A stretch of DNA of 64,000 nucleotides from Pyropia yezoensis (lineage: Eukaryota > Rhodophyta > Bangiophyceae > Bangiales > Bangiaceae), in NCBI GenBank assembly GCA_009829735.1, contig CM020620.1:22976020-23040019 (forward strand). The letters are read 5' to 3'. The notes below the pieces were generated by a model that was given only the letters and a program-made list of their open reading frames with translations, was not told where the DNA came from and made no database searches. This document shows positions 1 to 64,000 of the stretch, one piece after another (the stretch's first letter is position 1; every line of letters begins with the position of its first letter). Both the position numbers and the translations under genes were made by a program.

Positions 1-2
1 CC

Positions 3-2933
3 ATTGGGGCAACCCAACATCGTATAGACCTGGTACCAGGCGCACGACCCGCCCGGTCACAACCGCACCGAGCGGGACCTATGCAACGAGAGATCGTTGA
101 TGGAGAAGTGAAGAGGATGAGCGAAGCGAAGGTGATACGACCTTCGATGTCGGAGTGGGGTGCCCCAGTCGTTATCGTACCGAAGACGGATCAAACCCCT
201 CGGTTTTGCATCGATTATCGACGCCTCAACTTGGTTACCAAGATAGACTCATACCCTTTACCAAGGATGGATGAATGCATCGACTCCCTGGGGGAAGCTA
301 CGGTGTTTACCACCATCGATTGCAATGCCGGGTACTGGCAGATCCCAGTCGCGGAAGAGGATATCCCCAAGACGGCGTTCGTCTGTCACAGTGGAGTGTA
401 CGAGTTCCTAAGGATGCCCTTCGGATTGTCCAACGCCCCCGCTACATTCCAGCGGGCTATCGACATTATACTGTCGGGGGTGAAGTGGCGTAACTGCCTA
501 GTGTACCTCGATGACGTCATCGTCTTCTCGCGTAACATGGATGACCATGTGCAACATGTTGACGAGGTACTCACCCTCTTGCGTAACGCCGGGGTAACCC
601 TGCGTCTGAAGAAGTGCGCCTTCTTCCAACAGACGGTCGAGTATCTGGGCCACCAGATAACCCCTGGTAAACTAGGGGTACTCGAAGCCAATACCCGGGC
701 ACTCCGGGATGCCCGGTTCCCTAACACCCAGACGCAGCTCAAGAGCTTCCTGGGAATGTGCAACGTATACCGACGGTTCGTCAAGGACTTCGCTCGGATA
801 GCTAAACCGTTAACGGTTCTTACGGGCAGTACCTTGCCCAAGGTACTCCAACCCCGTTCGCCTAGTGAAGAAAAGGCATTCGAGTCGCTGAAGCGAGCCC
901 TACTATCCCCACCCGTCCTTGCGTTCCCGCACAGACGGGGTACCTTCGTCATCGATGTCGATGCATGCGATACAAAAGTGGGATGCACCCTGGTACAGGG
1001 AGAGACGTTGATCGGTTCCGATGACGTTATCCAGGACCTACGTCCGGTAGGGTAATTCAGCCGGACACTCAACCCGGCTGAGCGTAACTATAGTGCCACC
1101 GAGCGTGAGTGCCTCGGGGTCATATGGGCAGTGCAACTGCTCCGTCCATACCTGGAGGGCTCCAGGTTCATCGTGAGGTCCGACCACGAACCCCTACGAT
1201 GGCTCCTCAACCTTGGTGACAAGGATTCCGATAGCTATGGGAGGCTAGCCCGGTGGAGGCTGAAGATGGCCGAGCACGACTACCGTACCGTATATAAGGC
1301 TGGGTCAACCCACCATCTCGGAGACGCATTGTCTCGACTCGACACCCCGAGCGGGGATACCCGCCCGGTGGACGAGGACATCCCGGTTGTACCGGTTTGC
1401 ATGGTGGGTAATGCCACCCAAGGTATGGTTGACCATACCATGGCACACCGAGCATGCCCACTGACCCTCGCGGACTTCCGCGAGGCACAAGCCAATGACG
1501 AAGACTGTAGACGTCATCGCGCTAACCTCCTGGCCGGCACGGCCGGCATCTTCTCCGAGAATGAAGACGGACTCATATACCGGCGGGCACCCGCCGATGG
1601 ACGACATCAAGTCGTGGTTCCCGTGTCCTTACGGCAAGCCGTCATGGAACGAGAACACGAGAACCCCACAGCCGGACACCCGGGGGGTTCACGTATGTTC
1701 GCAGCAATGCGAAGGTTCTTCCACTGGCCAGCAATGGCCGTCGACGTAATCGACCACGTAAGGGGATGCCACCCCTGTGCACGTAACCGCATGAGTCTAC
1801 ATAGGCAGGCGTCTGCCATGAAGCTATTCCCACCCGATGGGCCCAACGAGCAAGTCGCTATCGACATACTCGGGCCACTTCCGATAACGGAAGAAGGGAA
1901 CAGGTACATCCTGGTCATGTCTGACCGCTTCACTAAGCTGTCAAGAGCGGCAGCCATCCCGAATGATACGGCATACACGATCATGAACGCAGTGGTTGAC
2001 CACTGGATCAGTGCATACGGAGTCATGAAGCAACTCCTCTCCGATAACGGAGCAAACCTTACGTCAGCATTCTGCACTAAGGTCCTGGGCATGTTCGGCA
2101 TCGAACCACGTCGGGCATCCGACTACCACCCGCAAACCAACGGGCAGGTGGAGCGGTTCAACCGCACCCTCGTCAAGATGCTACAGTGCTACGTGGCCGA
2201 GCACACGAACACTTGGGACAGGCTTCTGTCCGTCCTCACCCTGGCATACAATACCAGGCCACATCGGAGCGCAAACATCGCTCCGCTGGAGTGGGTCATG
2301 CCACTAGGCGTCGGTAACCTGACGCTGCCGCCAGGCAGGTGCACTCGGTATGATACACCGAAAGGCCGCCCGGCCGAACGTATACACCTAGCTTGGTTCG
2401 CCAAGCTATCGTGGATGATACCGAAGCTCAATAGTGCCCTTGACAGAACACAACTTCGATACAAGAAGAACTTCGACGCCCGACTACGGGTGCGCAACGC
2501 TACCCTGATGACAGGTGACTGGGTCTACATCAGACACCAGATGTTCCGGGGGAACAAGCTCATGCAACCGGTCAAGGGACCGTACCAGATTCTCCACAGA
2601 GATGACCACTCTGTTATCTTACACTCCGATACGGAGATCCAACGCATCAGTGTGAATGATGTCACACCTGCTCCGATTCCGGAACAGCCTCAGCCGGTAC
2701 CGGCTGGGTTGCTACATGGAGCCCTTACAACCCACCGGTCAGATGACCCGGTGGGACCGGATGGTATTCCATACCAGGTAGAGAGCGTGGTCGGACACAC
2801 CGACCCGGACCTACCAGGACCCTGGTACGTCAAGGTGATGTGGGTCGGATACGACTCACCCACCGGGGAACAGGCGGCGAATATACCCCGCCAACTCCTC
2901 ATGCCTTACATGAGGCGACGACGCCTACTTTAA
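3..2933 (+). pseudogene. pol of Ty3-A1 (RT-RNase H-integrase-chromodomain), one nonsense codon
   Basis: The reading frame is open from the window edge and stays in one phase to 2933, apart from a TAA at 1053-1055 in the RNase H region. The RT has FCIDYRRLN and the YLDD catalytic motif; RNase H has ATERECL-type and SDHEPLRW motifs; integrase has the zinc-binding H/H/C/C pattern, AIDILGPLP and HPQTNGQVERFNRT, so its three acidic residues are present. The C-terminus (YVKVMWVGYDSPTGEQ) resembles a chromodomain, which in chromoviruses binds histone marks and directs insertion. The first Met in the window (81) is internal. One substitution is the only break visible here. The protein would act in the cytoplasmic particle and, for integrase, in the nucleus. 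Confidence 0.9.
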
Positions 2934-3387
2934 CAACCCAACCGACACCGACTTCGGCTGTTGGGGGGTGAGGCTTATACCTACTAAGTAGGGTGTGACA
3001 TGGTTACGGCAGACTTAGGTTTCTAAGTCAAATCAGACTTAGGTTTCTAAGTCGAACCAAGCTTAGATAACTAAGTAAAACCTGAACCTTAATAAGTTAA
3101 CTTAAAAGTTAAGGCTAACTTCGATAATATCGAAGTAACTAGGGGGCTTAAACGGGAGGATGACCTCCCCAAGCCAAGACACAAAGTGAGGGAGGCTGAC
3201 CTCCCCAAGCATGAACCAACCGGAAGAAGTTGGACGGGAGGCAAGGCACCACTGAGCCAGAAGGGGTACTCCCCAGGGCAGCAAACAGAGGCAAGCAATG
3301 CCCCCGAAGGGGATGAGTTTATACTCACTACTACCCGGCTAACATAAGGGCCACCGGGTCCCTCTCCCGTACAAACAATAGCACTCC
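2934..3387. other. AT-rich convergent spacer with stem-loops, between pol and the antisense ORF
   Basis: No gene is visible. This stretch separates the pol stop from the antisense-ORF stop. It holds two copies, 24 bp apart, of the 18-bp hairpin GACTTAGGTTTCTAAGTC (3012-3029, 3036-3053), a third CTTAG/CTAAG hairpin (3062-3075) and a 19-bp palindrome (3118-3136). It is much AT-richer than its surroundings. The equivalent Ty3-A2 spacer (40086-40478) retains traces of the same motifs. A role in ending or processing both convergent transcripts is inference. Confidence 0.6.
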
Positions 3388-5757
3388 TCAGTGGGTAGAC
3401 CCACTGCTCGAGGGAGGCCACTCACGCGTAAGCGCGTATACCTCCGTGCTCCACCGGTCGGCAATCTCACGACGGTCAATCGCCCGAGTTACCTCGGTGC
3501 ATAGCTGGACGAGGGTGCTGCGGCCAGCCTCCACGTCCTCCAGAGCTTTCTGGAGGCGGTCAAGCACGCCACCGAAGCAACGCGCTGACCCAACCAGCGC
3601 AGCACCTGGGGGGATATCCCCCCAGCTAACAGAGAGACCTTCCCGCATTGCGCGGGCAACAAGGGCGTCAACGCCCTCATACCAGAGACGGGGACCCCCG
3701 TCGTGCAGGACAGGGGCGGAAGGTGACACTGGCGCAGCCAGAGGGGCCACAGGAGCCGACACGGCTACCACCGGAGCCGGTGGCGCCTGATATGAGGCCC
3801 GGTAGGACCTCACCGAAGGGGCTCCACCGTAACCCCGGCGGTACTCCGCCCGACGACGGGACACCTCACGCTCCCCACCCGCAGAGCCCCACTCTCGGGG
3901 ACGACGGCCAACCGCCGCCGGTATCGGGTTACCGAACCACGGGGCAAGGACCTGAAGAGGGTCATGGATAATTATGGGAATACCCAGGTCAGGAACGGCC
4001 TCGGTGGACGCCCACCCATGGCAACTAGGCTCACCCGGCTGAGTACGCCGGATACGCAACGAATGACGAGGCAAGGGGGAAGCCCCAGCCTGCGGGTCCC
4101 GGTACGGGGGAAGGGCCAACACCCCAGCCCAGTTCACGGCATCGTGAAAAGCCAGCAGGGCCTCGAACTCCCGGGCCAACCCGGTCTTGGCAGCTATCAG
4201 GTCCACGCCCAACTGCGCGATGTGCCGACGGACACCCGTCGGAAGATGAAACAGGCGCCCCTGCCGGCGAACGGACAGCAAGAAGGAGGAAGCCTGCCCG
4301 AGGGTAACCTCAAGGGTGAAGGTCCCCTGCAACGGGTGGACCGGCCGGGAGGCCAAAACACTCCCGAAGTATCGGAGGCAGGAGCCGGTGTCAAACCGGA
4401 AAGCAGGGGCGGGTTCCCACCCCTCCTGCCATAGCGGCGGGCGCACGGGAGTGTATACCGGCGCACGACCGTTGCCGGTCTGCAACGCACACGTTATATC
4501 CGTGCGAAACGCATCCGCCATGACACCATGGTTACGTCGCCAGCTCGACGCCGACTTCAACCCCGCCATAGGCGGGTAGGGAGCCGTCAACGACAGATAC
4601 GGGGAAACCCCCGGGTAATAGTCAAAGTCGGGATACCGACCGGTACTGCCCACCGTCTCCTTAAACGCAACCGGCTCCGCCGCCGCCGCAATCCCCCGAG
4701 CACTAGCCGGGTAGTCAACCTCCCGCGGCAACGCGGGGGCAATCAGGTCGCATACCCCGAAGGCGGGGTCGAGGTAGACCTCACCCCGTCCCACCCGAGT
4801 GCGCCAGAGCTGCGCATGCCGGTCGTCCGGCTGACTCAGGATCCAATGGTGTTCCATTCGCACCGCGTTCGGCTGGTTGAACAGCCGCACCAACTCCCGC
4901 TCCCAACTCGGGTCCACTTTGACGCGCCGGGAGGACTCTCCACGGGGAAGCAGCGGGTGGAAGTCCACCCGCATCCGCCCATCGGACTCCATTGACTCTT
5001 GCACAGTCAGGCCTCGAACCCGAGCCACCAAGTCGAACATCGACATGGCGGGTTGACCCGCCGCCACGGCGACGCCGCCACCCAACGGGGCAACCCGGGC
5101 AGGACCAGGAAGAATCGGGGGCGCCGGGGGATGCCCCACCGGCAGATGGGCCGGCGCCGGAGGCGCACGCGGCCGAGGAGGAAGAAGAGGGGCGGGCGCC
5201 CGCCCGGAGTAACTCCCGGAGTCCACGGCCATCGGGGTAGATACCTCTTGACCATCACGCGTCCGCGGCACCGCGGGCAGAGCATCGCCACAACCCGAAC
5301 CCGACGAGGGTACCACGGGGGAAGCACGGGTAGACCCGCTACCCGCCGCAGCGGACACCCCAACCGGGCGGGCACCCGCGCCGTCTTGACCCGCCGGACT
5401 GGCCGGGGTGCCGCCACCACCATCCGCCACGCCGGCGACACCATCTTGAAGTAGAGCCACACCGGCACCGGTGACAGAAGCCATCCGGGCCGCCAGAGGA
5501 GTGCCGGTAGAAGCCACCGCTGCACGCGGTTGTCCGCCACCCGACGGCGCCGTCGTGCCGCTACACACGGACGACAACCCGCCCGGCGCGCCCGCCGGGG
5601 CCACACGAACGGTCACCCGGTCGTCCTCGTCCTCGGACGAGCTCGCTAGGAAGCACTCGGCGGCGGTGGCGGAGACGGGAACGTCGTCCACCATCACCTC
5701 TTCCCCTTCCTCAGGCAGGAGGTCGTCCTCGCCCCCGGGTACCTGGGGGTCCGTCAT
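3388..5757 (-). CDS. antisense additional ORF (aORF) of Ty3-A1, unknown protein
   Basis: This is an open frame of 789 codons on the strand opposite pol, between pol and the 3' LTR. I start it at the ATG at 5757 (MTDPQVPGGEDD), downstream of a TATA box; the frame is open further up without a better start. Residues 1-80 are acidic, about 80-250 are Pro/Ala/Gly-rich and probably disordered, about 250-610 look globular (Trp-rich, RRQGRLFHLPTGVRRHIAQL near residue 515), then comes another Pro-rich linker, and the last 90 residues form a charged helical segment. No signal peptide, membrane segment or zinc finger is visible. The globular core aligns with the antisense ORF of Ty3-B and, through it, with the Ty3-C fragment. 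I do not recognise a family. Gag-like additional ORFs are known in plant Ty3/gypsy elements, so a nucleic-acid or particle role is possible but unproven. Confidence 0.75.
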   Translation of the reverse strand: MTDPQVPGGEDDLLPEEGEEVMVDDVPVSATAAECFLASSSEDEDDRVTVRVAPAGAPGGLSSVCSGTTAPSGGGQPRAAVASTGTPLAARMASVTGAGVALLQDGVAGVADGGGGTPASPAGQDGAGARPVGVSAAAGSGSTRASPVVPSSGSGCGDALPAVPRTRDGQEVSTPMAVDSGSYSGRAPAPLLPPRPRAPPAPAHLPVGHPPAPPILPGPARVAPLGGGVAVAAGQPAMSMFDLVARVRGLTVQESMESDGRMRVDFHPLLPRGESSRRVKVDPSWERELVRLFNQPNAVRMEHHWILSQPDDRHAQLWRTRVGRGEVYLDPAFGVCDLIAPALPREVDYPASARGIAAAAEPVAFKETVGSTGRYPDFDYYPGVSPYLSLTAPYPPMAGLKSASSWRRNHGVMADAFRTDITCALQTGNGRAPVYTPVRPPLWQEGWEPAPAFRFDTGSCLRYFGSVLASRPVHPLQGTFTLEVTLGQASSFLLSVRRQGRLFHLPTGVRRHIAQLGVDLIAAKTGLAREFEALLAFHDAVNWAGVLALPPYRDPQAGASPLPRHSLRIRRTQPGEPSCHGWASTEAVPDLGIPIIIHDPLQVLAPWFGNPIPAAVGRRPREWGSAGGEREVSRRRAEYRRGYGGAPSVRSYRASYQAPPAPVVAVSAPVAPLAAPVSPSAPVLHDGGPRLWYEGVDALVARAMREGLSVSWGDIPPGAALVGSARCFGGVLDRLQKALEDVEAGRSTLVQLCTEVTRAIDRREIADRWSTEVYALTREWPPSSSGSTH

Positions 5758-5848
5758 GGTGCAACCGGGGTAGCAGGGGCGCCCCGTGCAGACAAGCCGA
5801 GGCCGGCTCGACCCGGTACGAGGAACGCTCGCTCGGACGAGCCAGGGA

Positions 5849-5871
5849 AGCGCGGGCACCCGCGCTTATAA
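5849..5871 (-). promoter_or_regulatory. putative antisense core promoter: TATA box plus 18-bp palindrome
   Basis: On the minus strand TTATAA (5866-5871) runs straight into a perfect 18-bp palindrome (5849-5866, AGCGCGGG-CA-CCCGCGCT), about 110 nt upstream of the aORF start. The Ty3-A2 copy keeps both features with a central TG in place of CA. The spacing fits a TATA-driven promoter for the antisense gene. There is no expression evidence. Confidence 0.55.
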
Positions 5872-6337
5872 CCACACAGCTCAGCACGAGCGATACGGCA
5901 GCGCGGGACGACCCGCGCCAGCCGAGCTACGAGGGCGCTCCACCCAGGCACCTGGACCGGGGCCACGCCCCCCCGCACACACGGGGAAAGCAAGGGGGGT
6001 CACCCCCAACCGCCCCCACGCAACGCGGGCAGCCCCCGCCCCCCACTCACTCGTCCACACGAGAGGGACCCCCCTACCACCAGGCACCTGGTGGCGGATC
6101 CGCTTGCACCACCCCTCCGAAAGGGGGGTCGTGAACAGAAACCCGCATCGGGAATTTAACGGTCCGGAAAACGGATCGTGTGTGTACCACACAAAGGGGG
6201 GCACCCCCCTCAGACAACCTCGAAAAGGGGTGTCTGTCGCGACAGAGCGCAAAGCCCCACCCGACTGGTAAACGGTCACGCGACCCACTTACATTCGGTA
6301 ATCCGAATGCAACTCGACCCGAGGACGGGCCGAATCT
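5872..6337. other. non-coding palindrome-rich stretch between antisense promoter and polypurine tract
   Basis: No convincing gene. Several short inverted repeats are present: CCACCAGG-CA-CCTGGTGG near 6080, a perfect 12-bp palindrome CTGTCGCGACAG (6234-6245), and C-runs facing G-runs around 6110-6130 and 6195-6210. The same stretch is conserved in Ty3-A2 (37081-37540). Read antisense, it is the upstream region of the aORF promoter. Confidence 0.5.
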
Positions 6338-6349
6338 AAGGAGGGGAAA
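6338..6349 (+). other. polypurine tract of Ty3-A1
   Basis: AAGGAGGGGAAA lies immediately before the TGTAGCA that starts the 3' LTR. Ty3-A2 has the matching purine run at the same place. This is the expected second-strand primer site. Confidence 0.85.
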
Positions 6350-6712
6350 TGTAGCAATATGGTTGTCCGTATTGTGACCCTAATACTAGGGGGGCTACTT
6401 CTAACCCTTTTTTTTCAATCTGGGAGTCCGTACTGGTCACGGTATCTATGAGGTACGTATGACCAGAGGGACTTGCATCTCGGGGTGGAGGTTAGTTAGT
6501 AATGTCTCCGAGGGTTTATAACGAGGGGGCCGGCGGCGAATCCACCGCCGGCCAAGGTAGAACAACAAACCCCTCCCATTTGGGCTCCCATCTTGGTCCC
6601 GTGGCTTGCGCTCCAAGGACAGCAACCCTGGCCTCCCGGTGATGTTGGTGCCGATCCCCCTTGGTGAGTGTTCCCTGAGAGTGGACGTGCGACGGATTCC
6701 TATTGTGCTACA
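6350..6712 (+). repeat. 3' LTR of Ty3-A1 (363 bp)
   Basis: It starts TGTAGCA and ends TGCTACA, a 7-bp terminal inverted repeat with TG...CA ends, directly after a polypurine tract. The Ty3-A2 LTR (36706-37067, 362 bp) aligns along its whole length. Internally there is a TATAA at about 6515 and a hairpin GGCCGGCGG/CCGCCGGCC near 6529-6555. Confidence 0.9.
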
Positions 6713-6836
6713 GCGATCCAGGAAGATTGCCTTCTCCGTCGGGTCCCCCACCTGTTGCCCCACTCCCTGCTGCTCGGGGCGGGTCCTCCCCATCGCACAT
6801 TACATCAATCGCTCCCCCTCCTCGTCTGGGGGACTT
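6713..6836. other. short flank between Ty3-A1 and Ty3-E
   Basis: 124 bp without a recognisable gene. Because Ty3-E is bounded by GACTT repeats, this stretch was originally contiguous with 13635 onward, that is, with the leader of the SANT-like pseudogene. Confidence 0.6.
6832..6836. repeat. target-site duplication GACTT of Ty3-E (partner 13630-13634)
   Basis: The same five bases directly abut both outer LTR ends. This is the usual footprint left by Ty3/gypsy integrase. Confidence 0.9.
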
Positions 6837-7709
6837 TGTGAGGCACCACCCACACCCGGGCAGCCCTCAACGTACTGGTGAACGTTGTCAGCTGCCCGCG
6901 CAAGCCAATGGGGCTGCGGGGCGCGGGGAAGGTGACGGGCGGGGGGACGGTGATGGGGGTCGGGAAGAAGATGGGCGTGACGTCGGTGAGGGTCGAGGGG
7001 GTCGAGGGGTTCGAGGGTAAAGGAGGTCGTTGTGTCTGTGTTTGTTGTTCCCCCCGAGGTCTCCCCGGGTGGCGCCCGCTCTCACGCATTACATACCCCC
7101 GGGGGGGCACCCAGGGCGCCCCAAAGCATGCGATAGCTCATGCCGCCGGGGGGGCGGCACCAATGGGCTCAAAACAAGGCAACGGCTCTCAGAGCAAGTC
7201 AAGGTGGGTGTGCGCACCCCAAGGCGCCCCGCCAGACAGCCTCAAGCGGGGGCGGGGGCGGCGTGCGGCGCTCGTCGCGCCGCGCGGCTAGCCTCACACG
7301 ACGGTCGGCCGGAAAGGCCGCAGAGGCGTGCAAGCAGGACGCCAGTCTTCGGGTCGAAAATCTCCCGTGGGTCAGCAAATCTTGCCGTTCCCATTGGCTC
7401 GTGGGGAGACTGTTCCGGCTGGCCGATGAGTCAGAGATGTGGCTTGTCCTGTGGTCCGTTAGTCCTCTGATCCGCGGAGAGAAAATATCCGTCTGGGGAT
7501 TAGTCAGGGTACTAACGGGTAGCCGATCCGCGGCTCTCGTGCTGACCGTCCGCGACCCGTAGAATCTCGGCAGGACACCGCGGCATCTCCAGATTACCAG
7601 GGAGTTGATGCGTCTTGGAAGGAGTTGGCTGAGAAGGACAGGGAAGGAGAGGCCCCAGTCCTTATCCCCGAAGCTAGAGTCTCGGGGATTTAGGGGGCAT
7701 ATCCTTACA
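6837..7709 (-). repeat. 3' LTR of Ty3-E (873 bp, long form)
   Basis: The first about 60 bp and the last about 240 bp match the 5' LTR at 13326-13629. Between them this copy has 569 extra bases (about 6899-7469), which are GC-rich. Since the two LTRs are identical at insertion, one of them gained or lost this block later; a deletion in the other copy is likelier because the related Ty3-D LTR is 831 bp. Confidence 0.85.
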
Positions 7710-7722
7710 CCTCCCCCCCCTT
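7710..7722 (-). other. polypurine tract of Ty3-E
   Basis: On the minus strand AAGGGGGGGGAGG abuts the TGTAAGG that begins the 3' LTR. It overlaps the last bases of the pol frame. Confidence 0.85.
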
Positions 7723-10700
7723 AGGACTCGCGGCGAAGAAACGCGTCCAAAACCTCAGGTGCGTGCGCAAGGTCTTGCTTAGTCAGCCAGAAGTTTTCGC
7801 TGACGTCACAGCCTTTCCACTTGACGAGGTACTCTAGTCGTCCTCGGCGCTTTCGTGACCGTATGATGGAGTCGACTTCGTACTCGACCGAACCGTCCGG
7901 AAATGTAACCGGAGGCGGAACGGGAGGAAGTCGGCCGTATGGGTCAGTGCGGTACGGCTTTAGCAAGCTCTCATGGAAGGCGTTGTGAACCTTGCGATCG
8001 AGCACCGCTTGGGGAAGATCCGGGCGGAAAGTCACATCATTGATGCTTTCAGTGACGCGATAGAGTCCTGAGTACTTGGGCATGAGCTTCCGAGCGCCTT
8101 GGAAGGCGTCTGGCATAAGGTTTTTGGTACTTTGAAGCACCAGATCGTCGACGGAAATCTTGCAAGGTCGGCGATGGCGCTTTGCGTACGCCGAGCGCGC
8201 CTCATTCGCACTCTTGATGGGTGATATTGCAGTCTCCTGAGCACGTTGAAGACCGCCTAGCCAGTCAGACACTGCAGGTATACTTGATTCTGACTTGTCG
8301 AGGATGTCCATTGGAACCGTCTTGGGTTCGAATCCGTAGTTCAGGACGAAGGGTGAGTACGTCGTCACAGCATTGGGCGACCGGTTGTAGGCTACTTCAG
8401 CAGCAACCAAGAATAGGTCCCAATCGCCCTGGTGATGGTTGACGAAATTTCGCAGGATTTCCTCAATCTTCTTGTTCATAACCTCAGTCTGTCCGTCAGT
8501 TTGCGGGTGGTAGGCTGAAGATGCCTTGACCTTGATTTTAGGATCTTCGTGAGTGACCGCCAGAAGTTCGAGAAGAAGATGCGGTCCCTGTCGCAGACGA
8601 GATCAGGAGGGAGTCCGTGGTGTCGATAGACATGATCGTGATAGAGCTGTGCTGCAACTGGCGCGGTACAGTCCGGCTTGATAGGGGCGAGGCGAATCAT
8701 TTTGGAGAGGCGGTCGACAACGACGTAAATCCCATTGTGACCTCTTGGAGTCAGAGGAAGAGGCGTGAAAAAGTCCATGGAGACAATTGCTCATCGTTGG
8801 CTCGGGGGATCTAGAGGTTTGAGGTGACCCAGAGGTGAATGGGTGCTAGCCTTGTTTCGCTGGCACAAATCACCTGTTTGTACGTATCTTTGGATGTCCT
8901 TCCGCATTGTTTTCCAGTAGTACTTGGAAGAAATGGCCTTCGTTGTTTTCTTGACTCCCATGTGCCCTTGGCATGGGACATCGTGGTAGTCGTGGAGTAG
9001 TCTTTGGTGTAGAGTACCGACAGGGATACACGTACGGTCACCTCGCTTCAACAACCTCATGTGCAGCCGGTAGGGAGATACCGGGTCTTTGACTAGGTCG
9101 GCAAACTCGGGGTCCGTGTCGTACTCTTATTATAAGGTGGCAAGGTCTTGATCACTTTGGTTGATGGTCATGAGGTTGTTGATTTCAGTTTTCTTGGGAA
9201 TGGCTTTGATGGTCTTGGCCCGCACGCGACTAAGGAGGTCTTGATTGGGGGCGAGCTTGTCGAAAGCATCTTGTGGCTGCCTGGAAAGGGCATCAGCCAC
9301 GGGATTTGAAGTGCCCTTGATGGGGATAATCTTGAACTGGAACTGGTCCAGAAGCTCCAGCCATTTGACTTGACGATTGTTGAGCTTTTCTTGGGATCTT
9401 AGGTATCTCAGGGACTCATGGTCGGTGTGGACCTCAAAGGGTCTTCCGTAGGGGTAGCAGCGCCAATGGCGGAAGGCTTGTACGACTGCAAGAAGTTCTC
9501 GTTCACGAATGCTGTAGCGTTGCTCGTGGATAATGAGAGTTAACGAAAAGTGCGCCACTGGACGCCGTCCGCGTCCATCATCTTGCTCAAGGACTGCGCC
9601 AACAGCATATCCGCTGGCATCGGTAGACACGTAGATTGGATATCTCTTGTCGAAAGGCCTTAGTACTGGTGCGGTTGTTGTCAGATTCTGTTGCAGCTCG
9701 AAAGCTTTCTGGGCGTCTGGGGTCCACTCGAAGTCGACATTCCCAGTCAGCCTTGTCAGAGGCGTGGCTACGGCCGCCATTCCCTTGATAAATCTGCGGT
9801 AGAAGTTGACCATACCGAGGAAGGATTGCACGTTTTTTTTGCTTCTCGGTGTTGCCCATGTACGAATGGCTTGGACCTTGCAGTCTTCTATGGAGAAGCC
9901 TTTCTCGGAGATGACGTGACCGAGGTAGTCCACAGTGGTCCGAGTGAATCGGCACTTGCTCAACTTGGCGTAGAGCTTGTGTTCTCGTAGTTTGTCGAGT
10001 GCTAATCTTAGGTGCTTGAGGTGATCGTCATAGGTTTCGCTGTAGACTAGGATGTCGTCGAGGTAGACGCAGATGAAGTCGTACAGGTAGGGTCTGAAGA
10101 CATCGTTTATTAGGTTCATGAAGACCGCGGGTGCATTCGTAAGACCAAAGGGTACGACCGTGAACTCATAGACTCCGTACTTGGTTCGAAACGCCGTCAG
10201 AGGTATTGTTTCCGGATCAAGGCGAATCTGGTGGTAGCTAGAACGGAGGTCGATCTTCATAAAGTACTTGGCCTTTCGCAGTTGGTCGAAGATGTCGTCG
10301 ATGTGTGGCAGTGGATACGCGTTCTTGATGGTGGCCTTGTTTAGGGCCCTGTAGTCGATGCACATTCGCCAGCCACCGTCCTTTTTTGCCGCAAAGAGGA
10401 CGGAACAGCCCCAAGGTGAGGCGCTTGGTTGGATGAATCCCTTCCTTATTAGGACAGCAAGTTGGGTCTTGAGTTCTTCAAGCTCCCATTCGGCTAGTCC
10501 GTAAATTCCGCTACGACGTGGTTAGGCATCGTCGGTAAGGTCGATGCTAAACTTTTGACTGCGCTCAGGAGGAAGTCCGTCGGGAAGCTCGTCTGGAAAG
10601 ACGTCGGCGTATTCGTTGAGAATTTTTTGAACTTATCTCTTGTCGTCGGCGTGTCCCATCGTAATGGCGATAATGTCGAAGTTGGTAGAGGGATCTTCGG

Positions 10701-11211
10701 ACTGCAGGTAGATGGCAAAGACCGGGCACCTTCGGACGAGGTCCCGGGCGAGACGTTGCCGACTGATCCGGGGTTCAGGCGTCTAGAGGGAGGCTGTGAT
10801 AGAGATGTTCTTGTGGTTGAACTTGAAGGAGATCTTGATTTTCTTGTCGTTGATTTTGGCGTCCTTGTCATCGCGCCACTTCTTTCCCAGGATAAGGTCG
10901 TAGGCGTTTAAGTCACATACAACAAATCGTAGTCGTTCATGGTACGGTCCAATGAGAATCTCAAGGGGTTCAACGGTTTCAGCGAGGACATGAGATCGGC
11001 CATCGGGCATGCTTGCCGCAAAGTCCGTTTCCTTAGTGTTCACAAGCAGGAAGGTCACGAGGCGCCTTGAGACGAAGTTGATGGGAGATCCGTCGTCAAA
11101 CAGCACCTTAATAACTTTGCCATTGACAGAAGCAGTAGAATGCAGAAGCCCGAGTCGCGGGCCTTCAAACGAAGACGACATATTTTCAGGAACCGAAGAA
11201 GCGTCTTTCAC
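7721..11211 (-). pseudogene. pol of Ty3-E (protease-RT-RNase H-integrase-chromodomain), broken
   Basis: Order on the minus strand: a protease region (11211-10783) whose active site reads FDDGS instead of the usual D-S/T-G; RT-RNase H (about 10520-9133) with CIDYRALN, YLDD and DASGYAVGAVLEQ; integrase zinc domain (9060-8791); integrase core (8778 onward) with MDFFTPLP; and the rest of the core plus a good chromodomain (8479-7721, YLVKWKGCDVSENFW). Breaks: an in-frame stop near 10525, two adjacent stops just upstream of the zinc domain near 9130, an in-frame stop near 8788, and a frameshift near 8540 that moves to the frame of the last ORF. It is not functional as it stands. Homology to Ty3-D pol is close throughout. 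Confidence 0.88.
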
Positions 11212-11234
11212 AAGTGTTGATGATGGTTGCTGCT

Positions 11235-12142
11235 TCAGTTCCGCTGGCCTTTTGTGCAGTCCTTAGCCAAGTTCCCTTTCTCGCGACAGCGGAGGCACAG
11301 ACCCTTGCGCATACAGCGCTGGCGTTCGTCTGGCGTCAGCTTGTCGACCGTAATGCTGCAAATGTCCAGTGGGATAACACCCGTCGTCGGTGGCTTCCCA
11401 GAAGTGCTGCTAACATTGCTGGTAATATGGGACGCTCCAGCCTTGGCCGCTTCGACGCGCAGGGCGTCAGTCATAAGGGACTCAAGATCCGTGTAGGTCT
11501 TCAGGCAATGTGCCTGCCAGATGTCTCGCTTAAGGCCCCGCCTATAGCAGTCGACTTTTTCCGCTCGGTGATGTCGGGGATATCCAAGAGGACGCTTAGG
11601 AACGTCCTGTTGAACGTCCCGACGTCCTTGATTTGACGCGAGGAGTGCATCTTGTCCCGCGCCGCCTGCGTCTTGTTCAGTGGGCTGAAGCAACAGATGA
11701 GCGCAGCCCGCAGGGCAGTCCAGTCGGGGACCGCGATGGTACGACTGTAGGTATGCCACCAAGTGAACGCCTCACCGTCCAGGTAGGTGTAGGCGATCCG
11801 GCACGCTTCGTCAGGGTCCGTCAGCCGCACCTAAGAGTCCATGTGCGAGCACCACGTTTTCATTGTCCCGGGCTTGCCGGAGAACAGCGCGGGCTTGTGC
11901 GGCCTCGCAGTCGTTGTGTCTGCACCGGTGGCGTTGGCCTTGGCGTCCGACCGCTGTTTCTTGGCGTCCGCCAGTTCTACCTCGTGCGCCTCGAGTTCGG
12001 CGCTCATGTGCGAGACGAACGCAGTTAGTTGATTCCATGATTCCGCTGAGGGTGCGGTTGAGGCCGTGCCTGGATTAGTCGGGCTAATACCAGAAGGACT
12101 AGGGGGATCCATGGTAAAATTCGCAACGATCAAATCAATCAA
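11235..12142 (-). pseudogene. gag of Ty3-E, broken
   Basis: This is a capsid-type gag in three pieces: 12142-11831 ends at an in-frame stop, 11830-11501 continues in the same frame (GEAFTWWHTYSRTIAVPDWT, a Retrotrans_gag-like helix pair), and after a frameshift the C-terminal part ends near 11235. The nucleocapsid has a zinc-knuckle-like CLRCREKGNLAKDC in which the expected His is Asn. The product would coat the RNA in virus-like particles. Ty3-D gag is the nearest relative here. Confidence 0.8.
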
Positions 12143-12468
12143 GCGGATCTAAGTCGACTTACTTCAGCTGGGCGCCGGGCAGGTCCTGAACGGTGTGCAA
12201 GGTAATTTGATCGCTCAACGTAGTGGTACACGAGCTTCTGGACGTGTGCGGCCGTAGCGGCTGCGATGGTTCAAAAGATATACGACACTATTTGATGGTT
12301 CACAAGTGATGCGATGAAACAGAATTCGCAGACTCAAGTATGCAATCGGGTTTTGCCGCCGGCGTCCGCGCGCGGGCCCGAGTCGCGTCGCGCCGGATCT
12401 TCAAGCGGGGGGAAATCCACGTGGCGAATCGCGCCTCTCGCACAGATCCTGGGGGGTGTTGCGAGGTG

Positions 12469-13050
12469 TCAACTGGTGTGGCGCGCCAGCGTGCGGTGAG
12501 ATTCCTTGTCACGCTGGTGGCGTTCGAAGTGTTCCACCGTCTCGAATTTGCGATCGCAGATGTCGCACCGCGGCCGCGTGGCTGGACGGTTCACCGTATT
12601 GCGGTGGCGCCGCGACCAGCGATGATCGCGCAGCACTGTCAGGCTGTTGCAACGCGCGCCACAGGGCTTGCCCACGTACTTGCCCTTGGGGATGCTCTTG
12701 GCGATCCGGCGCTGCTCCCGCTGCTCCGCCGCGCGCGCCGCGGTGGGTCGGATGTGCCCAATACGTGGGGCGGGCGGCGCAGTGTATCGACGCGCGGGGT
12801 CCAGCGGGAACAGCAGCGGGCCCCGAGTGGCCGAGCCCGCCGAGCCGGGCGTGGCGGGGCCCTTGCCCTTGCGCGAGAGGGGGGGCTTGGATGCGGCTGC
12901 CGCCGCCGAGTCGGCCGTCGCCGGCACAGAGGATGACGTGGATACCGCCGCCGGTGATGCGCGCGCCGCCGGCGTGACGCGTGCTTCCGCGGTCGCCTGC
13001 GCCGCTGGGACGCGCGCAGTCGCCGCGGAGGAAGTCGGGGCGCCCGCCAA
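12469..13050 (-). CDS. double zinc-finger ORF upstream of gag in Ty3-E
   Basis: 193 codons, lying between the 5' LTR and gag in the sense orientation of the element. The N-terminal 120 residues are Ala/Arg/Pro-rich. The C-terminal 65 residues hold two finger-like motifs: C-x3-C-x8-H-x5-H (CGARC...RDHRWSRRH) and C-x2-C-x8-H-x3-H (CDICDRKFETVEHFERH). The equivalent ORF of Ty3-D (32325-32816) conserves both, including the run SRRHRN-x-VN between them, while the rest differs. The pattern suggests nucleic-acid binding of the C2H2/U1 type. The start is uncertain. I know of no named protein of this kind, and the function is inference. Confidence 0.6.
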   Translation of the reverse strand: MAGAPTSSAATARVPAAQATAEARVTPAARASPAAVSTSSSVPATADSAAAAASKPPLSRKGKGPATPGSAGSATRGPLLFPLDPARRYTAPPAPRIGHIRPTAARAAEQREQRRIAKSIPKGKYVGKPCGARCNSLTVLRDHRWSRRHRNTVNRPATRPRCDICDRKFETVEHFERHQRDKESHRTLARHTS

Positions 13051-13325
13051 CGCCGAGGAAGATTATTCGGAACCTGATTTGGCACCCTCTGGGTTTCAAT
13101 AATCCGTTGACCAAAAGGAAAAAACCGTGACAGGGGCCACCAGGGCAGTGTCAGGGCAGTGTTCTTTCTGTGTGATTCGTGTAACCCGCTGTGTTCGTAT
13201 TACAATGCCCGAGGCACGCCGAACACAGGGGGCAGCACGAGGGCACAAACGCAGGGGGGGCCAAATCGGGAACGGAATCGCAACGTCACCGACAGGAGGA
13301 AGTCAAACTACCTGAAGCTACAACA

Positions 13326-13629
13326 TGTGAGGCACCACCTACACCCGGGCAGCCCTCAACATACTGGTGAACGGTGTCAGCTGCCCGCGATCCGCGGAGA
13401 GAAATTGTTCGTCCGGGGATGAGTCAGGGTACTAACGGGTAGCCGATCCGCGGCTCTCGTGCTGACCGTCCGCGACCAGTAGAATCTCGGCCGGACACCG
13501 CGGCATCTCCAGATTGCCAGGGAGTTGATGCGTCTTGGAAGGAGTTGGCTGAGAAGGACAGGGAAGGAGAGGCCCCAGTCCTTATCCCCGAAGCTAGAGT
13601 CTTGGGGATTTAGGGGGTATATCCTTACA
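13326..13629 (-). repeat. 5' LTR of Ty3-E (304 bp, short form)
   Basis: TG...CA ends, TSD outside, and internal sequence inside. It lacks the 569-bp middle block present in the partner LTR. The junction falls at CTGCCCGCG/ATCCGCGG (about 13388). Just inside the element the + strand reads CTGAAGCTACAACA, resembling the same position in Ty3-D; no canonical tRNA primer site starting TGG is visible. Confidence 0.88.
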
Positions 13630-13662
13630 GACTTGTCGGCCGCAGGGACTTCATCATCGGAC

Positions 13663-15449
13663 ATGGACGCGCCTGCGCGTGGCACGGCAGGCCGCAGCCG
13701 CAAGCGGCGCGCGCCCCGCGCCTTCACGGGCATCTCGGCGGGGACCCCAGCGGACAAGAAGATTCCGTGGACGCTGGCTGCCACAGCGCAACTCCTGGGC
13801 TTGCTGAGTGAGTCCAGCGAGAGGCGATAGGCGCTGAAGAGCACCGATAAGACGAAAAAGCTTGGGGCAATCTACGCTCGGTGGGCGACCGTGCTCGACA
13901 ACACCAATACGTCACAGGCTTTTGAAGGCCCAAAGGTAATGGCAAAGATCAAGAAGCTGTCGAGTGCATGGCGCGCTGTCGACGAGCAGGTGGCCAAGCT
14001 GCATAATCGTGGGGCAGCCAAGCAAGACGTCATGGACAAGAATGGTACGTATACCATCTATGTGCGCCGACTCTTCATCTACTTTGACTACGTGGGAGCC
14101 ATAAAGATCCCACCAAGCGCGACCTCCCCAACCGCAACTATCCCCCCTCCCCCCCCCCCTCCGCGGTGAGGAGCCCCTGTCCCAATTGACTGCGTCGCAC
14201 AAGTGTCATTTGCCTCTGCGCCCGTGCTCGTGCCCCTTGATGAAGGGAAATTGAGGGCTATGGTCGCGGACCCGGCTCGCCAGCCCACTCAAGTCTCTCC
14301 CTCTCAGAACGAATTGGGCGTGCTAGATCGCTTCTGGCGCTTTATATGATGGCCAGCTTGATCACTTCCGACGCCTTACATCATAACACGGGAGTTGCTC
14401 CTTTCCAGGTCCAGCCATATCTGACCCGAGGCTTGATGACTTTTCCTGCTGTTGCTTTCTTCCTTTGAATTTACGCTTCCTTACTCTTCCTCACGTTGCT
14501 CGCAGCCGAATTTGAGGACTTCGACAAAGGGCACGCTATTTGGGGCACGACCGCGGAGGTGAAGCGTCAGATTGCGCTAGGATCTGGCTTGCCGACCCCT
14601 CCCTACTCCCCTGCGCGTTCCGGCGCCGTACCCTCCCCTGCGCGCTCCGGGGCCAGTGCCGTCGAAGGGGATCAGCGAGTGATGGAACAGGCTCGCCGCG
14701 TCGGGGACACCATCGGACGCGACGCTCCCTCCGGCCGGGCTGGAGGTCTCCCGCCCCCCTCTGCCTCAGATCCCCAAGTACCTCGTGGGTCACCTGTGCG
14801 ACCGTCTCTCCCTGCCGCCGGTGGTGGCTTGCCGGGCAACTCTGCCTTGCCCCCCACATCTCCTGCTGGCTCACCTGGGCTTCCTGGCTTGTCGCGCGTA
14901 GTGCCCCCGGGCGCGTTGAATAGCAAGCAGCCTTCCGCACCTGCCAAGATGGCAATGCTGAACCGCGTTGCCGATGCGATGACCAGCGCCGAGTCCATCC
15001 GCGCGGACCGCTTTCAGGAAGTTCACATGCAGGCCCAATGGACAAAGGAATATCAAGGCGGGCGGCTGGCACTCGCTGAGCGTGTGGTCTCTGTGAAGGA
15101 GAAATAGGCCGCCCTCGTGCAGCAAAGCAACGTCGCAGACCAGCGCCGCAAGACGAGCGAAAGTATCACGGCGCGCTTGCTTCAGTTTGCGACCGCCAAC
15201 GTCACTGTGCCGCAGATGCTTGCTATGCAACGTGAGTGGATTGCGGGTGGTGGTGATGAGCAAGCCGGCCGTGCCGGCGGCGGCCGCGCGGCGGAAGCCG
15301 CCGTACTGGCGGGCAGTGAGGCGCGTGTGGGAAGAGGCGGGGCGGCCAGGGTTGGCGGGGCATCCGGGAGTAGCGAGGCGGGAGGACGGGGGGGGGCGGG
15401 TGGTGTCGGGGCGACTGGGGCAGAGTTGGCTGCGGGAGGGTCCGTGTAG
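13663..15449 (+). pseudogene. Myb/SANT-like gene, two exons, two nonsense codons
   Basis: Exon 1 (13663-14044) starts MDAPARGTAGRSRKRRAPRA, a basic stretch, then a Trp-containing helical domain (KIPWTLAATAQLLGLL ... SSAWRAVDEQVAKL) like Myb/SANT-like DNA-binding domains. An intron fits at 14045-14505 (donor GTACGT, acceptor CGCAG) and joins to exon 2 in phase (AEFEDFDKGHAIWG). Then follow a Ser/Pro-rich linker and a coiled-coil-like C-terminus. TAG codons at 13828-13830 and 15105-15107 interrupt otherwise continuous frames, so it is a pseudogene. The convergent Harbinger transposase remnant next door suggests it was ORF1 of a PIF/Harbinger-type element, whose ORF1 is typically Myb/SANT-like; a host transcription-factor pseudogene is the alternative. 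Confidence 0.55.
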
Positions 15450-15795
15450 ACGACAGGGGTCGATCCGCGAGTGTCTTCGTGCCGGGCAGGGTCAGTGCGC
15501 CGGCGCCTGTCGTCCGGCAGAGACTCCTGGAGTAGTATTGTCCTTCGCGCACTGCAATTGGAAGAGACCTAAAAGTTTTGCAGAGCTCACGCTGTGCTTG
15601 TAATCGTTGTAGCGTTGCATTGAATTGTTCTCTTCCACGGAGAGTCTGGTGGCGGCCATGCAGACTTCTCCTCCTGATCGCGAGTTCAATGCGGCCTCGA
15701 CTGGCTCAATTTGTATGTCACAAGATTCATAAAAAGTCCTGCTCATCATACAGTTCCCACAGAGCATCTGCTAAGTCGTCACGCATTTGAACAGC
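15450..15795. other. no gene seen between SANT-like pseudogene and transposase tail
   Basis: About 350 bp between two convergent remnants. It would be the shared 3' untranslated region if both belonged to one Harbinger-type element. I see no repeats or motifs worth naming. Confidence 0.4.
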
Positions 15796-15919
15796 TCAGT
15801 CGCAATTGTCACTGTCTTGGGCGTCAGCTGCTGTCGTCGCATCGTCTTGTTCCCGCACGTCCACCGTGTCGTCCCAGGTGTCCCCTTGGTCAAGCAGGAA
15901 GTCTTGCAAGCGTACACAG
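15796..15919 (-). pseudogene. C-terminus of a PIF/Harbinger-like transposase, split by Ty3-B
   Basis: On the minus strand this reads RLQDFLLDQGDTWDD... to a stop at about 15796, resembling the LHNFLL...D tail of DDE_Tnp_4/HARBI1 proteins. The frame continues, after removing Ty3-B and one copy of its CACAG duplication, into 25294-25326 (FVPSIIEC). So the retrotransposon entered the last part of a transposase gene. Nothing else of this transposase is left in the window. The short length limits confidence. Confidence 0.5.
15915..15919. repeat. target-site duplication CACAG of Ty3-B (partner 25289-25293)
   Basis: Identical pentamers abut the outer ends of both LTRs, and the interrupted transposase frame reads through when one copy is counted. 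Confidence 0.9.
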
Positions 15920-16390
15920 TGTGGCAGTATTGACCCCCAGGTAGGAAGGCAACACGTGCCATGCAAGGGGCGGCAGGCCACTAGCCTGATCCGTTCCTCC
16001 TCCTGCATTTGGGTCCGTATTCCCTAAGTTTGGGATAGTTAGCTTAGTAGTAAATCCAACTTGGATTTGAGGGTTTTCTGCATTTTTATCGTCTTGAATT
16101 TTCGTGTGGCCCGGTGGGCAGGTGCTGGGGTGGGAGATTCTGAGTGGCGAGATTTTGAGGGGACCCTGGGGGGATAAGGGGAGGGACAGCGGGGCTTGGC
16201 CCTGCGTCCCCGTCCCGACAAAGAAACTGTTGGCCCACACACCATCCTTTTGTTTGTCAGTGGGGGGTTTGCCCCACAACAGGGACAGAGTGTGTGCGAC
16301 TTGCACTTCTTCCGGTTCCCCCGACACGGGAGGCAGCCCTTGTACACCGCCCCAACTTGGGTGCCGTGTGTGCGAGTGGTTTTTGCCACA
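15920..16390 (+). repeat. 5' LTR of Ty3-B (471 bp)
   Basis: Starts TGTGGCAGTATTGACC and ends GTTTTTGCCACA. It aligns end to end with 24820-25288, with a handful of differences and small indels. I see no clear TATA box. Confidence 0.93.
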
Positions 16391-16392
16391 TT

Positions 16393-16407
16393 TGGTGGAG
16401 CAGCAGG
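16393..16407 (+). other. primer-binding site of Ty3-B
   Basis: TGGTGGAGCAGCAGG begins two bases after the LTR. The leading TGG is complementary to a tRNA 3' CCA, as expected for tRNA-primed minus-strand synthesis. I cannot say which tRNA. Confidence 0.7.
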
Positions 16408-16509
16408 GGACAGAGGTAAACTTTACCTCCGGGTGCACCCGGGTGTAGGGGGCCCTCTGTCTCAGAGGAACGGTGGACTTGGACCGTGTTATATGGATCT
16501 TCAGCCAAC

Positions 16510-18456
16510 ATGGCTAGCTCGGACCCCCCGTCTTCCGGGGAGTACACGGGTGACGCACGTACTTCAGTGCCTTTGAATACTGGTGAGACACAGGTGAGTT
16601 TACCTGGGGTCGCAGAGGGACTAGAGGTCCCTCAAGCCAGCAGTACTGGAAGTGCGGGCGGGCAACTGGCCACCCCGACTCAGTCGGGAGTTCACTCGGG
16701 TGACTCTTCTGGTATGGGTGGGCCGAAGTCTGGCCACCGCGTGGTTTACTCAACGGGAACGTCCCAAGGGGTGAGGACTGTCCCCGAGGGTTCCACTCGG
16801 GTTGGATCCAACTTTGGCATGGAGTCGTCGCCAACTAGGCTTTCGGAGGACGGCGGACCTCCGTTGGTCGGCGATGGGCTCGCGCCCGTGCCCCCGGTTG
16901 AGACCCCTGAGGAACGTGGTTACCCCTCAGGTGGACTCCCGGAGGCGGACCGAGACTCAACTGGAGTCGTCAATCCCCTCCTCGCGGAAACTGTCCGTCG
17001 GGAGGCGACCAATGTGTTGCGGCAGACTTTGCCGGACCTGGTGGTCACGATGACGAATACTATTCTGAATCAGATTGTGGCGAGTTTGCCAGATGGCCTT
17101 AATGTCCAGACCGGATCGGGGCTTTCGAGCCCACAGGCGCACGGGCAATCCCTCCCCACGCCTATCTCGGGTCGCCCCGAACTGGGGGCGACACCTGTGA
17201 CTCCCAATAAGGGAGCCACACCATACTCGGTGGGGCGTACGCCCTTCACGGGGGAGTTCCCCCCGGAAACGCCGGCGGCTACACCAAGCGCGCCGCGCCG
17301 GACTACAGGCACTGAGAGTGAACTTACCCCAGTGCCACAGCGGCTGTTCCCTCAACGTGAGGTGCCGCCCAAGATCCAGGTAGCCAACCCGGTCTACCAG
17401 AGGATCTTTGATTGTGAGACTTACGCCCTCCACAACAAGTCGGTGGCGAATGGTCCTGACCAGGCCCGAGCCATGGGCCGTGCCAAGAAGAATGCACTTC
17501 ACTCTTTTGGGCACAAAGCGGAGTGGGATGGAACTCCCCCCCTCCGTGTCTTTGAGTTCCTACGTCGTTTCACAAAAGCCTGTGACGACAATGCCATAAG
17601 TGAAGGCATGGCTTTTTACATGCTACAGGAGTTTACGAAGGGAGACCTGCGGACAGAACTTATGTCCGTCATGCCCAGCTCCTCAAGTGGAGGCGCTGGG
17701 GAGGTGACGTCCTATTTGGAGCTCGTCAACTGGTTGTTGAGGGCCATGGTTGATGAAGCGGCGCTGGCTTCTCAAGTCGAGGAGTTTACGCAAGCCCATC
17801 AGGAAGAGGCGGAGGACGAGATGTTCTTTGCAGAGCGAGTCCGTAAGCTCAACAATCTTTGTGGGTTTCTTCATCCACAAGCTGTTGTGAAGAGTCGGTT
17901 TGTGGAGAGACTCCATTGGTCAGTCCGGATGAAAACCCGGGAGCATAACACTGCCCGGGCGACCCTGGCCGAGTTGGCTAGGTTCGCCTACCGCAGAGGC
18001 GAGGCCTACCGCAAGTTGCGGGAGGAACAACGCCAGGAGCGTCAGTCCGAGTTGGCCAGGGAACGGGAGGAGGCGCGCCAGGCCAGAGAGTTGAGAGAGG
18101 CACGCCGAATACGCAAGAAGAGGATGGTAGCTGCCGTGGGAACTTCCCAGGGTATCTCTTCGTCTTCCCCAGTTGGGAAGACCCCTCCGGGAGCTAATAA
18201 TCGGTGTTGGAACTGCAACTCCGATGGACACTGGGCATATGATTGCCCCAAGTTGAGTAAACGCATCCAACAACTTGTTAAGAATGCGAGTAAGAAGTCG
18301 GCTACGAACGAAGTACGTTCACGCCGCGAGGGTGGGTCTCGACCGGTGGTGGCGGTCGCCTCACCCTTGGCGGAGGGGGCGGACACGTCGTCCTCGGACT
18401 CGTCGTCTTCCCCTCCGTCCTCAGATTCGGACGCCAAGTCGGCGGGAAACGAATGA
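16510..18456 (+). CDS. gag polyprotein of Ty3-B
   Basis: 648 codons from the ATG at 16510 (MASSDPPSSG); an in-frame ATG at 16486 is also possible. Residues 1-290 are Ser/Pro/Gly/Thr-rich and low in structure. About 290-520 is the capsid-like region with Retrotrans_gag-type helices (FEFLRRFTKACDDNAISEGM, then EEAEDEMFFAERVRKLNNLC). About 505-545 is a charged Arg/Glu-rich coil. A zinc knuckle CWNCNSDGHWAYDC (C-x2-C-x4-H-x4-C) follows near residue 568, and the tail is Ser/Asp-rich. No stops interrupt it. The stop TGA overlaps the ATG of pol (ATGA at 18453-18456), with pol in the -1 frame. It forms particles and packages element RNA in the cytoplasm. Confidence 0.9.
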   Translation: MASSDPPSSGEYTGDARTSVPLNTGETQVSLPGVAEGLEVPQASSTGSAGGQLATPTQSGVHSGDSSGMGGPKSGHRVVYSTGTSQGVRTVPEGSTRVGSNFGMESSPTRLSEDGGPPLVGDGLAPVPPVETPEERGYPSGGLPEADRDSTGVVNPLLAETVRREATNVLRQTLPDLVVTMTNTILNQIVASLPDGLNVQTGSGLSSPQAHGQSLPTPISGRPELGATPVTPNKGATPYSVGRTPFTGEFPPETPAATPSAPRRTTGTESELTPVPQRLFPQREVPPKIQVANPVYQRIFDCETYALHNKSVANGPDQARAMGRAKKNALHSFGHKAEWDGTPPLRVFEFLRRFTKACDDNAISEGMAFYMLQEFTKGDLRTELMSVMPSSSSGGAGEVTSYLELVNWLLRAMVDEAALASQVEEFTQAHQEEAEDEMFFAERVRKLNNLCGFLHPQAVVKSRFVERLHWSVRMKTREHNTARATLAELARFAYRRGEAYRKLREEQRQERQSELAREREEARQARELREARRIRKKRMVAAVGTSQGISSSSPVGKTPPGANNRCWNCNSDGHWAYDCPKLSKRIQQLVKNASKKSATNEVRSRREGGSRPVVAVASPLAEGADTSSSDSSSSPPSSDSDAKSAGNE

Positions 18457-21400
18457 CCGTTGGAGCTGGCCGTCCGAAGCTCACAACGGCAGCCTCGGCC
18501 AAGTGGGTCAAGAGGACGAACCAACGGTGCCGGATACTGCGGCGACCTAAAGGAGTCCGCCCACCTCGGGTAGGACTCCCCAAGAACGTAAACCCACGTC
18601 GGGTCATCGCGGTGCTGACGGGTGAGAACTTCCAGGTGGCTGGACAGGTGCAACTTGCCCCCGGCCGCGCCTGTTGTGCCCGTATCGTACTTGATACCGG
18701 GTCAGGAGCCTCCTTGATACGCAAGTCGCTGTTACCAAAGGAGATGAAGCTCCAACGCTGGAAGTCTAAAGCTGACCATCTGATCGATATCAATGGTGGG
18801 GTACTTCCCATCGTTGGTGCCGTGACCCTACCAACTAGGTTGGGGACCCATGAGGTCGACGTGACCTATGGAGTAGTTGAGATTATATCAGTACCCCTGC
18901 TTCTGGGTACCCCATATGTTGTTACACAAGTGCCTATGATTTGTGGTCCTGAGGATTGGGTTAAGTTGATGAATGGGGAAGCCATCCCCATCCTTTGTAA
19001 GGGAAAGTCTGTGGCTCCTGTGACAGTCTCACAGTCGAAGCCTGTTTGCTCTGTGAGAGAAGGGTCTACTGCTACCCTGCGTTTAGCCCGTAAAGTCACG
19101 TTGCCCCCCAACTCGGTGGCGCACGTTGACGTTGTAACTGATTATACGGGGAACGGGTTAGTGCACCCTCACCCCCGTCTTGCTCGCAAGCACCAAGTGC
19201 ATGTTGCCCTTGGCACGATGGACTCCAAAGCCGGAGTCCCGTGGAGGATCCAGGTGATGAACCTGAGCTCGTCGCCCAAGTACTTCCAGTCGGGGGCCAC
19301 GTTCGGCTATATCGACCAATAAGAGGGACCGGTAGTAGCGGTCACCCTCAACGCGGGCGCGAGTAGCGACCCGAAGTCCGGAAAGGAGAAGCATCAAGCC
19401 AAGTCGGCCGCCTCTCCTCGGCTCCATGAGAACATAGAGGGTGTCCCACCCAGGTTGAGGGTTCAAGTTGAACGCCTCTTGGACCAATACCACAAGTTGT
19501 GGGATGGTCAATTGGGACTCATGAGAGCCACCCAACACCGGATCGAGTTGAAGCCCGGTGCACCCCCCATACGCCAACAACCGTATAGGGGAGGACCCCG
19601 TTCAAGGGCCCTCGTTAAAGAGCAAGTTGCGCGCATGGACGCCCTCGATGTGATGTAGGCCAGTAACGCCGAGTGGGCGAGTCCGGTGGTTATCGTCCCC
19701 AAAGTTGATGGGACCCCCCGGTTTTGTATCGACTACCGTAAGATCAACGAGAGCACGGTGAAGGACAATTATCCCCTACCTAGGATGGATGACTGTCTGG
19801 ACTCTCTGGGGGAGGCAAACGTGTTCTCTACCCTAGACTGTAACGCGGGGTACTGGCAAATTCCCATTGCCCCGGAGGACAGGCATAAAACTACCTTTAC
19901 CTGTCACTGTGGTACCTACCAGTGCAAGCGTCTTTCGTTTGGCCTGTGTAACGCGCCGGCAACTTTCCAGCGCGCTATGGACATGACTCTGGCCAGAGTA
20001 CGGTGGCAGATCTGTCTCGTGTACCTAGACGATATCATTGTGTTCTCCCGAAGTCCGGAGGAACACATTGGCCATCTTGGCCAGGTGTTCAAGCTACTTG
20101 CTGACGCCGGTGTGTCATTGAAGGCGAGTAAGTGCCACCTCTTCACTCAAGAGGTGGAATACTTTGGACATGTTGTCCGTACGGGGCGTCTCAGTGTCAA
20201 CGAGAAAAACTTGAGGGCCATCCGTAAGGCTCAGTACCTCCGGACCCAGACCCAGATGAGGAGCTTCCTCGGGATGTGTAACGTGTACCGACGTTTCACC
20301 AAGAACTTCGCCAAGGTGGCGAAACCGCTGAATGAGGTTCGTGAGCTCAACGCTACCGAAGAACCTGCCTCCCCCAAGTCGGGTGGAGCAGGAATCCTTT
20401 GAGACTCTTCGGGACCTTCTGCTGAAGCCCCCTATCCTGGCTATTCCCAGGTTGGGAGGCCACCTCATCCTCGATGTGGATGCTAGCTACGACCAAATTG
20501 GTCGTGTGTTGCTTCAGCAGCAGCCGGACAAGGAGTACTTGCCGGTGGGATACTTCAGCAAGGGGCTGAACTCGGCCGAGAAGAACTACGGAGTCACCGA
20601 GTTGGAAGGACTCGCAGTGGTGTGGGCGGTGACGTCACTTCGCCACTACCTAGAGGGTGAGAAGCTCCTCATCCGCTGTGACCACCGTGCGTTGCAGTTC
20701 ATCTTTAAGACGGACTGTACGAACACTCGTCTCAACCGGTGGAGGGTGCGACTGGCACCCTTCAACTTTGATATTGAGTACCGACCTGGCAGGCAACATG
20801 CCCTTGCCGACGGCCTCTCTCGGGTACCTACCGAGGGGCTGGACACTAACCCAGTCGATGAAGACATCCCCATCGTGGGGGTGGTCACGCGCTCGGGTCA
20901 GGCGTTGAACCCCGAGGCGCCAGGGAACAAGAAGTACTTGCCCCTGTCCCTGGATGAGGTGGTGAAGGCCCAGGCCGAGGATCCCTTCAGCAAGTCGCAG
21001 AGGGATACACTGGATACAGTGGCGGAGACGCGGTTCTTTCTGGGAGATGACGGCCTCCTCATGAGGAGGGGGGTATTCCAGGGGACCGAACGACTTGTCG
21101 TCCCCGCATCCCTCAAGGACAGTATCCTTGAGAGGGAGCATAACGCTCCCACAGGTGGACACCTGGGGTCTAGTCAACTGTACCAGACCCTGAGGACCAG
21201 GTACTACTGGCCGTCCATGGTGGTGGACATCTACAGTTGGGTGGCTGCCTGCACAAGTTGTGCACAGAATCGTCTGATGGAACGGCGGCCTACTACGGCT
21301 ATGTTACTGTTCCCGGCCAATGAGCCTTTTGCCGCGTTGGCGATTGACATCCTTGGGCCGCTGCCAGTGACCGAGGAGGGCAACCAGTACCTCCTGGTTA

Positions 21401-22437
21401 TCTGTGACCGCTTCACGAAACTTACGCGAGCGATCCCACTGGCAGAGATCACGGCCATGTCGGTCGTTTCAGCCTTCCTAGATCACTGGATTGCCGCGTA
21501 TGGCATCCCGGACAGTACACTATCGGATAATGGACCGCAATTTGCGTCCGTACTGTTTCAGGGAGTGCTGGATATGTTGGGGGTTCAGGCAAACTATGCC
21601 ATCCCCTACCACCCACAAACTATTAGGCAGGTGGAGCGCTTCAACAAAACTATTGTTAGGCAGCTGCGCCACTATGTGAGTGAGCACGTGAAAACGTGGG
21701 ACCAATACATTTCTATTCTTACCACTGCCTACAACTCGCAGGTTCACTCATCTACCGGGGAAGTACCCCTCGCTTTTGTGACCCCCCGTCGCGTGCGGTC
21801 TATTGCTGTGCGGCAGTCGCTCCCAACTAGGGAGGATGGTGGCGGTACGCCTACTCCTACTGAGAGTAAGGCGGAGTTCGCTGCTAGGCTTGAACAACTC
21901 ATCCCTAAAGTCAGGGCTGAGATGGACAAAGCACAAAAGCGCTACAAGCGTACTTTTGACAAAAAGGTGCGCAACGCGAAGCATGTCCCCGACCAGGGTG
22001 ACTGGGTATTGGTCCACTCACACACCCCATCTGGGCGTAAGTTGGTATTCCAGACGAAGGGACCGTACCAGGTCCTCCGTACTGATGGGCGGCGCTTCAC
22101 CATCGAAAGTGACGATGGGGTCCGCACAGTGAACGAACAGGACGTGGTCAAAGTTGCACCACCGCCTGCAGGCGACCCAGCTTGGGCTCGTGCGTTGGAA
22201 GCGTGGCGCCTCCCCTCACTGCCTGCGGCCAAACAGGGCCCGCAGGAGTACGTTTTCGATCAGTTCATCGACCACGGCTGGGATGAGGACACTGACCGCC
22301 CCATGTTGAGGGTACGTTGGTTTGGTTACAAAGCCAAGGATGATACGTGGGAGCATGTGGAGGACCTTCCCGCTGAGAAGGACCGGGCGTACTGTGCCCG
22401 GAATGAGATGGACACTAACAGCCCTCCTTCAACGTGA
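18453..22437 (+). pseudogene. pol of Ty3-B (protease-RT-RNase H-integrase-chromodomain), broken
   Basis: Starts at the ATG overlapping the gag stop. Protease has VLDTGSGASLI near residue 80. RT has FCIDYRKIN and LVYLDDIIVF; RNase H has ILDVDA and ELEGLAVVWA; integrase has the GHLGSS...C-x2-C zinc domain, AIDILGPLP, LSDNGPQF and QVERFNKT, so the catalytic triad is complete. The C-terminal chromodomain-like part reads LRVRWFGYKAKDDTWEHVED. Breaks: TAA at 19320-19322 after the protease, TAG at 19656-19658 before the RT fingers, and a +1 frameshift between about 20332 and 20400 entering RNase H. From there 20332-22437 is open to the end. The stops at two domain borders could be real read-through points, but decay is simpler. 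Confidence 0.9.
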
Positions 22438-22548
22438 GGGAAGGCCGAACAACAGTGCCAAGAGAGTGCTTCAAGTCGAGGTGGTACGCAGAGTGGCTTT
22501 TTACTACAGCCCTAACCCTCACACTCTCACAACAAAGGCAGCTGCCAA

Positions 22549-24484
22549 CTAGGCATGCATACTAGACTCTTCAACCGTACGGCCCTCGCCCTCACGTGGA
22601 GGCGAGCGGCAAGACCCCCGGCGATAACGCTCCCCACCAGTCGAGGGGGCCGGCGGCTCCAAGTCGGACCCGTCGCGCCCCTCACGGTCGCGCAAGTGGC
22701 GACGACCGCGGCTGCTCTTCTGTTTAGTCTTACGCGCAAGTTGGCGACGCAGACGCCGGACCGACTCCGACTCTAACGTAGTCGAGGACTCCGAGACGGA
22801 GTAAGACAACTCGTCTTCCGACACGGAGGGAGAGCGCCGCGAGTGTCGGCGACGACGGCGAGGAGGCGAGTATGCCCGGCTCGCACGACGTTTGCCACGC
22901 CCAAGTGGGGCTGGATGGGGCATAATAGCCCCAATGCGAGCCAACTCGGCCGTCATAAGCTCCGCCACCGACTCGCAACTCGCGGTCGCCACTGCAGTAC
23001 GAACGCGCTCCTCAAGTTGAGGAGTCTCGGAAGTTTGAAGGGTTGCGGTCGACGCGGCCAACCAGGAAATGGTGCGCACCAACGTGGTGATCATCATCTC
23101 AGAGGTAAGATGCGTGGGCGGTAACACCAACTTGGAATATACCGTCAGGAGGGTGGCCCCCAAGTTGGGGGACACCGGGGTGGACGACTCAACGGCCACG
23201 CTAATCGGGATATCCCCGTGCGGCTGGTAGGGGACAGGAGGAAGCGGAGGGGCACGCCGAGGTGGCGGGGCCCGGGTGTAACTGCGACCCCGACTTGGGG
23301 CCCCCGCAGTGGGGTGAGTCATATGGTCATCATGTGAGGGCACGGCCATAACTATGGCCTTGTCCGGGGGTGGCGCAGTGTGGCGATCCACCCCCGGGGC
23401 ATACGGGTAGTCCCCGATGCCCAACCCCTCTTGTAGGACCACACGGCCGTCGTGAAGTTCACGAGCGACCCATACGAACTGGCGGAGTGTGCCATCGTCC
23501 ACGCGTGGGGCGGCGCAACTTGTGCTCGATACTCTCCCACTCGATAAACTTGTGGAGGCGGAGTATCTCCTCAAGTAGAGTGAGTTGTCCTGATGAGCAC
23601 CTCTCAGCAACTAGCTGAGGGGTGAGCTGTTCCAAACCTTGGATAAGCCGGAGGGGGAGATGCCAGAGCATCCCCCGCCGCTGAACACAAGACACCCAGG
23701 TCGACATGACCTCGAGGAGCCACTGGGTGGCCAACATGGCCCACACCAGGTGATCAGGGCCAGCCGTCAACATGACGGAGCCGAAGTGGTCAAGCAATCG
23801 TGGCAGCAACGCCGGGAACCCGTAGGGGACCTCAACTTGAGGCCACCACTCGGGCTTCGTCGGGTAGTACTGCTCCTTACTGGCAGCAGACTTCTGAGGA
23901 AACTCAAGTTGAGCCGAGGTCACCAAGTAGGGACCTCGCCGGATGTCCTTCTCCATCCGCACATCAAAGTGATGAGTGTGCGGATCGGCCTCGTGAGGGT
24001 ACGGGGGGCGAGTTGCCACCGCGTCCCAAGTAAAGGTCGGCAAGTCGCCGGGACCCGGGATAGTTCCCCCGCGGTCCACCATGGCCTTGGCCCGCTGTAC
24101 GTCTTTGACCTCCTCGTCGTCCAGGAAGGCAAACTGGTCCATCCTGAAGCCGGCAGGGAATCCGACCCTACGGGGATACTTCTCTCGTAGGCGGTCCCAT
24201 ATCCGACCCATCGCTGCGCCAAGTTGGCCACAGCGAAGAACAGTCAACCCCTCCTCATATAGAGGCCAAGCGGGGTAAAACTACCGCCCCAAGGCCTCAC
24301 GCGGGACAACATGTCCCGCCTCCGGGGGAGACCCCGCCGTCAACCCAAAGCCGGGTGACGCGGGAGTCCCATCCCTTGGAGCGATCGCGGAGCCCCCGCC
24401 GGAAGTCCCGGCGGGCCCTACACCGTAAGAGGTGTCCTCCATACGTTCGTCCAGGGAGTCCGTCTTCACCCCCGGAGTCACCAT
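22549..24484 (-). pseudogene. antisense additional ORF (aORF) of Ty3-B, unknown protein
   Basis: It lies on the strand opposite gag-pol, its stop 111 bp beyond the pol stop and its start about 320 bp inside the polypurine tract. From an ATG at 24484 the frame runs with one TAG (24281-24283) to about 23530, where a frameshift moves it to the frame ending at 22549. The first half is globular: EWWPQVEVPYG, then QRRGMLWHLPLRLIQGLEQL, then a Leu-rich helix ending LRLHKFIEW. The second half has a Pro-rich linker, a helical block and a very basic Arg/Ser-rich tail (RRRRRHSRRSPSVSE). The globular part follows the same order of Trp, FGSV, RR-x-G-x-L-x-HLP and LL..H..W motifs as the Ty3-A1 aORF. I do not recognise the family. 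The basic tail hints at nucleic-acid binding. Confidence 0.75.
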
Positions 24485-24806
24485 GGCTCTCCCCGAGTTA
24501 GGGAGAAGCAGCGCGGTTGCAGCTGCACGAGACCCACCTCGAGTTGAGGGGGGCTCGGATCGCGGGTAGATCTGTGGCCTCCCCAGCGTGGGGCGGCCCA
24601 GGGTAAGGTGAACAGGATGTGTTGGTGGTGGTGAAGTAAGTACCGATAAGAGCAAGCTGCCAAGTGGGCAAGCTTGAGGAGAGGGGCGGTCTACGTGACC
24701 GCCTCCACGTCCACGTGACGTACCAGGGGGACAGCACGTCGCGCCCCAAACGCTGAGACGTGCGTTTACGCACCCCCTCACAGGGCCGACCGGGTCGGTC
24801 GGAACT

Positions 24807-24819
24807 GAGGAGAGGGGAG
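24807..24819 (+). other. polypurine tract of Ty3-B
   Basis: GAGGAGAGGGGAG abuts the TGTGGCAG of the 3' LTR. Its position beyond the antisense ORF shows that the ORF is replicated as part of the element. Confidence 0.85.
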
Positions 24820-25288
24820 TGTGGCAGTATTGACCCCCAGGTACGGGGGAAACACGTGCCATGCAAGGGGCGGCAGGCCACTAGCCTGATCCGTTCCTCC
24901 CCCTGCATTTGGGTCCGTATTCCCTAAGTTTGGGATAGTTAGCTTAGTAGTAAATCCAACTTGGATTTGAGGGTTTTCTGCATTTATCGTCTTGAATTTT
25001 TGTGTGGCCCGGTGGGCAGGTGCTGGGGTGGGAGATTCTGAGTGGCGAGATTTTGAGGGGACCCTTGGGGGATAAGGGGAGGGACAGCGGGGCTTGGCCC
25101 TGCGTCCCCGTCCCGACCAAGAAACTGTTGGCCCACACACCATCCTTTTGTTTGTCAGTGGGGGGTTTGCCCCACAACAGGGACAGAGTGTGTGCGACTT
25201 GCACTTCTTCCGGTTCCCCCGACACGGGAGGCAGCCCTTGTACACCGCTCCAACTTGGGTGCCGTGTGTGCGAGTGGTTTTTGCCACA
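24820..25288 (+). repeat. 3' LTR of Ty3-B (469 bp)
   Basis: Partner of 15920-16390, with the same TG...CA ends and CACAG outside. The last 88 bp recur a third time at 25327-25414. Confidence 0.93.
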
Positions 25289-25326
25289 CACAGCACTCAA
25301 TAATGCTGGGCACAAACTCCTTTTCA
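25289..25326 (-). pseudogene. fragment of Harbinger-like transposase, upstream side of the Ty3-B insertion
   Basis: The minus strand reads EFVPSIIEC, in frame with the transposase tail at 15796-15919 once Ty3-B is removed. It is cut off on its right by an LTR fragment at 25327. Only about 35 bp remain. Confidence 0.45.
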
Positions 25327-25414
25327 GCACTTCTTCCGGTTCCCCCGACACGGGAGGCAGCCCTTGTACACCGCCCCAACTTGGGTGCCGTGTGTGCAAG
25401 TGGTTTTTGCCACA
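25327..25414 (+). repeat. 88-bp fragment of a Ty3-B-type LTR end
   Basis: Matches the last 88 bp of the Ty3-B LTR (25201-25288) almost base for base and ends with the correct TTTTGCCACA terminus. It is followed by coding sequence of the Ty3-C antisense ORF and not by a primer site. It is probably a relic of an older B-family insertion or of unequal exchange. Confidence 0.8.
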
Positions 25415-25891
25415 CTCGTGACGGCCCACGGGTTCTACCGAACTAAGAGGAGCGGGTTCTTCGTGGGTTGGCATGAGGCGGAGTTCCCCTCTTGCCCAGT
25501 CACCATTCGGGCGGCCCACTACCCACGAGTGCCCCCTTGGTGGTCGGCGGTTGAAGGCCCGTATGGCGCTATGGTGGAGATGCCCTCGTCGTTGACCTAC
25601 CTCAAGGGTCTCCTGTTGGCCAACAACGCTTGGGTGGGGAACGTCTTTCGGTCGGAGTGGGCCGTCCCTGCCGGTGCTTTCTTGGTGGATGAGTACCGCA
25701 AGGCCAGCCAACTATGGCTCTTTTCTCGGCCGCTCCGGCAGTGGATCCTCCGCGTGGGACTTGAGACGGTTTGTGTGGGCCCCGGCGGTGTCGACATGGT
25801 AGCCGTAGCAGAGTTGGGGGCGATGCTGGCCCTCCTTGACCATCTCTTACCTACGACGGCCTTCTCAGACCGCCTTAAGTGTGAGGACTAG
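25415..25891 (+). pseudogene. antisense additional ORF (aORF) of Ty3-C, 5'-truncated
   Basis: On the strand opposite Ty3-C pol and facing it. The frame from the truncation point runs to a TAG at 25889-25891 (about 150 codons). It shares with the Ty3-B aORF the segment WWSAVEGPYG (B: WWPQVEVPYG), the preceding AEFP...YP spacing, and following Trp/Arg/Leu positions. The N-terminal part has been lost at 25415. It ends sooner than the B protein, without the basic tail. Function unknown. Confidence 0.6.
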
Positions 25892-26366
25892 ACTCGGCGG
25901 GACCGGGGCTCTTGGGATGCCATTCGCATCGAGCAGGATGGTTGCCACCACGAGGGTGAGGGAGCCGTACGTCGAGGGAAGTGATGGGGGAAGTAGGTGA
26001 GCATGATTTGGCGTAAGCACCCGACCTGACATGGGTGTTGCAAGCCCATATACACTCAAATCTTGATCCGACAATCTTGCAGCGCCTTCAATCCGGTCTT
26101 ACCGCACGGGAAGAAGACAAAACTAGGTCGATTCCGACCACGGGGAAGAGGATGGGCGTGAGAACCGCCTCGTGTCAACTGCCACGTGTGAAGTGGTAGG
26201 CTCCCTTTCCGCACCCCCCTTGAAATTTCGTCCTCTTGCCTCGTGACACGGTCAATATCGCCATGGATAACGTGTACAACATGGGCGACTCGAACCCCTG
26301 ACCACCGTGTTGGGCCGCAATGTTGACTTCGTAGAGGATGACCAGGCCGAGAGGGGAGGAGACACG
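25892..26366. other. convergent spacer of Ty3-C, no gene seen
   Basis: 475 bp between the aORF stop and the pol stop, in the same position as the hairpin spacer of Ty3-A1. I see no strong hairpins or repeats. Confidence 0.5.
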
Positions 26367-27607
26367 TCAGGCCCATGGGGGGTTTTGGTCCAGCGTGAGC
26401 GCCTTCACCAGGCCCACATAGTCTTCCACCACTGGCGCCTCCTCCAGCTCCACGTCCGGGTCGCAAAGGTCTTGGAGAGGGCCCCACAGCGCCCTAATCT
26501 CGTCCGTCGTTGGGGACACAGAGACGCCCACCCTGCGACAGTACTCGGCCACCTTGCGCTCGTCCACACCGTCGTGCGGCTCCCAAGTGTCCTCCTCGGC
26601 TGCGTAGCTCCACCAGCGTTCACGCAGCCACAGCGTGCCCTCCACGTCATACGCGTGGTCCACGAAGCGCTCCCAGGTAAGTTGGTGGCCTGTTTCCCGA
26701 TGGTCCCACGGCACCGCCACGCCCTGTGGCCCACGAAGGATGGTCGAAGAGTCTGCTCGGTGCTTGGGGGAAGGGGCGCGGGCCATGTTGTCCCCGCTAA
26801 CCCGCTCCGGATGGCCATCCATCATCACCGTGAAGGTGTGGTCGTCGCGTCCCACAATCTGGTAGGGCCCCAGGACCGTCTCGTCCAGCTTCTTGGGGTT
26901 CTGGATGTTGGCATCAATGTAGGCCCAATCCCCTACCCGGCGGGTCTTGTTCACCGGCCTAACCCGTTTATCGTAGGCCCGCTTGTACCTTCGTTGGGTG
27001 GACGCCAAAGCCTTGCGTACCCGATGGACCAGATTACGTGTGTGGGCCCGATGATACTCGCGGGCCGCTCTGGCCGTTTTGGGTACCTCCTTGGGGTAGG
27101 GCGTGGCCGGCATTCGCTCGAGGGAGAGGTTGCCGACCCGCTCTGGTACCACAAACTCGAGGGGGGCCACACCCGTACTCTGCTGCGGCCGTGAGTTGTA
27201 GGCCAACGTAAGGACAGAGACTAAGTAGTCCCACAACTCTTGATGTTCCGACACGTAGGCCTTCAACTGCGCCACGATGGTCCGGTTGTAGCGCTCCACC
27301 TGGCCCCGCGTCTGCGGATGGTAAGTCGTCGAGGTAAGGTGCCGGATGCCCAGCATCCCACAAAACCCGCGGAAGTAGGCGGAGGTTAGCTGCGGCCCAT
27401 CGTCCGTCAAGAGGGTGTCCGGCGGGCCGTAAGAGGCCACCCACGTGTCACAAAACGCCGAGGCCACCGTTTCCGCGTCCTCCCTTGGGATTGGGACCAC
27501 GCGGGTCAGCTTGGAGAAGCGGTCAACGATGACCAACAGGAATCGACTACCGCCGGCCGACACAGGGAAGGGGCCAAGCAAGTCCAAGCATACGTCCGTG
27601 AAGGGCT
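26367..27607 (-). pseudogene. pol of Ty3-C, distal part (integrase core and chromodomain-like end)
   Basis: Resumes just beyond the Ty3-D target duplication with EPFTDVCLDLLGPFPV (first catalytic Asp), then LLTDDGPQLTSAYF and HPQTRGQVERYNRT, so all three acidic residues are present. The GPY-type module includes GDWAYIDAN and LGPYQIVGRDDHTF. A chromodomain-like LRERWWSYAAEEDTWEPHDG follows, and then an extra acidic tail of about 60 residues. The frame is open from here to 26367. The first Met at 27683 belongs to Ty3-D LTR sequence, not to this gene. Confidence 0.88.
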
Positions 27608-27612
27608 CAGAC
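27608..27612. repeat. target-site duplication of Ty3-D (CAGAC; partner 34264-34268)
   Basis: CAGAC on the + strand (GTCTG on the element strand) abuts both outer LTR ends. The duplication sits inside the Ty3-C integrase gene. Confidence 0.92.
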
Positions 27613-28443
27613 TGTAAGGTGAAGCGCAGCGAAGCGCCGTCCGCGACCGCACACTCGTGCTCGCACGGTCCCTCGCTCGCCACCCTACACCCACCCTCAA
27701 CGCACGCGCGGTACGACGGCGGATACCCTACTCAGTGTCGGTCGGTCGCGCGCAACACGTGCGCGCGAAGTAGACGTCGGCGAAGATGACGGTTGCGAAG
27801 GGGATGAGCTTAACGTCGGTCGTTCTCGGGTTCTAGGGTTCAAAGGTTTTTATGTAGATGGGCTTGAGCCCTCCCTCCGTCCTCCACCCTCGGTCGCAAT
27901 CACGCACGCTTTTATACCCTCTGGCACACCCCTCGGGTCGCTCACAGGGCCCTTGGCGTAGTCCCTGCTGTTTGCCACACCAGGTGGTCCGAAAACGCAG
28001 GTCAGCACTCGTCGCGGCGCACCCCCCTCTCAGAAGGGTCAATCTGAGGGGGTGGGCTACTTGCAAGATCGTTCTTGCATACTATTGGTAAGCACGTTAC
28101 ACGCTCCCGAACGTTGTCCCAGAGGCTGGAAACGGGATATGCGATACTATTGGTTCCCGTCGAGCTATGGCAATTCCAGCACCATTATTGGCCTTCCATA
28201 ATGGGCCCTCTGAAGGGGTCCCAGGGCCACTGTAAGCCACGCATCCTGCCACGTGTCATGATAAACTCGTGGAGGATCTTTGGGGGATTCAAGATTCATC
28301 CGGAAGGCGTACGAAGCTTTCGGGAGAATCTAGAATCCACAGGATGCGGTCCGAAGAAGATCACGGATCAAGTACGGATGTAGTTAGCATGACATCAGTG
28401 GCTTGACGACCGAATTGGATCAAGTAAGGGTTGAACCTTTACA
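27613..28443 (-). repeat. 3' LTR of Ty3-D (831 bp)
   Basis: Same length as, and nearly identical to, 33433-34263. It carries the TATAAAAG box at 27909-27916 (minus strand). Confidence 0.95.
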
Positions 28444-28456
28444 TCTCCCCCTCCTT
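28444..28456 (-). other. polypurine tract of Ty3-D
   Basis: The minus strand reads AAGGAGGGGGAGA immediately before the LTR. It is closely related to the Ty3-E tract. Confidence 0.88.
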
Positions 28457-28469
28457 AAGACGCTCCCCG

Positions 28470-31394
28470 CTAGTGGAACGCCCGGAGTAGAGCAGGAGCA
28501 TGGAGGTCCGCCTCCGAGATCCATTGGTTCTCCGTGTCATCGTAGCCTTTCCATGACACCAGATACGACGTACGACCGCGTCGCTTGCGGGAGCTCAGGA
28601 TCTTGTTAACCTCGTACTCCACAGTGCCGTCAGTCAGGGCTACCGGTGGAGCGGGATCAGGTCGATGATCGAAGTTCTTGTCAGCCCTGTAAGGCGTCAG
28701 CAGGCTGGCGTGGAACGCATTGTGTACCTTGCGTTCCAGGACAGTGGTGGGCAGGTCCAGTCGGAAGGTCACCGGAGTAACAGCCTCCGTGATGCGGTAG
28801 GGTCCCGAGTACTTGGGAATCAGCTTGCGCGCCCCTTGATATGACTCAGGCATCAGGTTCTTGGTGCTTAGTAGGACGTACTCGCCGACCTTCAGGTCGC
28901 AGCTACGCCGAGATCGATTGGCGTACGCAGCTCGGTAGGCATTCGCTTGACGGATCGCGTCCGTTGCCGTCTTGTGAGCCGCGCTCAGAGATGAAAGCCA
29001 TTTCGCTGCAGCAGGTACCTTGTCGTTCGTTCCCCGAATGAAGTCAAAGGGGACGGTCTTGGGGTTGAATCCGTACGCCAGATAAAACGGTGTGTGAGTC
29101 GTAACGGAATTCGTGGATTGGTTGTACGCCACTTCCACGTCCGTGAGAAGCAGGTCCCAGTTCGATTGATTGTGGTCGACAAAGCAGCGCAGCACTTCTT
29201 CGATCTTCTTGTTCATGATCTCCGTCTGTCCATCGGTCTGCGGGTGGTATGCTGACGATGGGCGCATTCGCACACCCATCTTATCCATCAGCGCCTTCCA
29301 GAACTTGGACATGAAGACAGGGTCTCGGTCGCTTATGGTGCTTGCAGGTAGACCGAAGTTTCTATACACGTGGTCGTAGAACAGCTTGGCCACGTGGGGC
29401 GCCGAGGCACCGCTCTTCGTCGCTGCTAGGCGTATCATCTTCGACAGTCGGTCGACGACGACCAGCAGACCAGTGTGCCCTCGGCCAGTCTTGGGTAGTG
29501 GTGTGATGAAGTCCATTGAGACGCTTGACCATCGCTCCTTCGGTGGTTCTAGTGGTTGTAGGAGACCCAGAGATGATTCCGTTCTGCTCTTATTGCGTTG
29601 GCAAGGATCACATGTCTGCACGTATTCTTTGACGTCTTGTCTCAGCTTCTTCCAGTAGAACTGATCTACCAGGTTCCTGGTTGTCTTGCGAGCCCCCCTG
29701 TGCCCTTGGCTTGGCACATCGTGATGGTCATGGAGTACAGCAAGTCGGTGAGTACCAGCGGGGATGCACGTGCGGTCATCTATGAGTAACAACCCCTTGT
29801 CTATACGGTAGGGCAACACCGGGTTCTCGTAGTGTTTGGAAAACTCGGGGTCCGCATGGTACTCACTGTGGAGCGTAGCGAGCTTGTCTCGGTCAATCTC
29901 GAATGTCATGAGGTTGTTCACTTGTAGCCCATTCTCGGGTTCCTTGGAAGTCCGTGATTCTCCAGAACTCCTTGTTTCTTGTTCTTTCTCTGGTTCTTTG
30001 ATTGTCCTTGGCTATTTGGTTTTCCGTGGTTTTTTGGTTTTCCGTGGTTCTTTGGTCTTCCGTGGTTCTTTGGTTTTCCGTGGTTCTTTGGTTTTCTCGG
30101 GTTTGATGGTTGTTCTCGGTAGCGCCTTGCGTAGTACGCGCTTCAAGAGTTCCGCGTTAGCCTCGGTTCGAGGTTCGACATTCTCGTCCTTCCTCGAGAG
30201 GGCATCCGCTACCATGTTCTTTGGTCGAGGCACAGGCGTGATGCGGAAGTCGCATTGCTCCAGCGTCTCCAGCCAGCGCACTTGCCGATCATTCAGCTTG
30301 TCTTGGGTTCTCAGGTAGCGAAGGGATTCGTGGTCGCTATGAACGTCAAAAGATCGTCCATGCAGGTAACACCGCCAGTGTCTGATAGCCTGTACAATGG
30401 CCAGCAGTTCCCTTTCTCGTATGGTGTACCACTGTTCGTGAATGTTCAGTGTCTGCGAAAAGAAGGCCACTGGGCGACGTCCCATACCGTGGTCCTGTTC
30501 TAGAACAGCCCCTATAGCGCAGCCACTGGCGTCCGTGGACACAATCACGGGCAGGTCTGCGTCAAACGGCCGCAGCACAGGCGCACTCGCCACTCGCTCC
30601 TTGAGCGTGCGGAAAGTATCTTCATGCGCTTTTGTCCATGCAAAGTCGATGTTCCCAGTCAACTCCGACAGTGGTTTAGCAATCTCCGCCATACCGCGTA
30701 CAAATCGCCGGTAGAAGTTGACAAGTCCCAGGAAAGACTGCACATCCTTCTTTTTTCTATGAGTAGGCCACATCCGGATGGACTCGGTTTTCGTGCGTTC
30801 CATCTCAAAGCCATTCGGCGACACGACATGGCCGAGAAAATCGACGGATGCACGACCAAACTCGCACTTAGACAGCTTTGCATACAGCTCGTGCTCTCGC
30901 AACATTGTGAGCACTTTCTGCAGATGAAACAGGTGCTCGTCTACAGACTTGCTGTACATCAGGATGTCGTCCAGGTAGGCGCAGACGAAGCGGTCGATGT
31001 ATGGCCCGAGGACGTCGTTCATAAGATTCATGAACAGCGTTTTCGACTTGTCCAGGGTAGCACAAATGGATATAGGTTTGCCACCTTTCCGGAAGGTCAC
31101 CTTATTCTTGCGGTAGTTCTTCTGCATGTCGAAGTCTTCGTGCCATTTCTTGCCCTAAATGATGTCATATTCAGTCAGCGGGCACACGGCCAAATGCAGG
31201 TTCTCTTGGTACCGGCCGACTTTCAGCCTCACAGGTGTCACAGTGGATGTCAACGGGTAAAGCTTCTCATTAGGCATCTGCACATATTCAGTTGATGCAA
31301 TGGTCTTGATCTTCAGCCGCTCAATCAGCTTCGTTGACGCAAAAATAATCATCGCGCAGTAGTCGAACAGGATCCTAGCGCGCTCCCCATTCAA
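28470..31394 (-). pseudogene. pol of Ty3-D, with RT fingers/palm deleted
   Basis: Protease remnant (31394-31155) with FDYCA in place of the active-site D-S/T-G. The next ORF (31127-30012) starts within protease-linker sequence and jumps directly to FMNLMNDVLGPYIDRF, so the first half of RT up to the FGLTNAP region is missing; YLDD, the RT thumb and RNase H remain. A Lys/Thr/Pro repeat follows, then TAG at 30012-30014, and in the same frame 29921-28470 encodes an intact integrase zinc domain, core (MDFITPLP, ISDRDPVF, HPQTDGQTEIMNKKIEE) and a strong chromodomain (YLVSWKGYDDTENQW). The deletion makes RT non-functional. Confidence 0.9.
30018..30105 (-). repeat. 18-bp coding minisatellite in Ty3-D pol
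   Basis: About four to five copies of an 18-bp unit encode tandem KTKEPR hexapeptides between RNase H and integrase. The nonsense codon at 30012-30014 abuts the array. Ty3-E has no such array. Confidence 0.8.
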
Positions 31395-31486
31395 GGTCCC
31401 GATTGCACTCAGCAGACCGAGATGAGGCCGCTAAAAGGCCAATTCCGGAACTGGAGCGGGATGCGTATCCGCGATCGGATCCTGCC

Positions 31487-32321
31487 TCAGTTCCGCCTCG
31501 CTTTTGGGCAGCTCCGAGCGAGGTGCCCTTCTTCCGGCAGCGCAGACAAAGCCCGTCGCGCATGCATCTCTTTTGCGCCTCGGGGGTCAGACGCGTCAAT
31601 TGCACAGCAGAGATATCCATCGGAGTCGACTCGGCCTTCCATGCTGCTGCCTGGTACGCGTTGCTTTGAGCGCTTGCTACGATAGCTTCCGCGTTTCGCC
31701 GCTTCCACCTTCAGCGTATCCAGCATGAGAGTCTACACAGATTCATACTGCTTGGTGCGCAGCACTTCCCAGATGTACGACTTGAGTCCACGGCTGTACC
31801 GATCAATCTTCTCGGGCATGGTGGTGCTCGGGATGTCCAGGACAATGGACTGGAAAGTCTTGTTGTATGTTGTCACGTCCTTGATCTGCCGCCATTTGTG
31901 CAGGAGGTTCCGCGCCGCTTGTTCCTTGTTCAGGGGGTTAAACCGATGCGTCATGGCATCGCGGAGACTTGGCCAATCCGCTACAGCGCTCGAGGCCGCA
32001 TAAGACTGGTACCATGCAAACGCCTCACCTTGGAAGATACGTCTTCGCAATGGCCAGGGCTTGGCCTGGATCCGTCCCAGCAAGATACTGGTCCGTATGG
32101 GATACCCATGCGTCCAAGGTCCCCAGCATTCAGGAGAACGTGTTTGGCTTCTTCGGCATGGGTCCACTTGGAGCTCGCACAACGTGTCCTTGCGTCGCCG
32201 TCAGCTGCTCCTTCGGTATCGCCGTGTCGGCCAATAGGTTTTGGACATAAGAAGTAATTTGAGTCCATGCCTCAGGCGTCACAGTTGCAGAGCCTCCACC
32301 GCCGGCGTTACCGGACATCAT
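31487..32321 (-). pseudogene. gag of Ty3-D, broken
   Basis: The N-terminus (MMSGNAGGGGSATVTPEAWT) starts at 32321, four bases after the zinc-finger ORF stop and in the same frame. A frameshift near 32150 leads to the capsid-like part (32182-31733: GEAFAWYQSYAASSAVADWP, QIKDVTTYNKTF). A second shift near 31720 leads into the nucleocapsid, whose C-x2-C half (LCLRCRKKG) and HLARSC half lie in different frames. It is the counterpart of Ty3-E gag. It would form the particle if intact. Confidence 0.8.
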
Positions 32322-32324
32322 GGC

Positions 32325-32816
32325 TTAGGCCTGCTTATTTACTGTCTTGATGTGGAAAAGGTCGCGCAGGTGGCGATAGTAGTGGGCGTCTTTCTCAAAC
32401 TCGCGCTTGCAGTCCACACAATACGGGAGACGAGGAGGGTTGACCTTGTTCCTGTGCCGGCGAGAGGCGCGGTGGTCACGCCAGTTGGATTCGCCGTAAC
32501 AGGTCACGTGGCAGTAGCCGTACATGAACTTGGGCTTCGCGATCCGTCCACTCGGGCCACGGCTCTCCACACGAAGGGCGCGTCGTTTCACGGTTCGCGC
32601 GATACGAAGCTTGATCGTGCCCACTTGGTGCGGTGCCGCCTTTTCTTGGTCCGAGGCAGGGCGACGAGGAAGAGGCGGAAGAAGTAGGCGACGTCCTGCC
32701 GCCGCGTCTGCTACACGGGGGGGTTCAGAGCGGGCCCCCTCCCCGGTCTTGGTATTCTTGTTCTCCGGTTCCACTGGTGATTGGGTAAGAACATAACGAG
32801 ATAAGCACACAAGCAC
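32325..32816 (-). CDS. double zinc-finger ORF upstream of gag in Ty3-D
   Basis: 163 codons in element-sense orientation. A Pro/Arg-rich N-terminus is followed by two finger-like motifs: C-x3-C-x8-H-x5-H (CHVTCYGESNWRDHRASRRH) and C-x2-C-x8-H-x3-H (CVDCKREFEKDAHYYRH), joined by RNKVNPPRLPY. Ty3-E has the same pair in the same place. The TAA (32325-32327) is followed at once by the gag ATG, in frame, so the two could be co-translated by read-through or reinitiation, or the stop may be a recent mutation of a fused N-terminal domain. Function is unknown; RNA or DNA binding is the natural guess. Confidence 0.6.
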   Translation of the reverse strand: MLVCLSRYVLTQSPVEPENKNTKTGEGARSEPPRVADAAAGRRLLLPPLPRRPASDQEKAAPHQVGTIKLRIARTVKRRALRVESRGPSGRIAKPKFMYGYCHVTCYGESNWRDHRASRRHRNKVNPPRLPYCVDCKREFEKDAHYYRHLRDLFHIKTVNKQA

Positions 32817-33432
32817 CCTTGCTGTGTCAGATCAACGCTCCTGCTCTTCGCGTCCCAGAGGAGACTGCCTGGATCCAGTTACGGGCACACGGCCACTGGA
32901 CCAAGGGAGGCTGCTCTGAAGCGCTACGACCAGACGCGCTGTGCACTCCCGTGTTAGGGAAGGCCACTTGAGTGGGAGCTTACGAAGGCTTAGCCCGGGA
33001 AGGTCCACAGTCCAGTCACCTGCGGCCCTGTGGGGGACGGACCCGGTCATGTTAGGGAGCACGAACCTCCCGGACCGAGCAAGCCTGTACAGGGACGCGT
33101 CGCAGAGAAGCCCAACCGTCAACCCACAGTAGTGACCCGCCCCGCACGCGCGCGATGGTGCGCCCCGTTGGAACCGAACCGACCCCCCCCACCAGCAGCA
33201 CACGGCCGACTGGGGTGACGGGACGAAGGGAGCCCCGTAAGGGAAGAACCCACCCCGAATGGCACGATGGCCCGGTAATATAAGGCCAACCTGAACACAG
33301 TGGGGCCCCGCGACAGACCCGGGGAGAGGCCGGCGAGCCCTCAGGCTGCCTTACCGCGCAAAAGCGCTCGGTATCTGGGGCGCATGCACGCACGCACGCA
33401 CGCAGGGTAGGAAACTATCTGAAGCGACAAAA
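32817..33432 (-). other. 5' leader of Ty3-D, no gene seen
   Basis: About 615 bp between the 5' LTR and the zinc-finger ORF. Next to the LTR the element strand reads TTTTGTCGCTTCAGATAGTT; no TGG-type primer site is visible. A short run of CGCACGCA repeats lies near 33385-33402. Confidence 0.55.
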
Positions 33433-34263
33433 TGTAAGGTGAAGCGCAGCGAAGCGCCGTCCGCGACCGCACACTCGTGCTCGAACGGTCCCTCGCTCGC
33501 CACCCGACGCCCACCCTCAACGCACGCGCGGTACGACGGCGGATACCCTACTGAGTGTCGGTCGGTCGCGCGCAACACGTGCGCGCGAAGTAGACGTCCG
33601 CGAAAAAGACGGTTGCGAAGGGGATGAGCTTAACGTCGGTCGTTCTCGGGTTCTAGGGTTCAAAGGTTTTTATGTAGATGGGCTTGAGCCCTCCCTCCGT
33701 CCTCCACCCTCGGTCGCAATCACGCACGCTTTTATACCCTCTGGCACACCCCTCGGGTCGCTCACAGGGCCCTTGGCGTAGTCCCTGCTGTTTGCCACAC
33801 CAGGTGGTCCGAAAACGCAGGTCAGCACTCGTCGCGGCGCACCCCCCTCTCAGAAGGGTCAATCTGAGGGGGTGGGCTACTTGCAAGATCGTTCTTGCAT
33901 ACTATTGGTAAGCACGTTACACGCTCCCGAACGTTGTCCCAGAGGCTGGAAACGGGATATGCGATACTATTGGTTCCCGTCGAGCTATGGCAATTCCAGC
34001 ACCATTATTGGCCTTCCATAATGGGCCCTCTGAAGGGGTCCCAGGGCCACTGTAAGCCACGCATCCTGCCACGTGTCATGATAAACTCGTGGAGGATCTT
34101 TGGGGGATTCAAGATTCATCCGGAAGGCGTTCGAAGCTTTCGGAAGAATCTAGAATCCACAGGATGCGGTCCGAAGAAGATCACGGATCAAGTACGGATG
34201 TAGTTTGCATGACATCAGTGGCTTGACGACCGAATTGGATCAAGTATGGGTCGAACCCTTACA
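33433..34263 (-). repeat. 5' LTR of Ty3-D (831 bp)
   Basis: On the element strand it starts TGTAAGGGTT and ends CACCTTACA. The TSD lies outside. It drives the element. Confidence 0.95.
33729..33736 (-). promoter_or_regulatory. TATA box in the Ty3-D 5' LTR
   Basis: TATAAAAG on the element strand, about 530 bp from the LTR start and 300 bp from its end, conserved in both LTRs. A typical position for the U3/R promoter. Confidence 0.6.
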
Positions 34264-36705
34264 CAGACGCAGGAAAAAGGCGGAGGGGAGCGGTCCGTCT
34301 TCGGCCCCTCACTTTGCCCTTGGCACAGGCGTTGCAATTGGCCACAAAGTTGTAGACATCAGCCACCATATACTCCCAATAGTAGGCCCGCCGCATGGAG
34401 GTGTACATCTTATTTACCCCCGGGTGGCCAGCGTGGGCCGGGTTGTGCTCCAACGTTAGGACCTCTTGGCGTTGGCCCTCGGGCACATTCACTTGGACGG
34501 CCTTGTCAAGGGGGCTCAGCCGCACGAGTAGGCCGTCGGGAGTCTCCCCAAACCTTGAGTGGGTATTGTTGTCCATCTCGGCCCGGATCTCGATGAAGCG
34601 TGCGTCCGTCGATTGGGCCCTAATCAGACGTTACACAGTGAGGGGAGGGAAGCCCTTGTTCGTCTTAGGATCGGGGGCCACCCAGCCACGAGCAAGGTTG
34701 GCCAACGTGAGTAGACAGGGGATTTCCTCCGGGATGGGCTTCGTGTCGACCCCCGTCGTCTTGAGCCTTAACATTGTGTCAGCTGCATGATGGGCCGCGC
34801 CGGCCCGCGTCTCCACGATGTAGTCAAACTCGGCCAACCGTAGCCGCCACTGGGCCAACCGGCCATGTGCTCCGTCCATGTGGAGCATCCACTTGAGGGA
34901 TGTGTGGTCCGTCCTCACGATGAAACGTGTGCCTAAAAGGTAGGGCCGCAGGAGGAAGAGGGCCCACACTACGGCCAGACATTCGCGCTCGGTGGTACTG
35001 TAGTTCCTCTCGGCTTGCGACAGGGGCCGACTCCAGTACCCAACAAGTTTGAGGCCACCCTCTGGATGCTCTTGGAGTAGGACACAGCCAGCTTGGGTAG
35101 CACTGGCGTCCGTGTCGACCGTGTACTGCCCCTTTCGTCGTGAAAGGGCCAAAACGGGTGTGTGGGTCAGTCTCCACTTGAGATCCTCGAAGGCCCTCAG
35201 CTGCTCCTTCGTAAACTCGGGCAGCGGGTCGGAGATCTTCGTACTGGTGAGGGCCGTCAAAGGCCGAGCCACCTCCGCGCAGTCCTTCACAAACCTCATA
35301 TAGACATTGCACATGCCTAGGAAGCTGCGCAGGCCCTTCTTGGCCTTGGGCGGCTCCGCTTGCCTAAGGCCCACGAGATTCCTCTCGTTCACTCGGACCT
35401 GCCCCTTGCCGACAATATGGCCTCAGTACTCGACCTCCTCTTGAAAGAGGAAGCACTTGCTGGCCTTCAGGGATACGGCGGCCTTGGCTAACAGGGAGAA
35501 GACCTCTTCGAGGTGGCCCACGTGTTCTTGGGCCGTCCGGAGAAATACGCTCACATCGTCCAGGTAAACCAGCACCGTCTTCCACTTGAGGCCCGCTAGT
35601 AGCATGTCGATGGCCCTTTGGAAGGTAGCAGGTGCGTTGGTAAGGCCAAATGGAAGCCATACGTATTTGTAGGTCCCCTCATGGCAGGTGAACGTCGTCT
35701 TGTCTTGGTCCTCGACGGCCACAGGGATGTGCCAGTAGCCCATATTGCATTCCAACATTGAAAAGACGGTGGCCTCCCCCAGGAAGTCAATGCAGTCGTC
35801 CATCCGTGGGAGGGGGTAGGTATCTTTGACCGTCATATCGTTGGACCGTCTATAGTCCACGCAAAACCTCGGAGTGCCGTCGGATTTTGGCACGATAACC
35901 ACCGGGAAGGACCACTCGGCTTGCGAGGGCCCAATAACCTCCAACTTGAGCTGCTTGGCCACCTGCTTCGCTATCAACTGGCGGTGGTAAAGTCCCGTCC
36001 TGTAGGGCTGCGACCGTACCGGCTTGGCCCCCGGCGTCAACGTTATACGATGGGGCGTGACGTCCATACGGCCTAGCTGGCCATCCCATAATCCCCCGTA
36101 GCGGGCCACCAAATCTCGTACGGCCTCGTGCAAGTCGGGTGGGATCAACTCGTAGGCCATCCGCGGCATCTTAGGGCCGTCTTGATTTCGAGCCTCCGCT
36201 TCACTGTTCGTATGCGAAGCGTCGTTGGCCTGCCCTGAGTCCAATTTGGGCCCTTCCGCTTCACCGGCTTCGACTCTTGGACCTTCAGCCAGCGTCCCGA
36301 TTGGGGCGTCCCCTTCGCCAAAGGGTGAGCACGGCCCTTCGAAGGTCTTGTAGACAGGTCCATCGTAGGGCTCAACGAGGCCAACCGCATACCCCTTGGG
36401 GAGATTAACAGGCCGGCTGGTGATGTTGGTGAGGAAGAACTTAAAGTCCCGCCGGGTCTTGACGTTGGCCAGCGCCTTGTGCAGCAAGACGCCCTTCTCG
36501 GCCATCTTAACAGGTCTCTCCCACAGCAGGCACCGTTCAGTAGTCCCGCATCGACTGTAGACGGCCTGAATCGAGTAGGGCTCAATCGTGACGGACTTGG
36601 AGAGGCACAGGGCCGCCGGGTCGACCCGCGGAGAATTGCCATGCTTGTTTTGGGCCGGCAGGTCGTTGCCCTCCCATACCCTGATGGCCTCAGTAAGGGC
36701 CCCGT
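34264..36705 (-). pseudogene. pol of Ty3-C, proximal part (RT-RNase H-integrase zinc domain)
   Basis: One reading phase throughout with two in-frame stops. It begins next to the Ty3-A2 LTR with the linker that follows protease (LPKGYAVGLVEPYDG), then RT with FCVDYRRSND and LVYLDDVSVF; a TGA at 35423-35425 lies just after the YLDD-bearing palm, and the frame resumes through thumb and RNase H (VDTDASATQAGCVLLQ, TERECLAVVWA). TAA at 34631-34633 is followed by the integrase zinc domain (H...GHPG...CNACAKGK), which stops at LFPAS where Ty3-D was inserted. gag and protease are missing at the upper end. RT position usually MDxxxAF-like is slightly altered (ECNMGYWHIP). Confidence 0.88.
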
Positions 36706-37067
36706 GGTAGCATAATAGGTATTCGCTGCACGTCCACACTCAGGGAACACTCACCAAGGGGGATCGGCACCAACGTCACCGGGAGGCCAAGGTTGCTGTC
36801 CTTGGAGCGCAAACCACGGAACCAAGATGGGAGCCCAAATGGGAGGGGTTTGTTGTCCTTCCTTGGCCGGCGGTGGATTCGCCGCCGGCCCCCTCGTTAG
36901 AAACCCTCGGAGACACTACTAACTACCCTCCACCCCGAGATGCAAGTCCCTCTGGTCATACGTACCTCATAGATACCGTGACCAGTACGGACTCCCAGAT
37001 TGAAAGTAAAGGGTTAGAAGTAGCCCCCCTAATATAGGGTCACAATACGGTCAACCATGTTGCTACA
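36706..37067 (-). repeat. 3' LTR of Ty3-A2 (362 bp)
   Basis: On the element strand it starts TGTAGCAACATGG and ends TATGCTAC, with a C replacing the expected final A. It is the homologue of 6350-6712. The TATAA of the A1 LTR is altered here. Confidence 0.88.
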
Positions 37068-37080
37068 TTTCCCCCCCTTA
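37068..37080 (-). other. polypurine tract of Ty3-A2
   Basis: The element strand reads TAAGGGGGGGAAA directly before the LTR. Confidence 0.85.
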
Positions 37081-37543
37081 GATTCGGCCCGTCCTCGGGT
37101 CGAGTTGCATTCGGGTTACCGAATGTAAGTGGGTCGCGTGACCGTTTACCAGTCGGGTGGGGCTTTGCGCCCTGTCGCGACAGACACCCCTTTTCGAGGT
37201 TGTCTGAGGGGGGTGCCCCCCTTCACGTGGTACACACACGATCCGTTTTCCGGACCGTTGAATTCCCGATGCGGGTTTTTGTTCACGACCCCCCTTTCCG
37301 AGGGGTGGTGCAAGCGGATCCGCCACCAGGCGTCTGGTGGTAAGGGGGCCCCGCTCGTGTGGACGATTGAGGGGGGGGCGGGGGTTGCCCGCGTTGCGTG
37401 GGGGCGGTTGGGGGTGACCCCCCTTGATTACCCCGTATTGGGGGGTGCGTGGCCCCGATCCAGGTGCCTGGGTGGAGCGTCCTCGTAGCTCGGCTGGCGC
37501 GGGTCGTCCCGCGCTGCCGTATCGCTCGTGCTGAGCTGTGTGG

Positions 37544-37566
37544 TTATAAGCGCGGGTGCCCGCGCT
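37544..37566 (+). promoter_or_regulatory. putative antisense core promoter of Ty3-A2 (TATA plus palindrome)
   Basis: TTATAA (37544-37549) joined to AGCGCGGG-TG-CCCGCGCT (37549-37566), about 107 nt before the aORF ATG at 37656. The stem is identical to the A1 copy and only the two central bases differ. Confidence 0.55.
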
Positions 37567-37655
37567 TCCCTGGCGCGTCCGCGAGCATTTCTTGTACCGG
37601 GTCGAGCCAGCTGCGGCTCTCTGGCACGGGGCGCCCCTGCTACCCCGGCTCCACC

Positions 37656-40085
37656 ATGTCGGACCCGAACGTACCCGGGGGTGAGGACGACCTCCTGCTT
37701 GAGGAGGAGGAGGAGGTGATGCAGGACGACGTTCCCGTCTCCGCCACCGCTGCCGAGTGCTTCCTGGCGAGCTCGTCGGACGAAGACGACCGGGTAACCG
37801 TCCGTGTGGCCCCGGAAGGCGCGCCGGGCGGGTTGTCGTCCGTGTGCAGCGGCACGACGGCTCCGTCGGGTGGCGGTCAACCGCGTGTAGCGGCTGCCCC
37901 TACTCCTACTCCTCCGGCGACCCGGATGGCCCCTGTCGCCGGTGCCGGCGCGGCTCTACCTCAAGACGGCGCAGCCGGTGTGTCGGGCGGTCGTGGTGGC
38001 GCCCCGGTCGGGGCGGCGGGTCAAGGCGGTGCGGGTGCCCGCCCGGTTGGTGGTGTGTCCGTGGGGGCGGGTGACGGGTCTACCCCCTCCGTCCCCGTGG
38101 TGCCCACGTCGGGCCCGGGTGGCGGCGATGCTCTGCCCGCGGTGCCGCGGGCGACAAGTTGTCAAGACGTGTCTTCTCCGATGGCGGTGGACTCCGGGAG
38201 CTACTCCGGGCGGGCGCCCGCCCTTCTTCTTCCTCCTCGGCCCCGTGCGCCTACGGCGCCGGCCCATCTGCCGGTGGGGCTTCCCCCGGCGCCCCCGATT
38301 CTTCCTGGGCCCGCCCGGGTTGCCCCGCTGGGTGGCGGCGTCGCCTTGGCGGCGGGTCAACCTGCCGTGTCGGTGTCCGACTTGGTGGCTCGGGTCCGAG
38401 GCCTAACTGTGCAGGAGTCCATGGACTCCGCTGGGCGGATGCGGGTGGATTCCACCAGAAGCGTCACCGTGGAGAGTCCTCCCGGCGCGTCAGGGCGGAC
38501 CCGAGTTGGGAGCGGGAGTTGGTGCGGCTGGTCAACCAGCCGAATGCGGTCCGGGTGGAACATCACTGGATTCTGAGTCAGCCGGACGACCGGCATGCGC
38601 AGCTCTGGCGCACCCGGGTGGGGCGGGGTGACGTCTTCTTCGACTCCGCCTTCGGGGTCTGTGACTTGGTTGCCCCCGCGTTGCCGCGGGAGGTTGACTA
38701 CCCGGCTAGTGCTCGGGGGGTTGCGTCAGCGGCGGAGCCCGTGGCGTTTGGGTCGACGGTGGGCGACACCGGCCGGTATCCCGGGTTTGAGTACTTCCCG
38801 GGGTATCCCCGTATCTGACGTTCACGGCTCCTTACCCATCTATGACGGGGTTGAAGTCGGCGTCGAGCAGGCGACGCAACCATGGTGTCATGGCGGATGT
38901 GTTCCGCACCGATATAACGTGTGCGTTGCAGACCGGTAACGGTCGCGCGCCGGTGTGCACTCCCGTGCGCCCGCCTCTGTGGCAGGAGGGGTGGGAACCC
39001 GCCCCTGCTTTCCGGTTTGACACCTGCTCCTGTCTCCGATACTTCGGGAGCGTGTTGGCCTCCCGGCCGGTCCACCCGTTGCAGGGGACCTTCACCCTTG
39101 AGGTTACCCTCGGGCAGGCTTCCTCCTTCTTGCTGTCCGTCCGCCGGCAGGGGCGCCTGTTTTTTTTCATCTTCCGACGGGTGTCCGTCGGCATATCGGG
39201 CAGCTAAGCGTGGACATGATAACTGCCAAGACCGGGTTGGCCCGGGAGTTCGAGGCCCTGCTGGCCGTTCACGACGCCGTGAACCGGGCTGGGGTGTTGA
39301 CCCTTCCCCCGTACCGGGATCCGCAGGCCGGGGCTGCCCCCTTGCCTCGTCACTCGTTGCGCATCCGGCGTACTCAGCCGGGTGAGCCCAATTGCCGTGG
39401 GTGGGCGTCCACCGAGGCTGTTCCTGACTTGGGTATCCCCATGGTTATCCATGACCCTCTTCAGATCCTCGTTCCATGGTTCGGTAACCCGATACCGTCG
39501 GCGGTTGGCCGTCGTCCCCGAGAGTGGGACTCTGCGGGTGGGGAGCGTGAGGTGTCCCGTCGTCGGGCGGAGCCCCGCCGGGTTTACGGTGGGGCCCCTT
39601 CAGTGGGGTCCTACCGGGCCTCGTATCAGCCGCCACCGGCTCCGGTGGTAGCCGTGTCGGCTCCTGTGGCTCCTCTGGCTGCGCCAGTGTCCTCTTCCGC
39701 CCCGGTCATGCGTGACGGGGGTCCCCGTCTATGGTATGAGGGCGTTGACGCCCTCATTGCCCGCGAGATGCGGGAGGGTCTCTCTGTTAGCTGGGGGGAT
39801 ATCCCCCCAGGTGCTGCGCTGGTTGGGTCCGCGCGTTGCTTCGGTGGCGAGCTGGACCGCCTCCAGACAGCTCTGGAGGACGTGGAGGCTGGCCGCAGCA
39901 CCCTCGTTCAGCTACGCAGCGAGGTAACTCGGGCGATTGACCGTCGCGAGATTGCCAACCGGTATAGCATGGAGGTGTACGCGTTTACGCGTGAGTGGCC
40001 TCCCTCAGTCAGCGGGTCTACCCACAGAGGAGTGCTATTGTTTGTGAGGGAGAGGGACCCGGTGACCCTTATGGTGACCGGGTAG
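37656..40085 (+). pseudogene. antisense additional ORF (aORF) of Ty3-A2, frameshifted
   Basis: Homologue of the intact A1 protein, from MSDPNVPGGEDD (good ACCATGT start context). Acidic and Pro-rich N-terminal parts are open to about 38450, where the first frameshift falls. A second follows at about 38810-38840, and a third at about 39160 in a run of eight T where A1 has a shorter run. The last segment (39210-40085) is open and runs slightly past the A1 stop. The reading order of domains is the same as in A1. No function is assigned. Confidence 0.85.
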
Positions 40086-40478
40086 TAGTGAGTATAAACT
40101 CATCCCCCGCCGGGGCGTTTGCATGATACCAATGCCTGCCTTTGGGGAGTACACCGTCTGACCTAGCCGTGGCCTGCCTCGGTTCTTTCTCGCGCCCCCA
40201 ACCCATCCTGGTTGTTTAACACTCATGAAGGTCAACCTTCCTTGGTTTGTCACTTGCCCCATGGATGAAGGTTTACGTTGGTGTAAGCCTCAGGTTACCT
40301 TGAAATTATTGGAGTTAGGCAAACTAAGTGGGCTACTGACTTTAACAGGCTTACTTGAAGGAGATGACTAAGTCCGCTCCAACTTAGTGAACCTAAGTCT
40401 TGCCGAATCCATGTGACACCCTACTTAGTAGGTATAAGCCTCACCCCCCAACAGCCGAAGTCGGTGTCGGTTGGGTTG
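40086..40478. other. convergent spacer of Ty3-A2, no gene
   Basis: 393 bp between the aORF stop and the pol stop. It is AT-richer than its surroundings, with remnants of the CTTAG/CTAAG hairpins seen in Ty3-A1 (around 40370-40410). The sequence is more diverged than the flanking coding parts. Confidence 0.5.
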
Positions 40479-43400
40479 TTACAGTAGGCGTCGTCGCCTC
40501 ATGTAAGGCATGAGAAGTTGGCGGGGTATATTCGCCGCCTGTTCCCCGGTGGGTGAGTCGTATCCGACCCACATCACCTTGACGTACCGTCCTGGTAGGT
40601 CCGGGTCGATGTGTGTGACCACGCTTTCTACTTGGTATGGAATCCCATCCGGTCCCACCGAGTCATCTAACCGGTGGGTTGTAAGAGCTTCATGTAGCAG
40701 CCCAGCCGGTACCGGCTGAGGCTGTTCCGGCTTCGGAGCAGGTGTCACATCATTGAGATTGATGCGTTGTATCTCCGTATCGGAGTGCAGGATGACAGAG
40801 TGATCATCTCTGTGTAAGATCTGGTACGGTCCCTTGACCGGTTGCATAAGCTTGTTCCCTCGGAACTTCTGGTGTCTGATGTAGACCCATTCACCTGTTA
40901 GCAGGGCTGCGTTGCGTACCCGTAGCCGGGCGTCAAAGTTCTTCTTGTATCGAAGTTGTGTACGGTCAAGGGCACCCTTGAGCTTCGGTATCATCCACGA
41001 TAGCTTGGCCAACCAAGCTACGTGGATCCGCTCGGCCGGTCGGCCCTTCGGTATGTCATACCGAGTGCATCTGCCCAGTGGCAGCGTCAGGTTACCGACG
41101 CCCATCGGCATGCCCCATTCCAGTGGGGCAATGCTGGTACTCCGGTGGGGCCTGGCATTGTATTCCAGGGTCAAGACGGACAGAAGCCTGTCCCACGTCT
41201 TCGTGTGCTCCGCCACATAGCATTGGAGCATCTTCTTGATGGTGCGGTTGAACCGATCCACCTGCCCTTTGGATTGCGGGTGGTAGTCGGATGCCCGACG
41301 GGGTTCGATACCGAACATGCCCAGGACCTTAGTGCAGAATGTTGACGTAAGGTTTGCTCCGTTATCGGAGAGGAGTTGCTTCATTACTCCGTAAGCACTG
41401 ATCCAGTGGTCAACCTTTGCGTTCATGATGGTGTAGGCCGTATCGTTCGGGGTAGCTACTGCCCGTGACAGCTTAGTAAAGCGGTCAGACATGACCAGGA
41501 TGTACCTGTTCCCTTCTTCCGTTACCGGAAGCGGCCCGAGTATGTCGATAGCGACTTGCTCGTTGGGCCCATCGGGTGGGAACAGGTTCATAGCGGATGC
41601 CCGCCTATGAAGACTCATACTATTCCGTGCACACGGGTGGCATCCCCGCACGTGGTCGATTACGTCGACGGCCATTGCTGGCCAGTAGAAGAACCTTCGA
41701 ATTGCTGCGAACATGCGCGAACCCCCCGGGTGTCCGGCTGTGGGGTTCTCTTGTTCTCGTTCTATGACGGCTTGTCGTAGGGACACGGGAACCACGACCT
41801 GATGCCGTCCATCGGCGGGTGCCCGCCGGTGTATGAGGCCGTCCTCATTCTCGGAGAAGATGCCGGCCGTGCCGGCCAGGAGGTTAGCACGATGGCGTTT
41901 ACAGTCATCGTCATTGGCCTGTGCCTCGCGGAAGTCCGCGAGGGTCAATGGGCATGCAAGGTGTGCCATGGTATGGTCAACCATACCTTGGGTGGCATTA
42001 CCCACCATGCAAACCGGTACAACCGGGATGTCCTCGTCCACCGGGCGAGTATTCCCGCTCGGGGTGTCGAGTCGAGACAATGCGTCTCCGAGGTGGTGGG
42101 TTGACCCAGCCTTATACACGGTACGGTAGTCGTGCTCGGCCATCTTCAGCCTCCATCGGGCTAGCCTCCCATGGATGTCGGAATCCTTGTCACCAAGGTT
42201 GAGGAGCCATCGTAGGGGTTCGAGGTCGGACCTCACGATGAACCTGGAGCCCTCCAGGTATGGACGGAGCAGTTGCACTGCCCATATAACTCCGAGGCAC
42301 TCACGCTCGGTGGCACCATAGTTACGTTCAGCCGGGTTGAGTGTCCGGCTGAAGTACTTTACCGGACGTAGGTCCGGGATAACGTTATCGGTACCGATCA
42401 ACGACTCTCCCTGTAACAGCGTGCATCCCACTTGTGTATCGCACGCATCGACATCGATGACGAAGGTCCCGCGTATATGCGGCAACGCAAGGACGGGAGG
42501 GGACAGTAGGGCTCGCTTCAGCGACTCGAATGCCTCCTCTTCGCTAGGCGAAGGGGGTTGGAGTACCTTGGGCAAGGAGCTGCTCGTCAAAACCGTTAAC
42601 GGCTTGGCTATCCGAGCGAAGTCCTTGACGAACCGTCGGTACACGTTGCACATTCCCAGGAAGCTCTTGAGCTGCGTCTTGGTGTTAGGGAGCCTGGCAT
42701 CCCGGAGTGCCCGGGTATTGGCTTCGAGTACCCCTAGTTTACCAGGGGTTATCTGGTGACCCAGATACTCAACCGTCTGTTGGAAGAAGGCGCACTTCTT
42801 GAGACGCAGGGTTACCCCGGCGTTCCTCAAGAGTGTGAGTACCTCGTCGACATGTTGCACATGGTCATCCATGTTACGCGAGAAGACGATGACGTCATCG
42901 AGGTACACGAGGCAGTTACGCCACTTCACTCCTGACAGTATGATGTCGATTGCCCACTGGAACGTAGCGGGGGCGTTGGACAATCCAAAGGGCATCCTTA
43001 GGAACTCGTACACTCCACTGTGACAGACGAACGCCGTCTTGGGGATATCCTCTTCCGCCACTGGGATCTGCCAGTACCCGGCGTTGCAGTCGATGGTGGT
43101 AAACACCGTGGCCTCCCCCAGGGAGTCGATGCATTCATCCATCCTTGGTAAAGGGTATGAGTCTATCTTGGTAACCAAGTTGAGGCGTCGATAATCGATG
43201 CAAAACCGAGGGGTTTGATCCTTCTTCGGTACGATAACGACTGGGACGCCCCACTCCGACATCGAAGGTCGGATCACCTTAGCTTCGCTCATCCTCTTCA
43301 CTTCTCCATCACCGATCTCTCGTTGCATAGGTCCCGCGCGATGCGGTTGCGACCGCGCTGGTCGGGCACCTTGTACCAGGTCTATACGGTGTTGGGTTGC

Positions 43401-44567
43401 CCCAATGGTACCCAGAGCCCCGCCGGTCCACATGACGTCATGCTTTCTTAACATCCGTCGCACCCTATCAGCTACCGAAGGGGGAAGATGGTCGAGGTCA
43501 GCCTCGGCCAGTGCCTTCAAGGCTTCTTGGTCCTTTGGCGGAATGTCCGCCGGAGCTGGTGATGGGTTAGGCTTCCCGTCATCGGGTTGCTGCAGCTCGG
43601 TGGTCTCGGCGACCGCCAGTACCTCATGTGGTTCCACTTGAACTTCCTTGTCAGGGGTAAGAATGTCTCCTTCGTAGAGCTCGGCAATCCCGAGGATAGT
43701 TCCTTTCGGAAGGGTGACTGCCTTACGGCGATAGTTAGCCATCACGAGCAGTGATGACCCCCCCGCTGGGAGGTCTACGATACTGTTGGCCATGGTCAAC
43801 CCATGGCGCTTGTCGGTTCGTAGGTTGGACTGGACTCTGCAGATGCCTGCGAGGTCACAGTTAATCGGGAGGACGGTCTCCGATAACGGCTCAAAGCGAG
43901 TCCGCTTAGCCAGCCGGAGTGTCTTCGGTTCTACGCTGGCGTATACCTCAGCCACGTTAACGTGGCTCCCTTGTAGCGTCAGGTCCTTGACGATAGCGGT
44001 CTGTCCTCTCTTCGTCCCGTCGGCCTCTTGCAGCTCGACGGTCCTCCGGCCCGGCTGGATTGCATCAACGTGAACGTTGATGAAGGTGCACCCCAGTATG
44101 CCGGGCACAGATAGAGTCTCACACACCAGGAAGTCAACTTCCGTAGTGAGCTCCCCGATGGTGACCTGCAGCGACATCGCTGCGGTAGTACGAATGAGAC
44201 GACCATTCGCATCCTTGATCGTGGGTCCCCGAGCAACTCTGACTCGCGGGAGCCACTTGTCCGGGAGGGTATCCTTCCGGATCAGGTTAGGTCCAGCCCC
44301 TGTATCCAGTACAGGGTAATACGATCGGGTCGACTGGGGGTCAATCCCCAGTGTGGCTGATACCTTGAAGTTCTCCAAGGTGAACAGTACGTGGCCTACA
44401 CCGATATCCGGTGTAGCTCGGGCATCCTGAGCAGGGCCCTTGTCTGGTTCCATGGGACGGGGCTTCCCGTCCTCTCCTCCCAACCTTGGAGGTTGGTCAT
44501 CAATCCCCCGACGCCGTGTCGTCGGGGCCGGAAGGTGTACCCGGGGGTTGATGCGGCGTCGGCTCAA
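40479..44567 (-). CDS. pol polyprotein of Ty3-A2 (1362 codons, uninterrupted)
   Basis: Protease VLDTGAGPNLI near residue 83, then a linker; RT with FCIDYRRLN and LVYLDDVIVF (about 440-620); RNase H with VIDVDACDTQVGC and ATERECLGVIW (about 700-830); integrase zinc domain (about 920-990), core with AIDILGPLPV and LSDNGANL (about 1010-1170); and a chromodomain-like end (about 1310-1362). Despite the open frame, integrase is altered: the HPQ...QVxRFNRT motif has Asp (codon 41256-41258) where A1, B and C have Glu, the first zinc-binding His reads Gln, and an RNase H His reads Leu. The chosen ATG is the first in frame, about 80 bases beyond the gag frame stop; gag and pol are in different frames. 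Confidence 0.92.
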   Translation of the reverse strand: MSRRRINPRVHLPAPTTRRRGIDDQPPRLGGEDGKPRPMEPDKGPAQDARATPDIGVGHVLFTLENFKVSATLGIDPQSTRSYYPVLDTGAGPNLIRKDTLPDKWLPRVRVARGPTIKDANGRLIRTTAAMSLQVTIGELTTEVDFLVCETLSVPGILGCTFINVHVDAIQPGRRTVELQEADGTKRGQTAIVKDLTLQGSHVNVAEVYASVEPKTLRLAKRTRFEPLSETVLPINCDLAGICRVQSNLRTDKRHGLTMANSIVDLPAGGSSLLVMANYRRKAVTLPKGTILGIAELYEGDILTPDKEVQVEPHEVLAVAETTELQQPDDGKPNPSPAPADIPPKDQEALKALAEADLDHLPPSVADRVRRMLRKHDVMWTGGALGTIGATQHRIDLVQGARPARSQPHRAGPMQREIGDGEVKRMSEAKVIRPSMSEWGVPVVIVPKKDQTPRFCIDYRRLNLVTKIDSYPLPRMDECIDSLGEATVFTTIDCNAGYWQIPVAEEDIPKTAFVCHSGVYEFLRMPFGLSNAPATFQWAIDIILSGVKWRNCLVYLDDVIVFSRNMDDHVQHVDEVLTLLRNAGVTLRLKKCAFFQQTVEYLGHQITPGKLGVLEANTRALRDARLPNTKTQLKSFLGMCNVYRRFVKDFARIAKPLTVLTSSSLPKVLQPPSPSEEEAFESLKRALLSPPVLALPHIRGTFVIDVDACDTQVGCTLLQGESLIGTDNVIPDLRPVKYFSRTLNPAERNYGATERECLGVIWAVQLLRPYLEGSRFIVRSDLEPLRWLLNLGDKDSDIHGRLARWRLKMAEHDYRTVYKAGSTHHLGDALSRLDTPSGNTRPVDEDIPVVPVCMVGNATQGMVDHTMAHLACPLTLADFREAQANDDDCKRHRANLLAGTAGIFSENEDGLIHRRAPADGRHQVVVPVSLRQAVIEREQENPTAGHPGGSRMFAAIRRFFYWPAMAVDVIDHVRGCHPCARNSMSLHRRASAMNLFPPDGPNEQVAIDILGPLPVTEEGNRYILVMSDRFTKLSRAVATPNDTAYTIMNAKVDHWISAYGVMKQLLSDNGANLTSTFCTKVLGMFGIEPRRASDYHPQSKGQVDRFNRTIKKMLQCYVAEHTKTWDRLLSVLTLEYNARPHRSTSIAPLEWGMPMGVGNLTLPLGRCTRYDIPKGRPAERIHVAWLAKLSWMIPKLKGALDRTQLRYKKNFDARLRVRNAALLTGEWVYIRHQKFRGNKLMQPVKGPYQILHRDDHSVILHSDTEIQRINLNDVTPAPKPEQPQPVPAGLLHEALTTHRLDDSVGPDGIPYQVESVVTHIDPDLPGRYVKVMWVGYDSPTGEQAANIPRQLLMPYMRRRRLL

Positions 44568-44650
44568 CCGCGCTCTCCGTGGGGCTTTCCCCGCGGCAGT
44601 CCGGGGTGCCTTGCTAGGGTTACCCCAGCGACCCCGTGTCGTCCTTCCTC

Positions 44651-45745
44651 TTACTCGTTTCCCGTGCTCGGCCGGGTACTATCTTCCGGGATATCAGGAA
44701 GAGGAGGTGCCTCCTCGACTGCCAGTACTCCTCCTGGAGCTTGCTGCCTACCCGGTGCCGGGCCTCTGGCGGGATACCCCCCAATGGATGCCTTGCGTTG
44801 CGCTGCTGCCCGTCGAGACTCCTCCGGGATGAGCGGGCATGCGGACACCCAGTGTTGGGGGTCTCCTCACAGCATGCATCCGGACGTGCCGGCCGTCCCG
44901 GGCGTCCGCGTCGGGTTGGCTCTATAGGTCCGGTTGCTTGCCTCGGGCGCCCGAGTGCCTGCCCCTTGGTAGGCCTTGGGTCCCGGTGCCAACCGGAACA
45001 TGGACTCCCCCAGCCGGTTGGTTCAACCAGCGATGTGCGGAGGTGCCTCCGTACGCACTGCCCATGTCGGCAGGGGTTGGTGGGGGTTACCCGTAACCGG
45101 GGCACACCCCGTAGTCCGCACATACGGGACGCGCCGTCCCGCTCCCTCGTTGACCTCGAACTGGGTCCCAGCCGGGGCGATGTACGCTACCGTACCATGC
45201 TCATCAATCACCGGCGTCGCCGGTAGCAACAGGTGGCCCTGTTGGTCGACTAGAGGTTCATCCTCACCCGTAGGGGTATGGTCGGTCGCCACCAGTACTG
45301 GTGCGGCATTACGCTCCACCTTCTCTTGTCTCGGTACCGGGGTAAGACTGGGCTTGCCTCCCTCACCCTTGGGCCTCGGGGCCAAGGCACATTCCGGGTG
45401 TAGCACCCGGTAGGCGTCCCCTAGGGACTTGCACAGATGCATCAGTCGACTGAAGTTCGTCCGAGCCGTATTGGCTCCCCGTGCGGATATCCGCACATAG
45501 TTGGGAACTCCTGCGAACAGGATGGCCCGTAGCTCCCCTTCGCCGAGAAGCTTCCCCAGCTCGTAGTCGAGCTCTTGGATCCGGCGTCCAAACATCTCCT
45601 CATCCTCCCAGGACTGGGCAGTGGCGGTGCGAAGGGCCCGATAGTGGTCTTCGCACTTGTCCTCACTGAGGTAGCTGCTAGGTAGCTCCTTCAGTATACC
45701 ACGGTAATCCGTGGGGGTGGCTGCGACCCTCATTCCCGGCATCGG
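44651..45745 (-). pseudogene. gag of Ty3-A2, 5'-truncated and interrupted
   Basis: C-terminal gag in one frame. The capsid part (SWEDEEMFGRRIQELDYELG ... SLGDAYRVLH) aligns in motif spacing with Ty3-B gag. A stop at 45023-45025 precedes the nucleocapsid, whose zinc knuckle C-x2-[C]-x4-H-x4-C has its second Cys replaced by TGA (44867-44869). The frame ends at 44651. The upstream half of gag, the leader and the 5' LTR are missing. Confidence 0.78.
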
Positions 45746-46655
45746 GGATGCCACAAACGCCACACCACGTCTCCAGGGCGAGCCCCCCGTCAGCCAAAAG
45801 AGGATATCTCGGGTGAAGCACCGGTGTGCTGCTCACTTGCCGCTCGTACCATGCGCTATCTTTGAAGGCGCGGCTGTCGGCCATCGAGCCACGCAGGCCT
45901 GATCTGGTCATCAGAAACCGCTTGTCGGCGTCGACGATGGCCAACAAGATGACTCCATAGAAGCATTTCCTCGTGTTGAACTCCTCCGTAAACTTCGCGA
46001 GGGGGGTGCGGATTGGCACCAGGCAGCCGTCGATGGCACCTGCCACTTTGCGGATACGGCAGTCCAGTCGGGACTCGAACCGCTCCGCCACGGCAGCCTG
46101 CCCCGCTACTGTCGTAGGGAAGCGAGGGCGGGGCAGAGCGTCGAGGATGGCATTGACCACCTCGCGCAGTATGGGAGAGAACGTTGACTGAGCTATGTCC
46201 GACACGTTACAAGAAGTGCTCTGGCTCCCCCCCTGGCCAAGCCAGAACACGAATACGAGCAGTCGAACGCGAGGCTGTATTGACGGTGGACGCCTCACCG
46301 CGCCGTCGCCATCCACGCGCAAAAAGGGCAACACCAGCTCGTACAGAGCCTCAAACGACGACGGTGTCATGCGCATTTTCGAGAAGAAATACGGGCCATC
46401 GCGCTCGGCAAGCCGTCGTATCCATTCTTTGCCGTTGTCACGCACGTACTGGCAAAGAGCGACACCTCCGGCCATGGGGAACAGCAGCGCGATGGAAAAC
46501 GCCAAAAGAGCGGCCGTGTCGGTCTCTTCGACTCGGCTTGCCGAAAGCACCCGAGTTGTGGTTGCGCGCTGATCGACTTGATACGACTTCTTCGCTTTAT
46601 CGGCAGTTGATTTCGGTCCGATCGATCGAATGGCTGTACTCTGTCGCGGTCCCAT
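45745..46655 (-). pseudogene. PIF/Harbinger-type transposase, 3'-truncated
   Basis: Likely start MGPRQSTAIRSIGPKSTADK at 46655 (the frame is open further up but Pro/Gly-rich). A helix-turn-helix-like region (MTPSSFEALYELVLPFL) is followed by the DDE_Tnp_4 core: VAGAIDGCLVPIRTP with the first catalytic Asp, then VILLAIVDADKRFLM with the second. The usual LLxDGGxxL segment follows and then sequence turns into Ty3-A2 gag, so the third acidic residue and C-terminus are lost. About 300 of an expected 380-420 residues remain. It would cut and paste a DNA transposon; it is inactive as it stands. No terminal inverted repeats were identified. Confidence 0.8.
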
Positions 46656-48227
46656 CGCTCGTCCCAGCCCTAGACCTGGTTCGGGAGGCAGTCTGGTGGT
46701 GGGTCCAGAAACGACCCAGTTTACTATGAAATCTGGAGCGTGGACCCTGCACTGGCCCGGACCTGGTCCAGGGAACGTGTTACCGAATTGGGCCCTGGCC
46801 GCTCCAGAGGCCCAGAGCGGAGCCCCCAGAGGGCGCCCCCAGCGGGCCAAGTGCCAGCAAGGCACCGGCCACTCACCAGGCCGTCTATCGAAAAGGAAGC
46901 GAAAATCCCCCCCCACACAATTGTCAATGCCCCAAAAAAACCCAGTGGGAAAAAGGGGAAAGGCACGAAATCACGCAAGGGAAGAAAATGCGAAAATTAA
47001 GTAAATGACAAAAGGGGTCAACACGCCCACAACCCGGGCAAGTCCTCCAGTCGGATGGGCCAATCAGGGCTCCGGGTGTGTCGCTACAAGACCGGGCCAC
47101 CTGGCCAAGGATCCCCGGCCAGCGTAGGGCTCCGCGTAACACTGCCGGCCGGGTCCCAAGTCGCCTCACCGATGGCCCGCCTGTCCCCAGAGGCCAGAGC
47201 GCCACAGAGCTTGCTGAATGTTGTCGAAGCACGCGGTGTGCGCCGCATCCTGTCGTGACGACTCTCACCCAATCAACAATCAGCCTGCGCTGACAGTTTG
47301 TCCTTCTGGTAGTGTGTCCCTTTCATTAACTATATAATACAGGTCCAGCGCCTTGCGTTCTTGTCTACATCGACGTATCAAGAAAAGTAGACAATCTCAA
47401 CTGACTACCCTTCGCTTGGGCGGCCTCGAGTGCTGTGGAAAGCGCCCAATGCACTTCTTGGAGGCGTTCTCTGGGCGCTGTTAAGCCGCAAATAAGGTGC
47501 GATGCGCCCTGACTCGTAATGGCACTTGAGGCGCGATTAGGGCGCGATCCAATAAAAACAACATAAATTGACCAAGCTGGGTGTTTTTTCACGTCGAAGG
47601 GGTTAGTGCAATCGATGGCACCAATAGAATCGACACATGAATCGAATACAGAAAATCGGTTCATGAAAGTTTAATCAGTTGGCGCTTTCCCGTCTATTAA
47701 ATTTGTTTTTTAAAAACTAAACGCTGGGTGAGCCCCCCCCCCCCGCCCACCCCTCACTTCTCCCAACGGCCCCTTGTCCTGTTCGTCATCTCATTATTTC
47801 TCCTCGCTACGCCACGGAGCAGCTACAGCATGACTGGCGCTGTGCGACGGTCACTCGGTCTCGCGGACACTGCTACTTATGCCACCACCCCAGGCATAGA
47901 CTTCCTCGCCGCCGCCCAGGCCGCCGACCGTCCCATTCTGGTGGTTGCACGCGCCAAGTACGGGGGGGGGTCAGAGCGCCGCTGAAGAACACTAGAGCCG
48001 TGACTGCTCCGTCCACTGGCTCTGTCGGCTGTGCCGGCACGTCGAAGATCCCTGCCGACCCATCGCGGCGTTCAGAACCATCCTGAGCGGCACGAAGGTC
48101 AGCAAGGAGAGTGCGAGGAGTGAGCAGGTGTCAACCGCAATTTCTAGGCGACGGCGTGAGCGGCGTGCCCCACGGCGTCGCGGCAGTGAGGGTCAGGCCA
48201 AGCCCAGCAAAAAAACAATAGATTAAT
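46656..48227. other. intergenic, no supported gene
   Basis: Short ORFs only. One minus-strand ORF (47365-47664) has a GAID string like a transposase but nothing else to support it. Inverted CCAAT-type motifs occur near 47058 and 47270, a run of 14 C at about 47733, and an AT-rich patch around 47690-47720. Confidence 0.5.
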
Positions 48228-48300
48228 TGAAAACTGATATTTATAATATTAATATATAGAATAATCTACCTGAGATGTAAATAAATCCCCTTTTTTTTCC
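48228..48300. other. AT-rich island
   Basis: About 70 bp almost wholly A/T (ATATTTATAATATTAATATA core), standing out in a GC-rich window. It could be an intergenic promoter or transposon scar; no inverted ends were found. Confidence 0.4.
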
Positions 48301-48444
48301 ATCCATGGTCAGTGCGGGACCAGAACGCAAGCAGAAGCCGCAAGCTGCCAAAACGACTTACATTCTCAGCTAGTTGGGGGGACTACTATTCGAAGCAGAG
48401 TTCAAAGTATGTGGTTTTTTTGTCGACCGGCCTATGTAGCTATG

Positions 48445-48476
48445 TATGGTCCGTTGCAGAAAAAAGATACATCGAG
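48445..48476 (+). repeat. 32-bp inverted repeat (partner 50756-50787)
   Basis: TATGGTCCGTTGCAGAAAAA... recurs as the reverse complement at 50756-50787 with two mismatches. The copies are 2.3 kb apart and enclose the hairpin promoter and the minisatellite. A weaker relative lies near 51655-51700. Confidence 0.7.
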
Positions 48477-48792
48477 GTTTTTCTCGGCTCGGGCCCGGGC
48501 AGGACATCGGCCGTGACGGGGTCCACGGCGGCTATGCTGACAGAAGGATCATAAAGGTCCTTGCGAACTAATGAGGTCCTTGGGTCTCCTGGTTTGTGTA
48601 CCGCTCTGAGGGACACCCTGAGTGGACCAGATGCTGACGAACCTGAAATGGGGCCTTTCTTTTCGCATTGATTTGCACTGCTCGGGGACTGATTCGGGCC
48701 CATGTGCTAACTGAGGCTTGGAAGGGGGGTAGTCGAGATAGGGGAGCTTCGCGGGGACAGCTGGAGGGCACTTTTTTCAGATTCTTTTTTCG

Positions 48793-48827
48793 CTCGCGAG
48801 ACCTCGTGTATAAAAGGGTCTCGCGAG
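48793..48827 (+). promoter_or_regulatory. hairpin with TATA box in the loop (CTCGCGAGACC ... GGTCTCGCGAG)
   Basis: An 11-bp perfect inverted repeat encloses 13 bases that contain TATAAAAG (48809-48816). The arms carry TCTCGCGAGA, a CGCG core-promoter motif known in animals and plants. CCAAT and ATTGG follow within 40 bp. No clear gene lies downstream on +. Confidence 0.5.
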
Positions 48828-48833
48828 AGGAAA

Positions 48834-49770
48834 TAGTTCCAACCAATGCGCTCGTGTGATTGGTCGATGAGCAAGACTGGTGCTCATGCGTTAGTCATGC
48901 TTCGAGACCGTTAGCGTGCGCCCCGACGGTCCCCGATGAGGAAGCGGAGAGCGCCTCTCTCGCCTTCTGGTTCCCTCTCATCGTCCTGCCCCTCCCGCCA
49001 GCCAGTGCCAAGCAACCCCTTCCACCCTTTCCTCCCGCCAGGCACGACAGGTCCATTGTTGGCGACTTAGGTGGTGCCAGCCTCGGTGCATCCAACGTGG
49101 CTCGGGGGATGGGGGGACGGGGTAACCAGGGAAAAGGTGCCGCCAGCCTCAACGTTAGATGAGCTGTGGTGGGCGTGCCAGGGTGAGGAAAACGCACCCC
49201 GGGCGTGTGGGCGAGGCGGGGGGAGGGGGATGATAATGGGAGGCAGACGGGAGGGAAAAAAAAAAAAAAGCGGAACGCGACGGTCTGCTTGGCTCTTGTG
49301 GTCTAGGGCCGGGGCGCAAAAGAAAATAGGGAAAACAAGCGCCTGTTTTCTTTTGCGCGGGGGTGCGAGAGAGGGGGTAGTCTGCATGCATTGTGCGTTG
49401 CTCCGCCGCGCCCCAAACTCCCGCCACCGATTTCCTGCACGAGACATCCTGGGATACCTTGCCTGGCTATGACATCGTCGACAAGGCACCCATGACCGCC
49501 CTCCTTTACTACAAAAAAACAATCGTGCCGACGCCGGCGATTCACCCAGCGCTGGCGGCATCACCGCCCCTAACAACCCCACCAGCAACACCGCCACCAC
49601 CTACGCTTCCCATCCCGTCACATAAATCACACCGCCCACGACCCCCCCCCCCGCATACTGCCAACCTCTCCCCCCCTCTCCTAAACACGTGGCCGACCCC
49701 ACAGTCAGAAAAAGCTCTCCCTCTCCACCGCCACCAACGCAAGCCCCCCACTCCACAGCCAAAGCTACCA
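48834..49770. other. intergenic, no supported gene
   Basis: Short ORFs without recognisable domains. Poly-A run at about 49255-49269. The + strand ORF 48860-49162 is low complexity and has no homologue I recognise. Confidence 0.45.
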
Positions 49771-49774
49771 ACAC

Positions 49775-50560
49775 CCCCGTCGCCACGGCCACCCCCGTCG
49801 CCACGGCCACCCCCGTCGCCACGGCCACCCCCGTCGCCACCACCACGCCCGTCGCCACCACCACGCCCGTCGCCACCGCCGTCGCCACCACCACGGCCGT
49901 CGCCACCGACGCCGCCGCCGCCGCCGTCGCCCCCGCCACCCCGTCGCCACCGCCACCCCAGTCGCCACCGCCGTCGCCTCCGCCACGGCCGTCGCCCCCG
50001 CCACCGCGTCGCCACCGCCGTCGCCACCGGCACGGCCTTCGCCCCCGCCACCGCGTCGCCTGCGCCACCCTAGTCGCTACCACCGCCGCCGCCACGGCCG
50101 TCGTCACCGACGCCGCCGCCGCCGCCGTCGCCCCCGCCACCCCGTCGCCACCGCCACCCCAATCGCCACCGCCGTCGCCTCCGCCACGGCCGTCGCCCCC
50201 GCCACCGCGTCGCCACCGCCGTCGCCACCGGCACGGCCGTCGCCCCCGCCACCGCGTCGCCTGCGCCACCCTAGTCGCTACCATCGCCACCGCCACGGCC
50301 GTCGTCACCGACGCCGCCGCCGCCGCCGTCGCCACCGTCGCCACCGTCGCCACCGTCGCCACCGCCACCCCAGTCGTTACCGCCGTCGCCACCGCCACGG
50401 CCGTCGCCCCCGCCACCGCGTCGCCACCGCCGCCCCAGGCGCTACCGTCGCCACCGCCACGGCCGTCGCCACCGACGCCGCCGCCGCCACTGCCACCCCT
50501 GTCGCCACCGTCGCCACCGTCGCCGCCGTCGCCGACGCCGACCGCAGCACCGGCGACACC
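49775..50560. repeat. CCACCGTCG-type minisatellite with 201-bp higher-order period
   Basis: Degenerate trinucleotide/hexanucleotide repeats (CCGTCGCCA) over about 800 bp. Two adjacent 201-bp blocks, 49911-50111 and 50112-50312, are nearly identical, so a higher-order unit has been duplicated. Open frames on both strands (for instance 49689-50624 +) are by-products of the stop-free repeat; 201 is a multiple of three, which keeps them open. I do not call a gene. Confidence 0.8.
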
Positions 50561-50624
50561 CCTGGCGTGGCCACCGCGGCAGCCGTCAAAACCCTGCACA
50601 CTTTCCCAAAAGCCTGACTTATGA

Positions 50625-52820
50625 GCGTGCACACCACACCCGAAAGGAGCCCACCATCAAGCAGGACCAGTCCATTACACCGGGGCAAATTCCCGAGGCA
50701 CCTGATTGGCCGAGGGGTGTGGCCCGAACAACGCCGGAGAAGAAAGAAAATAATGCTCGATGTATCTTTTTTGTGCAACGTACCATATGAGGAATCCTCC
50801 TTCAGGGTAGACTGTCACTTGAGAAGTAGAAACTGTGAACGCTCGCGTTCGGAATTTTTGGGACTTGTCAAAGCGCATTCTCGAGTGAGAGAATGACAAG
50901 ACCTCTTGGCGCACCGCTTACCAGCGCAGTGGGGCTTCAAGGGTGTCCATGCTTTTTCCAGGATCGGGTTGCGGGGTCTTGCACGATGATTGCCGAGCGC
51001 CTTCGTTCTGCCGGTTGTTCGCTGTGACATCCCGCAGGAAATTGCTGATGAGTAGGGTCGTTGCCGGGTCATTGCTGACCGGCAAGAATCTCCCGCTTTT
51101 TTTTCGTATCGTATTTTCAGCGGACCAATAGGAAGCAGGCTGTTTCCTCGGCGGCTCCCCAAGTGCTCACCCCCCTGACCGCCCCGGTGGACAGCACCGC
51201 CGCTGCCGTCGGCGTGCGGCTGCTCGCTTCCGCTCATTAAAGAGCCCCTGCCGTCGTGTCGCTGTAGCCACACGGCGCCCTCCCCGTCCCCCACCGGCGT
51301 TCGCGCGCTGGCGTTGGGAGAAGGCGGCCACCACCTCCATGGTATTTCCTTCCTGTATCGGCGTCTAGCGCGGGACCTCCATGGTTTTCCCCTCCTATGT
51401 CGGCGTCTAGGGCGGGACCAGTAGTGACTCTACGACACCAGGGGCAAGTCGGCCACGTGCGAGGAGTGCCACAGTCAAAAAGAGTCGTATGTTGTTTTTC
51501 GCAGTCCCTGGTCGGCTTTCTCTTAGTGCGGAGATATGCGGTGTCGTCTACACTTTTCAGGTCGTTGCCGGATCCAGTGGCATGGATTCGCAGACGGTCA
51601 CCACGTCGACAACTTCCTGTACGACGTCTGCTGCCTTTTATGTACAATCTATGCGTGTATGAGGAGGAGTACTGTGTCCCTTTGTACGTGACGTACCACA
51701 GCAGAGCCCAGCGAGCGACGCATCTTTTGGTTCGTTGCTCAAGATAATCCATGACTCCAAAGCCCCAAGAATAAGTTGCTAAATATTTCTGGCTTTTTTC
51801 AACTCTGAGCAGTGCTGTGAGAGGGTCTCACAAGTTTTGCGCAGACCACTTGGCAACAAAAAACAAGAAAAGCGTGGACACCTTTAAGCCCCACTGCGCT
51901 GCAGCGTACCTACGTTGCCGTATGCCACAGCATTTGCCGCCTCTGAGGCCCGCCACAGGACTCCTGTGACAGGAGCACGCAGCGGCCCCTCCCGTCGGCG
52001 TATGTGCGTATATCGCGCACGGCAGCCCTCTCCCCATCCCAATTGGATGAGAGCACCGTCCCGAACGACAGCGGACGGTGCGCCTAACGTTATCCTCCCC
52101 CCCCCCCTCATCCCCCCTCCGGCCCACTGTATGCAACCGCCGACGACCGCCGGGCGCGATCCGCGCGGCGCCCGCCAAGGCACTGGGCCGGCTTGCCGTT
52201 TGAGACAGGCGGTACACCACGAATCCATCCAATGTATCCGCCAGAGCCACCCGCGTGTGTGCCGCCGGTCACCGATGACAGCCCCTCCGCGGAACAAACC
52301 ATCTGACAGACGGAGGGGGAGGAGGAGGAGGGGAGCGAGGTGGGGGGGGGGGCTCCACCACCAGGTGGCCCGTTCTCCCCGCCCCCCCGGGAAGGGTGGC
52401 GCCGGTGTACCTGTCTGTCCACCCCCGCGGTGAGGCCCCACCTGGTCGCGCCGGCGCGTGTGCGCGGCTGCCTTGGTGCGCGCACCGCCACCGGCGGCGC
52501 CCCCTCCAGCTTCACGACCGCCGTCCCGGCCGCCGCCGCCCACCCTCCATCTTCCGCGCGTGATTGTTCCCCCGGAGTCCCCGCCCTCCGCCCCCCGGGG
52601 GGCGCTGCTGCCAAGCGCGCGGCGGGAGGGCAGGCGCGCCCACCTGTGGCCCTTTTCCCGCTCCCCTCCCCCCTCCTGTGTCAGGTTGGTTGCTCCCCCG
52701 AAGTGAGTTGGACGGCACGTGGAAGGGACGGCTCCCCGGCTCCCATCGCATCCCCGGTTGCCCCCCTTATCTCTTGCCCGCCCCCCTGCCGCCAGGGGCA
52801 ACCTCGTTGCTTGGGCAGCC
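50625..52820. other. intergenic, no supported gene
   Basis: Contains the second copy of the 32-bp inverted repeat, a 42-bp tandem duplication and, toward 52.1-52.8 kb, C-rich sequence leading into the large host gene. ORFs here are short, or are antisense shadows in GC-rich DNA. CCAAT boxes occur near 50703 and 51123. Confidence 0.45.
51333..51416. repeat. 42-bp tandem duplication
   Basis: Two copies (51333-51374, 51375-51416) start ACCTCCATGGT and contain TCGGCGTCTAG; they differ at several positions. Confidence 0.75.
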
Positions 52821-53084
52821 ATGACGTGGCTGTCGCGCCTGCTGCCGCGGCGGGAGCGCGGCGCCGCCCACCAGCCCCCGCGTGACGGGAATGGCCGCGG
52901 CCGGGCTGCGGCCGGGGCGGTAGCGCCGGGGACGGCAGCGGGGGCGGTGTCGGCGGCCGCCACCAACGGGGTGGCGAGGTCGCCCGGATCGCTGCCGCCG
53001 GGCCCTGCCGCTGGCGCCGCGGACGCGGCGGCTGCAGCGGCGGCAGTGCTGGTTGGCCCGCCTCCTCGCGGTGGCGGTGGCAGC

Positions 53085-53118
<34 letters not shown>

Positions 53119-54404
53119 TGGCGTCGACTCGCGGCGGCGGCGGCACCCGAGGGAGCGCCACGCCGCCCCCACGCGACAGTCGCGGTGGAGGTGGGTTGTC
53201 ACGCCGGTCGGGGCGCTCCTTGCTTGCTCGGCTGGGAAGTGGTCGGGCCGCGAGCCGCAGTCGCGGGGGGGACGCGACAACAACTGGAGGGGGTGGTCAC
53301 GGTGGCGGTGGCGGCGGCAGTAGCGGTGGCGGTGGCGGCGGCGGAGGCGGTTACGGATGTGGTGGTGAGGGCGGTGGTGGTCGCGGAGGCAGCGGCACCG
53401 GCGACAGGGGCGATCACGGGGCCACCAAGAGGGCGCCCCGTAGCGGCTCGTCGGGTTGGCTCGGCCGCTCCCGCTCTGCCGGTGGCGGATCCGCCGCGGC
53501 GGATGTGGGGCCACCGGGACCGCCAGCTTTGTCTGCCACTGCGGCGGGCACGCACACGCCGGCTGCAGGGGCGGTGGCGGAAACAGCGCCCATTGTTAAC
53601 GAGGTGGCCACCGGAAAGGCACCGGCCGACGCCGCCGCCGACGCCGCCGCCCCCGCTGACGCGGACGCCGCTGCTGTCGCCGACGCTCCTGCCGAAGCAG
53701 CCGCCGTCGTGCGCCGCTGGCCGTCTGTACCTGTGGCGGCGGCCACGGGTGCGCCATCGTCGCGCACTGCCAGTGCAGCCATTGCCGCTCCATCGGCGTT
53801 GTCGACCGGGGAGCGGGCGCCGCTCGTCCACCGAACCGCCTCCTTCCCATCCGTGGCGGCCTCGACTGCGGTCGCTGCAACGGCGGCGGCCTCTTCACCC
53901 CCTCTGGCGGCACGCGTCGGCGCCACTGCCGGAAGTGGCGGTGCGTCACCGCCCACCCCCGTCCCTCCCTCTTTCTCGTTCCCCCCCGCGCGGCGGTCCC
54001 CCTCCAGGTCTCCCCCCCGGTCGCCCACCCCCCCCCCGTCGGTGAGCGCCACCGCCGCCGTCACCCGCGGTGCCGCCTCGGCGGGGATGCTGTGGGAGGA
54101 GGCGCTGTCCACACCGCCCGAGTCGCCGCCCAGCTCCCGCCGGGGACTGTGGGCCCGCTCTGCGACGGGTGGCTCCGCCGTGACGCCGCGTGTGCCCCTG
54201 CCTGGGCCCCACGGGATGCCAGCGGGGGCGGTGCGGGGGCTCCCTGTGGGGCGCCTGACTGCCTCGGCGGGGCTGGTCCTGTGGGAGGAGGCGCTGCGGC
54301 CGCCGCCAGACTCTCCGTCGCCGTCGCCGCCGCCGTCCTGGCGCGGCGCCGCGTATGCGCCGCGCACCTTGCCGCCACCGCCACCGCCACCACCACCGCC
54401 CCCT

Positions 54405-54438
<34 letters not shown>

Positions 54439-57400
54439 TACCACCGCCACCGCCCGCTGATAACGGGCTGCCTCATGACGCTGGCACCCATCAACCATCG
54501 CCTCCCACTTCACCACTTGCCAACCCCCCTTCCTCTCCATCGGCCCCGCCAGCCTACTGGGCCGCCCCTTCCTCGCCTCCACCCCCCTCGGCCGCCCGTA
54601 GCCGCCTGCGCTGGCAAGATGGGTTGAGCACCGGCGGGGGCGTCTCTCCCCCGACATCCCCGCGTCTGGCGGCCAGGACGTTGCACAAACCTGCCTCCCC
54701 ACCCCCACCGGCGGGTGGCGGTGAATGGTCTCCGCCCGACCCAGTCGCGGCCGAGGCGGCCGGTTCGGGCGGAGCGGGCCGGAGCTTTGGCGACGGCCTG
54801 TCGCTTTTTCGCCGGCGGCTGCGGCGGTCGGATGAGAAACGGCCGTCGTCGCCGACAGTACCGGCCGAGAGGGGGGGGAGGGGGGCGTCGGGCAAGTCTG
54901 GTCCTGGGTGGCTGCGGTCGGGCCGCCGGCGGGCGCGCCCGCCATCCCCACCGCCGCAGGCGTCACGGGTGCCCGTCGACGGGAGGGAGGAGCGACCTCT
55001 GGTGCCTCGGTCGGCGAGCAGCCCCGTCGGTCGCCGCGCAGGGGGCAAGGGCCGCGGCAGTCGCCTCCGCACCTCCCGCTCCGAGGAGTCACCGCCAGCC
55101 GACGTGGCGCCTCCCGTGGCACCCACGGGGGGTGAGGCGGACGCCGTCCCTGGCACGGCCACGGCCGTTGCCACGAGCGTGGAAGCGCCCGACCCCGCGC
55201 GGTGGGTGGCTGCACCGAAGGGAGCGCCGGGTACCTCTGCTGCGAGCGCCCCTCCGCGGCGGGTTGCCGCACAAGCGGTCGCGCCTATTGCTGCTGCCGC
55301 GGCGCCCGACCCGGCGCGGTGGGCGGCGCCGCCGCCGCCCCGGGTGCCCGCCCCGTCTGATGCTGCAAACGGTCAGGACGCTGGCATTGTTCAAGGCGAC
55401 GACGGCGGCGGCGGCGGTGGCGGCCACGCAGGGTCGGCGGGAGCTAGCGGACACGACGGGTCGCCCCTCAACGGACGAGACAGTATGCCCTCATTGCGCA
55501 TTGTTAACTCGGTGGCCGATAGCGGTGGGGGCGTGGCCGGCCAAGGCGAGGCGGCTGACGACAGCTCCGAGGCCGCCCCCGCCGAGCTGGCCTCTGCGGC
55601 AATGGTGGTGGCTGCGGCCGCAGATTTGATGCTGCCCGCCGACGCCAATGGCTTCGTGGAAGCAGCCGCGACCCCTCTCGCCTCTCCGCCCCCTCCAGAC
55701 AGTCCCACAGGGGCCGCCGCCACCGCGACGACCCCGTCTGTCGAGACCCTTATTTCCGCCCTCCGCGCTCGCCTGGCCGCCGCCGCTGCCCGTGCCGACG
55801 GCGGGGACGGGAGCACCGCCGCGGACGTGACTGCGGGGGCGGCGCTGCTGGCGTCCCTTGCCGCACTGGTGGCTCCTCCCTCCCCGCGCTCCGGCTCTCG
55901 TGACGGCTCCCCCCACCCTGCCCCTCCCCCTGCGGGCACGGTTGCGGCCGGCCTGGACCCCACTGCCCTCCTCCTCGCAGTCGGTGGCGTTTACGCGGTT
56001 GTCGACACGGCCGCAGCAGTGGGGGCATCGTCCGCGGCCGCCACAGCCGACGCACTCGCCATCCTCTTATCCGCGGGGCGAGCCAGCCACCGGGTGTGGG
56101 ACGATGCTGAGGCGGTGCTCACGGTAGTACTCCTTGGCCTGCGGCGCCATGGCGAGGTGTGTGACCGGGTGGTGGTCGCGGGGGTGGCGCTGCTGCGGTG
56201 TGCCGTCGCGGCGGCTGCCGCCGCGACATCGGCAGCCGCTGGAACGGGGGAGCCGCCTTCGGGCCTTCCCCTGCCCTGCCTCACCCATCGGGAGCGCGCT
56301 GAGGCGGTTGCCGCCGTGGGCCGCGCAGTGCTCGACGCGCTGGGCGGTCGCTGGGCGGCCGCCGTGGCGGCCGATGGCCTGGCGGTCTTGACCGCCCTGT
56401 ACGAGCACGCCCTATGTGTTGAGGTTGCGGGGAACGACCCAGCCCTGACTACCATTACAGGGGGGCTCGCGCTGGACGTTGCTGCGCGGCGGATCGCTGC
56501 GGCAGCTGCTTCGCTGGTGGCAGCCCTTGGGGGGGAGGCCAAGTGGGCAGGCGTGCCCACGGCGGACCTCGCGCCCTTCGCTGCTCGCAAAGCCTCCAAC
56601 AAGGAGGAGGAGGCAACAGGGGAGCCACCCGCGGCCACTGCCGCCGCCGCCGGTGCCGCCAGTGCTGCCGCCAAGGGCGCCAAGGCGGACGTCTCGACGG
56701 GCAAGACACCCCGTCGTCGCGTGCGCGGCTTGTCCCGTCGCCGGCCAGGCAAGGCGGCAGCGCTGACGGGCGGCCCTCCTGCAGCCGCAGGAGGGCGACC
56801 GGGCCGACGGACCGTGACTTTGCCAGCGTCAGCATCGGCACCGGCGATGGCGCCTAGGGACAGCGGTACCCCGACGGCGGCGGGTGCGATCACGCCGTCC
56901 AAGACGACGCCATGGCCGCGGTCACCCCGGGCCACTGGAGATGCGCCAGAGGCTGGGAACGGCGGGCGGCCACGGAGGTGTTCCAGCGCAGGGTCGCCGC
57001 AGGTGCCATCGATGGCCAGCGGGAAACGCCCGCCCCCAGCGGGAGCCGCTGCCGACTATGCCCTCGCAGTCCAAACACTTGGCCCCCTCTCCGCCTCCTC
57101 CCCCCAGCCTGCAAGCGCGCCCATCATCGTCCCCCCTCTTGACCCCGCGATGATGAACCTCCTCTCCCGCACCCTCCGCCTTCTCACCGCCATCATCCGC
57201 CACGGAGACGGCCTGGCCGACGCGGCCACGGCGCTTCCAACGGCAGCGTCTCCCGTCTCTGCCGTCGCCACCGCCACCGCCGTTCCTGGCGTCACTGCAG
57301 GGGTGGCGGCACTTGCTGTGGCGGCCACACGCCTGGCGTGCCGCCAATCGCCAGTGTGGGGGAATGATACCGCCTCGTGGGACATAGGTGCGGAGGACGG

Positions 57401-57743
57401 GGACACCCCGCCACTGGGTGCCCCGCACCCTGCCCCCCCCCCCGGCCTAGGGCGCTGCTCGTCGTGGGGAGCAGGCGTGACGACCGATGGGCTGGCGGCA
57501 ACGATGGCGGCGGAGGCGGCGGGTGGCGGCGGCGGCGCGGGGGGAGTGCCGCCACTGTCTTCCGCGGCGCGTACAGCTCTGCGGCGAACGCTCCTCACCG
57601 ATGCACTGGACGCGCTGGACGCCATGGCCACCACGGCCGGTGGGCAGGCGGCCGTTGCGGTGGCTGGCGGGGTGGTTGTGCTCCTCGACGGCTTGGCCGA
57701 AGCAACTGCTATCCCAGGCCGCCAGCGTTCTCCCGCAACGTGA
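52821..57743 (+). CDS. large low-complexity host protein, about 1640 residues, unknown
   Basis: A single uninterrupted frame from ATG 52821 (MTWLSRLLPRRERG) to TGA 57741-57743; upstream in-frame ATG at 52719 is possible. The N-terminal peptide is basic and amphipathic. Then come Ala-rich and poly-Gly tracts (about residues 75-95 and 155-220), Ala/Val/Pro-rich stretches, a run of about 25 prolines (about 515-545), and many Pro/Ser segments. From about residue 970 the sequence becomes helical, with Ala/Leu-rich repeats resembling ARM/HEAT-type helices (about 970-1260 and 1450-1630), separated by a basic linker with RRRVRGLSRRRPGK. No FH2, kinase or other domain is recognisable, so the poly-Pro does not make it a formin. 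Most synonymous sites are G/C. Could be a scaffold protein; function unknown. Confidence 0.6.
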
Positions 57744-58657
57744 TAAAGTAGAGCAACGACGTCCCCGTCGTCCCCGCTCTCCTCTCTTCAGTCAGTTCAA
57801 AGGGGAATGTGGTTGCCATCCACTAGCCCCGCTGTCCACGGGTGTTTGCCCGGAGCGCGCGCCGCCGCATCTACCTGCGCGAATGGAGGGTGGTGGCTGT
57901 GTGTCCTTCAGGGTGGCGCCGGAGTCAAGAATTCGTGTGACAAGGACGAGAGAAGCGTCGACGGAACGCGAAGGAAGTGTCCTCTCTGCGAAGCGTCGAC
58001 GGAACGCGCAGGATGTGCCCATTCAGCAAATTCATGACGACTTGCTCGCTGAACAACCTGGAACAACTTGCAAATGCAACGTACTTATGCACTAAGAAGC
58101 ACCCCAGGACGTCGTCGGAAGAAGGACAACAGCTCGAGCGTGGTCCAGCAGAGTCCAGGCCACAATTGACCAAGGCTGGGGAGGGCCGGGGGGAAGGGAA
58201 TTTTTCGGACCACCCGTTTTGGGGGTGGACTGACTGGAAAAGGGCCCACGTGTGCCGCAGCCTGGAAGCGACGGCCTGACAGACGTCTATGCTGGGAGCC
58301 GCCGACGCTTTCTGGGGCCGACGCTGCGGTCGCCATCCGACCTCGCTTTTGTCTTCACTCGACCCCTCCACTCGTACGACGGTGCCGTGCCCCTACGTAA
58401 CCACCTTCGGCCGTGCCGCTTTCCTTCCCCCCACCCGCTGCCCGCCCCCCCTTTCTTTGTCGCACCGTCTCCTCCTACACCCGCGGACTGCCGGAGGTCG
58501 CCACGTGCGCCGTCCCCGTCGCGCACACCGCCTCCGTTGACCAGCGTGCCGTTGCGCGCTCGCCGCTGTCTTGTATGTGCGCACCACGAACTCCGTGGGC
58601 GGACGAGTCTTCGGCGGTGCACGATCGCACGCGCCGGAAGGCGCGAGTTAGACAGCC
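57744..58657. other. intergenic region before eIF5, with a 38-bp-spaced repeat
   Basis: No supported gene. AAGCGTCGACGGAACGCG occurs at 57953-57970 and 57991-58008. The last 300 bp are C-rich and TATA-less and would hold the eIF5 promoter and 5' leader. Confidence 0.45.
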
Positions 58658-60343
58658 ATGGTACGTCACGGTCTCCCGCTCTTGTTTCTCCATCGGTTCG
58701 GTCGTTTGCATTTTTCTTTTTGTTCTTGATGCCCCTTGAATGCTATTGTATCCCTCGAAGGGCTCCGTGTGCCCGTTCGCTCTGAGGTATTGCATGCTAA
58801 CGGGCTTACGACGGATGGTTCGTGTCGTGTTTCTCTGCTCCCTGCTCTGTTGGCTCCTGCCTCTTATGATGCGTGTTGCGTGTGTTTTGTTGGGGGATTT
58901 CAGGCGGGGATGGGCGGTGGCGGGATGAAGAACATCGGTGGCAGCACCGACCAATTCTACCGCTACAAGATGCCTGGCCTTCAGCGTAAGGTGTGTGGCC
59001 GCGGAAACGGCATCCGGACGCAGTTGGTCAACTGCGCTCTTGTGGCTCGTGCGCTTCACCGCCCTGCCGGCTACGTGTGCAAGTTCTTTGGCTGCGAGCT
59101 GGGGGCTCAGACGAAGATTGACGACCGCGAGGCAATGTACATCGTCAATGGTGCGCACGAGCTGGACGTGCTGGAGGAGATTCTCTCCCGCTTTGTGCGC
59201 CTGTTCGTCCTGTGCTCCAACTGCGACCTGCCCGAGACGGACCTTGCCGTGGACCGCAAGGGCATCATCAAGCAGGTTTGCAAGGCGTGTGGCCACGCGG
59301 GGACTGTGGACATGACGCACAAGCTGTGCACGTACATTGCCAACAACCCTCCCGACGGGACGGTGGCGGCCAAGGCCAAGGGCCGGAAGAAGGAAGACAA
59401 GAACGAGCGGCGTCAGCGCAAGGCGCGGGAGGCGCAGGAGGCACAGGAAGAGGAGGCAGCGTCAAAGTCGAAGAGCCGAAAGGACGAGACCCCTCAGGAA
59501 CGTGCTGCTCGCAAGGCGCGCAAGGCCGCACGCAAAGCAGCTGCTGCGCAGTCGCACGACGGCTCTGGTGATGGTGATGACGATGATGAGGCGAATGTGA
59601 CTGGCGAGCTTCCGACCGTGGAAGGCATGACGCTGGATGACACCGCTCCGGTTGTGGATGTGAACCCCGACGAGCTGCAGTGGAGTGTGGACACCTCCAC
59701 GGCTGCACAGGAGGCACGCATGCGGGAGCTTGGGAGTGCGGCCGCTATTCTGGAAAGCGGTAAGACGGAGTCTGCTACGAACGGGCAGAACCGTACCCCG
59801 GCGCCTGAGTCGGCACCACCGGCGCCGGCTGTGCCTGCGCTGGAAGTGAAGCAGGTGGTGGCGCCCGAGCCGGTGCCGGTGCCAGTTGTGGAGGCGTTGA
59901 AGGCTGTGGAAGACGCACCCCGCACGGAGCTGGCTTCTTTTGTCGCCAAGAACGAGGCGGACCCTTTGGCTGTGGGCGCCAAGGCGTTGGAAATTTATCG
60001 CCAAGACCCCGCGGCTGCCGTATCGTCGTTGCTTACGGTGATGGTGACCCCCGAGTACCCGGCCGCCACCCTGGACGTGACCCGTGCGGTACCTGTCCTT
60101 CAAGCGATTGGCGCGCCGCTTCCGTCTGAGGCGCAAGAGGCGGCATGCCAGTTCATGGACAAGCTCGCCGACTCGAGTGCTGCGGAGGCCGTGCCTCACG
60201 TGCTCAAGGCATTCTATGACAATGACTTGGTGGAGGAGGAGGCGATGTTTGGGTGGTCTGCTGCGTCCAGCAACCCCGTGGCTCGTAACGCCGCCTCGCC
60301 ATTCATCGAGTGGCTGGAGAACGCGGAAGAGGAGAGCGAGTAG
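58658..60343 (+). CDS. eIF5: translation initiation factor eIF5 (two exons)
   Basis: eIF5 is the GTPase-activating protein for eIF2 in the 43S/48S complex and a hub for eIF1, eIF3c and eIF2-beta. The N-terminal domain is clear: STDQFYRYKMPGLQ with the conserved Arg before YKM, GRGNGIRTQLVNC, FGCELGAQT, YIVNGAHE, and a zinc ribbon C-x2-C (CSNC) ... C-x2-C (CKAC). A Lys/Arg/Glu-rich linker follows, then an Ala/Pro-rich stretch and a C-terminal W2 (HEAT-type) domain with the acidic-aromatic boxes DLVEEEAMFGW and FIEWLENAEEESE at the end. I place the start at ATG 58658-58660, spliced after the start codon to 58904, giving MAGMGGGGMKNIGG in frame; ATG 58910 or 58925 without splicing is the alternative. 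About 481 residues, slightly longer than yeast or human eIF5. Confidence 0.93.
58661..58903 (+). other. intron of eIF5, directly after the start codon
   Basis: 243 nt. Donor GTACGT follows ATG at once; TGCTAAC, a near-perfect branch-site consensus, lies at 58795-58801; acceptor is TTTCAG at 58898-58903. Splicing joins ATG to GCGGGGATG in frame. No transcript evidence. Confidence 0.65.
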
Positions 60344-60877
60344 ATGCGATTCCTCCTCTATGCTTTGATCGACCGTCCGACGCGTGCTGCGTGTTCGCGC
60401 TCGTCCGACGCAGCTCGTTCGGTCGTTGAGGTGTGCTAGATGTTGGTGCGTAGCTCGTGTGGCAGCCATCTTGACAACGCGTAGTGGTGCCTCTGTTTTC
60501 TGTTGTGCCTGGTTTGTTCGCTGCTGTGCTGCAGGGAGCTGGCTTTTAACTTTCGGTTGTTGGCCACCGACAGCTGCTTTTTCGTGTTGATTGTTGTTGT
60601 TGTATGGTAGGTCGGATTTCCTCGCGTTGCGCATGTAGGGGAGCAGTGAGTTGCCGTCTACGGCATGCATTCTTTTTTTTCTTAACCATCACAGTCATCT
60701 GGAGGTTCATGAGAGAAACGTCTGTTGCTCTTGCAGCTTTCTGTGGGTGATGTTCGAGAGTACGGAAGAAGAAAAGGGTTCCCGTTAGGTCCCGTTATGA
60801 CTGCCCACCCTTCGCAGCACGTGCGGTTTGCGTGGCACGCCAGTCACGGGAGTTCGGCTTGGTACGGGTCGGTCGGG
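60344..60877. other. convergent 3' intergenic region between eIF5 and the TrpD-like gene
   Basis: T/G-rich after the eIF5 stop (TTGTTGTTGTTG near 60590, T8 near 60671). No further gene or classic AATAAA signal is seen. Confidence 0.5.
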
Positions 60878-62590
60878 TTAGGACTTAAAGCCCAGCGGTA
60901 AAACCGCGTCAGTGGCCCCATACGCCCACGACACGGCCGCATCAAGGTAAACAAATGTAGTCCGCACGCGCGCGTTGAACACCGCCTGCTCGTCGCTCAC
61001 ATCCGCCGCCCGCCGGTGCAGCGATGGTTCCCAGTCACGAAGCAGATTGGCGTTGCGGTCCACGCTGGTGGCAGTCTTGGCGAGTCGATCCCGCGTGGCG
61101 CTCAGGGCAGCAATATCAAAATCGTCGAAGCCCGCCGCGGATAAGCCGACTGTGAAAGAGCGGTGTTCGTAGGTTGCCCCCAAAGAATAGCTGCCGTCAG
61201 ACGGCGACAGCGACTTGCAGCGACGGCCCACAACCACCTGGGCGGGCGCGCGGGCTGAGATGGCGGCCCCAACAGAGCCTTCGGCGCCCCGCTGTACAAT
61301 GACGTAGCCGACGTAGCCTGCCGCCTCTGCCACGTCTTGCATCTTGCTCACGTAGCTCTGGTGAAAGGCGGAGCCGACAAAGAGCACGCCTGCACCCGCG
61401 GCGGGCGCGTCAGACACCGGCTGGGGCGCCACGCCCACAAACTTTTCGAGCGTGGCCAGGGCGGGGCGTTTAAGAATCGCGCGGCGCAGAGGTGTCCACG
61501 CCGCTACGTCAGGCACAGCGTCCCGCTGCGAGAGCGACGAGACGGTGCCAGGGAGGAGCCCCGCGTCGCTAACTGCGGGCACGCCCAGTGCCGCGGACAC
61601 GGCCTCAAGGTTGGGGCCGTACTTGGGACCGCCTGACGCGCCGACACTCAGCACGACCGCCGCGTCATGACGGTCGGCTAGCCGGTCCGCCAGCAGAGGT
61701 GTGAGTAGCTCGCTGCCACACGCACGGACACCGTCAAACGGCTCGGCCAGCTGGATGACCCGCCGCGTGGCCGCCGATGGACCTGATAGAACCGGTGCTA
61801 CGGTTCGCGCGGCAATAGCCCTGCTCAGCCCAACCAGCTCGTCAGATGTCTCGTGGCGGATGCGCATCACGTGGGCAATAAGGCATTTGAGCGGCAGCGC
61901 GTGGGGCTGTACTGCCGGGGAGAGAGAGGAATAGAGAAGGCCCCCAAGGCGCTCGGCAGAAGGAGCATCCAGCGGCTCCCCGGCCAGCAAGGATACCGCA
62001 AACGACCAGAGTGGTGAGGCGCGCAGCGCCGCCGCCTCATCAGATGACAGTGCCGCCTCCCCAACACACGCGAAGGCCAGCAATTCCCCAGCGGTGCAGG
62101 TTCCAGGTCCCCGGTCGGGGCCCGCCACCCATGCCGGGGAAGCACACGCAGCAAGAAGCGGCGACTCATGGGAAAGGACACTCGCCTTGACAAACAAGGC
62201 GCCCAGGAACGCGGCCCGTCGCAGGTAGTCTGGATGCGGCTCGACGGCATCGGGGCTGCAGGGCACAGACTTCAAGGCGGTGAGTAGAGAGGGTACCAGC
62301 TCCTCGGGCAACGGGCGGGTGCCGTACTTGCCCACCGCCACGGCCTTGATGCCATCCACAAAAGGGGACCCCGCGGGGACCGCCTCTGCGGTTGGCGACC
62401 GCTCATCTGCACCGCCCTTCTCAAGCGGCGACAAGGGCGCCGCTGTCTGCGACTCCTGCGCGTCGCATGTGATGATGACACGGGCTGGGCGGCGGAGGCG
62501 GGGTCGGTTGCCAGAGAAACGAGCCCCGACCGGTGCAGTGCGGCTGCGAGTGAAGCAAGCGGACCCAGCGGAAGACACAAACAGGAGCAT
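60878..62590 (-). CDS. plastid-targeted TrpD-like (glycosyltransferase family 3) protein
   Basis: 570 codons, one exon, start MLLFVSSAGSACFTRSRTA in a CACCATG context. The first about 45 residues are Ser/Arg-rich with an early Phe, as in plastid transit peptides of red algae and glaucophytes. The body has an N-terminal helical domain and a nucleotide-binding fold like anthranilate phosphoribosyltransferase: QLAEPFDGVRACGSELLTPL and GASGGPKYGPNLEAVSAALG followed by VPAVSD. It is longer than bacterial TrpD (about 340) by a C-terminal extension, and the classic GTGGD motif is not evident, so it is more likely one of the TrpD-related plastid proteins of plants and cyanobacteria than the tryptophan-pathway enzyme itself. 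The substrate is unknown. It is convergent with eIF5. Confidence 0.5.
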   Translation of the reverse strand: MLLFVSSAGSACFTRSRTAPVGARFSGNRPRLRRPARVIITCDAQESQTAAPLSPLEKGGADERSPTAEAVPAGSPFVDGIKAVAVGKYGTRPLPEELVPSLLTALKSVPCSPDAVEPHPDYLRRAAFLGALFVKASVLSHESPLLAACASPAWVAGPDRGPGTCTAGELLAFACVGEAALSSDEAAALRASPLWSFAVSLLAGEPLDAPSAERLGGLLYSSLSPAVQPHALPLKCLIAHVMRIRHETSDELVGLSRAIAARTVAPVLSGPSAATRRVIQLAEPFDGVRACGSELLTPLLADRLADRHDAAVVLSVGASGGPKYGPNLEAVSAALGVPAVSDAGLLPGTVSSLSQRDAVPDVAAWTPLRRAILKRPALATLEKFVGVAPQPVSDAPAAGAGVLFVGSAFHQSYVSKMQDVAEAAGYVGYVIVQRGAEGSVGAAISARAPAQVVVGRRCKSLSPSDGSYSLGATYEHRSFTVGLSAAGFDDFDIAALSATRDRLAKTATSVDRNANLLRDWEPSLHRRAADVSDEQAVFNARVRTTFVYLDAAVSWAYGATDAVLPLGFKS

Positions 62591-63024
62591 GGTGAGGCGG
62601 AAAAAAAGGTGGGGACAATGGATGAAGAATGGCGGCCGGGGACAGGGACTCGCTCGGTAGCGTCAATTGTGAGAGTAGCCGCGGCTGATGAAGGGGAGAA
62701 CGCCCTCGGCAAGCAGACCCAATGCGTCACACCGGTGGCACACATGCGTGGTCGCCAGGATCCTGGGCGGGTGAGCCAGAGTTCTTTACAAACAAAGAGG
62801 AATTCGTTCATGTATGGGTGGAACCATGAGCTTATATCTACTTAGACATAAGCCTTCGCGGGAGTTGGCGGGAGAACCCAGCAGCACACGATGGAAGAGG
62901 TCCCTGGCCCTTGACGGAGAAGGGTGTCCAGTCGCTGTGAGACGGACAGGACTAAACAAGTTCGTCTCTGCATAACGCTTTTCCCTCCGCCCACGAAAGC
63001 TCCAGTCGGTGGGTAACTTCTTCG
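62591..63024. other. intergenic region between the TrpD-like gene and MND1
   Basis: Upstream region of the TrpD-like gene and 3' flank of MND1. Apart from a TATA-like motif at 62831-62838 I see nothing definite. Confidence 0.45.
62831..62838 (-). promoter_or_regulatory. possible TATA box of the TrpD-like gene
   Basis: GATATAAG on the minus strand, about 240 nt upstream of the start codon, in an otherwise GC-rich region. It requires a long 5' leader. Confidence 0.3.
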
Positions 63025-63820
63025 CTATCCCGGCGCGTCGGCCTGCGCATCATGTGGTGCTGCCGTCTCTTCCAGGTATTCCATGTCCGCCGGTACGCCA
63101 AACTGCCGCGCAAAGTCCGCGCTGTCCATGCCAAACTTGTCGCTCACATACCGCCGCAGCGTGTCCACATTGTCCGTCCACCTGTTCGCCGCCTCCCGTG
63201 CCGTTGTGGTGGCGGTTGCTAGTTCTCGGAGGCGCTCGGGGTCCGAAGCGGCCTGTTCTGCCACCTGTGCCGTGAGTGCCGCCACCGCTTGTTCATCTGA
63301 GGCGAGCTGCTTCAGGAACGCGTCACGCCCGTTGTCTCCCTCGAGGTCCCGCCCCGTCCGAGCCGCCTTCATCGCAGCCAGCTGGGATTCCAAGCGTTCG
63401 GATGCCGCCTCATTCGACTTGACCTCCTCCTCCAGTACCGCAACGCGTGCACGCTTCTGTAGACCAGACAAAAAGAATAGACTCGACATGCAATGCCCAG
63501 ATACACAAGCAAAGTAGAACACAAGCACTCAAGCGCGAAACATACAAGAGCCTCGAGACAAAAAGGAGGCCTCAGGCTACGAAGCGTGAGTGAATGTCCA
63601 GGGTACATGACAAGACAAAGAGTGCAAGGGACCAGCGCGCAGCAGCACGAACGTCCCAACAGCATCCACCTCTGGTACCACGAGTGAACAGAGAAGACAG
63701 GCTCCAACCGACCTTTTGGACAGCTTCACTGGGAAGACACCAGAATACAGTCTGGACTCCACACTTGTCCGACGATACCATGCCATCGTCAACGAGGGAC
63801 TGAAGTACCTCCTTCACAGA
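63025..63820 (-). CDS. MND1: MND1 meiotic recombination protein, last two exons (5' part outside or unresolved)
   Basis: MND1 pairs with HOP2 and stimulates DMC1/RAD51 strand invasion in meiosis. Exon 63820-63713 (minus) encodes 36 codons, SVKEVLQSLVDDGMV ... VFWCLPSEAVQK, matching the winged-helix region of MND1. The final exon 63456-63025 starts KRARVAVLEEEVKSNEAASE, forms a long coiled coil, and ends with AREAANRWTDNVDTLRRYVS ... FGVPADMEYLEE, the conserved C-terminal capping region, plus a short acidic tail. The intron 63712-63457 (256 nt, donor GTCGGT, acceptor CTACAG) joins the exons in phase 0. Upstream, an acceptor TTTTTCAG at 63821 and a branch-like TGCTAAC at 63923-63929 imply a further intron; exon 1 should lie beyond the window. 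The coding sequence of these exons is unbroken. Confidence 0.9.
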
Positions 63821-64000
63821 CTGAAAAACTGCACGCGAAGCAAGGCATCCAACCCAGGGCACATGCTCGATACGTGGCGACCCATCCAGGCAGAGACAAC
63901 AAGAGCGCCAGCACACCCAACAGTTAGCAGCACGACCACACGCAAATAAGACCTACCAGAAGCAACACAGCCGCACAGCCCAAGAAAAGCACTCGTCAAC
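63821..64000 (-). other. part of an upstream MND1 intron
   Basis: T/G-rich on the minus strand, with TGCTAAC at 63923-63929 and ending in TTTTTCAG at 63821. No exon is recognised before the window edge. Confidence 0.55.

Follow-up and report, generated by a model that had tools for sequence, protein, structure and literature searches.

An antisense protein gene between pol and the 3' LTR of Ty3/gypsy retrotransposons in the red alga Pyropia yezoensis

Analysis of Ty3-B, a Ty3/gypsy retrotransposon of Pyropia yezoensis, revealed that the open reading frame located on the opposite strand between pol and the 3' LTR (aORF) is a protein gene under purifying selection from its ATG to its stop, with a strength like that on pol. 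Taken together, the results make it reasonably likely that Ty3-B is part of a clade of red-algal Ty3/gypsy elements equipped with a further antisense protein gene in this interval. What the widespread and conserved antisense ORFs of LTR elements do is a long-standing puzzle; here, the hundreds of copies, the diverged families, the selection that begins at the ATG and the presence of Ty3 neighbours that lack the gene make the question testable by comparison. The window, i.e., the whole stretch of 64,000 nucleotides analyzed here, lies on C3 of the genome searched (107.5 Mb in 11 contigs, with C1, C2 and C3 of 43.6, 34.3 and 29.4 Mb, respectively).

Organization of Ty3-B and its antisense ORF

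Ty3-B (15920-25288) is complete, with two LTRs, a purine tract and a CACAG target-site duplication that was read directly at 15915-15919 on the left and 25289-25293 on the right. The 5' LTR (15920-16390, plus strand, 471 bp, TG...CA) and the 3' LTR (24820-25288, plus strand, 469 bp) were assigned by pairwise identity, which amounts to 97.7% across 473 aligned columns. On the plus strand follow gag with a CCHC zinc knuckle (16510-18456; PF00098, E = 1.2e-05), the 648 codons of which are open in the window copy, and a protease-like ORF (18453-19322; PF13650, E = 0.032, under the cut-off). The gag stop overlaps the start of the protease ORF in the sequence ATGA at 18453-18456, which could allow termination-reinitiation. 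The reverse transcriptase (RT) piece (19659-20402, plus strand) was named on the basis of its 59% identity to the RT of family A, the pol of which matches PF00078. It is followed by a piece carrying RNase H, integrase and a weak chromodomain match (20332-22437, plus strand; PF17917, PF17921, PF00665), the chromodomain match at the integrase C-terminus being under the cut-off (PF00385, E = 0.00088). The pol of the window copy is interrupted: the frame of protease and RT meets stop codons at 19320 and 19656 and ends at 20400, where pol resumes in another frame.

The aORF itself (22549-24484, minus strand) is broken in the window copy. It is separated from the polypurine tract (24807-24819, plus strand, direct reading) by a stretch (24485-24806, minus strand) that holds 77 open codons in intact copies. 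An earlier note, made from the letters of this DNA, had described LTRs, gag and pol on the plus strand, a minus-strand ORF, a purine tract and CACAG outside, all of which can be read in the window; likewise, the head-on orientation that it reported is present, with the pol stop (22437) facing the aORF stop (22549) at a distance of 111 bp. Its description of a single 1.9-kb ORF starting at 24,819 had to be revised in two respects. In the window copy an 8-bp deletion at about 23,500 and an in-frame stop at about 24,283 disrupt the frame, so that the open runs between stops measure 353, 273 and 199 codons, and the ATG common to the copies is found at 24,484, with the codons upstream of it free of coding constraint. 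Just past the 3' flank, an 88-bp LTR end from another Ty3-B copy (25327-25414) abuts the aORF remnant of family C, pointing to a previous insertion at almost the same site.

Distribution of the aORF among Ty3-B copies and selection on its codons

The aORF is present in most Ty3-B copies, as judged by exact words in a sample of C1. In the whole genome, the word joining tract and LTR start was counted 977 times, the mid-aORF word 900 times, the aORF-end word 314 times and the pol-end word 137 times, while a second pol-end word, derived from the sequence of the window copy, occurred once. Among the first 100 tract-LTR sites listed (C1, to 9.73 Mb), 71 had the mid-aORF word at the expected place and 7 more had the aORF-end word, adding up to 78, with neither word at the remaining 22. 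In the reverse direction, the tract-LTR junction was found at 70 of 96 mid-aORF words of the same sample. Since the rates in both directions agree, the 22 misses look like word drop-out, and the aORF-end word stood beside 11 of 15 pol-end words on C1 to 9.73 Mb. A minority of copies without the aORF may exist; however, as far as the check proposed in the earlier note could be run with exact words, it brought to light no group of copies devoid of the ORF, in agreement with its view that the ORF moves with the element. Comparison of the best 40 pol-end matches with the best 40 aORF places showed that 14 of the former adjoin one of the latter, the other 26 lying outside the comparison.

For the analysis of selection, the genome was searched with the aORF region, and 27 of the best 40 of 1534 candidates, ordered by their similarity to the window copy rather than drawn at random, were examined (L001-L008 and L021-L039, with L001 being the window copy). 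The aORF runs for 647 uninterrupted codons (647 aa) from the common ATG in 16 of these 27 copies, is open but truncated in L039, and has stops or shifts in the other 10, including the window copy. LTR pairs of eight Ty3-B copies were 94.0-99.8% identical, which indicates that some copies moved recently.

Variants among the 27 copies were divided into singletons, which mostly represent post-insertion decay, and shared variants, which occur in at least two copies and were mostly inherited through active elements, and the expected nonsynonymous and synonymous counts were derived from the three-base context of each change. Variants present in 2-4 copies comprised 26 nonsynonymous and 59 synonymous changes (omega 0.23) and those in at least 5 copies comprised 6 and 12 (omega 0.28), as compared to 288 and 170 for singletons (omega 0.73) and 25 and 14 for changes private to the window copy (omega 0.85). 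The contrast between shared and singleton variants was significant (Fisher p = 5e-9), and third codon positions accounted for 60 of 86 variants in 2-4 copies and 13 of 18 in at least 5 copies. These omega values of shared variants answer the dN/dS check named in the earlier note, as they are not near 1. By part, shared-variant omega was 0.20 for residues 67-330, 0.26 for residues 331-510 and 0.31 for residues 511-647, and 0.75, on 18 variants, for the N-terminal tail. As yardsticks, shared variants gave 0.25 for a pol piece (23 copies), 0.18 for protease (12 copies) and 0.60 for gag (11 copies); since gag, an undoubted gene, scores 0.60 by the same method, importance cannot be ranked by omega alone. 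The 77 open codons upstream of the ATG showed a shared-variant omega of 0.82, with 10, 7 and 9 variants at the three codon positions, and the change from 0.82 before to 0.23-0.28 after the ATG indicates that the protein starts there (window position 24484). For the antiparallel frame, in which third positions coincide with those of the aORF, omega was 0.27-0.30, as expected from geometry, and in intact copies the plus strand opposite the aORF is open for only 191 and 260 codons. In family A, the aORF was stop-free at 44 of 57 genomic places (best 57 of 27597 candidates), and 12 copies of these best 57 gave an omega of 0.37 for shared variants (47 nonsynonymous, 58 synonymous) and 0.67 for singletons.

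The encoded protein and its relatives

The aORF protein comprises about 650-790 aa, with a tail rich in Pro, Ala and Gly at its N-terminus and a core of about 180-230 residues common to the families. The HLP stretch mentioned in the earlier note is present, and so is its Arg/Ser-rich tail. In family B the C-terminal tail contains 26% K+R and 15% S, and the corresponding part of family A only 12% K+R, which makes the Arg/Ser tail a family-B feature. The protein matched no Pfam family above the cut-off and no PDB sequence at E 1, and no named relative outside Pyropia was found in Pfam, PDB sequences, the protein databases or one IMG/VR scan. DUF6214 was considered for the family A aORF and dropped (E 0.013, under the cut-off). 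Three protein-database searches, each scoring the 8000 candidates that share most words, returned the relatives P0004, P0007 and P0008 (94-96%), and three proteins of the bangiophyte red alga Pyropia vietnamensis are 43-54% identical to the family A aORF. The statement of the earlier note that the aORF is not recognizably the plant antisense domain held up: PF04195 did not match the protein up to E 10 and had no candidate in the genome at a first look, which may miss distant members. Rfam gave no match at gathering scores within the window, and scanning the sequence upstream of the aORF for promoters with a bacterial model, ill-suited to an alga, returned nothing.

Related genes are present in two further families of the window. 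Family A occurs as two copies in opposite directions, pieces of which are 85-97% alike. In copy 1, an intact aORF of 789 aa (3388-5757, minus strand), related to that of family B, is located after pol, which ends at 2933, and before the LTR; in copy 2, a broken aORF (37428-40085, plus strand) faces pol (40479-44678, minus strand). Beside the latter copy, a 430-codon ORF (45678-46970, minus strand) matches DDE_Tnp_4 (PF13359, E = 5.3e-08), a nuclease of DNA-transposon type. Family C retains an aORF remnant (25415-25891, plus strand) that faces an integrase ORF (26367-27731, minus strand), and its pol seems to be split by element F, with the halves at 26367-27731 and 34259-36739; the repeats of element F are found at 27608-27907 and 33428-33727. 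The aORFs of families A and B are related by BLASTP (E = 5e-8, 23% identity over 230 residues) and by hhalign (probability 86, E = 5e-6, 182 columns), where the probability in 30 shuffles was at most 1.6; hhalign E-values were 1.2e-4 for B-C and 0.12 for A-C. With the family C remnant as query, 150 genome places (150 scored of 1824 candidates) were matched with E to 3.1e-5 and identities of 22-100%, and some of these lie inside Ty3-B copies, e.g., C1:22684061-22686343 (match at C1:22685114, E = 1.7e-6).

Identities between RT pieces were 69% for B-C, 59% for A-B and 59% for E-F, and 26-38% between the two groups; A-C identity was 40% over a longer piece that includes protease. A chromodomain is clear in E and F, and none was detected at E 0.01 in families A and C. 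The aORF is absent from both canonical chromoviruses of the window, E and F, in which the gap from pol stop to LTR (about 11 bp and about 560 bp, respectively) is too short for such an aORF. Within this small sample, the aORF follows one pol clade, with three families carrying it and two lacking it.

Palindromic words, possible functions and known systems

The palindromic 7-mer CAASTTG (CAACTTG or CAAGTTG) occurs 20 times in Ty3-B as compared to 0.9 expected. Per kb, it is found 4.1 times within the body of the aORF, 4.2 times within the LTRs and 0.5 times within RNase H-integrase, and it is lacking from the 331 bp upstream of the aORF; elsewhere in the window it was found once in copy 1 and twice in copy 2 of family A, twice in E, not at all in F and once between 48 and 64 kb. 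Around centers such as 16060, 21257, 23016, 23164 and 23836, a constant CAA(C/G)TTG core is combined with variable symmetric arms, and in 17 of the 20 words the complementarity continues into the flanks (on average 2.35 pairs vs. approximately 0.33 by chance). The B aORF contains 7 words vs. 0.89 under codon shuffling (maximum 5 in 200), and all B coding pieces together contain CAACTTG 12 times vs. 1.70 and CAAGTCG 12 times vs. 1.63. In a general palindrome census (arm of at least 6, loop 0-4, 60 codon shuffles), Ty3-B yielded 10 palindromes vs. 3.9 after shuffling in the aORF, 6 vs. 2.3 in gag, 3 vs. 0.9 in RT, 5 vs. 2.7 in RNase H-integrase and 0 vs. 1.0 in protease. In family A (1-6700 and 36700-47000), palindromes with varied cores numbered 29 vs. 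5.8 in the pol of copy 2, and 19 vs. 4.9 in the aORF and 15 vs. 2.7 in a pol piece of copy 1. Family C showed no excess (2, 2 and 2 vs. 1.5, 1.0 and 1.6), and the counts were 0, 1, 1 and 2 vs. 1.2, 0.7, 1.1 and 1.8 for E and F and 25, 2 and 1 vs. 17.1, 2.2 and 3.0 for host ORFs. In the window, families A and B carry both the gene and the palindromes, E and F neither, and family C, which is old and fragmentary, retains a remnant of the gene and shows no palindrome excess.

Two interpretations of the palindromes were rejected: as selected RNA stems, because double-changed pairs that are still paired numbered 0, 1, 0 and 1 vs. 64, 35, 30 and 26 broken pairs in four gene sets, and as a specialty of the stretch before the B aORF, because a pol stretch of equal length has more. 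Shared third-position variants were rarer in the palindrome arms of the family A aORF (2 of 92 vs. 61 of 697; p = 0.024, uncorrected and in one of four gene sets), and no such rarity was seen in the arms of the B aORF, gag or RNase H-integrase. The palindromes may be of mutational origin, e.g., due to template switching by the reverse transcriptase of this clade. Alternatively, the aORF might be the trans-acting half of a self-recognition system, the protein binding palindromes, of CAASTTG type in family B and of other types in family A, across its own element, coding parts included, and thereby shielding or activating its own family. We regard this as unlikely. Enrichment of a family-specific word is clear for family B, whereas the top single word of palindrome-rich family A does not exceed that of E and F combined (z 4.9 in both), which speaks against this reading; the palindromes permit, without proving, such self-recognition of the VANC type.

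By analogy with Grande gene23 and with the DNA binding proposed for TRP28, the aORF product would most likely be a nuclear, trans-acting accessory regulator of its own element. The aORF would probably have a transcript of its own, arising in the 3' LTR or the adjoining 330 bp, and there is a nearly even chance that its protein, brought into the nucleus by the basic tail, works in trans on the DNA or RNA of the element and favors expression or survival of the element, as has been suggested for antisense proteins of plant elements. The head-on layout with pol and the antisense RNA roles proposed for such elements (PMC7264820, available in part) would also suit a transcript that matters in place of the protein, with complementary RNA restraining or silencing the element and the ORF being incidental; but selection tracks codons, stops at the ATG and equals that on pol in strength, which an RNA-only role leaves unexplained, so that this carries little probability, although an RNA role in addition to the protein may exist. 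It is improbable that the protein serves in particle structure or entry, either as an Env-like protein or as a second Gag-like protein. The aORF occupies the env position and its basic tail could bind RNA as nucleocapsid does, but the strand is opposite to that of env, the best 19-residue hydropathy in three aORF relatives (1.5, 1.4 and 1.4) reveals no transmembrane-like stretch, and profiles show no similarity to Ty3-B gag (hhalign E 0.08 and 0.28), for which reason an origin of the aORF from gag was rejected as well.

Regarding a distant membership in the plant Retand antisense family (TRP28, PF04195), place and strand are alike. Judged by eye, without an alignment, the aORF core may also resemble TRP28. 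The PF04195 searches described above, which used the sequence profile only, speak against it, as does the fact that TRP28 is described from flowering plants only in the text available of PMC11963269, and we consider such membership quite unlikely. Least credible, and very improbable, is that the aORF was captured from the host and merely travels along as a passenger: extra retroelement genes can be captured host genes (PMC7264820, in part), but this gene is found in three element families with diverged copies and tracks the pol clade in the window, and the searches made found no host relative.

The reading as a nuclear accessory regulator can be set beside several known systems. A class of additional ORFs in antisense orientation, located in the interval from pol to the 3' LTR (aORF-3R), has already been reviewed for plants and fungi, with Grande, RIRE2, Retand, PvRetro13 and Boty as examples (PMC7264820; PMC11963269; both available in part); families A, B and C of the window share the strand opposite to gag-pol and the interval between pol and the 3' LTR. 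The Ty3-B aORF resembles this class in place, strand, presence in most copies and conservation like that of other element proteins, and differs in its red-algal host and in having no detectable PF04195 similarity, the other members being set beside it by description. As judged from the searches made, the layout known from plants and fungi would thus be combined with a red-algal protein without known relatives outside these algae. A literature search on Pyropia or Porphyra Ty3 elements and red-algal antisense ORFs, with subscription papers mostly out of scope, gave nothing on point. Plant analogues are reported to be nuclear, and Grande gene23 is nuclear and has its own promoter, according to the accessible parts of PMC7264820. 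TRP28 of Retand, for which DNA binding was proposed, is likewise a lineage-wide antisense gene in the 3' region of its element; by contrast, Retand elements occur in flowering plants, where they form a non-chromovirus lineage, and PF04195 was not found here (PMC11963269, in part). HBZ and APH-2 of HTLV are similarly encoded by antisense genes at the 3' end of a retroelement and act as nuclear regulators (cited in PMC11963269, in part), whereas their host is unrelated and they are set beside the aORF by description. Other algal elements possess self-directed accessory proteins with ParB-like or DNA methyltransferase domains, as described in part of PMC12477816.

With respect to self-recognition, the lower A-B identity of the aORF (23%) than of RT (59%), together with the family-B word, would fit a VANC-like system. 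VANDALs are DNA transposons and are not described as LTR elements. As a possible mechanism only, VANC of Arabidopsis VANDAL offers an extra element gene combined with dispersed, family-specific short words, VANC21 binding YAGTATTAY and VANC6 having the words AGTTGTCC and AGTTGTAC (PMC5735166, available in part). The VANC words are located in non-coding tandem repeats, whereas those of Ty3-B are palindromic and in coding parts, and the likeness is one of description. If true, a retrotransposon would here be equipped with a VANC-like system, and palindromes serving as binding sites would show how a retrotransposon can recognize itself.
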